Assembly: GCA_947175295.1 (NCBI GenBank)
Contig: CAMWMK010000020.1
Coordinates: 1-45,911, forward strand
DNA length: 45,911 nt
Origin: an uncultured Porphyromonadaceae bacterium
Lineage (GTDB): Bacteria; Bacteroidota; Bacteroidia; Bacteroidales; Muribaculaceae
Direction of reading: 5' to 3'
The position numbers and the translations under genes were made by a program. Below are positions 1 through 45,911 of this stretch, one piece after another (the first letter of the stretch is position 1; the number at the start of each line of letters is the position of its first letter). The notes below the pieces were generated by a model. The model ran no database searches. It worked only from the letters and a program-made list of their open reading frames with translations, and was not told the DNA's origin.

Positions 1-158
1 AGGTGATTCTTGAATGCACCGAGCACAAGGCAAGCGGAATGCCCGGTATGAGCCGCTACATCACTACCAAAAACCGCAAGAACACTCCGGGTCGTATGGA
101 GCTCAAGAAATACAACCCGATCCTGAAGAAAATGACCATCCACAAAGAAATCAAATAA
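1..158 (+). CDS. rpmG: 50S ribosomal protein L33 (5' end outside window)
   Basis: The open frame starts at base 3 and runs to TAA at 156-158, giving 51 residues that begin [19 protein letters not shown] and end in KMTIHKEIK. The pattern ILECTEH, then [23 protein letters not shown], is that of bacterial L33, a small protein of the large ribosomal subunit. Only the first few residues are missing. A DUF4295 gene follows 12 bp later, the order usual in Bacteroidetes, where rpmB normally lies upstream. Confidence 0.95.
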
Positions 159-170
159 GCACTCTGACCC

Positions 171-320
171 ATGGCAAAGAAAACCGTCGCGTCTCTTCAG
201 AAGGGTGAAGGACGTACTTACTCCAAAGTCATCAAAATGGAGAAATCCCCCAAGACAGGCGCTTATGTCTTCAAAGAAGAGATGGTGCCCAACGATGCAG
301 TTCAGGCTGCGCTCAAATAA
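171..320 (+). CDS. DUF4295 family small basic protein
   Basis: A 49-residue frame starts at ATG 171 (MAKKTVASLQKGEGRTYSKV) and ends at TAA 318-320. This short lysine-rich protein is a conserved Bacteroidetes family placed directly after rpmB-rpmG. Its function is not established; the location suggests a ribosome-linked role, which is inference. It is the last gene before a clear terminator. In many relatives ftsY follows, but here nadE does. Confidence 0.85.
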   Translation: MAKKTVASLQKGEGRTYSKVIKMEKSPKTGAYVFKEEMVPNDAVQAALK

Positions 321-352
321 GACTTTCTGCATGCAAATGCATCCATACCTAC

Positions 353-391
353 GGATGGTGTCTGCCCAAGCGGACACCATCTCGCTTTTTT
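353..391 (+). terminator. Rho-independent terminator of the rpmG/DUF4295 operon
   Basis: The arms GATGGTGTC (354-362) and GACACCATC (373-381) pair perfectly, the stem extends inward by a few more pairs around a CCAA loop, and a run of T follows (385-390). Confidence 0.85.
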
Positions 392-424
392 ATGCACCTA
401 ATCTGATTTTTATCTACGCTTTTA

Positions 425-455
425 TTGGCTGCTTTACTTTTTTTTGCTATATTTG
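425..455 (+). promoter_or_regulatory. Bacteroidetes-type promoter of nadE
   Basis: TTGG at 425-428 fits the -33 element and TATATTTG at 448-455 fits the TAnnTTTG -7 element, about 20 bp apart. Transcription would begin near 462, leaving a leader of roughly 30 nt before ATG 491. Confidence 0.65.
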
Positions 456-490
456 TAATTGAATTTCACTGACACCGTTTAGAAAACAAA

Positions 491-2461
491 ATGAACAAAT
501 ACGGATTTCTTAGAGTGGCGGCCGCTTTTCCCGAAGTAGCCCTTGCAGATCCCGGAGTCAACTCCGTCAGGATCTCCGATATGATAGTGAGCCTTTCGAA
601 GAAGGGCGCCAGACTCATCGTCTTCCCCGAACTCTGCCTGACAGGATATACATGCGGCGACCTTTTCAACCAGCCGACTCTTCTGAATGCGGCAATGCGC
701 CAGCTCGGATTCCTCCAACAGGTAACCAAGGAAACGCACGTCACCGCCGTAGTCGGACTCCCCGTAAGGTATAGGGGGCGTCTTTACAACTGCGCCGCAG
801 TGATCCAATACGGCGAGATACTCGGAATCGTGGCCAAATGCTATCTGCCGAACTACGATGAATTTTATGAAAAGAGGTGGTTCTCGTCGGGTCTTGAGCT
901 CCAGCTGCCTGCCGGAAAGGAATACAATACCATAGACATCGACGGCCACGCCATACCCTTCGGAATCAACATGCTTTTCCGGATCGAGAGCGCGAAGTTT
1001 GGAGTTGAGATCTGCGAAGACATGTGGGTGCCTAATCCTCCCAGCACAGCCATGAGTGTGGCCGGAGCCGACATCATAGCCAATCTAAGCGCCACCAACG
1101 AAGTAATCGATAAGCACGCTTTCCTCATTTCACTGATAAAGGAGCGTTCATCGCGTTGCAAATGCGGATATGTTTACGCTTCAGCCGGATCAGGAGAATC
1201 AAGTTCCGACCTCGTATTCTCAGGCAATGCCATAATCGCGGAAGACGGACAGATACTCCGCAAGTCTGAGAGATTCCGCCGCGGAGAAGGCTTCAGCATA
1301 GCCGACATAGATGTGGAAAAGCTCCGCAATACGCGTCAACGCCAGTCAAGTTTCGGACAGAACGACATAGTACTCCCTACTTTCGGCACGGAGGACTTCG
1401 CCGTCACACAGGCGGAACCTGTCAACCTGATGCGCGACATCAATCCCTATCCATTCCTTTCAAGCGATAAAGTGAAGTTTGACGAACAATGCGAGGAAAT
1501 CATCACCATTCAGGCGTGGGGACTTGAACAGCGCCTTCTTGCCACCAATTGCCATTCACTCGTCATCGGCGTGTCGGGAGGCCTCGACTCCACGCTTGCC
1601 CTCTTGGTAGCAGTCAAGGCCTTTGACAATCTCGGATTTGACCGAAAAGGAATAATCGGAGTGACCATGCCCGGCTTCGGAACGTCAGACCGCACCCATT
1701 CCAACGCCGTAGAACTGATGGAGCAGATGGGAATCACGCATATCGAAATCAACATTTCCGAAGCCGTCAAGCTCCACTTCAAAGACATCGGCCACGACAT
1801 CAATACGCACGATGCCACTTATGAAAACGCCCAGGCACGCGAACGCACCCAGATCCTGATGGATCTCGCCAATAAATACGGAGGTATGGTGCTCGGCACC
1901 GGCGACCTCTCCGAGCTCGCACTCGGATGGTGCACCTACAACGGCGACCATATGTCGATGTACAGTGTCAACGCTTCCGTACCCAAGACTTTGATACGTC
2001 CTCTCGTGCGCCGCATCGCGCAGGATTATGACTCCCATACAAGGCATATCCTTGAGGATATCGTCAGCACCCCTATCAGCCCTGAACTGGTACCGACCGA
2101 CAATCAAGGCAACATCGCCCAGAAGACGGAAGACCTTGTAGGGCCATATGACCTGCATGACTTCTTCATCTATCATCTTGTGAAGGAAGGATTTCCACCG
2201 ACCAAGATCTTCATGCTTGCCTGCAAGGCCTTCGCGGAGGGTCCGTATAGCGACGGACGCCCTACTTTCAGCAGGGAGACCATAAAAAAATGGCTTACAG
2301 TATTCCTCAGAAGATTCTTCAACCAGCAGTTCAAACGCTCCTGCATGCCCGACGGACCGAAAGCCGGCCCCATATCGTTCTCTCCACGGGGCGACTGGAG
2401 AATGCCTTCCGACGCGATTTCGCGCCTATGGCTTTCTGAAGCGGAAGCGATACAAGTATAA
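491..2461 (+). CDS. nadE: Glutamine-dependent NAD+ synthetase
   Basis: This 656-residue enzyme makes NAD+ from deamido-NAD+, ATP and glutamine, the last step of NAD biosynthesis in the cytosol. The N-terminal half is a nitrilase-type glutaminase with the triad visible as E47 (FPELCLTGYTCGDLF), K116 (AKCYLPNYDEFYEKRWF) and C175 (GVEICEDMW). The C-terminal half is an ATP-pyrophosphatase with SGGLDS at 362-367. Length matches the long bifunctional NadE type. The gene follows a good promoter and heads a cluster with the threonylcarbamoyl-AMP synthase, glycosyltransferase and ClC genes, all close or overlapping. Confidence 0.97.
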   Translation: MNKYGFLRVAAAFPEVALADPGVNSVRISDMIVSLSKKGARLIVFPELCLTGYTCGDLFNQPTLLNAAMRQLGFLQQVTKETHVTAVVGLPVRYRGRLYNCAAVIQYGEILGIVAKCYLPNYDEFYEKRWFSSGLELQLPAGKEYNTIDIDGHAIPFGINMLFRIESAKFGVEICEDMWVPNPPSTAMSVAGADIIANLSATNEVIDKHAFLISLIKERSSRCKCGYVYASAGSGESSSDLVFSGNAIIAEDGQILRKSERFRRGEGFSIADIDVEKLRNTRQRQSSFGQNDIVLPTFGTEDFAVTQAEPVNLMRDINPYPFLSSDKVKFDEQCEEIITIQAWGLEQRLLATNCHSLVIGVSGGLDSTLALLVAVKAFDNLGFDRKGIIGVTMPGFGTSDRTHSNAVELMEQMGITHIEINISEAVKLHFKDIGHDINTHDATYENAQARERTQILMDLANKYGGMVLGTGDLSELALGWCTYNGDHMSMYSVNASVPKTLIRPLVRRIAQDYDSHTRHILEDIVSTPISPELVPTDNQGNIAQKTEDLVGPYDLHDFFIYHLVKEGFPPTKIFMLACKAFAEGPYSDGRPTFSRETIKKWLTVFLRRFFNQQFKRSCMPDGPKAGPISFSPRGDWRMPSDAISRLWLSEAEAIQV

Positions 2462-2506
2462 ACCATGACGGGGAGTCATCACGACTTCCTTTCAAATCAA
2501 GCATAT

Positions 2507-3097
2507 ATGGACCATATAAACCAAGACCTCCGCTACGACGAAGCTGACCTCAAAGAGGCGGTAAAAGTCATGAAGGAGGGCGGAATCATACTCTACCCCA
2601 CCGACACGGTATGGGGAATCGGCTGCGACGCCGCCAATGAAGAGGCCGTCAGGAAAATCTATGAACTCAAGAAGCGCGAAGACTCCAAGTCGATGCTTGT
2701 GCTGGTAGGCTCTGAAGGGATGCTTCAGCGCACAGTGAAGGATGTGCCTGAAATAGCATGGCAGCTGATAGAAGCAGCCGTAAATCCGATGACGATCATA
2801 TACGACCACCCCATAGGAGTGGCAGAATCGCTTAAAGCAGAAGACGGGAGCCTCGGAATCAGGATAACATCTGAAAAGTTCAGCCGCATGCTGTGCGAAA
2901 GGATGAGGGGGCCGATAGTGTCGACCTCAGCCAATGTCAGCGGCAAACCCACGCCCATGACCTTCGCAGAGATCTCATCCGAGATCAAAAACGGAGTAGA
3001 CTACGTATGCCGCTTCCGCCAGAAGGAAAAGGCATCGTCAAAACCAAGCAATATCATCAAGATAACGCGCGAGAACATAGTCAAAGTGATAAGATGA
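2507..3097 (+). CDS. L-threonylcarbamoyladenylate synthase (Sua5/YrdC/TsaC family)
   Basis: The protein makes threonylcarbamoyl-AMP from threonine, bicarbonate and ATP, for the t6A37 modification of tRNAs that read ANN codons. It has the YrdC fold signature GGIILYPTDTVWGIGCDA, the nucleotide-site segment KKREDSKSMLVLV and STSANVSG. I chose ATG 2507 (MDHINQDLRYDE) because homologues begin close to the helix before the GGIILYPTDT strand. An upstream in-frame ATG at 2465, 3 bp after the nadE stop, would add 14 residues and cannot be excluded. The stop TGA shares ATGA with the next gene, which suggests translational coupling. Confidence 0.92.
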   Translation: MDHINQDLRYDEADLKEAVKVMKEGGIILYPTDTVWGIGCDAANEEAVRKIYELKKREDSKSMLVLVGSEGMLQRTVKDVPEIAWQLIEAAVNPMTIIYDHPIGVAESLKAEDGSLGIRITSEKFSRMLCERMRGPIVSTSANVSGKPTPMTFAEISSEIKNGVDYVCRFRQKEKASSKPSNIIKITRENIVKVIR

Positions 3098-4515
3098 TCG
3101 GGAAAATGGCATCAGTGAGGCTGGAGCGATGGAAGCTCGTGTTGACGGACTGGATCTCCGCCAACCTCTCCTTCATGCTTTTCAACGTGCTTCGCTTCTA
3201 TGAGTCCGAATGGACCTCCAACACCCTTGATGACGCATTCCGGTTTATGCTCAACCCTAAGATCTGCATAGAGCAGGCCGCTGTCCCGTTAGGGCTCGTG
3301 ATCCTATACTGGCTTTCCGGATTCTACAACAATCCATTCGGGAAATCAAGATTCAACGAACTGCTCAATACCGCAATCATATCGGCCGTCAGCACCATCT
3401 TCCTGCATCTGGCACTCCTTACGAACGACCAGATGAGCGACGTCATCTCAAACCTGCTGCAGATCATACTTATCTTCATCATACTTTTCACGTTTACGCT
3501 TGCCGGACGCCTGCTGATGATCAACAATCAGATACGCCATTTCAAAAACAGGGACTGGAAATACTCCGCCGTCATCGTAGGCAACTCTTCGAAGGCACAC
3601 GCCCTGGCAAAAAAAATGAAGGAAAGCAAGGCCGTGATCAGCAATTCAATCGAGGGATTCTTCCGCATTCCGGGAGAGGACGACAGCGGACATCCGGCCC
3701 ATGACATAAAAGACCTCGATGCCTTCTGCAGGGAAAACAACATCGACCAAATCATTCTCGCACCGCAGAAGTCGGATGAGGAGCATGTGCTGACTCTACT
3801 CTATAAATTATTTCCGATCGGCAAACCCATAAAACTGTCGCCTGACACGCTCAACTTCATGACGGCCTCAATCAAACTGGAAGACATCTATGGATTTCCA
3901 CTTGTAGACCTCACCCATTCCAGCATGTCGGAGTCGGAAAAAAACATAAAGAGAACCCTTGACATAATTGCCAGCGGCATCACCCTGATAGCCTTAAGCC
4001 CCCTTTTCCTATTTCTCGCGATAAGAGTGAAACTCGACTCAAAGGGACCGGTGTTCTACCGACAGGAGCGCATCGGCCTGAAGGAAAGGCCTTTCGACAT
4101 AATCAAGTTCAGAACCATGCGTACGGATGCAGAAGCCGACGGACCGCAATTAAGCAGCGACGACGATCCCAGAGTCACCAAGTCGGGAAAAATCATGCGG
4201 AAATACAGGCTCGACGAACTGCCGCAGTTCTGGAATGTGCTCAAAGGCGAAATGAGCATCGTAGGTCCGCGGCCCGAAAGACGCTTCTTCATCAACAAGA
4301 TCATAGAGCGGGCCCCCTACTACACCCTGCTCTATCAGACCCGGCCCGGAATCACATCCTGGGGAATGGTACAGTATGGATATGCGTCACACGTAGACGA
4401 GATGATAGAGCGATCGAAATACGATCTTCTCTATATATCGAATATGTCGATACTGTTAGACCTTAAAATAATGCTCTATACGGTCCTTACCATCCTTGAA
4501 GGGAGAGGAAAATAG
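3094..4515 (+). CDS. Polyprenyl glycosylphosphotransferase (initiating exopolysaccharide sugar transferase)
   Basis: This 473-residue membrane protein should transfer a sugar-1-phosphate from a UDP-sugar to undecaprenyl phosphate, starting a surface polysaccharide or O-glycan. The N-terminal part has several membrane helices (for example LLQIILIFIILFTFTLAGRLL), then a nucleotide-binding-like region, then the bacterial sugar transferase domain with KRTLDIIASG, GPVFYRQERIG, FDIIKFRTMR, DELPQFWNVLKGEMSIVGPRPE and TRPGITSWG. The start at 3094 overlaps the preceding stop as ATGA. The frame stays open back to 2893, but that stretch overlaps the previous gene and is not protein-like. Sugar specificity cannot be read from sequence. 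Confidence 0.93.
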   Translation: MIGKMASVRLERWKLVLTDWISANLSFMLFNVLRFYESEWTSNTLDDAFRFMLNPKICIEQAAVPLGLVILYWLSGFYNNPFGKSRFNELLNTAIISAVSTIFLHLALLTNDQMSDVISNLLQIILIFIILFTFTLAGRLLMINNQIRHFKNRDWKYSAVIVGNSSKAHALAKKMKESKAVISNSIEGFFRIPGEDDSGHPAHDIKDLDAFCRENNIDQIILAPQKSDEEHVLTLLYKLFPIGKPIKLSPDTLNFMTASIKLEDIYGFPLVDLTHSSMSESEKNIKRTLDIIASGITLIALSPLFLFLAIRVKLDSKGPVFYRQERIGLKERPFDIIKFRTMRTDAEADGPQLSSDDDPRVTKSGKIMRKYRLDELPQFWNVLKGEMSIVGPRPERRFFINKIIERAPYYTLLYQTRPGITSWGMVQYGYASHVDEMIERSKYDLLYISNMSILLDLKIMLYTVLTILEGRGK

Positions 4516-6355
4516 AGAATCATTTTTTTCATCATTCAATCAAACACAATTCAAATTGGCCTATAAAGAGACTCATAACAGATTTACGGAATGGTGGGCT
4601 GAAGTAGTGCAATGGCGCGAAAAGCACATCAAGGAACGTAATTTCGTCATCCTGCTCGCCCTCGTGGTGGGAGTGATATGCGGATTCGCAGCCCAGCTGC
4701 TGAAATTCCTGATCCACACCATCGCCCATCTTCTGACATCGCATTTCAGCGAGACGACAGGCAACTGGCTCAATCTCGTATATCCGGTAGTGGGCATCAT
4801 CATCGTCACCCTCTTCATCCGCTATGTTGTAAAAGACAACGTCAGCCATGGAGTGACGAAAGTGCTTTACGCCATCTCAAGGCGAAAATCAAGGCTGAAA
4901 AAGAAGCATTGCTACGCGTCGCTTGTAGGATCGGCCATCACGATCGGATTCGGCGGATCGGTAGGTGCCGAGGGTCCGATCGTATACACAGGGGCCGCCA
5001 TCGGCTCCAACATAGGACAGGCCTTCCGTCTGTCGCCCCGCATCCTGATGCTGCTCGTAGGCTGCGGCGCGGCCGCCGGCATAGCTGGCATCTTCCGGGC
5101 CCCTATCGCCGGAATGCTCTTCACCCTGGAAGTGCTGATGATCGACCTTACGGGCACCACAGTCATGCCTCTCCTGATAGCATCCATATCGGGAGCCACA
5201 GTGGCATATGTGCTTGAAGGCTATGGAGCGGAGTTCTTCTTCTCTCAAAGCGAACCATACCATACCAACAGAATACCCTGGACCATCCTGCTTGGAATAC
5301 TATGCGGATTCGTAAGCCTTTACTTCACGCGCGCGATGTTCATGCTCGAAAAATGGTTTGGCACCTTCAGCAGCAGATGGATGAAAATCTGTGTAGGAGG
5401 AATTTCCTTAGCCGGACTCATATACGTGTTTCCTCCGCTCTATGGCGAAGGCTACGACGCCATAAACACCTTGCTCGACGGCAACACACAGGGAATCCTC
5501 GACGGCACGATCTTCTATGGCGACCGAATCAATCCCTGGTCGATCACCCTCTTCGTGGCATGCCTTATCCTGACCAAGGTATTCGCCACTACTGCCACCA
5601 ACGCGGCCGGAGGAGTAGGAGGCACATTCGCACCCTCTCTCTTCGTGGGTGCCATGACAGGCTTCCTTTTCGCCTATGCAATCAACCTCATGGACTTCGG
5701 TATCGAACTCAGCCAAAAGAACTTCACCTTAATGGGTATGGCCGGAGTGATGAGCGGAGTGATGCACGCGCCGCTCATGGCCATCTTCCTAACGGCGGAG
5801 ATGACCGGAGGCTACAACCTCTTCCTTCCCCTGCTCATAGTCTCAACCCTTTCATATATGACCATCCTGGCCTTTGAGCCCTACAGCATATATACGATGC
5901 GACTTGCCGAGAAAGGCGACCTCATAACACATGAAAAAGACCGCACGGTGCTTACCCTCCTCAAGATCGACAACGTGATAGAGCGTGATTTCATAGAGGT
6001 GCATCCCGAGATGAGCCTCAAGCAGATGGTGGAGGTGATCTCACAGTGCAACAGAAACCTCTACCCCGTCACCGACTCGAACGGAATGCTCAAGGGCATC
6101 GTGCTGCTCGACGACATACGCAATATCATGTTCCGGCCCGACCTCTACAGGAAGATGCACGTAAGCCGATTCATGGCCATGCCCCCGGCAAGGATAGAGG
6201 TGACCGACAGCATGGACAAGGTGATGAACACATTCGATAAGACCGGAGCCTGGAACCTTCCTGTGGTAGACAACGGCAAGTATGTGGGCTTCGTGTCGAA
6301 ATCAAAGATATTCAATTCCTATCGTAGGGTGCTGAAGCACTATTCAGACGATTGA
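4496..6355 (+). CDS. ClC-family chloride channel or transporter with C-terminal CBS pair
   Basis: The product has about 619 residues: a short hydrophilic head, a ClC membrane domain with GFGGSVGAEGPIVYTGAAIG and GGVGGTFAPSLFVGA as anion-path motifs, and two CBS domains near the end (from DNVIERDFIEVHPEMS and from MPPARIEVTDSMDK) that usually bind adenine nucleotides. No ATG is available in frame: the longest form uses TTG 4496, which overlaps the sugar transferase gene by 20 bp. TTG 4556 or GTG 4607 would start nearer the conserved WREKHIKERNFVILLAL segment. Whether it is a channel or a H+/Cl- exchanger is not clear. Confidence 0.93.
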   Translation: MKGEENRESFFSSFNQTQFKLAYKETHNRFTEWWAEVVQWREKHIKERNFVILLALVVGVICGFAAQLLKFLIHTIAHLLTSHFSETTGNWLNLVYPVVGIIIVTLFIRYVVKDNVSHGVTKVLYAISRRKSRLKKKHCYASLVGSAITIGFGGSVGAEGPIVYTGAAIGSNIGQAFRLSPRILMLLVGCGAAAGIAGIFRAPIAGMLFTLEVLMIDLTGTTVMPLLIASISGATVAYVLEGYGAEFFFSQSEPYHTNRIPWTILLGILCGFVSLYFTRAMFMLEKWFGTFSSRWMKICVGGISLAGLIYVFPPLYGEGYDAINTLLDGNTQGILDGTIFYGDRINPWSITLFVACLILTKVFATTATNAAGGVGGTFAPSLFVGAMTGFLFAYAINLMDFGIELSQKNFTLMGMAGVMSGVMHAPLMAIFLTAEMTGGYNLFLPLLIVSTLSYMTILAFEPYSIYTMRLAEKGDLITHEKDRTVLTLLKIDNVIERDFIEVHPEMSLKQMVEVISQCNRNLYPVTDSNGMLKGIVLLDDIRNIMFRPDLYRKMHVSRFMAMPPARIEVTDSMDKVMNTFDKTGAWNLPVVDNGKYVGFVSKSKIFNSYRRVLKHYSDD

Positions 6356-6420
6356 ACGAGCAAAGCACTTAATCTCCAAAGGCATAGGATGGGCAGACAA
6401 TAAAACACAAAACAATCAGT

Positions 6421-7368
6421 ATGGAAAAAAAAGACCTTAGGATAGTATTTTTCGGAACTCCCGAATTCGCAGTCGAAAGCCTGAACGCGCTCATACAAAA
6501 CAATTTCAATGTGGTAGGAGCAGTCACGATGCCCGACAAGATCGCGGGCCGGGGGCATAAGCTATATCAAAGCGACGTAAAACGATATGCTACGGAGCAC
6601 GGTATTTTCCTTCTACAGCCTGAGAAGCTGAAATCGGAAGATTTCCTCAGTTCCCTCAGATCTCTTGAGGCCGACCTCTTCATCGTAATAGCCTTCCGTA
6701 TGCTTCCGCGCGAAGTATGGCAGATGCCTCGCCTCGGCACCTTCAACCTCCACGCTTCACTCCTGCCTAAATACAGAGGAGCCGCTCCGATCAACCGCGC
6801 CGTGATGAACGGCGATACGGAGACCGGAGTGACGACATTCTTCCTAAAGCATGAAATCGACACCGGCGACATGATAATGCAACGCAAGATCGAGATCAAG
6901 CCGGAAGACAATGTAGGAGATGTCCACGACAAGCTGATGCATCTCGGCGCGGAGATGGTAGTGGAGACAGTCAATGCCATCATCGACGGCACTCTGACCA
7001 CCACTCCACAACCCTCAGGGGAATTCACTCCGGCCCCCAAGATCTTCAAGGAGGACTGCCGACTCGACTGGACACGCACAGCCGGGGAGATACACAATCA
7101 CGTAAGAGGACTGAGCCCCTACCCTGCCGCATGGAGCGTACTCGTAGAGGAATCAGGCCGGCCGATGGAGTGCAAGATATTCGAAACCGCCCTTACTGAA
7201 GACCCATGCGCCGGCGTGGAATGCGGCAGCCTGAGGAAAGCCGGGAAAAGACTCTTCGCGGCTTGCTCAGACAGATGGCTTGAAATCAAATCAATCCAAC
7301 CGGCAGGAAAAAAGAGGATGGCAACCGAAGCATTCCTGCTTGGCTACCATCCTTCACATATGCAATAA
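6421..7368 (+). CDS. fmt: Methionyl-tRNA formyltransferase
   Basis: The 315-residue enzyme formylates initiator Met-tRNA using 10-formyltetrahydrofolate. The start MEKKDLRIVFFGTPEFAVES is canonical, and the catalytic region SLLPKYRGAAPINRAVMNGD (with N, H and D of the hydrolase fold) and TGVTTFFLKHEIDTGDMI are present. A C-terminal OB-like part follows from GEFTPAPKIFKEDCRLDW. It is the last gene of the forward cluster that starts with nadE, separated from clc by 65 bp without an obvious promoter. Confidence 0.97.
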   Translation: MEKKDLRIVFFGTPEFAVESLNALIQNNFNVVGAVTMPDKIAGRGHKLYQSDVKRYATEHGIFLLQPEKLKSEDFLSSLRSLEADLFIVIAFRMLPREVWQMPRLGTFNLHASLLPKYRGAAPINRAVMNGDTETGVTTFFLKHEIDTGDMIMQRKIEIKPEDNVGDVHDKLMHLGAEMVVETVNAIIDGTLTTTPQPSGEFTPAPKIFKEDCRLDWTRTAGEIHNHVRGLSPYPAAWSVLVEESGRPMECKIFETALTEDPCAGVECGSLRKAGKRLFAACSDRWLEIKSIQPAGKKRMATEAFLLGYHPSHMQ

Positions 7369-7387
7369 GGCCTAAAGAACGCTTACC

Positions 7388-7430
7388 GTTGTAATCGGCA
7401 GCCATCTGAAACCAGGCTGTCGATTACAAC
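7388..7430. terminator. Bidirectional hairpin between fmt and the convergent aldo/keto reductase gene
   Basis: A long stem pairs 7388-7403 (GTTGTAATCGGCAGCC) with 7415-7430 (GGCTGTCGATTACAAC), with one G:T pair and an 11 nt loop. It covers the stop codon of the reverse gene. T-runs are weak on both sides (TTAATCTTTG to the right). Confidence 0.6.
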
Positions 7431-8437
7431 TTAATCTTTGAAGCTATGGCCTCGATGGTCATGATCTCCTCGGCCGAGAAAGCCTTTGACTCCACAGCCT
7501 TCATGGAGTCTGCGAGCTGGGCGACACTGCTGCATCCGACGATCACCGATGTCACTCCTTCATGGGCCAATACCCAGGAAAGGGCCATCTGCGCCAAAGT
7601 CTGGCCCCTCTGAGCCGCGATGTCGTTGAGGGCGCTTACGTTGGCCACCAGTTCGTCGCTTATCTGTGAGGTCTTCAGAAAACGCTGCTGCATCGCGCGG
7701 GAATCGGCAGGAATGCCGTGAAGATAACGACCCGTCAGAATTCCCTGAGCCAACGGGGAGAAGGCTATGAACCCGCATCCGTTTTCGCGAACGCAATCCA
7801 AAGTGCCATCCTCTTCCACACGGCGATCGATCAGATTCAAGCGGTCTTGGAAAAGCAGGCACGGAGTGTCACGCTGCCTCAGATATTCGAATGCAAAGCG
7901 CGAAGCCTCCACAGGCCAGCGCGAGATGCCTACATAAAGGGCCTTGCCCATCCTGACTATGTCTACGAGTGCCTGAAGCGTTTCCTCAAGAGGAGTTTCA
8001 GGATCGTAGCGATGACTGTAGAAGACATCGAAATAATCCAGTTTGGTGCGTCGCAGGCTCTGATCGAGCGATGCCATCAGATATTTCCTCGACCCCCAGT
8101 TGCCGTAAGGACCGGGCCACATGTCATAGCCGGCCTTAGAGGCGACAAACATCTCGTCACGATAGGGACGGAATGACTTGTCGAAGACAAATCCGAAGGT
8201 CTCTTCAGCGGTGCCGTAGCCCGGGCCGTAATTGTTCGCGAGGTCAAAAGAGGTGATGCCATGGTCGAAAGCAAACCTCATGATGTCTTTACTGCGCTCA
8301 AGCGGTGAAGTCTCACCGAAATTATGCCAGAATCCGAGCGACAGCTCCGATAGCAGGATGCCGCTTCGTCCGGACCTCCTGTATTCCATCCCGGCCTCAT
8401 AACGATTGGCTTCAGCCTTATATATCTCTTCTATCAT
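7424..8437 (-). CDS. Aldo/keto reductase, YghZ-like
   Basis: This 337-residue TIM-barrel oxidoreductase has the family tetrad D65 and Y70 (FDLANNYGPGYGTAEE), K101 (VASKAGYDMWPGPYGNWGSRKYL) and H142 (FYSHRYDPETPLEE). The GYDMWPGPYG and SHRYDP segments match the YghZ group, whose E. coli member reduces L-glyceraldehyde 3-phosphate with NADPH. The true substrate here is unknown. A later in-frame ATG (residue 17) precedes the EYRRSGRSG strand, but relatives carry a similar N-terminal lead, so I keep the longer form. The methyltransferase gene lies 4 bp upstream on the same strand. Confidence 0.88.
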   Translation of the reverse strand: MIEEIYKAEANRYEAGMEYRRSGRSGILLSELSLGFWHNFGETSPLERSKDIMRFAFDHGITSFDLANNYGPGYGTAEETFGFVFDKSFRPYRDEMFVASKAGYDMWPGPYGNWGSRKYLMASLDQSLRRTKLDYFDVFYSHRYDPETPLEETLQALVDIVRMGKALYVGISRWPVEASRFAFEYLRQRDTPCLLFQDRLNLIDRRVEEDGTLDCVRENGCGFIAFSPLAQGILTGRYLHGIPADSRAMQQRFLKTSQISDELVANVSALNDIAAQRGQTLAQMALSWVLAHEGVTSVIVGCSSVAQLADSMKAVESKAFSAEEIMTIEAIASKIKL

Positions 8438-8441
8438 ATCA

Positions 8442-9413
8442 CTACATTTTTGGTTTCTTACCAGTTATGATTTGTTTGATTTTCCTGACCATTCCTCCCG
8501 GTATCATACGCATGAATCCGTGTCCAAGCGAGAATGCCCCCCTGCGCGTCTGATAGCTGATGGCGTGAGGCGCGGTGTGGAAGTAGGTAAGCAGGGTCTC
8601 AAGCATCCCGGCCGCATACATCCCGCTTTCCCTTGACGCAGGATGATCGGAAGGAATATCGGCCCGCTTGGTAATCACGCCTACGATGCGCCCCTCCCCG
8701 GTGACAGACACCTCCACATCGGCATATCCCGAAAGGACATCGCCCACATCGATACGCTCCTCCTTATTCCAGATGACGAGGCGACCCTCCTGACAATCCA
8801 CATTATACTGATGGAATCCGATATAGGCTTCATGCTCGGCCTCATTCGGCTTATGATTGAGATAGAGCACACCGCCTTCATGCAGACACATAAGCGCCTG
8901 CCAGACCACCATCATAGGCCTTACGCTATGGTCGAGCGCATTGCGTATATGAATAAACGAGACTGAATCCCTCGGGAAAAGCAGGCTAAGCGTCTCCCCC
9001 ATTCCAAACGTAATACGCGGATAAGGGAGGGAATAATCGTCGAGAATCCTATTATAGTGAGGTGCGAGGGGATCGACATATGTCACCTCCCGCTTCCGGC
9101 CTCCTATTATGTCGCTGAACATATAGCTCAACGCACACCCGACATCTGCAATGACCGGATCTTCCCTATTCAATCCATCGATAAAGGCAGCTACGTCAAA
9201 ATTGTCGAGACTGCACTCCCTTCCATATTGCGACCAGCTTAGAAGATCATTCCTTGAGCCCTTATTCCTATAATAGCTCCTCCAGAACGCCACTTCATAA
9301 GGAATGCCGGAGACCCAACGGCTACTCAGATCAAAGTCGAAGCGAGGAACCGCATCACAAGCCTCCCGACTTTCCGGGGCAAGCGACTTAACCATGTCTT
9401 TTGATTTTTTCAT
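8442..9413 (-). CDS. Class I SAM-dependent methyltransferase-like protein
   Basis: The 323-residue protein contains a Rossmann methyltransferase motif I, VIADVGCALSYMFSD, the acidic end of strand 2 in EVTYVDPLAPHYN, and SFIHIRNALDHSVRP as a motif IV-like segment. The following MCLHEGGVLYLNHKP fits strand 5. There is no signal peptide. The target molecule is unknown. It probably forms a transcription unit with the aldo/keto reductase 4 bp downstream. A -7-like element (CAAATTTA on the plus strand, 9418-9425) lies so close to the ATG that a later start may be used. Confidence 0.75.
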   Translation of the reverse strand: MKKSKDMVKSLAPESREACDAVPRFDFDLSSRWVSGIPYEVAFWRSYYRNKGSRNDLLSWSQYGRECSLDNFDVAAFIDGLNREDPVIADVGCALSYMFSDIIGGRKREVTYVDPLAPHYNRILDDYSLPYPRITFGMGETLSLLFPRDSVSFIHIRNALDHSVRPMMVVWQALMCLHEGGVLYLNHKPNEAEHEAYIGFHQYNVDCQEGRLVIWNKEERIDVGDVLSGYADVEVSVTGEGRIVGVITKRADIPSDHPASRESGMYAAGMLETLLTYFHTAPHAISYQTRRGAFSLGHGFMRMIPGGMVRKIKQIITGKKPKM

Positions 9414-9573
9414 AACGCAAATTTAATAAATTCCAGCCATATATACCTCATAAAACTTTGATTATTGAAAAAAAAATTACCATCGCCCAACCACCGCCCA
9501 CTATAAGGACAAACTTCAACTGCTTTTAATAAATAATTTTAAGGAAATATTTCATCAATTCATTTTTTTTTTG

Positions 9574-9581
9574 TAATTTTG
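9574..9581 (+). promoter_or_regulatory. -7 promoter element upstream of the Crp/Fnr gene
   Basis: TAATTTTG fits the Bacteroidetes TAnnTTTG -7 box. No clear -33 TTTG is seen at the right distance. It predicts a leader of about 90 nt before ATG 9677. Confidence 0.5.
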
Positions 9582-9676
9582 CATACTCAATCAGGTAAAA
9601 ATCAGAACGCAGGCTATGCCTTGTAATAATCACTTATCGAAACAATTACAGGTTAGGTCGAATTTGGCATAAGATA

Positions 9677-10378
9677 ATGTTAAAGAAAAGTACGCTGGAA
9701 CATATCATAAGCAATGACATGTCGGAGATGTGGAATGCGCTTCTTCCCGAAGAAAAACGCATAGTCACCGACAACTTCACCATATCAAAGTTTAAGAAGA
9801 ACCAGATCATCTATTCCGAAACCGAACAGCCCGAATATCTCTGGTGTCTCTTAAAGGGAAAGGTAAAAATGTATAAGGCCGGCATCGGCGACCGGGTGCA
9901 GATACTGCGCCTTTACTGTCCCGTACAGTATTTCGGCTATAGGGCCTATTTCGCCCAAGAGCCATATCTCTCTTCGGTAGCTGCCGTAGAGGAGTCGGTG
10001 CTCGGCAGAGTGCCCATGCAGATAGTGGAGCGTCTTATAAGGGGAAACATCAACCTTGCGATGTTTTTCATCCATGAACTTTCCCGCAATCTCGGAGGCT
10101 CAGACACCAAGATAGTCAACCTCACACAGAAGCATATACGCGGGCGCCTTGCCGACGCACTTCTTCTGCTTCGCGACAACTATGGTCTTGAAGACGACGG
10201 AGCCACCCTCCGCATCTATATGAGCCGTGAAGACCTCGCCAGCCTCAGCAATATGACCACAGCCAACGCCATCCGCACACTGGCTACCTTCGTCTCTGAG
10301 AAACTCATCCTCGTAGACGGAAGAAAAATCAAACTCATCAATGAGGAGATGCTGCAGAAAATATCCAAAAACGGATAA
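9677..10378 (+). CDS. Crp/Fnr-family transcriptional regulator
   Basis: The 233-residue protein has an N-terminal cyclic-nucleotide-binding-type beta barrel (KFKKNQIIYSETEQPEYLWCLLKGKVKMYK, and VQYFGYRAYFAQEPYLSSVAAVEE), a long dimer helix and a C-terminal winged helix-turn-helix (MSREDLASLSNMTTANAIRTLATFVSEKLI). There is no cysteine cluster that would make it an iron-sulfur Fnr, so the signal it senses is unknown. It is a single gene with its own -7 element and a terminator. Genes it controls cannot be read from the sequence. Confidence 0.9.
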   Translation: MLKKSTLEHIISNDMSEMWNALLPEEKRIVTDNFTISKFKKNQIIYSETEQPEYLWCLLKGKVKMYKAGIGDRVQILRLYCPVQYFGYRAYFAQEPYLSSVAAVEESVLGRVPMQIVERLIRGNINLAMFFIHELSRNLGGSDTKIVNLTQKHIRGRLADALLLLRDNYGLEDDGATLRIYMSREDLASLSNMTTANAIRTLATFVSEKLILVDGRKIKLINEEMLQKISKNG

Positions 10379-10423
10379 AATGACTGCAGACCGCTATTGA
10401 CTGACATTTTCAATCCATATAAG

Positions 10424-10460
10424 AAAGGGCCGGAACCGCTTGAGAGCTGTTCCGGCCTTA
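10424..10460. terminator. Bidirectional terminator between the Crp/Fnr gene and menE
   Basis: GGCCGGAAC (10428-10436) pairs perfectly with GTTCCGGCC (10449-10457). The stem is preceded by AAGAAAG, which gives a T-rich tail for the reverse strand, and followed by TTATAAT. It serves both convergent genes. Confidence 0.75.
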
Positions 10461-10489
10461 TAATCATAATCCGAAGCCATTTTCATGAC

Positions 10490-11479
10490 TCAATCAGAAT
10501 GCAGGGCGTTACGAAGGGCCAACCGGTCGATCTTACCTTTTGACGTGCGGGGCAACGACGGAACAATGACGACATCCTTCGGAGCCTTGACGCCTAAATC
10601 CAAAATCTTGCGATACTGACGGAGCCTGACACCGACAGCATCCCGCAGCAATTCATCGTCGATCAAGTCTCCCTGCGACTCAATCACGAGAACAAGCTTC
10701 TCACCCCATTTTTTATCTGGCACCGAAGACAGGCAGTATTCAAAAGCGATGAAGGGACCGAGCCTGCTCTCGAGGTCTTCCGGATGGATTTTGATTCCAC
10801 CGCTGATGACCGCATGGTCGGCGCGTCCGAGAATGCGAAACTCATTCTCGCCTGTGAGCACAGCGATGTCGGTAGTGACGAGTTTCTCTCCGTCAGGCAT
10901 GGCAATGACGAGGCAGCCATCTTCAGTCAGGTCTACTGAAATACCGTCAAGAGTCTTGAACGAAGACTCCTCGCACTCCACTTTCCTCAGGGCTATGTGG
11001 GATGCGGTCTCTGTCATTCCGTATGACTCCCATACGGAATAAGGAGACAAGGCTATGCGCCTCCTCATGAGTGAAGGAATAGCCGATCCTCCGAGAAGTA
11101 TATTCCTGATGCCAGACCATACTTCAGGCGATTCAAGGACCCAATCCATCTGAGCCGGAACCATCGACAGCAGGTCGATGGATTCTTCATACGGTATGCC
11201 GTCAAGCGGATGGGAAGATGGAGTTTCCGAAGTAAGGCTGCATCCGGCCTCGTCGGCCCTTACTGTCATCATCATCGACGCTATATACATGAAATCAAGA
11301 CATGTATGAAGCCGACTGCCGGCGTCTATACCGAAAAAGGCATTTGTGCGCCTTGCGCTCCGGCGCATATATTCCTTCGGGAGCCTGATCTCCTTGGGCT
11401 TGCCGGTAGATCCCGACGTATGGCAGACTACGTAGTCGCTGCCGTCTTTCCATATTGCTTCAAATTCCTGCTGAGTCAT
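10490..11479 (-). CDS. menE: O-succinylbenzoate-CoA ligase
   Basis: The product belongs to the AMP-forming acyl-CoA ligase family and activates o-succinylbenzoate with ATP and CoA in menaquinone synthesis. The P-loop TSGSTGKPKEIRL is at residues 21-33 and the C-terminal hinge and lysine region reads FRILGRADHAVISGGIKIHPEDLE and LPRTSKGKIDR. At 329 residues it is short, as in other Bacteroidetes MenE. I chose the ATG at 11479, one base after the menC stop. A start at 11515 would overlap menC. The assignment depends on the adjacent men genes. Confidence 0.88.
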   Translation of the reverse strand: MTQQEFEAIWKDGSDYVVCHTSGSTGKPKEIRLPKEYMRRSARRTNAFFGIDAGSRLHTCLDFMYIASMMMTVRADEAGCSLTSETPSSHPLDGIPYEESIDLLSMVPAQMDWVLESPEVWSGIRNILLGGSAIPSLMRRRIALSPYSVWESYGMTETASHIALRKVECEESSFKTLDGISVDLTEDGCLVIAMPDGEKLVTTDIAVLTGENEFRILGRADHAVISGGIKIHPEDLESRLGPFIAFEYCLSSVPDKKWGEKLVLVIESQGDLIDDELLRDAVGVRLRQYRKILDLGVKAPKDVVIVPSLPRTSKGKIDRLALRNALHSD

Positions 11480-11480
11480 G

Positions 11481-12539
11481 TCAATACCTCCAATCAAGTG
11501 ATGCAAAGACTTCATCGCCTATCCGGGCTGACGCATCATAGCTCAGCCTATCGGACACAAGACGAAGCGGACATTCGAAATTATTTGTAAACAGGGCGCC
11601 GGTGCCGAGGCCCTGCGGCATATCCGTCTTAAGAGTGGCGGTCCACTGTGCAAGAGCGTTCAGACCTACGTTTGACTCCAAAGCTGAAGTCACCCACCAT
11701 CCGATGCCCCGCTCCTCAGCAAGACCTATCCATTCCTCAGCACCTGAAAAACCTCCGCATAGGGAAGGCTTCAGGATAATGAAGGCCGGCATGACCTCAT
11801 CAAGCAGGGTCTCCTTGGCTTTGCGGCCATAGACTCCGATCAGCGACTCGTCAAGGGCAATCTTCACCGGCGACACCTGGCAGAGGAATGCCATCAGTTC
11901 CGGCGAGCCAGGCCTTATCGGCTGCTCTATGCTGTGGACTCCAAGATCGGCAAGCCGCTTGAGGCGCGGAAGCGCGTTGTCCATAGTAAAAGCGCCGTTG
12001 GCGTCAACCCTCAGCTGCAGGCATGAGTCGGAATATCTCTTTCTGATATATTCCAGCATCTCCACTTCCTTATGCCAGTCGATCGCACCGATCTTCAGCT
12101 TGATACAGCGGAAGCCTTGACTTACCTTTTCATCAATCCTCGCCATCATCTCATCGAAACCTCCCATCCAGACAAGTCCATTAATCTCAATGGATCCTAT
12201 ACCGCGGGTAAATTCCGACGGGAAATAGACATGACGACAGCCTCCGGCGAAATCACGCAAAGCCTGCTCAAGACCGAAAAGGATGCTGCTATGGCGAGAA
12301 AGATCGGTCTCCTTGCCAAGAGCCATGTTGGCGAGCAGTTCTATCAGTTTGTAGCCATAGTTGCCGTCAGCCTCAGGAGAAAGCCCGGGAAATACGGAAC
12401 ACTCCCCTATTCCGAACCGCGACGGATCCGCCTCATCAAACACCTTGATGAAGAAAGTGGGCTTTTCAGTCATTACGCCACGGCTCGTCCCTGCCGGCTG
12501 CTTGAAATCAAGTATATATGGAGCGTAGGCGAGCCTCAT
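11481..12539 (-). CDS. menC: o-Succinylbenzoate synthase
   Basis: This 352-residue enolase-superfamily enzyme dehydrates SHCHC to o-succinylbenzoate. The residues expected in the barrel are visible: K147 and K149 (CIKLKIG), metal ligands D179 (LRVDANGAF), E205 (SIEQPI) and D230 (ALDESL), and K257 (ILKPSLCGG). The N-terminal capping domain has PAGTSRG. Its start overlaps the menB stop by 4 bp and menE starts right after its stop, so the three are translationally linked. Confidence 0.94.
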
Positions 12540-13351
12540 GGGAACATCGGATATTGGTCGAAGTCAGGGTCGCGCTTCTCAAGGAAAGCGTTCTTGCCTT
12601 CCTGGGCTTCATCCATCATATAATACATGAGGGTGGCGTCGCCGGCAAATTCCATCATGCCGCGCTGCCCGTCAAGCTCGGCATTGAGCGCCCTTTTGAT
12701 CATTCTTATCGCAAAGGGGGAACGCTTCATGATGGTACGGCACCATTCCACGGTGGTCTCCTCAAGCTTCTCAAACGGCACCACACAGTTGACCATTCCC
12801 ATTTCAAGCGCCTCCTGAGCGGTATACTGCTTGCAGAGAAACCATATCTCCCTGGCTTTCTTCTGCCCTACGCAGCGTGCGAGGTAGGAGCTGCCGAAAC
12901 CCGCGTCGAAGCTTCCGACCTTAGGCCCGGTCTGACCGAACCTCGCGTTTTCGGAAGCGATAGAGAGATCGCAAAGCACCTGAAGCACATTTCCTCCTCC
13001 TATCGAGTAACCATTGACCATTGCAATGACGGGCTTTGGAATGCTACGGATGGCATGGTGCATCTCAAGCACATTCAGGCGCGGAGTGCCGTCGTCGTCG
13101 ACATATCCGCCGATGCCCTTCACATTCTGGTCGCCGCCTGAGCAGAACGCCTTGTCGCCCGCTCCCGTAAGGACCACGACACGGATGTCGCTTCTCTCGC
13201 GGCAGATACGCATGGCGTCAAGCATCTCGAAGTTGGTCTTCGGTCGAAAAGCATTGTAGACCTTGGGCCTGTTGATTGTAATCTTCGCTATCCCCTCGAA
13301 TTCTTCAAAGAGGATATCCTCGTATTCCTTAATTGTCTTCCAGTCAAACAT
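12536..13351 (-). CDS. menB: 1,4-Dihydroxy-2-naphthoyl-CoA synthase
   Basis: The 271-residue crotonase-fold enzyme closes the second ring of menaquinone from o-succinylbenzoyl-CoA. Diagnostic segments are [32 protein letters not shown] (oxyanion hole) and [23 protein letters not shown], followed by the typical [21 protein letters not shown]. It lies 22 bp after menD and overlaps menC by 4 bp. Confidence 0.96.
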
Positions 13352-13373
13352 ATTCTATAAAAATTGTGCAATG

Positions 13374-15101
13374 TTAATTAGTTGAACGCTTATTGAAATA
13401 GCGGGTAAGGACCTCTGCGCTTTCCTTAGGAGGAGTGCTGACTACAAGCAGCCTTGGGAAATCGGATCTCTCAGCCAGCCATTGCATTCCGGAACGGAGC
13501 TGATCCATGTCGGCGACAGTCATGGTGTCAATGCCGTAGGCTTCCGCTATGTCTGCGATCTGAGGAAGATCGTTGACGCAGAAATAGCGTTCAAGCTTCT
13601 CTTCCGGAATCCCGGAAGTGGATTTGATGAAGCGGAAAATGCCGCCTCCCGAATTCTCCAACACCACGATCCTCATATCGTAAGGCATATCCCCAAGAGC
13701 GGAAGCTCCGGAGTCATAGAGCCATGATATATCGCCCGATATCAGGCAGGTCGTCCCCTTATAGGCCCATGCGCCCCCGACAGCAGTGGATGTGCTTCCG
13801 TCTATCCCCGATACGCCACGATTGCAATATTCGGCATGGCTTGAATGCGGTATAAGCTGCGAATACCTCACTGCGGTACCGTTGGATACGAATATATTAT
13901 CGAAACGTCCGTTAGTGAGCACATAGTCGAGAGCCTTCAGGTCAGACCAAGGAGAGCGGTCGATATATTCTCTGGAGAGAGACAGCGAGCGCTTCCTAAG
14001 TTCGAGCCATCGAGCGGCATATCCGGCTTCGGCATCCCTCCGCATCTTCCGCATCGCCCCGCACAACTGGCGAAGAAACGGAGCGGCGGCAACGTCTATC
14101 CTATGGGTAAGGGCCTTGAAGCAATCGCAGAAATAATTGGAATGCCCTATGCTCCAATGAAAACGCGGAGGATAATCGCGCAGGTATTGCTTCAGCATCC
14201 TCGATACGAGCGCACCCCCCATGGAAATGACCAGATCAGGACGCATCTCACGCTTCTGCTCCTCTGTCATGTCGCACAATACGGAATCCACCATAGTCGA
14301 CAGCGGCTGAGGATCATGAAGGTTGGCAAGAGTCTCAGCCATCACGGTTACGTTGGGATAGGAAGCAAACATACGGACAGCCCTGTCGAGCCTATGGTCA
14401 GGGGCAAGGAATCCGGCCACCAACAATATCTTAGCACCGGCCGCCATATCGGCCAACTGCCTGACCGCTTCCTGAGGCAGGGACTCAGCCTGGGAAGCCA
14501 GCATCACCGTCCTTTCCGACATAAGAGCGGAATCCATCTCCTCCAAGCCGCCCAAAGGCTCGGAAAGCTGGACATTGATATGGACCGGTCCCGGTTTTCC
14601 GTCCAAGGCCTTCAACATGGCCTCATTGACAGTCCTGTTGACAGTCCACATCACTTCCTCAGTGTATTCACGGGCGCTCCCTTCAGGAATGGCGCGCACA
14701 TCGTAGCTGCCCTTTACGAAATGATCAAGCACTCCATATTGGCGGATGGTCTGCGAGTCGTCCTGGTCAATCCATTCCCTCGGCCTATCGGCAGACACCA
14801 CAATCAAGGGTATGCCCGAATAATACGCTTCCGCTACCGCCGGCGCATAGTCGAGCACAGCGGTGCCTGACGTACAGATCAGCGCCACGGGCCTCTTCTC
14901 GACCAAAGCACATCCGTAAGCCTGGAATGCAGCGCTACGCTCATCTACCACAACGCGTTTGGCCAGCTCCCGGCAGGCATCGGCAGCAAGGAGCAGGGGC
15001 GTGTTGCGCGAGCCGGGACTGCAATAGGCAGTACGCACGCCATGAGCGAACATAAGTTCTATTATCTGACGGCAATATACGTTGGATGTATTGATGACCA
15101 T
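13374..15101 (-). CDS. menD: SEPHCHC synthase (menaquinone biosynthesis, ThDP-dependent)
   Basis: The 575-residue thiamine diphosphate enzyme joins isochorismate with 2-oxoglutarate. N-terminal features are GSRNTPLLLAA and the catalytic glutamate in VVVDERSAAFQAYG. The C-terminal ThDP domain has GISGIDGSTSTAVGGAW and LISGDISWLYDS, then VVLENSGGGIFRFI. It heads the cluster menD-menB-menC-menE. The isochorismate synthase gene menF, often next to menD, is not here: lipid A genes lie upstream instead. Confidence 0.95.
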   Translation of the reverse strand: MVINTSNVYCRQIIELMFAHGVRTAYCSPGSRNTPLLLAADACRELAKRVVVDERSAAFQAYGCALVEKRPVALICTSGTAVLDYAPAVAEAYYSGIPLIVVSADRPREWIDQDDSQTIRQYGVLDHFVKGSYDVRAIPEGSAREYTEEVMWTVNRTVNEAMLKALDGKPGPVHINVQLSEPLGGLEEMDSALMSERTVMLASQAESLPQEAVRQLADMAAGAKILLVAGFLAPDHRLDRAVRMFASYPNVTVMAETLANLHDPQPLSTMVDSVLCDMTEEQKREMRPDLVISMGGALVSRMLKQYLRDYPPRFHWSIGHSNYFCDCFKALTHRIDVAAAPFLRQLCGAMRKMRRDAEAGYAARWLELRKRSLSLSREYIDRSPWSDLKALDYVLTNGRFDNIFVSNGTAVRYSQLIPHSSHAEYCNRGVSGIDGSTSTAVGGAWAYKGTTCLISGDISWLYDSGASALGDMPYDMRIVVLENSGGGIFRFIKSTSGIPEEKLERYFCVNDLPQIADIAEAYGIDTMTVADMDQLRSGMQWLAERSDFPRLLVVSTPPKESAEVLTRYFNKRSTN

Positions 15102-15125
15102 AATGATTTACCAAAGATGCAGAAA

Positions 15126-15150
15126 GGAGCGACGCATCAGTCGCCGCTCC
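15126..15150 (-). terminator. Possible weak terminator between lpxA and menD
   Basis: GGAGCG (15126-15131) pairs with CGCTCC (15145-15150), and the loop can pair further. On the minus strand the hairpin is followed by TTTCTGC, which is only a short T-run, so it may attenuate rather than stop transcription. Confidence 0.4.
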
Positions 15151-15178
15151 CAATATCCTGATTTATTCAGTGTCTCGT

Positions 15179-15952
15179 TCAGATAGCCGACCTGACGATG
15201 CCACGATTGGAATTCTCTACGAAATCCACGATTTCATCACGGAATTTCGAGGGAGGACACACCTCGCGAATCATCTTGACAGCATTGGTGACATTAAGAT
15301 CGCTGAGATAGAGGATCCTGTAGATCTCCTGTATCTGCTGGATCTCCTCCGGCTTGAAGCCACGGCGCTGAAGACCGATGGAGTTGAGGCCGACGAAAGA
15401 GATCGGTTCACGGGCAGCCTTGATGAAAGGAGGAATATCCTTATTGACAAGAGCTCCACCCTGAAGCATGATGTTTCTTCCTATATGGCAGAACTGATGG
15501 ATAAGGCTTCCGCCACCGATCACCGCGCAATCGTCGACGATCACCTCTCCTGCAAGCTGGGCGGCATTGGAGATAATCACCTGATTGCCGATCACACAGT
15601 CGTGGGCTATATGGACATAGGCCATAAGCAGACAGTTGCTGCCCACTACAGTCTTTCCTTTAGACGCTGTGCCCCGGTGTACGGTGACGCATTCACGAAG
15701 CACAGTTCCGTCGCCTACATATGCATAAGTCTCCTCGCCGCGGAACTTAAGGTCTTGCGGGATAGCGGCCACCGTAACGCCGGGGAAGATCTTGACTCCG
15801 GCGCCAATACGGGCACCGGGATATATGTTGACGTTGCAGTCTATCTCGCAGTTATCACCGATCTCCACATCTTCGTGGATAGTGGTGAAATTGCCGATCT
15901 TTACATTGTTTCCGATCTTAGCATTGGGATGTATGCAGTTCATCTGACCCAT
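15179..15952 (-). CDS. lpxA: Acyl-ACP--UDP-N-acetylglucosamine O-acyltransferase
   Basis: The 257-residue enzyme performs the first acylation of lipid A synthesis. It starts with hexapeptide repeats of a left-handed beta helix (IHPNAKIGNNVKIGNFTTIHEDVEIG), keeps the active-site histidine region in LMAYVHIAHDCVIG, and ends with the helical C-terminal domain (LNSIGLQRRGFKPEEIQQI). Start at 15952 or at the internal ATG 15943 is equally plausible. It follows lpxC-fabZ by 4 bp and is last in the lipid A cluster. Confidence 0.97.
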   Translation of the reverse strand: MGQMNCIHPNAKIGNNVKIGNFTTIHEDVEIGDNCEIDCNVNIYPGARIGAGVKIFPGVTVAAIPQDLKFRGEETYAYVGDGTVLRECVTVHRGTASKGKTVVGSNCLLMAYVHIAHDCVIGNQVIISNAAQLAGEVIVDDCAVIGGGSLIHQFCHIGRNIMLQGGALVNKDIPPFIKAAREPISFVGLNSIGLQRRGFKPEEIQQIQEIYRILYLSDLNVTNAVKMIREVCPPSKFRDEIVDFVENSNRGIVRSAI

Positions 15953-15956
15953 AAGC

Positions 15957-17336
15957 TTACTTATTCTTTATGATTTGAGCCATGAATTCAGCTTCGCAGA
16001 CAATCTTCTCCCCTACGAAAGCGTAACCCTTCACCACAGCGCATCCTCTGCGGATCTCCGTCATGAGCGAGACGTTGAGAAGCAGAGTATTGCCCGGCAC
16101 CACTTTCTGACGGAACTTGACATTGTCTATCTTAAGGAAATAAGTGGAATACTTCTCCGGCTCCTCAAGGAAATTGAGCACAAGCACACCGGCTGCCTGA
16201 GCCATAGCCTCCACCTGAAGCACACCGGGCATCACCGGCTCTTCCGGGAAATGGCCCTGGAAGAAGGGCTCGTTGACAGTGACGTTCTTGACGGCCACAC
16301 AATGCTTGCGGTCAAGTTCGATCACCTTGTCGATCAGAAGGAACGGATAGCGGTGGGGAAGGAGCTTCTTTATTCCGTTGACGTCGATAAGCGGAGTGAG
16401 GTTGGGATTATAGATAGGGCTTTGGATTTCGGTATGCTTCACTTCCTTGCGGAGCATTCGGGCGAACTTGTTGTTGACGGTATGTCCGGGACGGATAGCC
16501 ACTACCCTGCCCTTCAGCGGACGGCCGATGAGCGCTATGTCGCCGATGACATCCATAAGCTTGTGGCGTGCGGGCTCATTGTCCCACTTCAACGGCTTCG
16601 GATTGATGTAGCCGAGCTTATCTACGGTCATATGCTCCACCTTGACAGCATCGCATATTTCATTTATCTTTTCCTGAGACACCGGCTGGTCGTAGATCAC
16701 TATGCTGTTCTGAAGGTCGCCGCCCTTGATGAGGCCATGCTGGAGGAGCTGCTCAATTTCGCGTACAAACACGAAAGTGCGGGCGCTGCCCACTTCCTGA
16801 CGGAAATCAGCGAGATCGTCGAGCACAGCAAACTGATTGGGGAGGATAGGCGAATTATATTCCACCATCACCTCAACGCTGAATCCCTCGTCGGGATATA
16901 TGGTGATCGTAGCGCCGTTCTCGTCCTTATACTGTATCTTCTCCTTTATGATATAGTAGTCTTTATCCGCATTGAGTTCCTCGAGTCCGACTTGTTCGAT
17001 CATATCGGTGTAGACAGTAGCGCTTCCGTCAAGTATGGGGAGCTCCGGTCCGTCCACCTCGATAAGGCAGTTGTCTATCCCGTAAGCGTAGAGAGCGGAC
17101 ATAGCGTGCTCAATGGTGCTGACGCGCGCCTCTCCTTTTCCTATGACAGTGCCGCGAGTAGTGTCGACCACATTCTCCGCAAGCGCGTCGACTACGGGCT
17201 GCCCTTCAAGATCCACCCTCTTGAACTTCACGCCGAAGTTTGCGGGAGCCGGATTGAAGACGGCAGTCAGCTGCCGGCCTGAATGAAGGCCTTTACCTTC
17301 CACCTTTATCGGGGCTTTTAAAGTAAGCTGATTCAT
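15957..17336 (-). CDS. lpxC-fabZ: Bifunctional UDP-3-O-acyl-GlcNAc deacetylase / 3-hydroxyacyl-ACP dehydratase (LpxC-FabZ fusion)
   Basis: The 459-residue protein fuses two enzymes. Residues 1 to about 300 are LpxC, the zinc deacetylase that commits UDP-GlcNAc to lipid A: the zinc-ligand helices are in STIEHAMSALYAYGIDNC and ARHKLMDVIGDIALIG, with GHTVNNKFA near its end. The rest is FabZ, the beta-hydroxyacyl-ACP dehydratase: LLPHRYPFLLIDKVIEL and the catalytic helix FFQGHFPEEPVMPGVLQVEAM. This fusion is a known Bacteroidetes feature that ties acyl-chain supply to lipid A. Confidence 0.97.
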   Translation of the reverse strand: MNQLTLKAPIKVEGKGLHSGRQLTAVFNPAPANFGVKFKRVDLEGQPVVDALAENVVDTTRGTVIGKGEARVSTIEHAMSALYAYGIDNCLIEVDGPELPILDGSATVYTDMIEQVGLEELNADKDYYIIKEKIQYKDENGATITIYPDEGFSVEVMVEYNSPILPNQFAVLDDLADFRQEVGSARTFVFVREIEQLLQHGLIKGGDLQNSIVIYDQPVSQEKINEICDAVKVEHMTVDKLGYINPKPLKWDNEPARHKLMDVIGDIALIGRPLKGRVVAIRPGHTVNNKFARMLRKEVKHTEIQSPIYNPNLTPLIDVNGIKKLLPHRYPFLLIDKVIELDRKHCVAVKNVTVNEPFFQGHFPEEPVMPGVLQVEAMAQAAGVLVLNFLEEPEKYSTYFLKIDNVKFRQKVVPGNTLLLNVSLMTEIRRGCAVVKGYAFVGEKIVCEAEFMAQIIKNK

Positions 17337-17414
17337 ATGCTATTTACGTTTAATTTCTTTTTTATCTTCTTATGGATTTAAGATATATGTATGGTTTCGA
17401 CGAATCGGGCCGCA

Positions 17415-18422
17415 TTATTTCTTGCGGTTCAATTCATCGAAAAGGTCTTTCAGTCTGTTGATGTAGACGGCGTTTCGGGCAAACTTGTGGATGTCAACAG
17501 CAGGGTATCCCATAAGCCTCTGTCCGTTGCCTACATTTCCCGGGATACCGGACTGAGCGCCGAATTCATTTCCGTCGCCGACATTGATGTGGCCTGCGAA
17601 GCCTACCTGACCGCCTACGCGGTTGCAGTCGCCGATCTTGGTGCTTCCGGCTACCCCCACCTGAGCGGCGAAGACATTGTCGCGTCCTATCTCAACGTTG
17701 TGGGCCACCATAATGAGATTGTCGAGTTTGGTGCCCTTCCCGATCTTAGTGGCTCCGAAAGTAGCACGGTCTACCGTAGTGTTTGCTCCGATCTCGACAT
17801 TGTCTTCGAGAATCACGATGCCGGTCTGGGGGAGTTTGTCGTATCCACCCTGAGGATTTGGAGCAAATCCGAACCCGTCGCCACCGATGACGACGCCGCT
17901 ATGAAGGATGCATCCGGCTCCGATGCGGCAACCTGCATAGACCTTCACGCCGGCATAGAGGATACAGCCCTCACCCACTTCGACGCCATCACCTATATAT
18001 GTCTGGGGATATATCTGGGAGCCTTTGCCGATGACCGCACCTTTACCTATATAAGAGAACGCACCGACATAGGCATCCTCCGGGATGTCCACGCCATCGG
18101 CTATGAAACAAGGATTCTCGATACCGCGCTTAGCCGGCACGGAAGCCTGGATGGCCCGCAGCAGCTCCGCCAAGGTCGCATAGGGATCGTCTACCCTGAG
18201 GAGGGTCACTCCGTTTGGGTTGGGATGGTCAAAAGCTGTAGATACCAAAACAGCCGACGCTTTGGTCGACTCAATGAAATGTGCGTATTTGGGGTTCGCG
18301 ATGAAAGTAAGCTGACCGGGACCGGCCTCTTCAATCTTCGCGAATCCATTTAGAACAATATCGGGGTCGCCATCAACGACTCCCTTAATCAGCGAGGCCA
18401 GGGCCCCTGTAGTCATTTCCAT
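17415..18422 (-). CDS. lpxD: UDP-3-O-(3-hydroxyacyl)glucosamine N-acyltransferase
   Basis: The 335-residue enzyme adds the second acyl chain in lipid A synthesis. It has the small N-terminal uridine-binding domain ([18 protein letters not shown]) and a long left-handed beta helix of hexapeptide repeats, with the catalytic histidine in [13 protein letters not shown] and the GGDGFGFAP segment typical of LpxD. The C-terminal helix carries the acyl-carrier contact. It is first in the lipid A cluster, with 78 bp before lpxC-fabZ. Confidence 0.97.
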
Positions 18423-18718
18423 ATAGGTTTCAGTCGAGGAGAAGCTCTAATGAAAACATAAAAACAGACTTCATTTGCAGAAGAGTCTGCAAATATTTTG
18501 CAAATATCGTAAAAAAATCTGACATAGCAATAAATAAAGTATAAAAAAAGCATCCCCGACCCGTTTTTATTTATTTTTCACAATATTCTTAAGAATAGTT
18601 TTCGTCGTTTAAAAAATAATTGTTAATTTTGCACATAATTGTGTATGCCCTCCATAACAGGGACGGGAGCGCAACAGAGAAAACAAAACGAACAACTAAC
18701 CAATAAATCAAAAACGCA
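18423..18718. other. Divergent control region between lpxD and the methylmalonyl-CoA operon
   Basis: This A+T-rich stretch of 296 bp holds no gene. It contains the promoter of the rightward operon at 18624. No TAnnTTTG box with exact spacing is visible for lpxD on the minus strand, although two ATATTTG-like stretches (CAAATAT on the plus strand, near 18490-18507) are close to it. Confidence 0.5.
18600..18631 (+). promoter_or_regulatory. Promoter of the methylmalonyl-CoA epimerase/decarboxylase operon
   Basis: TAATTTTG at 18624-18631 matches the -7 element TAnnTTTG. A TTTTCG stretch about 20 bp upstream (18599-18604) is an imperfect -33 element. The leader would be about 80 nt. Confidence 0.55.
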
Positions 18719-19141
18719 ATGGAAATTTCCCACATCGAACACATCGGCATCGCCGTTCCCAACCTGGCAGAAGCCATCAAGTACTACGAAGACGTACTCG
18801 GCCTTAAGTGCTACAAGCAGGAAGTGGTAGAGGATCAGAAAGTGACAACCGCCTTCTTCAAGGTAGGCGACACAAAGATCGAGCTCCTCGAAGCCACCAG
18901 CCCCGACAGCACCATCGCCAAATTCATCGAGAAGAATGGCGGCAAGGGCGGCATGCACCATATGGCATTCGCAGTAGAGAGCGGCGTAGCCGAAGCTCTC
19001 GCAGAGTGTGAGGAGAAGGGAATCCGCACTATCGACAAAGCTCCCCGCAAAGGCGCCGACGGCCTGCAGATCGCTTTCCTCCACCCGAAATGCACGGAAG
19101 CCGTGCTCACCGAGCTTTGCGAAGATCCCTCAAAGAAATAA
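18719..19141 (+). CDS. mce: Methylmalonyl-CoA epimerase
   Basis: The 140-residue glyoxalase-fold enzyme interconverts (R)- and (S)-methylmalonyl-CoA on the route from succinate to propionate. The metal-ligand region ISHIEHIGIAVPNLAEAIKYY opens the protein, and the second half has KFIEKNGGKGGMHHMAFAVE and LHPKCTEAVLTELCE. It leads an operon in which the next gene, 19 bp on, encodes the decarboxylase that uses its product. Confidence 0.95.
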   Translation: MEISHIEHIGIAVPNLAEAIKYYEDVLGLKCYKQEVVEDQKVTTAFFKVGDTKIELLEATSPDSTIAKFIEKNGGKGGMHHMAFAVESGVAEALAECEEKGIRTIDKAPRKGADGLQIAFLHPKCTEAVLTELCEDPSKK

Positions 19142-19160
19142 TCATTCAAGCATCTGAATA

Positions 19161-20714
19161 ATGACCACTCAAGAACAAAAGATTCAAGAGCTCATCGACA
19201 AGCGTGCCAAAGCACGCCTCGGCGGTGGCGAGAAGGCTATAGCCAAGCAGCATGAACGCGGCAAATACACAGCGCGCGAAAGAATCGACCAGCTCCTCGA
19301 CGAAGGCAGCTTTGAAGAACTCGACATGTTCGTGACCCACCGAAGCACCAACTTCGGCATGGAGAAGAAGCAGTATCTCGGCGACGGCGTCGTGACAGGC
19401 TTCGGCACCATCGAGGGTCGTCTCGTATACGTATTCGCACAGGACTTCACCGTGCTCGGCGGCTCCCTTTCCGAGACCATGGCACAGAAGATCTGCAAGG
19501 TGATGGACCTCGCCATGAAGATGGGCGCACCCGTAATCGGCCTCAACGACTCAGGCGGCGCACGCATCCAGGAAGGCATCAACGCGCTTGCCGGCTATTC
19601 AGAGATCTTCCAGCGCAACATCCTCGCGTCGGGCGTGATTCCTCAGATCAGCGCCATCCTCGGTCCTTGCGCAGGCGGCGCGGTGTACTCCCCCGCCCTC
19701 ACAGACTTCACCATCATGGTGAAGGGCATCTCCTACATGTTCCTCACCGGTCCGTCGGTAGTCAAGACAGTGACAGGCGAAGACGTAACGCAGGAGCAGC
19801 TCGGCGGCGCGTCGGTACACGCATCCAAGTCGGGCGTGACCCACTTCGCATGTGAAGACGGCGAGGAAGCCCTCAGCCTGATCCGCAAGCTCATCAGCTA
19901 TATCCCCCAGAACAACATGGAGGAGACCCCGCTCGCAGCCTGCACCGACCCGATCGACCGCCTCGAAGACAAGCTCAACAACATAGTGCCCGACAATCCG
20001 AAGAAGTCGTATGACATGTATGAGGTGATCGGCGCCATCATCGACAACGGCGAATTCCTCGAAGTGCAGCGCGACTACGCACGCAACATCATCACGGGCT
20101 TCGCCCGCTTCAACGGCCAGAGCGTAGGCGTAGTCGCCAACCAGCCTAAGGTGCTCGCCGGCGTGCTCGACTGCAACGCATCGCGCAAGGCTGCACGCTT
20201 CGTGCGCTTCTGCGACGCCTTCAACATTCCTCTGGTGACACTCGTAGACGTACCGGGCTTCCTCCCCGGCACAGGCCAGGAATACAACGCCGTAATCCTC
20301 CACGGAGCGAAACTTCTGTATGCTTACGGAGAGGCTACGGTGCCTAAGGTGACAGTTACGCTCCGCAAGAGCTACGGCGGCAGCCACATCGTGATGAGCT
20401 GCAAGCAGCTGCGCGGCGACATGAACTACGCATGGCCGACAGCGGAAATCGCCGTAATGGGAGCCGAAGGCGCAGTAGGCGTGCTCTATGCCAAGGAAGC
20501 CAAGGAACACGAAGACCCCGCAGCGTTCAAGAAGGAGAAGGAGAAGGAATATACCGATCTCTTCGCCAACCCCTACAACGCGGCTAAGTACGGCTACATC
20601 GACGACGTCATCGAACCGCGCAACACGCGCTTCCGCGTGATCCGCGCCCTTCAGATGCTCGCCACCAAGAAGCAGAGCAATCCGCCTAAAAAGCACGGCA
20701 ACATACCTCTATAA
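19161..20714 (+). CDS. mmdA: Methylmalonyl-CoA decarboxylase alpha / acyl-CoA carboxyltransferase subunit
   Basis: The 517-residue carboxyltransferase moves CO2 from (S)-methylmalonyl-CoA to biotin on the carrier subunit, releasing propionyl-CoA. Crotonase-type oxyanion loops are visible: [20 protein letters not shown] and [16 protein letters not shown] in the first half, and [13 protein letters not shown] and [13 protein letters not shown] in the second. It belongs to the PCCB/MmdA family. With gamma, biotin-carrier and beta genes directly downstream, the sodium-pumping decarboxylase role is well supported. A propionyl-CoA carboxylase role would need a biotin carboxylase, which is absent here. 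Confidence 0.95.
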
Positions 20715-20725
20715 TATAAGAAACT

Positions 20726-21316
20726 ATGCTTAAGAAATATATCGCATTAGGAATTCTCAGCCTGAGCCTGACGTGCGGATATGCCCAGACAGAACTCGGA
20801 CCGGACCAGATCGACGCACCGGTGGAATATGTCGAGCCCAACGGACAGGAAGACGCAGTGGCTCTTGCGGTGCCCTCGGAAGAGACCAATACCGTAGAGA
20901 TCAGCCAGACGGCCCGCAGGATGCGTCAGCTTGAGAAGGCCGAGAATCTTAAGGAAAACGATTCATTCGGAGGTTCCCTGACGATTATCTCCATGTGTAT
21001 CGTGATCTTCGCCCTCATTCTTCTGAGCCTTCTTTTCCAGTGCTTCGGCAAGATTTCGCAGCATTTCATCAACCGAAGGAAACACGAGACTGCAGCCAAG
21101 GTAGGCAAGGACATCGAAGACTACCATCCCGACATCACCGACGGGCAGACCATAGCCGCCATCGGCATGGCCCTCGCCGAGCACTTCGGACAGGGACACG
21201 ACATCGAAGACACCATCCTCACCATCCATCAGATCAAGAAGTCATACTCTCCGTGGAACTCCAAGATCTATAACCTGCGTGCCCAGCCTGAGCTCCGCCG
21301 CAACATCCACAAATAA
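20726..21316 (+). CDS. OadG-family gamma subunit of sodium-pumping decarboxylase
   Basis: The 196-residue protein starts with a signal-like helix (MLKKYIALGILSLSLTCGYA), then an acidic linker and one strong membrane helix (LTIISMCIVIFALILLSLLF), followed by a cytosolic tail (ADHSRHRHG is not in this frame; the tail reads AIGMALAEHFGQGHD). It matches OadG-like gamma subunits, which tether the soluble carboxyltransferase to the membrane pump. The N-terminal exported extension is usual for Bacteroidetes versions. It lies 11 bp after mmdA. Confidence 0.85.
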   Translation: MLKKYIALGILSLSLTCGYAQTELGPDQIDAPVEYVEPNGQEDAVALAVPSEETNTVEISQTARRMRQLEKAENLKENDSFGGSLTIISMCIVIFALILLSLLFQCFGKISQHFINRRKHETAAKVGKDIEDYHPDITDGQTIAAIGMALAEHFGQGHDIEDTILTIHQIKKSYSPWNSKIYNLRAQPELRRNIHK

Positions 21317-21325
21317 CCAACACCA

Positions 21326-21763
21326 ATGAAAGAATACAAATATAAGATCAACGGCACCAAATTCACCGTTGAAGTGGGCGATGTCGACGACAACCACGTA
21401 GAGGTGGTAGTCAATGGCTCACACTACACAGTAGAACTCGAAAAGGACTCAAAGGCAGCCGCCAAGATCAACACAAGCGTGCGTCCGGCAGCCGCCCCCA
21501 AGACCGCTACAGGCGAGAAAGTGATCTCCAAGCCGACAGTGGCAGGAGCCGCAGGCGCTGTCAAGGCACCGCTGCCCGGCACCATCATGAGCTTCAAGGT
21601 GAAGGAAGGCGACACAGTCAACGCCGGCGACACAGTATGCGTACTCGAAGCCATGAAGATGGAAAACGATGTCAAGACCTCAAAGGGAGGTACGGTACAG
21701 AAGATCCTCGTAGGCGTAGGCGACTCCGTGCTTGAAGGCAACGACATCATGATCATCGGTTAA
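21326..21763 (+). CDS. mmdC: Biotin carrier subunit of methylmalonyl-CoA decarboxylase
   Basis: The 145-residue protein carries the carboxybiotin between the carboxyltransferase and the membrane pump. The C-terminal biotinyl domain has the motif EAMKMEND with the biotinylated lysine at K111, preceded by [17 protein letters not shown] flexible Ala/Pro/Lys linker (about residues 43-80) joins it to an N-terminal segment. It starts 9 bp after the gamma gene. Confidence 0.95.
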
Positions 21764-21790
21764 TTCCCACTATAGAAAAGCAATTACGAT

Positions 21791-22954
21791 ATGATACTTG
21801 CACAGACATTCTGGGAATTCCTTTCCGAAAACATCTCCACCTTCTGGAACTTCACGGGTTTCGCCAACTGCCAGTATGAAAACCTGATCATGCTCGCCGT
21901 AGGCTGCTTCTTCGTGTGGCTTGCCATCAAGAAGAACTTCGAACCCCTTCTGCTCGTTCCGATCGGGTTCGGCATGCTTATCGGCAACATTCCCTTCCAG
22001 CCCGGTATGGAGATCGGCATCTATGAGCCGGGCTCCGTACTCAATATCCTCTACAATGGCGTAGAGAGAGGATGGTATCCTCCGTTGATCTTCCTCGGCA
22101 TCGGCGCGATGACCGACTTCTCGGCCCTTCTCGCCAACCCGAAACTGATGATCATCGGCGCATGCGCGCAGTTCGGTATCTTCGGAGCCTATATGCTTGC
22201 GCTTCTCATCGGCATGGATCCCCTTTCGGCAGGCTGCGTCGCCATCATCGGCGGTGCCGACGGCCCGACAGCGATCTTCACCACATCGAAGCTGAATCCG
22301 GCGCTCTTAGGCGCGGTAGCGGTGTCGGCTTATTCCTACATGGCCCTCATCCCGCTCATCCAGCCCCCGTTGATGCGCCTCTTCACCAACGACAAGGAGC
22401 GTAAGATCAAGATGAAACCGGCCCGTGTCGTTTCGCAGGACGAGAAGATCATCTTCCCGATCGTAGGCCTTATGCTGACCTGCTTCATCGTGCCTTCCGG
22501 TCTTCCCCTTCTCGGCATGCTCTTCTTCGGCAACCTTCTCCGTGAGAGCGGCGTGACCACCCGCCTTGCCAAGACCGCCAGCAACGCGATGACCGATATC
22601 GTGACCATCCTTCTTGGCCTTACCGTAGGCGCCTCCACGCAGGCCGACCTCTTCCTGACCAAGGAGACACTTTTCATCTTCGCGCTTGGCTTCATCGCAT
22701 TCATCATCGCATCTTCCGCGGGCGTGCTTTCCGTGAAGGTCTTCAACCTCTTCCTCTCGGAAGGCAAGAAGATCAACCCGCTCATCGGCAACGCCGGCGT
22801 GTCGGCAGTACCGATGGCAGCACGTATCTCCAACAACCTCGGTCTTGAATACGATCCCTCCAACTATCTGCTGATGCACGCTATGGGCCCGAACGTAGCC
22901 GGCGTGATCGGCAGTGCGGTTGCGGCAGGTGTGCTTCTCGCATTCCTCGGCTAA
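21791..22954 (+). CDS. mmdB: Sodium-translocating decarboxylase beta subunit (OadB/MmdB family)
   Basis: The 387-residue integral membrane protein decarboxylates carboxybiotin and exports Na+. It has about ten hydrophobic helices, the conserved [17 protein letters not shown] and [17 protein letters not shown] segments, and [22 protein letters not shown], all typical of OadB. It is last in the operon, which therefore couples the final step of propionate formation to a sodium gradient. A strong terminator follows. Confidence 0.96.
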
Positions 22955-22984
22955 TCCGAAGCGTAGACTAAACATTATCAACAT

Positions 22985-23019
22985 AAACGGTGTTACTACC
23001 AAAAGTAACACCGTTTTTT
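22985..23019 (+). terminator. Rho-independent terminator of the methylmalonyl-CoA decarboxylase operon
   Basis: AAACGGTGTTACT (22985-22997) pairs perfectly with AGTAACACCGTTT (23004-23016), with a 6 nt loop and a T-run to 23019. Confidence 0.95.
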
Positions 23020-23032
23020 ATATCGAAATTCC

Positions 23033-23818
23033 ATGAAGAAAACAATCCCCGCCATGACGTTGAGCCTGCTTCTGCTGACAGGATGCAGCGTAGCGCAAAA
23101 CCTCGATATGGCGCGCCTTGCCCAGGGAGGCGCCAAGATAGCCCAATCGATGAATGTATCGAACGATCAGATACAGCAATACGTGAAAAGCTATGTCGCC
23201 CAGTCGGACGCACAGAACAAAGTATGCGGAGCCAACGACCCGTATACCAAACGGCTTATGACCATTGTCAGCGGAATCACCGAAGTAGACGGAGTGCCGT
23301 TGAACTTCAAGGTCTACAAGACCAACGACATCAACGCCTTCGCGTGTGCCGACGGTTCCATCAGGGTCTACAGCGGCCTGATGGACGTGATGAGCGACGA
23401 CGAGGTGCTCGGAGTAATCGGCCACGAAATAGGACACGTAGCACATCAAGATACGAAGAACGCTTTCAAGAACGCGCTTCAGACGGCAGCCCTGATGGAT
23501 GTGATAGCATCCACGGGATCTACGGCCGCGACCCTGACAGACTCCCAGTTTGGAGCGATGGCGCAGAACTTAGCCTCCGCCAAGTATTCCAAAAGCCAGG
23601 AGAGCAATGCCGACGACTACGGATATGCGTTCCTGAAGAAAAACGGCAAGAATCCGGCAGCCATGGTGAAGGCCTTCCAGAAACTTAAGCAGATGGAGGA
23701 ATCATCCGGAAGCACCCAGACAGCAGGTATGGCCCAGCTCTTCTCCACCCATCCCGACATCAACAAGCGCATCTCCCGCATGCAGGCGAAATGCAAGGCC
23801 GACGGATACAGCTACTGA
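23033..23818 (+). CDS. M48-family metalloprotease, lipoprotein
   Basis: The 261-residue protein has a lipoprotein signal with LLTG-C18 as lipobox, so it should be anchored to a membrane on the periplasmic side. The zinc site is HEIGH at 131-135 in VLGVIGHEIGHVAHQD, and the downstream SQESNADDYGYAFL supplies the third ligand glutamate. The DINAFACADGSIRVYSGLMD segment is typical of the M48 family (LoiP/BepA/YggG relatives) that clear misfolded envelope proteins. The start is 14 bp after the terminator, so its own promoter is not obvious and may overlap the hairpin. Confidence 0.9.
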   Translation: MKKTIPAMTLSLLLLTGCSVAQNLDMARLAQGGAKIAQSMNVSNDQIQQYVKSYVAQSDAQNKVCGANDPYTKRLMTIVSGITEVDGVPLNFKVYKTNDINAFACADGSIRVYSGLMDVMSDDEVLGVIGHEIGHVAHQDTKNAFKNALQTAALMDVIASTGSTAATLTDSQFGAMAQNLASAKYSKSQESNADDYGYAFLKKNGKNPAAMVKAFQKLKQMEESSGSTQTAGMAQLFSTHPDINKRISRMQAKCKADGYSY

Positions 23819-23854
23819 TTTTTAACATCTACATCCCGTTAGCTATACGGTATC

Positions 23855-23890
23855 AAAAAAATATGCCTTGTCAAGGGCATATTTTTTTAT
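23855..23890. terminator. Terminator after the M48 protease gene
   Basis: ATATGCC (23861-23867) pairs with GGCATAT (23876-23882). The stem is flanked by AAAAAA on the left and a run of T on the right, so it can act in both directions. Confidence 0.8.
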
Positions 23891-23897
23891 ATAAATA

Positions 23898-23928
23898 TTG
23901 GATATAACAGATAAAAGTATTAAATTCG
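23898..23928 (+). promoter_or_regulatory. Promoter of the PRiA4-ORF3-like gene
   Basis: TTGG at 23898-23901 and TAAATTCG at 23921-23928 are about 19 bp apart, close to the Bacteroidetes -33 and -7 elements with one mismatch in the -7 box. Confidence 0.5.
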
Positions 23929-23952
23929 CAGTCTAAAAACAGAATAATAACC

Positions 23953-24495
23953 ATGGTATATAGATTTAAACTTGTAAGCGACGAAGCCACCAACTTCGCG
24001 CGCGAGATAGAGATCGACTCAGACTCGACATTCCTTCATCTGCGCAACGCCATACTTGACAGCGTAGACTATTCAAAAGATGAACTTGATTCCTTCTTTC
24101 TATGTGATGAAGACTGGCAGCGCCAGGAGGAGATCACGCTTGAAGATATGGGAAGCAGTTCGGACCGCGATATATGGCTTATGGAAGACACCCCTGTCGG
24201 CGAACTGGTAGAGGATGAGGGCCAGAAGCTTGTCTTCGTATTCGATTATCTCACGGAACGCTCCTTCTTCATGGAGCTTAAGGAAATCATCCCCGGCCGC
24301 TCGCTGGCTGATCCGGTATGCACGTTGAAGAAGGGAAAAGCACCGGTGCAGAAGGTGGATATGGACGAATTCGACGCCCAGATCGATGCAGTGGCCATGA
24401 AGCAGGCTGCCGACGTGCTTGATGAGGACTTCTATAGCGGAGGCTACAACCCTGAGGATCTTGATGGGCTGTATGACGATTCAAACCTTAATTAA
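23953..24495 (+). CDS. PRiA4b ORF-3-like (IS1096 passenger-type) protein
   Basis: The 180-residue acidic protein begins MVYRFKLVSDEATNFAREIEI and has SDSTFLHLRNAILDSVDYSKDELDSFFLCD, then KLVFVFDYLTERSFFMEL, the pattern of the PRiA4_ORF3 family, first noticed on plasmids and as insertion sequence passenger genes. Here it stands alone in core genome with no transposase, as is common in Bacteroidales, so it should not be taken as a mobile element mark. Its biochemical function is unknown. The C-terminal third is very acidic and probably disordered. Confidence 0.75.
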   Translation: MVYRFKLVSDEATNFAREIEIDSDSTFLHLRNAILDSVDYSKDELDSFFLCDEDWQRQEEITLEDMGSSSDRDIWLMEDTPVGELVEDEGQKLVFVFDYLTERSFFMELKEIIPGRSLADPVCTLKKGKAPVQKVDMDEFDAQIDAVAMKQAADVLDEDFYSGGYNPEDLDGLYDDSNLN

Positions 24496-24537
24496 ACATA
24501 TGGGTTAAGCGTCGCAGACACTTTGCGATAAAGGCAA

Positions 24538-24568
24538 CCGCCCCGGCTTCCGATGGAAGCCGGGGCGG
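24538..24568. terminator. Strong G+C hairpin between convergent genes
   Basis: CCGCCCCGGCTTCC (24538-24551) pairs perfectly with GGAAGCCGGGGCGG (24555-24568) around a 3 nt loop. Neither side has a clear T-run, but the location between two convergent genes suggests termination. Confidence 0.55.
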
Positions 24569-24603
24569 AATGGTTATTATATAAATATCAAGGTTTCAGT
24601 AGG

Positions 24604-24945
24604 TCAACGGGCGAATATGCGCTGGAAAATATTCTGTCGCTCTTCGCAGGGGCGCATGTGGACGCGCATATCGTCGGAGTCCTTTCCGAGGAAGAGAATA
24701 TGGTTTCGGAATACGAATGCCACCTGACGGTCGAATTCAAGGATTCCATTAAGGCCACGGAGCAGGAACCTGCGGAACGGGCTGAACTCCTCCTGGTCTT
24801 CGAATATGACCTCATTGCCATTCAACCGGATATGATGGTATGGAGCCAGCATTTCGATGAAGTGGTCGATGTGAAGATCCTCCGGATTCTTCGCAGCCTT
24901 ATTGTATTTCTTATAGATCTCCTTGATTACGCGATCTGTTATCAT
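24604..24945 (-). CDS. Conserved hypothetical protein, 113 aa
   Basis: The reading MITDRVIKEIYKKYNKAAKNPEDLHIDHF, then LLRGLNGILEFDRQVAFVFRNHILFLGKDSDD, looks like a real folded protein of mixed helix and strand with charged surface. I recall similar small proteins in Bacteroidales genomes, but cannot verify this or name a family. The opposite strand is open over the same stretch (24553-24996), but its translation is less protein-like and ends in a run of hydrophobic residues. There is no signal peptide. It faces the PRiA4-like gene across a hairpin. Confidence 0.6.
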   Translation of the reverse strand: MITDRVIKEIYKKYNKAAKNPEDLHIDHFIEMLAPYHHIRLNGNEVIFEDQEEFSPFRRFLLRGLNGILEFDRQVAFVFRNHILFLGKDSDDMRVHMRPCEERQNIFQRIFAR

Positions 24946-24997
24946 ATGGTGTATGTTTTTATCGTATTCGTACTGTCAGTTAAAATCTCAAATTGAA

Positions 24998-25035
24998 TAG
25001 GTGGTCGAGGAGTAGAGGGTAGGTGGTCGAGGAGT
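24998..25035. repeat. 16 bp tandem direct repeat
   Basis: TAGGTGGTCGAGGAGT occurs at 24998-25013 and again at 25020-25035. The copies are identical, on the same strand and 22 bp apart, about two helical turns, so they could be binding sites for one protein. This is inference. Confidence 0.7.
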
Positions 25036-25150
25036 TGTTTGATAGAATAACGAATCGGTTTTAGGAATGGTTCATATAAGAGTGTTTATTTAACACTTTT
25101 GTTTTAGAAAATACATAAGAATGAATCAAATTGAGAGATTGAGATAATTT

Positions 25151-25180
25151 CTGACATTAGCAAGCGACACGAAATGTCAG
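25151..25180. repeat. Inverted repeat upstream of the recombinase gene
   Basis: CTGACATT (25151-25158) and AATGTCAG (25173-25180) are perfect inverted arms with a 14 nt spacer, about 30 bp before the possible -7 box of the recombinase gene. An operator is possible. Confidence 0.5.
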
Positions 25181-25209
25181 GATAAGGTGGAATGCGGCCG
25201 GATGTGTAG

Positions 25210-25217
25210 TATTTTTG
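25210..25217 (+). promoter_or_regulatory. Possible -7 element of the recombinase gene
   Basis: TATTTTTG fits TAnnTTTG and lies 36 bp before ATG 25253. No -33 TTTG is seen at 19-21 bp upstream, so the promoter would be weak or activator-dependent. Confidence 0.4.
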
Positions 25218-25252
25218 TAATCAGCATTGCTGATTTATAAAGAATACACAAA

Positions 25253-26455
25253 ATGGCGTCAATAAAAGTAAAATACCGGCCTTCTTCCCTCGCAGATCGC
25301 GAAGGAAGGGTTTATTACCAGGTGATCCACAACAGAAAGACCAGGCATATACTTACCGACTACCATCTCTTCCCGTCGGAATGGGATGAGGATAGATCCG
25401 ATATAAGAATCCCTTATGAAAGCGGACGCGCACCCCATCTCACATCGCTGCGGGGGAGTATTAAGCGTGACATCGAACGCTTTGCCCGTATTATCCGACA
25501 GCTGGAAGACACGACAGCGGCCTATACCACCGAATCCATCATAGAGGCCTTCAACAACAGCATATCCGATAAGACCTTGCTCAACGAAATGGAGAAAGCG
25601 GTAGGGCGTCTGACCCGGAATGGTAAGACACGTACTTCCCAGACCTATGCGACAACCTTACGGAGCTTCAGGAGCTACCGCCAGGATAAAGACATTCTTC
25701 TGGATTGTATGAGTTCGGAAGTAATGGAAGGGTATCAGGCATGGCTTCAGCAGAATGGAGTGGCCAAAAACACGATTTCCTTTTATCTGCGAATACTTCG
25801 AGCCGTCTATAACAGAGCTGTCGAGGAAGGACTGACGGAAAACCGCTATCCCTTCCGGCATGTCTATACCGGAGTAGATAAGACCGTCAAGCGTTCGCTG
25901 CCTCTCACCATGATAAAGAAGATAAAGAACCTCGACCTGTCGATGAAGCCGGAGTTGGATTATGCCCGCGATATGTTTATCCTAAGTTTCATGCTTCGGG
26001 GCATGAGTTTCATCGATATGTCTTATCTCAAGAAAACCGACCTATGCAATGGGCATATCACCTATCGCCGCCGTAAGACACATCAGCAGCTTACCATAGC
26101 ATGGACAGCGGAAATGCAACGAATATTGGAAAAATATCCGGAGAACAGGTCAGACTACCTTCTACCTATAATACGCAAGCCGGGCACCAACGAACGTTAT
26201 GTCTTCAAGAATGTCGGGGAGCGAATCAACCGACGTCTTAAGATAATAGCGGACATGGTAGGGATAGAGATTCCCCTCAGCATGTATGTAGCACGCCATT
26301 CGTGGGCATCCATAGCGAAGACAAAGGGAGTGCCGCTGAGTGTCATAAGCGAAGGCCTGGGCCACGAGAAGGAATCCACAACCCGCATCTATCTTTCGAC
26401 ACTTGACTCCAGCGTAATAGACAAAGCCAACGATATGATTTTGAAATTGCTGTAG
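25253..26455 (+). CDS. Tyrosine recombinase / integrase (candidate DNA invertase)
   Basis: The 400-residue protein has the Bacteroidetes integrase layout: an N-terminal arm-binding segment (VYYQVIHNRKTRHILTDYHLFPSEWDE), a SAM-like core-binding domain (about residues 100-210) and the catalytic domain. Catalytic residues are visible as R in FMLRGMSFIDM, the box II HxxR in YVARHSWAS, the following GHEKESTTRIYLSTL with histidine and the nucleophile tyrosine. Such genes act in conjugative elements and also as local invertases that flip promoters of surface genes. Here two inverted repeats around a promoter lie 190 bp downstream, which favours the invertase role. No second element end or transfer genes are seen. 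Confidence 0.93.
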   Translation: MASIKVKYRPSSLADREGRVYYQVIHNRKTRHILTDYHLFPSEWDEDRSDIRIPYESGRAPHLTSLRGSIKRDIERFARIIRQLEDTTAAYTTESIIEAFNNSISDKTLLNEMEKAVGRLTRNGKTRTSQTYATTLRSFRSYRQDKDILLDCMSSEVMEGYQAWLQQNGVAKNTISFYLRILRAVYNRAVEEGLTENRYPFRHVYTGVDKTVKRSLPLTMIKKIKNLDLSMKPELDYARDMFILSFMLRGMSFIDMSYLKKTDLCNGHITYRRRKTHQQLTIAWTAEMQRILEKYPENRSDYLLPIIRKPGTNERYVFKNVGERINRRLKIIADMVGIEIPLSMYVARHSWASIAKTKGVPLSVISEGLGHEKESTTRIYLSTLDSSVIDKANDMILKLL

Positions 26456-26489
26456 AGCGGGCCGTGACTTAAAGCCTTATTTATCCCTA

Positions 26490-26550
26490 CCTCGGGGCGC
26501 CTCTTGGCGGCTCGAGGAATGACTGCATATACATATATGTATAGTCATTC
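26490..26550 (+). terminator. Hairpins after the recombinase gene
   Basis: Two imperfect stems follow each other: CCTCG/CGAGG (26490-26517, with CGCC/GGCG inside) and GAATGACT/AGTCATTC (26517-26524 and 26543-26550) enclosing the 14 bp palindrome ATACATATATGTAT. The second is followed by TCCTTTG. They probably end recombinase transcription; a recombinase-binding role is possible. Confidence 0.5.
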
Positions 26551-26645
26551 TCCTTTGTGCAAGCTATACGCAACTTAGGCCGACATCCTTATGCAGGCCC
26601 TCTCCTACCCCATGATTAATAAGCCAATATGTTTTAACCGAATAC

Positions 26646-26673
26646 GCATCTCTTGCCAAGAGATACCTATTTT
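26646..26673 (+). repeat. Left inverted repeat of the invertible segment
   Basis: This 28 bp copy pairs with the reverse complement of 26812-26839 with a single mismatch at its second base (C here, T in the partner). The core is itself near-palindromic: arms ATCTCTTG and CAAGAGAT around one C. Confidence 0.9.
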
Positions 26674-26811
26674 ATGTATTTAGTTGAATATTAATAATTT
26701 ATAAGGATGCATGCCTATGAAATTTAAAACATCTTAAAACATTCGGTGAAAAATGTATGATTTTTATTTGGAAAATTTTTATAAATCAAATATTTTGTGT
26801 AACTTTGTGAC
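26674..26811 (+). promoter_or_regulatory. 138 bp invertible promoter segment, ON orientation
   Basis: The segment between the two inverted repeats is very A+T-rich and has no gene. It contains TAACTTTG at 26800-26807, a perfect Bacteroidetes -7 box, with a TTTT stretch about 20 bp upstream (26777-26780) in place of -33 TTTG. Transcription would start near 26813 and run through the right repeat into the FHA gene at 26983. Flipping the segment would turn the promoter toward the 3' end of the recombinase gene and leave the island without it. Inference from layout. Confidence 0.75.
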
Positions 26812-26839
26812 AAAATAGGTATCTCTTGGCAAGAGATAC
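26812..26839 (-). repeat. Right inverted repeat of the invertible segment
   Basis: Reverse-complement partner of 26646-26673 (27 of 28 match). This copy lies within a perfect 31 bp palindrome with 15 bp arms, AATAGGTATCTCTTG and CAAGAGATACCTATT, around one G; the single centre base differs between strands and would define direction of crossover. Confidence 0.9.
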
Positions 26840-26982
26840 CTATTGAAGGCGTCAAATTAGACTTGTTTTTATTCATTCGATAATGGCATAACACGATGAT
26901 AATTTGAGCTGAGATGATTCGTCTGTAAATGTGACTGACGATCGCGAAGCGTACAAAATAAAATAAAACAGAAAACAAACAT
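26840..26982 (+). other. Untranslated leader of the signalling island
   Basis: If transcription starts at the invertible promoter, about 170 nt precede ATG 26983. I see no gene and no clear riboswitch fold here. A TAATTTGAG stretch near 26899 is one base short of a -7 box. Confidence 0.4.
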
Positions 26983-27603
26983 ATGACTTCATTCACCTTA
27001 GGCAGGGATTATGATATCCCATTTTCCATTGACGGGAAACATACTTCTGTCAGCCATAATCATGCTTCCATAGAAATCGACGGTAACAACTGGACACTCA
27101 TTGACAATGATTCAACCAACGGAACCTTTATAGAGGACAATGGTATCTTCCGTCAATGTAAAAAAATTAGAATTTCACCCAACACGTGGATAAGGCTTGG
27201 AGAGCAAGGTCACCGCGGGTTTTACTTCAAGGCCCGTAGGGTCCTTCATCCCAATGACTATAGGGAGGATTTTGAAGAGCTATATGAAACCTATCAAGAA
27301 CTGGATGAATCCAAAAGACAATTGGAATCACACAGACGGGCTGTTAAGTTCATCACACCACTTCTGATGTGTCTCGGTCTGTTATTATCCTTTCTACCTG
27401 GCATCAAAGACAACGGACTTGCTGTCAGAGCTTCATTCATGCTTCCCGGTTTTGTATCACCCTTCATCCAGGACATTATGCTCAATAAACTGGAAAAGAG
27501 AATAAAAAAACTACAAGGGGAATTGATATGCCCTAAATGCCGCCGCTCATTAGGAAAAGACGATATAATCAATAGAGAACATTCATTCTGTCACGCACAC
27601 TAA
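26983..27603 (+). CDS. Membrane-anchored FHA-domain protein with C-terminal zinc ribbon
   Basis: The 206-residue protein begins with a forkhead-associated domain (residues 1 to about 85: LGRDYDIPFSI, then SVSHNHASIEIDGNNWTLID, then NDSTNGTFIEDNG), which binds phosphothreonine. A coiled coil follows (EDFEELYETYQELDESKRQLES), then two hydrophobic helices (FITPLLMCLGLLLSFLP and FMLPGFVSPFI), another charged helix, and a C-terminal CPKCRRS...HSFCHAH metal-binding end. It is first after the invertible promoter and lies 1 bp before the caspase gene. It likely reads phosphorylation by the island's kinases at the inner membrane (inference). Confidence 0.88.
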   Translation: MTSFTLGRDYDIPFSIDGKHTSVSHNHASIEIDGNNWTLIDNDSTNGTFIEDNGIFRQCKKIRISPNTWIRLGEQGHRGFYFKARRVLHPNDYREDFEELYETYQELDESKRQLESHRRAVKFITPLLMCLGLLLSFLPGIKDNGLAVRASFMLPGFVSPFIQDIMLNKLEKRIKKLQGELICPKCRRSLGKDDIINREHSFCHAH

Positions 27604-27604
27604 C

Positions 27605-28336
27605 ATGAAACGTATCTTAACAATTATGATGATGGTTTTCTTAGCAGTCATCGCGATCAACGCCCGCACATTCGTGTTGTGCTTGGGAGTATCAAACTAT
27701 CAGGACAGTGAACTTAACTTATCTCAGACCACAAAAGATGCCAAGCAGTTTAAAGCTGTAATGGGAAACCATACCGGAGACATCTCGATTCTTACCAGCA
27801 GCTATGCCAACAAAGCCAATATCCTTGAAAAACTGAAGGCTCTTTGTAATCGTGCTCAGAAAGGAGATAAGATTGTATTATTCTTCAGCGGCCATGGCTA
27901 TCCTGGCGGTATATTGGCTTACGATAAAACCATTACATATCAGGAAATCAATGATATGCTGGTGAGATCCGAGGCCTCTGCCAAGATTTGTTTTGTCGAT
28001 GCATGTCATGCCGGGAGCGTCAGTCAGGTAAGGGATCAGTCAAAGACTTATAAGGCACCGACTACAGGCAATATCATCTACATGATGTCAAGCCGTGCTG
28101 ACGAATATTCAGCCGAACATCCATGGATGGGACATGGATTCTTCACCCAGTCTCTATTAAAGGGATTGAGGGGTAAAGCGGACGCTAACGGAGACAGAAA
28201 ACTGACAATAATGGAACTGTTCAACTACGTCTACAACGACGTTCAGCAGACAACATCCAAAATGAAGACGAGTCAACATCCTCAACTTATTGGAGTCAAA
28301 GAAATGGCTGAAACAGTAATCGCAGAATGGAAATAA
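27605..28336 (+). CDS. Exported caspase-family (peptidase C14) protease
   Basis: The 243-residue protein has a signal peptide (MKRILTIMMMVFLAVIAINARTF cut near residue 20), so the protease should act in the periplasm or outside. The caspase p20 fold is clear: VLCLGVSNYQD start, catalytic H97 in VLFFSGHGYPGG and C134 in ICFVDACHAGS, followed by MMSSRADEYSAEHPWMGHGFFTQSLLKGL and a helical end. This is the metacaspase/para-caspase type without a death domain. Most bacterial caspases in defence loci are cytosolic, so export is unusual. Substrate is unknown; the neighbouring acidic proteins are candidates. Confidence 0.92.
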   Translation: MKRILTIMMMVFLAVIAINARTFVLCLGVSNYQDSELNLSQTTKDAKQFKAVMGNHTGDISILTSSYANKANILEKLKALCNRAQKGDKIVLFFSGHGYPGGILAYDKTITYQEINDMLVRSEASAKICFVDACHAGSVSQVRDQSKTYKAPTTGNIIYMMSSRADEYSAEHPWMGHGFFTQSLLKGLRGKADANGDRKLTIMELFNYVYNDVQQTTSKMKTSQHPQLIGVKEMAETVIAEWK

Positions 28337-28422
28337 CACCAATAGAGACCACTGGCTAATCATCCGAAACAAGGACTTTCATCATCTAACCCCTATAGTC
28401 TCAAATCGTATCCCGTAAAATA

Positions 28423-28454
28423 CTTGGGATATGCAATTCAAGATATTAATTTTG
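28423..28454 (+). promoter_or_regulatory. Internal promoter before the first acidic protein
   Basis: CTTG at 28423-28426 and TAATTTTG at 28447-28454 are 20 bp apart and fit the -33 and -7 elements. The predicted start near 28462 is about 20 nt before ATG 28484, and the 87 bp gap after the caspase stop makes an independent transcript likely. Confidence 0.55.
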
Positions 28455-28483
28455 CGAAAGAAAACCATTCAACCGAAACACTT

Positions 28484-29260
28484 ATGGGTACAGTAAGATT
28501 CAACAACACAACTGGAAACGGCACTCAGAAAACGTGGACGCGTGCAAGCATAGCCGCTGCCGTTGCAGCCGGAGCAATAACCACCGAAGCCGCTAATCTT
28601 CTCTATAGCCAATTGGCTTCAGATAGTTATCCCGACCCTGCGCCTGAGCCTGTCCCGGATCCTGAGCCTATAGTGGAATCAGTGCCAACACCGAATCCGG
28701 CTCCGGACACCGATCCCACGCCTGCTCCAGAACCGGTACAAACACATCAAACCCCACATACCGAGCAACCGGAACGCATGTCTACTCCTGAACCCACTCC
28801 TCAACCGGAACCGGACCCTGTTCCTGAACCTATACCGGATCCAGAGCCATTTCCCGAACCGAATCCTGAGCCGGATCCTTACACCGGAGAATGGGTAGAT
28901 GTAGTGGATGTCATCGTGACGGAGATCGACCCTCTTGACATAGATATGGAGGACATCTTCTTTGTCGAAGACATTGGCGTCATCTATACAGAGGATGGCT
29001 CTGAACTGAATGTGGCTGTTATCAGTGATGGACTTGGAACCACTAACATGTTTATCGATGTGGATGGCGATCAGGTCTATGATTTAGTAGCCACTGAAGA
29101 CGGCGAAATAGATCAGATTCCTATTGATCTTGATGTCAGCGACATGGAATTAATCTACGCGCAACAACACAGCTACGACGGCTATATCGAGCCAAATGAC
29201 TTTGACATAGCGATGAATGAGGAAAACAGCGATATCCAAAGTGATATATCATTATCTTGA
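28484..29260 (+). CDS. Acidic proline-rich protein A, unknown function
   Basis: I start at ATG 28484 ([18 protein letters not shown]), because the open frame upstream contains the promoter. The 258-residue product has a short N-terminal module with an alanine-rich helix ([19 protein letters not shown]), a long Pro/Glu/Asp linker made of PEPxPDP-like repeats (about residues 50-135), and a strongly acidic C-terminal part ending [10 protein letters not shown]. No signal peptide or enzyme motif is seen. It shares its start (MGT.xFN) and end (DIQxD) with the protein two genes downstream. It may be a scaffold or a protease/kinase substrate; I do not recognise a family. Confidence 0.7.
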
Positions 29261-29275
29261 TAAAACAGGTTAGTC

Positions 29276-29422
29276 ATGGAAAACAAGACAAGACGTTTGG
29301 TGGTTTGCGATCAATGCGGAGTGAAGTATGCCTTCACTGTTCCTCAGAAAGATGGAGCCTATATGATAGAATGTCCGCGCTGCCACAAGGAGATAAAATT
29401 CAAAGTCATCAACAGTAAATAA
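29276..29422 (+). CDS. Small zinc-ribbon protein, 48 aa
   Basis: A short frame from ATG 29276 to TAA 29420-29422 reads MENKTRRLVVCDQCGVKYAF and continues with two further strands. Two CxxC pairs, C11-C14 region (CDQC) and CPRC near residue 34, form a zinc knuckle like those in the FHA protein at 30085. It sits between the two acidic genes with short gaps (15 and 14 bp), so it is likely translated. It may be a stand-alone version of the zinc-ribbon modules of that FHA protein. Confidence 0.75.
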   Translation: MENKTRRLVVCDQCGVKYAFTVPQKDGAYMIECPRCHKEIKFKVINSK

Positions 29423-29436
29423 AAGACTATACACTT

Positions 29437-30081
29437 ATGGGCACTATACCTTTTAATGCTGATGCGACCCTCAATGAAGGCACTCAGGATAAGAAAAAAT
29501 TCGAAATCAACGATAAGGCGAAAGCTGCCATGGCAGCCGGAGGTGTCGGTGTTGCCGCTGGCGCCGGAGTGAAAGCTGCTGTGGATGCCTTGAACAATGA
29601 AACAGATGAGGATTCCTATTCGGAACCTGAGAAACAAGATATACATGCTGATTCCACAGCTCAGACCGTAACCTTGACCGAATCCACGGAATCCACGGAA
29701 AGCATATCGACAGCTGAAGTCAATCCTGATGAAGTCATGCTTGAAGAACCGGTCTTGGAAACCACGGTTGTAGAACAGGTGGCTGACAATTCCGTATCTA
29801 ATGCAGAAGATTCTGTCTACCATCCATTTGCCAACAATGACGTATTAGAGGATGTAGTGTACGATGGTGTCATGTCTGTGGATGATCTATATGCGCAAGG
29901 AGATGAGTCTGACATTGAGTTAGATGTCAATCCTGTAGACCTTATCTGTGGTGAACCTGATTATGTAATAGACGAGACTATTGAAACCATCGAAGATATC
30001 AATTATCATCCTGATGATAATTACGCATGGGAATCGGAGGCTAATTATGACACAGATATTCAGACAGACTTAATGGCTTAA
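29437..30081 (+). CDS. Acidic protein B, unknown function, relative of acidic protein A
   Basis: The 214-residue protein begins MGTIPFNADATLNEGTQDKK, then has a Gly/Ala-rich helix (KAAMAAGGVGVAAGAGVKAAV) that resembles a glycine-zipper membrane-active segment, and then about 150 residues rich in Asp, Glu, Ser and Thr. The end reads YDTDIQTDLMA, matching the end of protein A ([10 protein letters not shown]). No signal peptide or known domain is visible. Serine/threonine runs (TVTLTESTESTESISTAE) could be kinase targets (inference). It is followed after 3 bp by the zinc-ribbon/FHA gene. Confidence 0.7.
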   Translation: MGTIPFNADATLNEGTQDKKKFEINDKAKAAMAAGGVGVAAGAGVKAAVDALNNETDEDSYSEPEKQDIHADSTAQTVTLTESTESTESISTAEVNPDEVMLEEPVLETTVVEQVADNSVSNAEDSVYHPFANNDVLEDVVYDGVMSVDDLYAQGDESDIELDVNPVDLICGEPDYVIDETIETIEDINYHPDDNYAWESEANYDTDIQTDLMA

Positions 30082-30084
30082 GCA

Positions 30085-30936
30085 ATGGATGAGGTAAATA
30101 AATTGTCTCTGAGATGCCCTACTTGCGGAAAAGATTTCAAATGTAAGTCTCCCAACGCACCCGGTGACTATTCAGTAGCATGCCCGAATCAGGAATGTAA
30201 GGCCAAGGTGAGTTTCCGTTTCCCGATTGAGGGGAAGTCCCAACAGACAAAAAAGAACACCGAAGTCAGGTTAGGTTTACTCGACGATGGATCCTATCGG
30301 TTCCTCTGTAAAAACGATACATGTCAGAAATCTGTACTCGTTCCGGCCAAAATGGTCAAGTCCGGGCATAACAAAGCGATTTGTCCTAACTGTAAGACGC
30401 CACACGAGTTCGATGTGGAACCAAAGGAATCGGATTTACTCAAGTGTCAGATAGCAGGATGTGGTGGTCTTCTGTTGAAGCCGGATCGTGGCGACGGGAT
30501 ATACAGTTCTGTATGTGATAAATGTAAACAGGAATATTCAATCATCATACAAGGGGACAAAGTTGTCAAAGTCGCCATGAAGACATCTGTCTCTGTAGCT
30601 CCTAAGCGACAGACCCCAATGAAGCTTGTGTCCGGAACATTTATATCGAAGAAGGAATACTCGCTCACAAAGGGTTCTCATTACATAGGCCGACAGGATG
30701 AGCAGAAGGTTTCTGACTTCTCCATCAGGGATAAGTACGCCTCCAGCCGGTCTGTTAGGATAGATGTGAATGAAAACGGAGGTAGAATCGTGTATCGGAT
30801 GACAGTAGAACGGGCCATGAATCCTGTATATCACAATAACAGTGAACTCACTGTAGGTGATATCGTATATCTGACATATGGAGACACCATAAAGCTGGGT
30901 AAAACTCTAATCAAAGTACAAAAAGCAACCTCATGA
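30085..30936 (+). CDS. Multi zinc-ribbon protein with C-terminal FHA domain
   Basis: The 283-residue cytosolic protein contains several CxxC knuckles: CPTC and CPNQEC near the start, CKNDTC, CPNC around residue 100, CQIAGC and CDKC. They form two or three zinc ribbons. The C-terminal 90 residues are an FHA domain (YSLTKGSHYIGRQDEQKVSDFSI, SSRSVRIDVNENGG, ELTVGDIVYLTYGDTIKLGKT). It should recognise phosphothreonine while the ribbons bind protein or nucleic acid. Its stop overlaps the PP2C start by 4 bp (ATGA), so reader and phosphatase are made together. Confidence 0.88.
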   Translation: MDEVNKLSLRCPTCGKDFKCKSPNAPGDYSVACPNQECKAKVSFRFPIEGKSQQTKKNTEVRLGLLDDGSYRFLCKNDTCQKSVLVPAKMVKSGHNKAICPNCKTPHEFDVEPKESDLLKCQIAGCGGLLLKPDRGDGIYSSVCDKCKQEYSIIIQGDKVVKVAMKTSVSVAPKRQTPMKLVSGTFISKKEYSLTKGSHYIGRQDEQKVSDFSIRDKYASSRSVRIDVNENGGRIVYRMTVERAMNPVYHNNSELTVGDIVYLTYGDTIKLGKTLIKVQKATS

Positions 30937-31853
30937 TAATAGAATTAGATTCTGTCTATTCTTTCCATCAATTGGGAGGAAGGGACAATCAGGAAGATTC
31001 AAGATATCCTGATTCAGACACTATCGCTATAGACTGCGCGGCTTTCGCAGTTTGTGATGGTGTTGGTGGTTGTGAGAAAGGAGAGGTAGCCAGCGCCACT
31101 GTCTGCCGCCGCATTGGAAAGCTTGTTGCATCACACAGAAACACTGATCTATTTACCGATCAGGATTTCAGGTATCTACTTACTCAATGTTACAGTGCCT
31201 TGGATGAAGTGTCCGACAAAACGAACCGTGGGATGGGTACTACCCTGACGTTTCTTGCGTTTCATTCCGGCGGAGTACTTGCAGCCCACATAGGCGACAG
31301 CCGAATATATCAGATCAGGCCGAATGAAGGAATAATATACCGGAGTGAAGATCACTCGCTCGTTAATTCTTTGCTAAGGTCAGGCAATATATCTCCGGAT
31401 GAAGTAAGGAATCATCCCAAAGGGAATGTTATCACACGATGCATGAGTGCCACGGAAAAGAATCGGGAGAGGGACGACGCTACGGTGGTAAACCTTCAGG
31501 ATGTCGCTCCCGGAGACTACTTTCTGATGTGTACTGACGGCGTATCCGGAAACACCGATGACGAGGGTTTGATCGATATTTATTCCTCAGACAGGACCGA
31601 TGAGGATAAATATATGTATCTGGCTGAAAGAAGTAAGGACAGCAGTGACAATAACACCGCTATTCAGATACATATCGGGCTCGTGACAATCGATCCTCAG
31701 AGAGATGACGATGAAGAGGAGGAGGAAGGCAGTCACCCATATTTCGGAACCCAAAGGTTACTGAAAAAAGCTGAATCCTCACATGAAATCTCAGCCGTCT
31801 CCCCAAAGCCTCAATCTGTATTCAAATCATTATTTAACCGACTATTCAAATGA
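30933..31853 (+). CDS. PP2C-family Ser/Thr protein phosphatase
   Basis: The 306-residue protein has the full set of PP2C metal-binding motifs: GGRDNQED (D22), FAVCDGVGG (D42, G43), AAHIGDSRIY, MCTDGVSGN (D202) and SSDNNTA (D239, N240). It should remove phosphate from Ser/Thr residues using Mn2+ or Mg2+, countering the island's kinases. After residue 255 comes an acidic stretch (DDDEEEEEGSHPYFG) and a basic tail, possibly an interaction arm. There is no membrane segment. It overlaps genes on both sides by 4 bp, a strong sign of operon coupling. Confidence 0.94.
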   Translation: MIIELDSVYSFHQLGGRDNQEDSRYPDSDTIAIDCAAFAVCDGVGGCEKGEVASATVCRRIGKLVASHRNTDLFTDQDFRYLLTQCYSALDEVSDKTNRGMGTTLTFLAFHSGGVLAAHIGDSRIYQIRPNEGIIYRSEDHSLVNSLLRSGNISPDEVRNHPKGNVITRCMSATEKNRERDDATVVNLQDVAPGDYFLMCTDGVSGNTDDEGLIDIYSSDRTDEDKYMYLAERSKDSSDNNTAIQIHIGLVTIDPQRDDDEEEEEGSHPYFGTQRLLKKAESSHEISAVSPKPQSVFKSLFNRLFK

Positions 31854-33421
31854 AAATAATAATTATAAGTGCATTCCTCATGGGTCTGGGGTCCCTGGCT
31901 GGTTCGGCAAAAGACCCCGTAAATTCCAACGCTAATCCCAATACCGATGCGACGGCAGTTCGCACTCAAGAAATCAGGGACAGTCTGAACGCCATCATGG
32001 ACAAGGCCAAGGCCGGCGACGCATCTGCCATGAACGAGGTTGGAACATGGTACTACAATGGAAAGCATGTCAATCAGGACTATGCTCAGGCTTACGAATG
32101 GTGGAAGAAAGCCTCTCTGAAATCCAACATCAGGGCCATCGCAAATCTTGGAATGTGCTATCAGCTGGGCCGAGGAATCGAACGGGACTCCGTGGATGCC
32201 GTCAGGCTCTATGAGAAATCGATAAAGGAAGGCAACAAGGTTCTGCTGTCCCAAAGAAGTGAGAATGCGGACATGAGCGCATTCGATGCCATGCTTGTCG
32301 GAGATTGCCATGAAGAGGGAATCGGCGTAAAGAAGGATCTTGCAAAGGCAGCTGACTTTTATGCTAAAGCCGCTGCCAAGGGAAGCGTAGACGGAATGCT
32401 TAAGGCAGGACTTTGCTATCTCAATGTGAAGAATCCGGGGAAGGCCATAGGATATTTTGAGAAAGGCGCATCCAAAGGCAATCATGCGTGCGAATATTGG
32501 GCTGGGAAAATGCTTCTCGGAGGTATGGGTATCTCTCCCAACAAGCAACAGGCTGTGGTGTATCTTCTTAAGGCAGCAGAAGCCGGAATGCCTGCTGCTC
32601 AGGCTGAGATGGGAATTCTCTATTCTGAAGGCAACGGAGTGACTAAAAACATTCAGCAATCTGTGGATTGGAACCGAAAGGCAGCTATGCAGGGAAATCC
32701 CAAAGGCATGTGGAATTACGGCAATGCACTGAAAGACGGAAATGGAGTAGAACAGGATTATGATCAAGCTCTGTTCTGGATGGCAGAAGCTGGAAAAGAA
32801 GGCTATCAACGAGCATTCAAGAGGATAATCGCCACTCTTGACTCTATCGGTACAGACCCGTTCGTTAATTACGTACACGGAATGAAACTGTATCTTGTAG
32901 ACGGAAGAATGAAGGAAGCATCCGAGCAGTTCAAGAGAGTCGAGAAGGCCAATATTAATGAAGGTAAGATAATGCAAGCGGTAATACTTGCAAGCAAACG
33001 CAACGAAAAAGGCAATGCCAAGAAAGCCGTCAAGGAACTTGAAAAATTTGCATCTGCCAATTCCGAAGCAGCGTTCTATCTTGCTACTTTGTATGAAACC
33101 GGCAACGGGACTGACACTGATATGTCAAAAGCCATAGAACTCTACCGCAGGTCAGCCGACATGGGATATGGCAAAGCCCAGAGTTATCTCGGCGATATTT
33201 ATTATGAGGGCCGTGGAACAGAGAAAGACTTGCTCTCAGCGGTGGCCATGTATCAAAAGGCACTTGCAAACCGACAGCTAACTCCTAACGGCGCTACCAG
33301 ACTCGCCGAATGTTATGAAAACGGACTTGCGGGGCTACCCCAAGACAAGAAGAGGGCCGAACAGCTCCGAAAAGGTAAATATCAGGATAATGTGAATACG
33401 TTGCTTAAGGGATTGGAATGA
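31850..33421 (+). CDS. Exported Sel1-repeat protein, 523 aa
   Basis: The start MKIIIISAFLMGLGSLAGSAK is a signal peptide, so the protein is periplasmic or secreted. The rest is mainly Sel1-like repeats (about 36 residues each) such as AMNEVGTWYYNGKHVNQDYAQAYEWWKKAS and AQAEMGILYSEGNGVTKNIQQSVDWNRKA. Sel1 arrays are solenoids that bind proteins, for example in stress signalling and as peptidoglycan-hydrolase partners. Start and stop each overlap a neighbour by 4 bp. It is the first of at least six exported repeat proteins in the island. Confidence 0.9.
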   Translation: MKIIIISAFLMGLGSLAGSAKDPVNSNANPNTDATAVRTQEIRDSLNAIMDKAKAGDASAMNEVGTWYYNGKHVNQDYAQAYEWWKKASLKSNIRAIANLGMCYQLGRGIERDSVDAVRLYEKSIKEGNKVLLSQRSENADMSAFDAMLVGDCHEEGIGVKKDLAKAADFYAKAAAKGSVDGMLKAGLCYLNVKNPGKAIGYFEKGASKGNHACEYWAGKMLLGGMGISPNKQQAVVYLLKAAEAGMPAAQAEMGILYSEGNGVTKNIQQSVDWNRKAAMQGNPKGMWNYGNALKDGNGVEQDYDQALFWMAEAGKEGYQRAFKRIIATLDSIGTDPFVNYVHGMKLYLVDGRMKEASEQFKRVEKANINEGKIMQAVILASKRNEKGNAKKAVKELEKFASANSEAAFYLATLYETGNGTDTDMSKAIELYRRSADMGYGKAQSYLGDIYYEGRGTEKDLLSAVAMYQKALANRQLTPNGATRLAECYENGLAGLPQDKKRAEQLRKGKYQDNVNTLLKGLE

Positions 33422-33831
33422 ATATAATCTGTATAAACACGAGAGACGAACTCAATCTGATCGACCTTGACTTAGTGGCCTGCATCAACGCGAACGGCAA
33501 CTACAGCAATGTGATGTATATCGACGGAAACAAACTGATGGTTTCCGTCGGTCTCTCTCAGTTTGAAGCCATCGTAAAGAAAGCGCTTTCCAAACAGGAA
33601 TCCGCCAATACATTCGTTCGTCTTGGCCGAAGCATCATTGTCAACAACCGATATCTGAGCCAGATCAACCTTCTGAAGCAGAAGCTTACATTATCCGACC
33701 GGGGAACTCATGCCTACCAGCTAACTGTACCCAAAGCGATTTTAAAAAGCTATAAGGAACTTATACGCAATTCATATACAGGTAATAGTCAAGGTTGTGA
33801 CAACTCAGTATCAGGACTTACCGAAAATTAA
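33418..33831 (+). CDS. Stand-alone LytTR-type DNA-binding protein
   Basis: The 137-residue protein resembles the LytTR domain: DLVACINANGNYSNVMYIDGNKLMVSVGLSQFE for the first strands and FVRLGRSIIVNNRYLSQI for the conserved core, followed by KLTLSDRG and a basic end. There is no receiver domain, so its signal must come another way, perhaps from phosphorylation by the kinase 8 bp downstream. LytTR proteins bind paired short repeats. The start overlaps the Sel1 stop as ATGA. It is the only recognisable transcription factor in the island. Confidence 0.85.
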   Translation: MNIICINTRDELNLIDLDLVACINANGNYSNVMYIDGNKLMVSVGLSQFEAIVKKALSKQESANTFVRLGRSIIVNNRYLSQINLLKQKLTLSDRGTHAYQLTVPKAILKSYKELIRNSYTGNSQGCDNSVSGLTEN

Positions 33832-33839
33832 ATAAAATC

Positions 33840-35801
33840 ATGGACGAGACTATGGCGTTGCAGCCGGGAGTCAGGCTACAGAGCAAAGACCGAACATATG
33901 AGATAGACAAGGTATTGGGAGCCGGATCATTCGGCATAACATACCTTGCCACTGCAACTGTCCCAATCGGAAATATTTCGACTACCATCAAATTCGCCAT
34001 TAAGGAGTATTTCCTTTCTGATTCATGCTACCGTGGAGACGACGGTATCACTGTATACGCTTTACCGAAAGATAAATCAACCGTGGCAAGCAGTCGGATT
34101 GATTTTATCAATGAGGCTAACAGACTAAAGAAAATATGTCATAAGTCACGAAATATTGTAAGCGTCAACGAGACTTTCGAAGCAAACGGAACTGCATACT
34201 ATGTCATGGAGTATCTCGATGGCGGAAATCCGACAAAATGCACTGAGGATGAGGCGATATCAATCGTGCAGCAGATTGCAGATGCCCTTGAGATAATCCA
34301 TCAGGACGGCATAATCCATATGGATCTCCGCCCGGACAACATTGTGATGAAAACTACCGAGAAGAACGGCACATATCCTGTGCTCATCGATTTCGGCATA
34401 TCCTTGTATTTCGACTCCAAGGGTAAATCAGAAACCACCCTCACCATCAAGGGAGCTTCTCCCGGATATGCTCCACCGGAGCAGGTTTCAAGGAAATGTA
34501 AATTTTCTCCCCAGTATGACATCTATGCTTTGGGCGCAGTGCTGTTCTATCTTTGTACAGGAAAAACTCCTCCTAAAGGCAGTGACATCTCTCAGGATCA
34601 AACTCAACTGAGGGAAGTTCTCGATGGCCGTGTTTCCACTAATATAGAGACAGCTATCCTTAACGCCATGCTTCCGGACGCTCAATACAGGACTCTAAGC
34701 ATTCAGAAATTCCGCGATGACCTTATGGGAATCGTCTTCCAGCCAAAATTGGAAGTCATGGAAACCCTGATTGACTTTACCAAAGAAAAATCGGAACAGA
34801 CTGTAGAAGTAGATACAAACATCGACTGGACTGTATATGCAGACGGCGATTGGTGTAGCGTATCAAAAACAGATGACTCTATATCGATCTCAGTTTCAAA
34901 GAATCATGATGGAAGTCCCAGAAGTTGCAATGTCTTTGTAAATGGATTGACTGAAAACGTATCACGTCTGATAAATGTCAGACAGGCAGGGACAGGTACA
35001 GTCATATTCCGTGATGAAGATAGCTGGTGGGACATTAATAGCAGGAAAGTGTATGCTGCTGTGTCCGTATTGGCTATCATCGGGTGTATTTACGGATTAT
35101 ACGTGTGGGTAAAGCCAACCTTATCATCAGCTACAGACTCCATTGCTGATGCCACTCCCACCTCTTCGAGCGACACTATAGATAGCCAAGAGCATGACAT
35201 AAATATTGACCGAGATACTGTCAAAAGTGATCCTGACAAGCAGGTTATAACCCCTACCCCGGACAACCATAATGAAGAAAAAGAACCCGAAAAGCATGAC
35301 ATACCTGTTGAAGAGACCAACGACGCTAAGTTCGCAAGGGCAAGCAAGACCAATGACAACGCCTTGATGCTTTCATTGGCTCAAGCCGACTATGCCAAGG
35401 CGTATTATCCTGTTGCTCTCAACTATTATAACAAAGGGAATAAGGATCAAGCTAAATCCTGGGCCAATAAGGCTATCGCGGCTAATGTAAACCGCACGCA
35501 AGCTCAAGCATTACTTGATAAGTTAACACCTCCTTCTCCACCGACACCTACAGATGATGAACTGTTCGCAAAAGCAAAAACATTGGAAGATTACAAAGTA
35601 TTGGCCGACAAGGGATATGCTAAGGCTTACGCTCCCTTAGCGGATAAATATTTTTCCAACAAAGACTATGCCAATGCTGATAAATATGTACGTAAAGCCT
35701 ACTCTTCCAATAGCGGACGGCCACAGGCAAAGACTGTCGCTGATAAACTTGAAGTGATTGGATTCTATGATAATGGCGAGAACGGAGGAAAACCACGATA
35801 A
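33840..35801 (+). CDS. Ser/Thr protein kinase 1: kinase, BACON-like domain, membrane helix, Sel1-like tail
   Basis: The 653-residue protein has a Hanks-type kinase domain (about 15-295): P-loop VLGAGSFGITYLA (G27-G32), K55 in FAIKEYF, E92, catalytic loop HMDLRPDN (160-167, with R where most have K), DFG 184-186 and GYAPPE 209-214. Residues about 303-383 resemble a BACON domain (DTNIDWTVYADGDWCSVSK, then SPRSCNVFVNGL, then INVRQAG). A membrane helix lies at about 405-424. The tail outside the membrane has a Ser/Thr/Pro/Asp stretch and short Sel1/TPR-like repeats (DYAKAYYPVALNYYNKGN). The kinase would face the cytosol and its repeats the periplasm, where the exported Sel1 proteins are. Confidence 0.93.
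   Translation: MDETMALQPGVRLQSKDRTYEIDKVLGAGSFGITYLATATVPIGNISTTIKFAIKEYFLSDSCYRGDDGITVYALPKDKSTVASSRIDFINEANRLKKICHKSRNIVSVNETFEANGTAYYVMEYLDGGNPTKCTEDEAISIVQQIADALEIIHQDGIIHMDLRPDNIVMKTTEKNGTYPVLIDFGISLYFDSKGKSETTLTIKGASPGYAPPEQVSRKCKFSPQYDIYALGAVLFYLCTGKTPPKGSDISQDQTQLREVLDGRVSTNIETAILNAMLPDAQYRTLSIQKFRDDLMGIVFQPKLEVMETLIDFTKEKSEQTVEVDTNIDWTVYADGDWCSVSKTDDSISISVSKNHDGSPRSCNVFVNGLTENVSRLINVRQAGTGTVIFRDEDSWWDINSRKVYAAVSVLAIIGCIYGLYVWVKPTLSSATDSIADATPTSSSDTIDSQEHDINIDRDTVKSDPDKQVITPTPDNHNEEKEPEKHDIPVEETNDAKFARASKTNDNALMLSLAQADYAKAYYPVALNYYNKGNKDQAKSWANKAIAANVNRTQAQALLDKLTPPSPPTPTDDELFAKAKTLEDYKVLADKGYAKAYAPLADKYFSNKDYANADKYVRKAYSSNSGRPQAKTVADKLEVIGFYDNGENGGKPR
34221..34534 (+). repeat. 314 bp block identical to 41579-41892
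   Basis: Within the kinase catalytic core the DNA of kinase 1 and kinase 2 is identical for 314 bp with no differences, including third codon positions. Similarity falls off on both sides. This indicates recent gene conversion or duplication. Confidence 0.9.
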
Positions 35802-35820
35802 TTATTAAAAAAAATTATAT

Positions 35821-37488
35821 ATGAAAAGATTCTTTACTCTTATGATACTGGCTGTTGCACTGACGCAAGGGAGTCTTGCGGATACAGAATATTCAAAGGA
35901 ACTTGAGGCAAAGGCTCAGAATGGAGATGCTTTCGCACAGGCCCAATTAGGATATTGTTATCATGCCGGAGCCGGAACTGAACAAGATTACACCAAGGCT
36001 TTTGAATGGTTTAAAAAGAGCGCGGAAAATGGAAACTCCTATTCTATGTATTATATGGGAAGAAGTCTTCTCTTTGGCGAAGGTACTGAAGATGATCAAT
36101 ATGAAGCCGTCAAATGGTTTGAAAAGAGTTATGCTCATGGATATGAAAAGGCCAAGGAAATGTTAAGCCAAATTGCACTCCCGGAAGAATCATTCGGATT
36201 AAAACTCATTACACTTGCGGAAGAAGGTGATGTTGAAGCTCAAAACGCACTTGGAGCTTTCCTTTGGTCGCAATTGAACATGAAAGGTATATATGAAATA
36301 AAGGATAATAACAAAGCTTTTTATTGGATGCAGAAAGCTGCCGAAGGCGGAAATATCAATGCCATACACGATCTTGCCATATTTTACATGCGAGGTGACG
36401 GGACGGCAAAGAATGAAAACGAGGGAGCACGATATTTTCAAATAGCTGCTGATAAAGGATTGAAATCAGCTCAACATAATCTCGCGTTATGTTATCTAAA
36501 AGGTGTCGGAGTGGAAACAGATAATATTAAAGCTCTTTACTGGTTAGTAACTGCGGCCGAAAGCGGACACGATCAGTCCATGTTAATGCTTGGACTTATA
36601 TATGAAAATGGAGAATATGGCGTTACACCCGACCTCTCTATTGCCATAGACTGGTATAATAAAGCTGCAAGGTCAAAGTCCGATTATGCCATGGTACGTC
36701 TCGCTGACTTTTACATGCAGGGCAAAGGTGTCAAGAAAGACTTTTGGAAAGCAGTTGAGCTTTATGGCGAAGCCCAGCAATTAGGCAATGAATATGCCAC
36801 ACAAGAAATCATGCGGCTGTCAGGTGAAATAAGAAAGAAATTTCCCAAATACTTTGAATCCGTCAAGGAAAAAGCCTCCAACGGGAATGCGAGATCGCAA
36901 GCCATACTTGCAGTATACTATATGGGTGATTTACCAAGGGTTTACAAAATAGACCTCCTTGATCCTTTAAAGGAGGCAACCAAATGGGTTCTGAAAGCAG
37001 CGGATAACGGGTATGATGATCTTTATTACCTTGCCGGTGAAATCTTCGAGACCGGGAATCTTCCTTTTGTAGAGATGGGAAAGGAACAGAGGATTAAGTT
37101 ATCCTATGGAAAGAAACCAGTGCAACAAATAGATCTGTCTAAAGCAAGACATTATTATGAGATGGCGAGTAATTCGAATGCCGAAAACAGATGGGTCGCC
37201 ATGTACAAGCTCGGTAAAAGCTATTACAATGGCGGCAAACTGGTAGGAGACGTGGACTATGATAAATGCGTAAAGTATCTTCAACCCTTGATATCTTATC
37301 TTGAGGATCATGCACCGGGATCTACGGAACTTAGGGAGGTATATGAGATTATGAGTAAATGTTACCGTCATGGCCGAGGAATCGCGGCCGATGAGGATAT
37401 GGCTGACTCACTTTTGAAGAAAAGCGCGATGCTTGGTAATACGCAACCTTGGGAGAAAAACATATTTTCCTCCTGGGCCTTGAGGTAA
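35821..37488 (+). CDS. Exported Sel1-repeat protein, 555 aa
   Basis: A signal peptide (MKRFFTLMILAVALTQGSLA) is followed by Sel1 repeats for most of the length, for example AFAQAQLGYCYHAGAGTEQDYTKAFEWFKKSAENGN and AQHNLALCYLKGVGVETDNIKALYWLVTAAE. Near the end is YEIMSKCYRHGRGIAADEDMADSLLKKSAMLGNTQ, a signature shared with two further Sel1 proteins downstream. It starts 19 bp after kinase 1 and probably works with its periplasmic tail (inference). Confidence 0.9.
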   Translation: MKRFFTLMILAVALTQGSLADTEYSKELEAKAQNGDAFAQAQLGYCYHAGAGTEQDYTKAFEWFKKSAENGNSYSMYYMGRSLLFGEGTEDDQYEAVKWFEKSYAHGYEKAKEMLSQIALPEESFGLKLITLAEEGDVEAQNALGAFLWSQLNMKGIYEIKDNNKAFYWMQKAAEGGNINAIHDLAIFYMRGDGTAKNENEGARYFQIAADKGLKSAQHNLALCYLKGVGVETDNIKALYWLVTAAESGHDQSMLMLGLIYENGEYGVTPDLSIAIDWYNKAARSKSDYAMVRLADFYMQGKGVKKDFWKAVELYGEAQQLGNEYATQEIMRLSGEIRKKFPKYFESVKEKASNGNARSQAILAVYYMGDLPRVYKIDLLDPLKEATKWVLKAADNGYDDLYYLAGEIFETGNLPFVEMGKEQRIKLSYGKKPVQQIDLSKARHYYEMASNSNAENRWVAMYKLGKSYYNGGKLVGDVDYDKCVKYLQPLISYLEDHAPGSTELREVYEIMSKCYRHGRGIAADEDMADSLLKKSAMLGNTQPWEKNIFSSWALR

Positions 37489-37520
37489 CCTAATTATCCA
37501 CCCTTTAACCGAGAATTACA

Positions 37521-38579
37521 ATGTTACGCAATTCCATACTATTCATTTTCTTAGTAATAACGACCACAGTCTACTCTTCACCCTTATATTCAGAGCTTGA
37601 TGGGCTTTCGGCCAATGCCCTGAAGGGTGCTCAAATATTAGACGAATCCCGTACTTCCAAAGAGCGGCTTCAGACAGCATTGTCTTTGATACGCTTCGAT
37701 GCCGAGGAAGGAAACGCGGCCGCAAATTATGTCTTGGGGGTTATCTATTCCCAAGAGGCTGATCGGTATGGCAAGTTTTACGATATAATATTCGATGAAT
37801 ACAGTGATGATTATAACGACTCTCCTATCGACATGGCTGAAATGGATTACTCAATAATTCGAGAGAATAGAGAATCATATTCTACTTATAGGTCAGATTC
37901 AGCCATATATTATTATGAGACAGCAGCCAATAAAGGTTACGTTCCTGCTATGAACAATCTTGGGTATCTGTATTCCCAATACAGCTTTGAAGAATACCGC
38001 AACAAAGCATTATTCTACTATATTAAGGCAGCGGAAGCCGGAAGCGCAGCCGCCTATACCAATTTAGGCAGGGAATACTTCTGGGGTGGAAACTTAGTCG
38101 ACTATGATTTCAACAAAGCGGTCACGTACCTGGCCAAAGCACTCGAACTGGGAGATAATACAGATGAGACTTTTCTAATGCTTGGATATTGCTATGAGAA
38201 AGGTCTGGGAGTAAGGCAAGACTACAAAAAAGCTATTGATATCTATACGCAAGCTCCAGACAGGTCGAATATCATCAATATTCTTGGAGGAAATGTGGGA
38301 AACTTTTCCATACCGAGCAGGTTGGGCATATTGTTTTATTCAATAGATGAGGTCAGGGATTATGACAAGGCTTTCAAATACCTGAAAGCGGTAGCAGATC
38401 AGGTTGTACGTGAGGTTGGAGAAACCCGAGGATACATATTGCGATGTCTATCCGCATGCTATAGGTTTGGCCGTGGTACTGCTGTTGACCTGGAGAAAGC
38501 TGATTTCTATCTGAAAGAAGCCGGTGAATTCGGTAATATCGATGCGCAGAAAGCTCTCGAGTACCTATCTATGGAGTAG
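37521..38579 (+). CDS. Exported Sel1-repeat protein, 352 aa
   Basis: The signal peptide is MLRNSILFIFLVITTTVYSS. Sel1 repeats follow (NYVLGVIYSQEAD, AMNNLGYLYSQYSFEEYRNKALFYYIKAAE, TFLMLGYCYEKGLGVRQDYKKAIDIYTQ), interrupted by an acidic insert (about residues 90-105). The C-terminal part, LSACYRFGRGTAVDLEKADFYLKEAGEFGN, matches the closing signature of the Sel1 proteins at 35821 and 39985, which marks these as paralogues. Confidence 0.88.
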   Translation: MLRNSILFIFLVITTTVYSSPLYSELDGLSANALKGAQILDESRTSKERLQTALSLIRFDAEEGNAAANYVLGVIYSQEADRYGKFYDIIFDEYSDDYNDSPIDMAEMDYSIIRENRESYSTYRSDSAIYYYETAANKGYVPAMNNLGYLYSQYSFEEYRNKALFYYIKAAEAGSAAAYTNLGREYFWGGNLVDYDFNKAVTYLAKALELGDNTDETFLMLGYCYEKGLGVRQDYKKAIDIYTQAPDRSNIINILGGNVGNFSIPSRLGILFYSIDEVRDYDKAFKYLKAVADQVVREVGETRGYILRCLSACYRFGRGTAVDLEKADFYLKEAGEFGNIDAQKALEYLSME

Positions 38580-38618
38580 GCCATAATCCTCTAAGTAAAA
38601 TTTTTAATCATCAGCTAT

Positions 38619-39209
38619 ATGAGAAAGAAACTATTTGTAACATTACTCATGATCGTGAGCATCATCCTCACCGGATCTGCGTATAAGAAAGCAAGTAACG
38701 GTGATGCAAAGGATGCTAACTATATTTATATCGTAACACAAGAATGTACGAATAGACCTGAATCTAACGATGAAATGATAATTAAAATTAGTAATTATCA
38801 TTTCTTTGAATGGGCAAGCTATGAATTGGGAATTTCTTATAATAATAATACTGTCCTTTATGGAGTTCTTGCATTAAAAAATGCGGAGAAAAGAGGTTCG
38901 AGTCTTTACTTTGTGTTGGACGGTGTCAATGAACAGACAAACGAACATGTAGAAATAATATTGATTGCTGACAGTCACCAAACCACCCTAACTATTAAGA
39001 CTCCTGAAAACGGAACTAAATTAAGTTTGCCCTCTGATATAATCTATATCAGAAAAGATAATCCGTATACGAAGATCTTTTTCAATGGTATTGGTAGCAG
39101 AGGCATGCCAGGTCCATTTGAGACTTCGTTTACTGATCCGTGGACTATCGGGACAACTAAACAACTAAAGCTATGTCTCGCCCAGAATCCATATCTAAGA
39201 AAGAAATAG
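38619..39209 (+). CDS. Small exported protein, first tandem copy
   Basis: The 196-residue protein begins with a signal peptide (MRKKLFVTLLMIVSIILTGSAYKKAS). There is no lipobox cysteine. The mature part is mostly predicted strands (MIIKISNYHFFEWASYELGISY, SLYFVLDGVNEQTNEHVEIILI) and ends TIGTTKQLKLCLAQNPYLRKK. I do not recognise the family. The next gene is a paralogue whose signal-peptide DNA is nearly identical, while the middle has diverged. Confidence 0.75.
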   Translation: MRKKLFVTLLMIVSIILTGSAYKKASNGDAKDANYIYIVTQECTNRPESNDEMIIKISNYHFFEWASYELGISYNNNTVLYGVLALKNAEKRGSSLYFVLDGVNEQTNEHVEIILIADSHQTTLTIKTPENGTKLSLPSDIIYIRKDNPYTKIFFNGIGSRGMPGPFETSFTDPWTIGTTKQLKLCLAQNPYLRKK

Positions 39210-39233
39210 TAATATCAAATAATCATCAACAAT

Positions 39234-39806
39234 ATGAGAAAGAAATTATTTGTAACATTACTCATGATGGTGAGCATCATCCTCACCGTATCAGCTTATA
39301 AGAAAGCAAGCAATGGGTATGCTAAAGAAGCGAGAACAATTTGTATTATGACCGAAGGATCATCCAATACAAATGAGAAAAGAGATGGATTTTCGATTAA
39401 AATAATAGATAATTTCAAATGGTCATATTCTTGGGATATACTGATCGTTATTGAAAACGATACTATCCTTTCAGGCGATTTTACATTGAGAAGAGCCGAG
39501 AAGAAGGATGGAAATCTCTACTTCGGTGCAGAGGGTATCAATGAAAAGACAAGAGAAGAAATGGAGCTTTCCATCTTCTCCAATGACCAACAAACTTCAT
39601 TTTCCTTTAAGAGTCCCGAAGAGGGTGTGCAATTGGATATGCCTCGTGACACATTTGTTGTCAATAAAGAAAATCCGGAGACAAAGATATATTTCAGCCG
39701 GATACCTGGTTGGCCATTTAAACCTGATGTACCATACTGGAAAATCGGAACAATCAAGCAACTGAAAATATGCCTTTCTCAAAACCCCTACTTAAAGGAA
39801 ATGTAG
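39234..39806 (+). CDS. Small exported protein, second tandem copy
   Basis: The 190-residue protein starts MRKKLFVTLLMMVSIILTVS and ends KIGTIKQLKICLSQNPYLKEM, mirroring the gene 24 bp upstream. The core (FTLRRAEKKDGNLYFGAEGINEKTREEMELSI) aligns with the neighbour's LALKNAEKRGSSLYFVLDGVNEQTNEHVEI. The fold is likely an all-beta domain exported to the periplasm or surface. Function is unknown. A broken Sel1 gene end follows directly after its stop. Confidence 0.75.
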   Translation: MRKKLFVTLLMMVSIILTVSAYKKASNGYAKEARTICIMTEGSSNTNEKRDGFSIKIIDNFKWSYSWDILIVIENDTILSGDFTLRRAEKKDGNLYFGAEGINEKTREEMELSIFSNDQQTSFSFKSPEEGVQLDMPRDTFVVNKENPETKIYFSRIPGWPFKPDVPYWKIGTIKQLKICLSQNPYLKEM

Positions 39807-39932
39807 AGAAAGGATAACGCCACCAAAGCAGATGGAATGATTCGTATCGCGAGTGAATATAGAAATCCAGATGCCGAGAAAATCAATAAATGGCTGTTTG
39901 GAGACATTAAGAAATGGTTGAGCGAATGGTGA
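39807..39932 (+). pseudogene. Remnant 3' end of a Sel1-repeat gene
   Basis: Directly after the stop of the preceding gene the sequence reads, in one open frame to TGA 39930-39932, KDNATKADGMIRIASEYRNP and then DAEKINKWLFGDIKKWLSEW. This aligns with the end of the Sel1 protein at 39985 (KDITKADDLIDIAASYGNS, then TAKIINEWLNNK). The rest of the gene is missing, so this is a fragment left by deletion or duplication. An ATG at 39837 could start a 31-residue peptide, but I do not think it is a gene. Confidence 0.7.
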
Positions 39933-39984
39933 ATCAAACTGCATTTAAATCATCTACCTAAAATAACATTCAACTATCAGCATT

Positions 39985-41184
39985 ATGAAAAATATAGTCA
40001 ACGTAATGGTTTCTTTCATTGTAGGGAGCATAATCATATGTTTCCCAATACTTGCAATGAGTAAAAACGTAATGTCTGAGAGGACAAATTCACAAGCAAT
40101 GAAAGTTCTTAAGAATGACATTGACCCCAATCCAAGTCTAGAGGCATGCTATACTCGTGGAATGAATATAATTTCATTCAACCAAAAATGTAGCTCAACA
40201 GATAGAGAAAAGAACTTCCTGATGGCCTTACCTTGGCTTGAGAAAGCACGTGGATACAAAGATGAACTTGGCCTTCTTTCGATATGGGTAGGCCAAGGAT
40301 TTACTAAAGAACATAACTTTAATAAAGCAAAAGAATGGTATGAACGATCCATTCAATATGGAGAATCCCAGGGATATCGCTTTCTTGCCGAACTTTACGA
40401 GAATCCATGCGATACGGTATTGAAAAGCGACTATAAAACAGCATTAACCTATTGGGAGAAGTTTGCCGACACCAATGATGCATATGGGCTCTATACGCTT
40501 GGAAGATATCACAAAGAAGGATTAGCTTATACCGCAGACATCGAAAAAGCAATGGCATATTTCCATAAAGCTGCAAGTCTGGAATCCGGGATTGCTTCAT
40601 TGTATGCGATGGATAATCTGGCGTCATGCTATCTCTCACGGAAAGATTGGGGAAATGCCTTTTATTGGCTTGATCAGGCATATTCCAAAGATTTCATGAT
40701 AGTATGTCATAATCTTGGAGATATGTATTATCATGGCAATGGAACCAATCAATCCTACCCCAAAGCATTTGAAATCTTCAGTAAAGGTTCGAAATTCGAC
40801 GCTCATTGCAAGTACAGAGTCGCATATATGCTTAGGAATGGACTCGGTACTGATGTTGATTTTGGAAGATCAAACTTATTATTGAAGGAAGCCGCTGATG
40901 AAAATAATGCCAGAGCATTGTATCTTTTAGGAACGTTACTGTACTCCGGTGACAATATCACCCAAGACTACAAATCTTCCATCAATTGTTTTGAGTCGGC
41001 TCTGAAAGATAAATATCTACCTGATGCTGTAAGAGGTGAAATTTATCGTATCCTGTCGACTTGTTATCGTTTTGGACGAGGCGTAACAAAAGACATAACT
41101 AAGGCTGATGATTTGATAGATATTGCAGCGTCCTATGGAAATTCAACTGCAAAAATCATCAATGAATGGTTGAACAATAAGTAA
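39985..41184 (+). CDS. Exported Sel1-repeat protein, 399 aa
   Basis: The N-terminus MKNIVNVMVSFIVGSIIICFPILAMS is a signal peptide or anchor. Sel1 repeats include AYGLYTLGRYHKEGLAYTADIEKAMAYFHKAASL, FMIVCHNLGDMYYHGNGTNQSYPKAFEIFSKGSK and ARALYLLGTLLYSGDNITQDYKSSINCFESAL. The closing LSTCYRFGRGVTKDITKADDLIDIAASYGNS is the family signature seen in the Sel1 proteins at 35821 and 37521. It lies 7 bp before kinase 2, as a Sel1 gene adjoins kinase 1. Confidence 0.88.
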   Translation: MKNIVNVMVSFIVGSIIICFPILAMSKNVMSERTNSQAMKVLKNDIDPNPSLEACYTRGMNIISFNQKCSSTDREKNFLMALPWLEKARGYKDELGLLSIWVGQGFTKEHNFNKAKEWYERSIQYGESQGYRFLAELYENPCDTVLKSDYKTALTYWEKFADTNDAYGLYTLGRYHKEGLAYTADIEKAMAYFHKAASLESGIASLYAMDNLASCYLSRKDWGNAFYWLDQAYSKDFMIVCHNLGDMYYHGNGTNQSYPKAFEIFSKGSKFDAHCKYRVAYMLRNGLGTDVDFGRSNLLLKEAADENNARALYLLGTLLYSGDNITQDYKSSINCFESALKDKYLPDAVRGEIYRILSTCYRFGRGVTKDITKADDLIDIAASYGNSTAKIINEWLNNK

Positions 41185-41191
41185 TAAGCTT

Positions 41192-43150
41192 ATGCACAAA
41201 TATCAGACTATATCGTTACATCCTGGAGTCAAACTACAAAGTAAGGAGCGTACTTACGAGATAGTAAAGGTATTGGGGGCCGGATCATACGGAATCACAT
41301 ACCTTGCTACGGCAACTATCCCTATAGGCAATATATCAACCACCATCAACTTCGCTATTAAGGAGTATTTCCTTTCAGATTCATGCTACCGTGGAGATGA
41401 CGGCATCACTGTCCACGCATTGCCGAAAGAGAAATCAACCGTGGCAAGCAATCGGATTGATTTTATAAATGAGGCCAACAGACTGAAGAAAATATGTCAT
41501 AAGTCACGAAACATTGTCAGTGTCAACGAGACTTTCGAAGCCAACGGAACGGCATATTACGTCATGGAGTATCTTGACGGCGGAAATCCGACAAAATGCA
41601 CTGAGGATGAGGCGATATCAATCGTGCAGCAGATTGCAGATGCCCTTGAGATAATCCATCAGGACGGCATAATCCATATGGATCTCCGCCCGGACAACAT
41701 TGTGATGAAAACTACCGAGAAGAACGGCACATATCCTGTGCTCATCGATTTCGGCATATCCTTGTATTTCGACTCCAAGGGTAAATCAGAAACCACCCTC
41801 ACCATCAAGGGAGCTTCTCCCGGATATGCTCCACCGGAGCAGGTTTCAAGGAAATGTAAATTTTCTCCCCAGTATGACATCTATGCTTTGGGAGCAGTGC
41901 TGTTCTATCTTTGTACAGGAAAAACGCCTCCTAAAGCCAGTGACATCTCTCCGGATCAAACTCAACTGAGGGAAGTTCTTGATGGCCGTGTTTCCGCTAA
42001 CGTAGAGACAGCCATCCTTAACGTCATGAAACCGGATGCCGAAGAACGTACAAGAAATATTCAGAAGTTCCGTGACGACCTCATGGGAGTTACCGTCATC
42101 CCGACTTTAGAGATTTCGACAAAAACACTTTACTTAAATAACGAAAAACCACAGCAGTCCGTAAATATTGATTCAAACATTGATTGGACTGCGTATTCGG
42201 ATGAGGGTTGGTGCAGTTTATCCAAAACTACAGACTCCCTTTTGATATCCGTTCTCAAGAATAGCGAAAGCGGTCCTCGTACCTGTAATATATTTATCAA
42301 TGGAGTTACTGAAAAAATATCTCAGTCTATTCAAGTAAATCAGTCCGGAGAAGGGACAGTAGTCTTTCATGATGATAATACAAGGAAGGAGCAAAATCGC
42401 AAAAAGGTATATACAGGAATTGGATCTTTAGTCCTATTGGCATGTATTGTTGGATTATACATTCAGACAAAGCCTTCTTCCTCTTCTGATTCGGAAAGAA
42501 TTGCAGATTCAGATAGCTTATATATAGCGAAACAAGAAATTTCAGAAACTTTAGAACCGCCTATCGAGAGTCATCAATCATCCTCAGATCAGGAAGTTTC
42601 TCCACTACCTGTTAATGAGAGTAATCATGAAGAAGAGACCAATGCTTCTAAGTTTTCAAGAGCAAGCATGGCTAATGACCTGACATTGATGTTTTCATTA
42701 GCAAAAGACAATTATACCAAGGCTTACTATCCTTTATCATTGATGTATTTCGACAAAAAGGACATGGTAAACGCTCGACTTTGGGCTCAGAGGTCCATTA
42801 GTGCAAATGTCAATAGAGCTAAAGCCACTGAATTGTTGAAAAGAATAACTTCTTTGTCTCAGGGTATGACAACATCGGAAAATGTATCAGATCCAACTCA
42901 ATCTGCGAGCTCAGATAACCGGAATCTGGATAAGCAACTAAACGAAGCATTGAAGGATCCTCTTAAAGGTATGACAACTTTAGTTAAGCTTGCTCTACAT
43001 GAACAATTTCCTCCAGCTTATTACCCATATGCGAAGCAATTACTTAAAAGCGGTAAAACAGATGAAGCTAAGGAACTTCTTCGATTAAGCATAGAAAACG
43101 GGGCTAATGTTTCTCAAGCAAAAGAATTATTGGAAACACTTGAAGAATAA
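41192..43150 (+). CDS. Ser/Thr protein kinase 2, paralogue of kinase 1
   Basis: The 652-residue protein repeats the layout of kinase 1: P-loop VLGAGSYGITYLA, K57 in FAIKEYF, HMDLRPDN at about 162-169, DFG, then a BACON-like region (DSNIDWTAYSDEGWCSLSK, GPRTCNIFINGV, IQVNQSG), a membrane helix (VYTGIGSLVLLACIVGLYI) and an outer tail with Sel1-like repeats (NYTKAYYPLSLMYFDKKD). A 314 bp stretch in the kinase core is identical in DNA to kinase 1, while the tail after the membrane helix has diverged. The two therefore probably phosphorylate similar targets but sense different partners (inference). Confidence 0.93.
   Translation: MHKYQTISLHPGVKLQSKERTYEIVKVLGAGSYGITYLATATIPIGNISTTINFAIKEYFLSDSCYRGDDGITVHALPKEKSTVASNRIDFINEANRLKKICHKSRNIVSVNETFEANGTAYYVMEYLDGGNPTKCTEDEAISIVQQIADALEIIHQDGIIHMDLRPDNIVMKTTEKNGTYPVLIDFGISLYFDSKGKSETTLTIKGASPGYAPPEQVSRKCKFSPQYDIYALGAVLFYLCTGKTPPKASDISPDQTQLREVLDGRVSANVETAILNVMKPDAEERTRNIQKFRDDLMGVTVIPTLEISTKTLYLNNEKPQQSVNIDSNIDWTAYSDEGWCSLSKTTDSLLISVLKNSESGPRTCNIFINGVTEKISQSIQVNQSGEGTVVFHDDNTRKEQNRKKVYTGIGSLVLLACIVGLYIQTKPSSSSDSERIADSDSLYIAKQEISETLEPPIESHQSSSDQEVSPLPVNESNHEEETNASKFSRASMANDLTLMFSLAKDNYTKAYYPLSLMYFDKKDMVNARLWAQRSISANVNRAKATELLKRITSLSQGMTTSENVSDPTQSASSDNRNLDKQLNEALKDPLKGMTTLVKLALHEQFPPAYYPYAKQLLKSGKTDEAKELLRLSIENGANVSQAKELLETLEE
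41579..41892 (+). repeat. 314 bp block identical to 34221-34534
   Basis: Partner of the block in kinase 1, in direct orientation and 7358 bp away. Recombination between the two would delete the intervening six complete genes and fuse the kinases in frame. Confidence 0.9.
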
Positions 43151-43159
43151 ATCAATCTA

Positions 43160-43184
43160 TTTGTATCCCCAATATATAATTTTG
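43160..43184 (+). promoter_or_regulatory. Possible internal promoter before the 43222 gene
   Basis: TAATTTTG at 43177-43184 fits the -7 box, but the nearest TTTG (43160-43163) is only 13 bp upstream instead of about 20. The 71 bp gap after kinase 2 is larger than most in the island. Confidence 0.35.
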
Positions 43185-43221
43185 ATATAAGCTTAAGAAT
43201 AAACAGTAATAACAAATAATA

Positions 43222-44034
43222 ATGAACAGATTAATAATTACCTTGTGTTCAGTGCTACTAATGTTAGCACAAGGAGTATACGCCCAGTCGAACTCAGCGA
43301 AAATCGACTTCGAAAGAGGTATGAAAGCATATCATAATAAGAATTATGAGGCAGCGGTATCCCATTTGACAAAAGCAGCTTTTGGAGGAGTAACAGAAGC
43401 ATATGAACCTCTTATCGATATATACGCTGATGGCGAATATGACGGAAGCGGAAAAGGGAACTATCGAGTAGCGTTGTCTTGGACCGTACAGGCCATCAAC
43501 AAGTATTTCGAAGATGGTGGATATAATGCTCAGTTAGCAGCTACTTGCATGATGTATTATGATCCTTTATGCTTTTTGACAGGAGATTATCAAGAAGCTA
43601 TAGATCATGGCATCAAAAGCGCCGGAACGTCCATAAGCCCTTACCTCCTGACTCAAATAGCAGCAAGTTATCTTAAACTCGGGGATACCAAGAATGCAAA
43701 CGAATGGCTGAAGAAAGCAAAAACATTAGCAAAAAAGTATGATGAAGCACTATCTATCCATACCGCCAATGCTATCATATCAAAAATGTATTTTGACAAA
43801 AAGAATTATTCCAAAGCATTGGAATACTCGGAGGAGGCTGTCTTAGAGGGTAAAGTACCTTTAGCCGCTTACGTGTATGGAGCATCCCGAATTAAAACGA
43901 ATAACAGTCCTTCTTTTGGAAAACAATGGGTAGAGGCGGCTGCTAAATATGATTATAACGGTATATATGAAATAAACTGTTTTGAAGACGAAATCAAACA
44001 ATACTGGGAATCAATCAAGGATATTACCTTTTGA
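43222..44034 (+). CDS. Exported TPR/Sel1-like repeat protein, 270 aa
   Basis: A signal peptide (MNRLIITLCSVLLMLAQGVYAQ) precedes helical repeats of the TPR/Sel1 type: FERGMKAYHNKNYEAAVSHLTKAA, YLLTQIAASYLKLGDTKNANEWLKKAKTLAKKY and ISKMYFDKKNYSKALEYSEEAV. The spacing is nearer 34 residues than the other Sel1 proteins. It has no enzyme motif and likely binds another exported protein. It differs from the other repeat proteins in lacking the CYRxGRG ending. Confidence 0.85.
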   Translation: MNRLIITLCSVLLMLAQGVYAQSNSAKIDFERGMKAYHNKNYEAAVSHLTKAAFGGVTEAYEPLIDIYADGEYDGSGKGNYRVALSWTVQAINKYFEDGGYNAQLAATCMMYYDPLCFLTGDYQEAIDHGIKSAGTSISPYLLTQIAASYLKLGDTKNANEWLKKAKTLAKKYDEALSIHTANAIISKMYFDKKNYSKALEYSEEAVLEGKVPLAAYVYGASRIKTNNSPSFGKQWVEAAAKYDYNGIYEINCFEDEIKQYWESIKDITF

Positions 44035-44061
44035 GTTTATACTTAATACAAATAACTAAAC

Positions 44062-44931
44062 ATGGAGAGAATAAAATTTCTAATTCTTCTTATGGCAGTA
44101 ACGTTTAACTTTATTACCTCTACTGCTCAGGACATCAATCCTTACCTTCTTAAGGGAATGGAAGCTATGGACAATAATGATTCTGCGAAAGCACTTGAAT
44201 TTTTTAAGAAAGGAGCATCAGAGGGTGATAAATACTGTTACGGTCGTCTGGCAGCCCTATACCTATATGGCATAGGAGTGGATGTCGATTTGCAAGAGTG
44301 TCGTAAGTGGGCCATGAGAGGGTATGAGTTGGGCAACTCATATTCTACCATGATTTTAGGTTTTTCATTCTTAATAGAAGGAGGAATGAACAACATGGAA
44401 GCATTGGAGAGGGGAATACCTTTCTTTATCTATGCATATAATGCAGACGACCGAAAATTTGAGAGTGATGGTGGATTTTCTGACATATGTGGAATGGTAG
44501 CAGGTTATTTTACTGCAACAGGCAATAATGCTGAGGCAGAAAAATGGATAGAACGGGGCATCAAGGAATACCCGGAGCATTATCCGAACTACGGAGCCGC
44601 TTCCATGTTATACTATAGTTGGGAAAATTACTCGAAAGCACTCGAATATGCTACAATCGCTGAAGAGGGTGGTGATCTAAGAGGTACTCTGATTAAAGGT
44701 TTATGTTTGATTAATGGTGAGGGGATTCCAATAGATGAAGAACTTGGATTTAAAAAGATCCGTAAGTCCGCCATAGCCGAAGTTGACGCCCAAGCACCGT
44801 ACTTTTTAGGCCTTTGCTATTTTTATGGACAAGGCACGGATACCAATAAGACTGAAGCAAAGAAATGGTTTGAGAAAGCAGCGCAATTAGGATCTGAAGC
44901 AGCCATCAGCATATTACAGGAGGAATATTAG
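44062..44931 (+). CDS. Exported Sel1-repeat protein, 289 aa
   Basis: The start MERIKFLILLMAVTFNFITSTAQD is a signal peptide. Repeats include DNNDSAKALEFFKKGASEGDKYCYGRLAALYLYGIGVDVDLQECRKWAMRGYE and APYFLGLCYFYGQGTDTNKTEAKKWFEKAAQLGS. It is 27 bp after the preceding repeat gene, so the two probably share a transcript. It is the last intact gene before a scarred intergenic region. Confidence 0.88.
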   Translation: MERIKFLILLMAVTFNFITSTAQDINPYLLKGMEAMDNNDSAKALEFFKKGASEGDKYCYGRLAALYLYGIGVDVDLQECRKWAMRGYELGNSYSTMILGFSFLIEGGMNNMEALERGIPFFIYAYNADDRKFESDGGFSDICGMVAGYFTATGNNAEAEKWIERGIKEYPEHYPNYGAASMLYYSWENYSKALEYATIAEEGGDLRGTLIKGLCLINGEGIPIDEELGFKKIRKSAIAEVDAQAPYFLGLCYFYGQGTDTNKTEAKKWFEKAAQLGSEAAISILQEEY

Positions 44932-45106
44932 AGATTATTCTTGATCAAAGAGGAAACATAAATTTGCAATTATAATGAAATTTAAATCTCCTTTTGAAAT
45001 AATGAAGGGTAGCACACATATGAAATAGGCCATCAATAATAAGGTTCTTCCTTAGTCTGTATCCCGCGCGGTTGACCTTGAGGACTTTGGTGAAGCCGAT
45101 ATGATG

Positions 45107-45240
45107 TTATTTGGGTTTCTTAATCGTTATCACGGTATAATCGTCCTGACGGAGAACCTTCTTCTCCATGCTGTCATGCAGTAAGACAAGCGTATCCCCA
45201 GCATCAGCTTTGGACGTGGATGCTAGATTGATGGAGAGAA
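45107..45240 (-). pseudogene. Fragment of a reverse-strand gene end
   Basis: Read on the minus strand, the frame gives LSINLASTSKADAGDTLVLL and then HDSMEKKVLRQDDYTVITIK with a stop at 45107-45109. It looks like real coding sequence with no start, and all other island genes are on the plus strand. I do not recognise the parent gene. Confidence 0.45.
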
Positions 45241-45328
45241 AGCCAATTACTGGCTTGAACGTTCATATTCTGAAAAGGCTAAGAAAACGAAAGAAGCATT
45301 AAGTCATCAGGAAGACACTACACTATAA
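45225..45328 (+). pseudogene. Fragment of a forward gene end, possibly Sel1/TPR
   Basis: After a TAG, the plus strand reads IDGEKANYWLERSYSEKAKK and then TKEALSHQEDTTL before TAA 45326-45328. The helical, Lys/Glu/Tyr-rich text resembles the end of a Sel1 or TPR protein. There is no start or upstream gene body. It lies 19 bp before kinase 3. Confidence 0.45.
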
Positions 45329-45347
45329 TCAAAATGGAAGAAAACCT

Positions 45348-45911
45348 ATGGAAAAAAACGTAATAAACGCGTTGAAGAAAGGCGATACTTTGACCAGTAG
45401 TAAGCGAACTTATCATATTGAGGAAATACTCGGAGCAGGAGGCTTCGGAATTACATACAAAGTCTCCTCAGAGATAATGATTGACAATGTGCCCATTGTC
45501 ACATTCTTTGCGTTGAAAGAGCATTTCCTCAAAAAAGCCTGTGAACGTATTGACAGTAAGGTATGCCCTACTTCAAACAATACTGAGGACGTGGAAAAAA
45601 GCCGTGATAATTTTCTAAGTGAGGCAACCAGACTTAACCGATTGTCCGCATCCCACAACAATATCGTAAAGGTAAATGAAAATTTTAAGGCAAACGATAC
45701 CGCCTACTACGTCATGGAGTATATCGACGGGCCAAGTCTGCGGACTGTCATCAACCAGAGAGGAAACAAACCCCTGCCATGGGAAGATGCTTTGGAGATA
45801 ATAAAACCTATATCGGACGCAGTATCATACCTTCATGACAACAGACTGACACACCTTGGATGCACCGGAGCATTACCACCCAATCTAAGGGAGAAAAAAG
45901 CACCCATCCGT
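45348..45911 (+). CDS. Ser/Thr protein kinase 3, cut by the window end, catalytic loop altered
   Basis: ATG 45348 opens 188 codons to the window end. The N-lobe is a clear Hanks-type kinase: EILGAGGFGITYKV (G29-G34), K57 in FFALKEHF, SEATRLNRLSASHNNIVKVNENF and AYYVMEYIDGPSL. Where kinases 1 and 2 have HMDLRPDN this frame reads HLGCTGAL (H169, G171), so the catalytic aspartate and asparagine are missing. In the frame shifted by one base the same DNA reads LDAPEH before a stop. It may be a pseudokinase, a decayed gene or a sequencing error; the rest lies outside the window. Confidence 0.75.
   Translation, partial: MEKNVINALKKGDTLTSSKRTYHIEEILGAGGFGITYKVSSEIMIDNVPIVTFFALKEHFLKKACERIDSKVCPTSNNTEDVEKSRDNFLSEATRLNRLSASHNNIVKVNENFKANDTAYYVMEYIDGPSLRTVINQRGNKPLPWEDALEIIKPISDAVSYLHDNRLTHLGCTGALPPNLREKKAPIR

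Follow-up and report, generated by a model that had tools for sequence, protein, structure and literature searches.

The stretch of DNA analysed here (the window; 45,911 nt) makes up the entire contig C20 of a 202-contig genome (G000, 91% complete). It carries a tyrosine recombinase gene, a short intergenic segment enclosed by inverted repeats and, to the right of these, a long run of genes for FHA-domain, caspase-like, PP2C-type phosphatase, Sel1-repeat, LytTR and Ser/Thr kinase proteins, which we refer to as the island (Table 1). GC content is 52% in the left part of the window and 42% in the island, and falls to 21% between the repeats. Since the third kinase gene is cut by the right end of the contig, the island probably extends past the window.

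Table 1. Features of the recombinase, switch and island region of the window
Feature	Position	Strand	Basis or remark
Tyrosine recombinase, 400 aa, proposed invertase; arm-binding, SAM-like and catalytic domains	25253..26455	+	PF17293, PF13102, PF00589
Outer putative arm-type element, TCGGTTAAAACATAT	26627..26641	-	AAAC core in register, 14 nt outside left core site
Left core site, ATCTCT-TGCCA-AGAGAT	26648..26664	no strand	sequence reading and pattern
Proposed invertible segment, enclosed by the 28-bp arms	26674..26811	no strand	21% GC
Internal putative arm-type element, AAATTTAAAACATCT	26720..26734	+	at the place fixed among relatives; highest profile score in the switch
Bacteroidetes-type -7 box, TAACTTTG	26800..26807	+	13 nt from right core site
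Perfect 15-bp hairpin	26814..26844	+	near expected 5' end of ON transcript
Right core site, ATCTCT-TGGCA-AGAGAT	26821..26837	no strand	spacer is the reverse complement of the left spacer
Remnant of NusG/UpxY-like antiterminator gene start, VNVTDDREAYKIK*	26925..26966	+	intact in ortholog G005:C255
FHA-domain protein, first gene of the island	26983..27603	+	Pfam (PF00498)
Caspase-like peptidase C14	27605..28336	+	Pfam (PF00656); hydrophobic N-terminus by eye
Two proteins without Pfam match (28424-29260, 29437-30081)	28424..30081	+	kept in island orthologs of G013 and G005
Protein without Pfam match	30085..30936	+	zinc-ribbon and FHA-like by eye only; kept in G013 and G005
PP2C-type phosphatase	30933..31853	+	
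Sel1-repeat protein	31850..33421	+	
LytTR DNA-binding protein	33418..33831	+	
Ser/Thr kinase with BACON domain	33840..35801	+	
Sel1-repeat proteins (35821, 37521, 39985) and two proteins without Pfam match (38619, 39234)	35821..41184	+	
Second Ser/Thr kinase with BACON domain	41192..43150	+	
TPR and Sel1-repeat proteins	43222..44931	+	
Partial third kinase	45576..45854	+	cut by contig end

An inverted-repeat search returned two arms of 33 nt (26641-26673 and 26812-26844; 94% complementary) enclosing 138 nt, and the longest perfect arm, at 26 bp, exceeded the maximum of 10-16 bp reached in 30 simulated sequences of equal length and dinucleotide frequencies. An earlier note on this DNA had described two 28-bp inverted repeats with one mismatch, a perfect -7 box between them that points at FHA, a tyrosine recombinase gene ending 190 bp leftward of the repeats, and an ON state, and all four statements held on re-examination: the arms at 26646-26673 and 26812-26839 differ at one position, the box lies within the 138 bp on the plus strand, the recombinase ORF stops 190 bp before 26646, and the orientation is ON-like, with the box facing the FHA gene. 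The Bacteroidetes -7 box has the consensus TAnnTTTG, and no strict match to it was found on the opposite strand of the 26674-26811 segment. Scanning the surroundings of the switch for sigma-70 promoters and terminators yielded no more than was obtained from shuffled sequences, and no Rfam match reached the gathering score in the window.

Each arm is itself palindromic, ATCTCT-N5-AGAGAT (the right arm as returned by the inverted-repeat search, the left one by reading the sequence), and because of this the arms resemble recombinase core sites with two half-sites. The wider core consensus of the family described below is T-N4-ATCTCT-N5-AGAGAT-N4-A, and the T at 26643 and the A at 26669, on either side of the left core site, match it.

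A family of paired sites in the genus

The pattern of a single core was present in 80/111 genomes of the genus, with 10 copies in the window's own genome, and its reversed control gave one copy each in 7/111. Pairs of core sites with 154-184 nt between the sites occurred in 34/111 genomes (56 pairs; 0 for the reversed-pattern control), and in an order-level sample of 393 genomes a pair was found in 5, the own genome included, with the control matching in one genome. From the fetched loci we compiled a catalogue of 71 switches (66 from the genus, 5 from beyond it), chosen by their arms and not by the -7 box, in which one changed end base per site was permitted and matching spacers were demanded; the same 56 pattern-found pairs were recovered in it, and L187 (an overlapping pair, 271 nt) and the more degenerate switch of G022:C25 were left out. 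A strict TAnnTTTG box lay 11-15 nt inside one arm in 63/71 of these switches and at both ends in none (chance, ~0.6%).

Recombination by tyrosine recombinases needs matching spacers. Among the strict pairs lying 150-330 nt apart in the fetched loci, selected with no demand on the spacer, 65/66 had reverse-complementary spacers, and in the lone exception (G033:C14) one site belongs to a switch and the other is a third site nearby. The five complete switches of the window's own genome all have different spacers (TGCCA, TGCTA, TATGA, TGGTA and TTCTA). Spacers recur within other genomes (AAATA three times and AAATT twice in G033; TGCCA twice in G014), which limits, in such genomes, the idea that the spacer serves as an address. 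Centre-to-centre distances between the two sites grouped at 173-176, 183-188 and 193-201, with single cases at 163, 208, 271 and 299, and followed a period of 11.45 bp (bootstrap 11.05-12.0) that was not equalled in strength by any of 5000 uniform simulations (58 deduplicated switches, of which the 56 under 215 were used). A period of this length would fit sites that are obliged to share one face of the DNA.

A third element, ATTTGCTAAACAAAT, was centred at positions 77-81, counted from where the distal core begins, in 43/71 switches, and 43 of the 47 forward matches inside switches fell there (at least 12/15 positions matching; background rate 0.08 per kb). Matches outside the switches lay mostly about 14 nt from a core (21/26 at 13-15 nt, either side and both strands counted). 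Under a looser rule, with the AAAC core in register, the element was seen inside 53/71 switches, outside on the left in 12/71 and outside on the right in 29/71, and the three bases before AAAC were identical inside and outside in 23/37 comparisons, which none of 5000 permutations reached. Because the recombinase has an arm-binding domain (PF17293), we propose that the ATTTGCTAAACAAAT-like elements are arm-type recombinase sites. In switches adjacent to a recombinase gene the outer element tends toward the recombinase side, which offers a lead.

The putative arm-type elements of the window diverge from the family consensus and fail the 12/15 rule, yet carry TTA-AAAC (TTAAAACAT) both inside and outside the switch. 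The internal element sits at exactly the expected position, and ~0.1% of the positions in the window score as high (p ~0.009, nine offsets having been tried). On the right of the window's switch no outer element was seen. This degeneracy, together with the lack of a visible right outer element, is what would be expected of a former switch that became locked ON, its promoter fixed and its repeats left as relics; likewise, at G054:C81, whose recombinase is among the two closest to the window's on the tree, only one core site and a partial switch remain. We nevertheless consider a locked switch quite improbable in the window, where 26-bp perfect arms and matching spacers are retained, the recombinase ORF is open across all three domains, and the internal and outer elements carry the same variant.

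Opposite orientations among related switches

Sister switches were found inverted between shared flanks. In a comparison of G005:C40 with G134:C107, the flanks aligned at 88% over 150 (left) and 81% over 104 (right), and the inner segment aligned at 94% over 181 bp when inverted, as compared with 65% over 99 bp in direct orientation. G005:C40 and G054:C228 gave the same picture (flanks 87% and 93%; inner segment 93% over 178 bp inverted). As G054:C228 and G134:C107 are in like orientation (92%) and G005:C40 is opposite, one switch is seen in both of its states across three genomes. Two pairs within single genomes have one flank in common and the inner segment inverted (G014:C151/C194, flank 97%, segment 91%; G130:C11/C69, flank 98%, segment 88%), and another, G033:C8/C53, has one flank in common and orientation alike.

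The island itself has close relatives, with FHA orthologs of 59-75% identity in 4 other genomes of the 111 (G013, G146, G005 and G125). Recombinase, switch and island follow one another in the window's order in G013 and G005; the G146 contig is cut 62 bp upstream of FHA, and no site was found in the 636 bp upstream of FHA in G125, such that a switch is seen in 3/5 island orthologs, the window counted. The promoter points toward the island in the window and in G013, where the box is weaker (TAACTTTC), and away from it in G005. The window's inner segment aligned uninformatively to those of G013 and G005, in either orientation. The earlier note's reading of the segment as an invertible promoter is thus supported by the anatomy of the family, by sister switches inverted between shared flanks and by the opposite direction at an orthologous island. 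It had named a promoter direction fixed across relatives as the result that would count against inversion, and the direction varies: the G005:C255 promoter points away from its island, and within this site class orthologous switches were found in inverted form between shared flanks.

These observations also bear on the idea that nothing inverts here at all, with the palindromic arms acting as regulator binding sites or as RNA hairpins around a fixed promoter. Each arm is palindromic, the right one forms a strong hairpin near the 5' end, and the leader (26812-26982) folds with z -3.7. In sister elements with the same sites, however, the sequence is inverted exactly between those sites, and the reverse-complementary spacers would be needless for a regulator, making such an arrangement highly implausible.

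For the window's own segment, the arm pattern (up to 3 mismatches) matched only the window locus and C38 in the own genome, and no flipped copy was found there. The exact 28-nt arm pattern gave no match in viral contigs, and no relatives of the FHA protein or the recombinase were confirmed in them. Across the catalogue, 9/71 switches lay less than 250 bp from a contig end, as compared with 1.7 expected, an excess that could arise from mixed orientation, although repeats common to switches could do the same. Because the window's switch lies 19 kb from the contig end, the assembly gives no hint of mixed orientation at this position.

The recombinase and a model for the switch

The switch of the window has a tyrosine recombinase gene beside it, and this adjacency recurs in relatives. 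Matches to the recombinase at E<=0.001 were present in 94/101 genomes searched, and the seven named loci with recombinase relatives were assigned to Muribaculaceae (2), Porphyromonadaceae (1), Prevotella (2), Bacteroidales (1) and Bacteroidetes (1), which suggests a Bacteroidales host, perhaps one of the Muribaculaceae. At least two sites were found in 27/36 genomes with a close homolog (E<1e-130) vs 4/25 others (Fisher p 6e-6, the strongest of six combinations of cut-off and measure, all with p<=0.0011; 61 genomes). Nine of the 36 genomes with a close homolog have fewer than two sites, and 4/61 genomes (G007, G011, G029 and G036) have at least two sites and no homolog better than 1e-100.

Among 61 recombinase homologs, six of which had been fetched because of a switch, 17 were followed by a pair of sites and a further 6 by a lone one, at most 2.5 kb downstream; for the other 38/61 no site was found in the downstream sequence at hand, which was often short. 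We considered whether local sites mark one recombinase clade and discarded the idea, as the 23 homologs do not form one clade and 14 changes are required on the tree, a number as low being obtained in 8/500 shuffles, with bootstrap not settled. A supported clade (G000:C23, G005:C154, G014:C113, G054:C67 and G055:C143) had no local site in the sequence examined. Four of these genomes (G000, G005, G014 and G054) hold a G134:C107-type switch whose arm elements are GCT, and the pair-pattern search found no such switch in G055; the tree was built without the G134 recombinases. This clade is at most a candidate for acting in trans.

The switch of the window could accordingly be inverted by a recombinase from elsewhere, such as the 56% identical one at G000:C23, with the local gene idle or serving other sites. 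A single tyrosine recombinase of Bacteroides fragilis is reported to serve both a local and a distant promoter (PMC4747536), and G000 has three recombinase homologs and five complete switches, of which the other four have no recombinase among the neighbouring genes listed; the clade without local sites that includes G000:C23 points the same way. Set against this are the recurrence of recombinase-switch adjacency in relatives and the arm-type variant, with TTA in the window vs internal GCT in the other four complete switches of G000, a difference that a local enzyme with a specificity of its own would lead one to expect. We therefore regard an enzyme from elsewhere as unlikely, though worth keeping in mind.

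In our judgement the 138-bp segment is very probably a reversible promoter switch that controls the island, the recombinase being most likely the one encoded 190 bp away. In the model that we propose, a tyrosine recombinase, most likely the product of the adjacent gene, would bind both palindromic core sites, with its arm-binding domain contacting the ATTTGCTAAACAAAT-like elements (in the window, TTAAAACAT) inside and beside the switch. Strand exchange would take place within the 5-nt spacers, which must match, and would invert the segment. In the ON state, which is the orientation of the window, the -7 box would drive the long FHA-caspase-PP2C-Sel1-LytTR-kinase island, possibly as one unit; in the OFF state the inverted box would point at the recombinase gene's 3' end, leaving the island silent. 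More tentatively, the family may amount to a genus-wide, address-coded switchboard with a common core code and arm element, the 5-nt spacer as address, spacing by whole helical turns and specificity classes of recombinase and arm element, with phosphosignalling as one output set through which part of a clone might arm a possible stress- or phage-responsive kinase/protease system.

Further switches of the own genome are complete on C2, C38, C46 and C86 and cut on C30; these distant switches have the core half-sites of the window and differ from it in spacers and arm-type class. Those on C2 (L109, 6464-8782) and C86 (L112, 7574-9847) are longer (inner 282 and 254 nt) and adjoin DUF3575 proteins and a protein of ~400 aa in which helix-turn-helix matches are numerous (by Pfam for L109, by clustering for L112). 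The C38 switch (L026, 34-248), which by eye adjoins a typA-like gene, and the one at the end of C30 (L098) are paralogous and lie beside alike terminator-like flanks; their inner segments are, by eye, in opposite orientation relative to that flank. In a recombinase-adjacent switch elsewhere (L242, G057:C282), both inner half-sites share, by eye, the change AGAGTT/AACTCT, possibly another specificity class.

Cargo and known systems

The leader of the island was first taken for a conserved RNA element and is in fact a remnant of a NusG-like gene. G005 has an intact NusG-family gene (PF02357) between switch and FHA, and in the window and G013 the remnant persists in the leader, which suggests that an antiterminator-bearing switch, as in capsule loci, later acquired signalling cargo. 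PADLOC, run on 10 island proteins, returned no complete system, and the kinase, caspase and PP2C gave partial matches to single components (mad6, PD-T4-6, caspase, PDC-M21C).

Kinase/FHA islands of several types lie behind 7/71 switches, with the promoter facing the island in 2 and away in 5; six of the seven switches are among the 56 pattern-only pairs, and G101:C41 was fetched via its FHA match. Apart from the orthologs of the window's island, they comprise G012:C4 (zinc-ribbon-FHA, kinase-FHA, PP2C-like), G134:C132 (FHA, two kinases, PP2C-like), G033:C2 (NusG part, kinase, Sel1-like) and G101:C41 (LytTR, FHA, caspase), where the calls of PP2C, Sel1, LytTR and caspase come from BLAST against proteins of the window. 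The box faces away from the cargo in all four loci, and in G101 and G134 it points toward another gene. Of 16 genomes examined for kinases, some had been selected for carrying them. Further cargo may be missed, since up to 5 genes per side were judged and 28/323 cargo proteins were run against Pfam. Seven more FHA-caspase islands (FHA 24-30% identical) were found in G108, G046, G018, G031, G045, G143 and G119, and among their fetched sequences a site was found only in G046. There, contig C33 stops one base past the site, ~21 bp before a LytTR-FHA-caspase island. Other cargo included a cluster of 20 NusG/UpxY-like proteins (PF02357 matched two members and missed one).

In layout, as distinct from sequence, the locus resembles the Tsr19/BF2766 system of B. 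fragilis (IVp-I, IVp-II), described as an invertible promoter immediately 3' of a tyrosine recombinase gene, with another promoter elsewhere and ON/OFF states set by orientation, whose cargo is exopolysaccharide and outer-membrane genes (PMC4747536). Distant switches with the same repeat in one genome are found in G000 as well, where the core half-sites are alike. The Mpi capsule promoters of Bacteroides are reported as invertible segments of ~183-186 bp, with transcription beginning inside the proximal repeat in B. intestinalis; Mpi is a serine recombinase with repeats ARACGTTCGTN / GTTCGTTTAA (PMC8375218), as opposed to the PF00589 recombinase and ATCTCT-N5-AGAGAT of the window, and we therefore rejected an Mpi-controlled promoter. 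An UpxY antiterminator is described as often the first gene behind Mpi-type capsule promoters (PMC12632263). A phase-variable capsule locus was likewise rejected, as the window has a NusG-like remnant only, and signalling genes instead of polysaccharide genes.

Bacteroidota inverton groups defined with PhaseFinder likewise have inverted repeats around a promoter motif and are tied to recombinase groups, and their main text names no kinase, caspase or FHA (PMC11892184), though the present family may correspond to one of these groups; the window has inverted repeats around a promoter, recognised by its motif, in an intergenic segment. The KKP kinase-kinase-phosphatase anti-phage module combines Ser/Thr kinases and a phosphatase, as the island does, and the opening of its abstract mentions no FHA, caspase, Sel1 or invertible promoter (PMC11341870). 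Inversion before signalling genes is not new as such, since it is reported upstream of an operon for a two-component system with a histidine kinase in Clostridium difficile (PMC5903667). In the reports consulted, the main subjects of phase variation in Bacteroidales are surface structures, outer-membrane proteins and restriction systems (PMC4747536, PMC8375218, PMC12632263, PMC5903667). The earlier note had thought cargo of this kind undescribed, and a limited open-access full-text search agreed with it, returning no report of an invertible promoter before FHA/Ser-Thr kinase/caspase islands. The kind of system, a local tyrosine-recombinase invertible promoter, is known; the cargo and the grammar of the sites appear to be new.

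A switch before kinase/FHA/phosphatase/caspase islands would mean that clone-mates differ in signalling, and perhaps in the readiness of a protease response. The site grammar (core, spacer, arm-type element, helical spacing and fixed -7 position) makes it possible to recognise switches in assemblies together with their probable ON/OFF state, and yields specific predictions on recombinase specificity.

Several other switches adjoin cargo of different kinds. At L123 (G101:C14, 5060-9868) and L044 (G022:C25, 3428-8201), the switch has on one side a divergent ~170-aa gene and on the other an operon that encodes a DUF4007 protein together with one of ~1070 aa that matches AAA weakly (by Pfam for L123, by eye for L044); given this position inversion would toggle between the operon and the ~170-aa gene, and the arrangement looks like a phase-variable defence-type locus. 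At L210 (G423:C2, ~5974-6166), the switch lies between paralogous three-gene runs, both pointing away from it (988/520/292 aa on one side, 991/476/279 aa on the other), and may select one or the other set of paralogs. At L126 (G026:C18, 342-8960) and L115 (G033:C14), the switch precedes SrfB-like, Virul_Fac-like and subtilase genes (Pfam for L126, clustering for L115).
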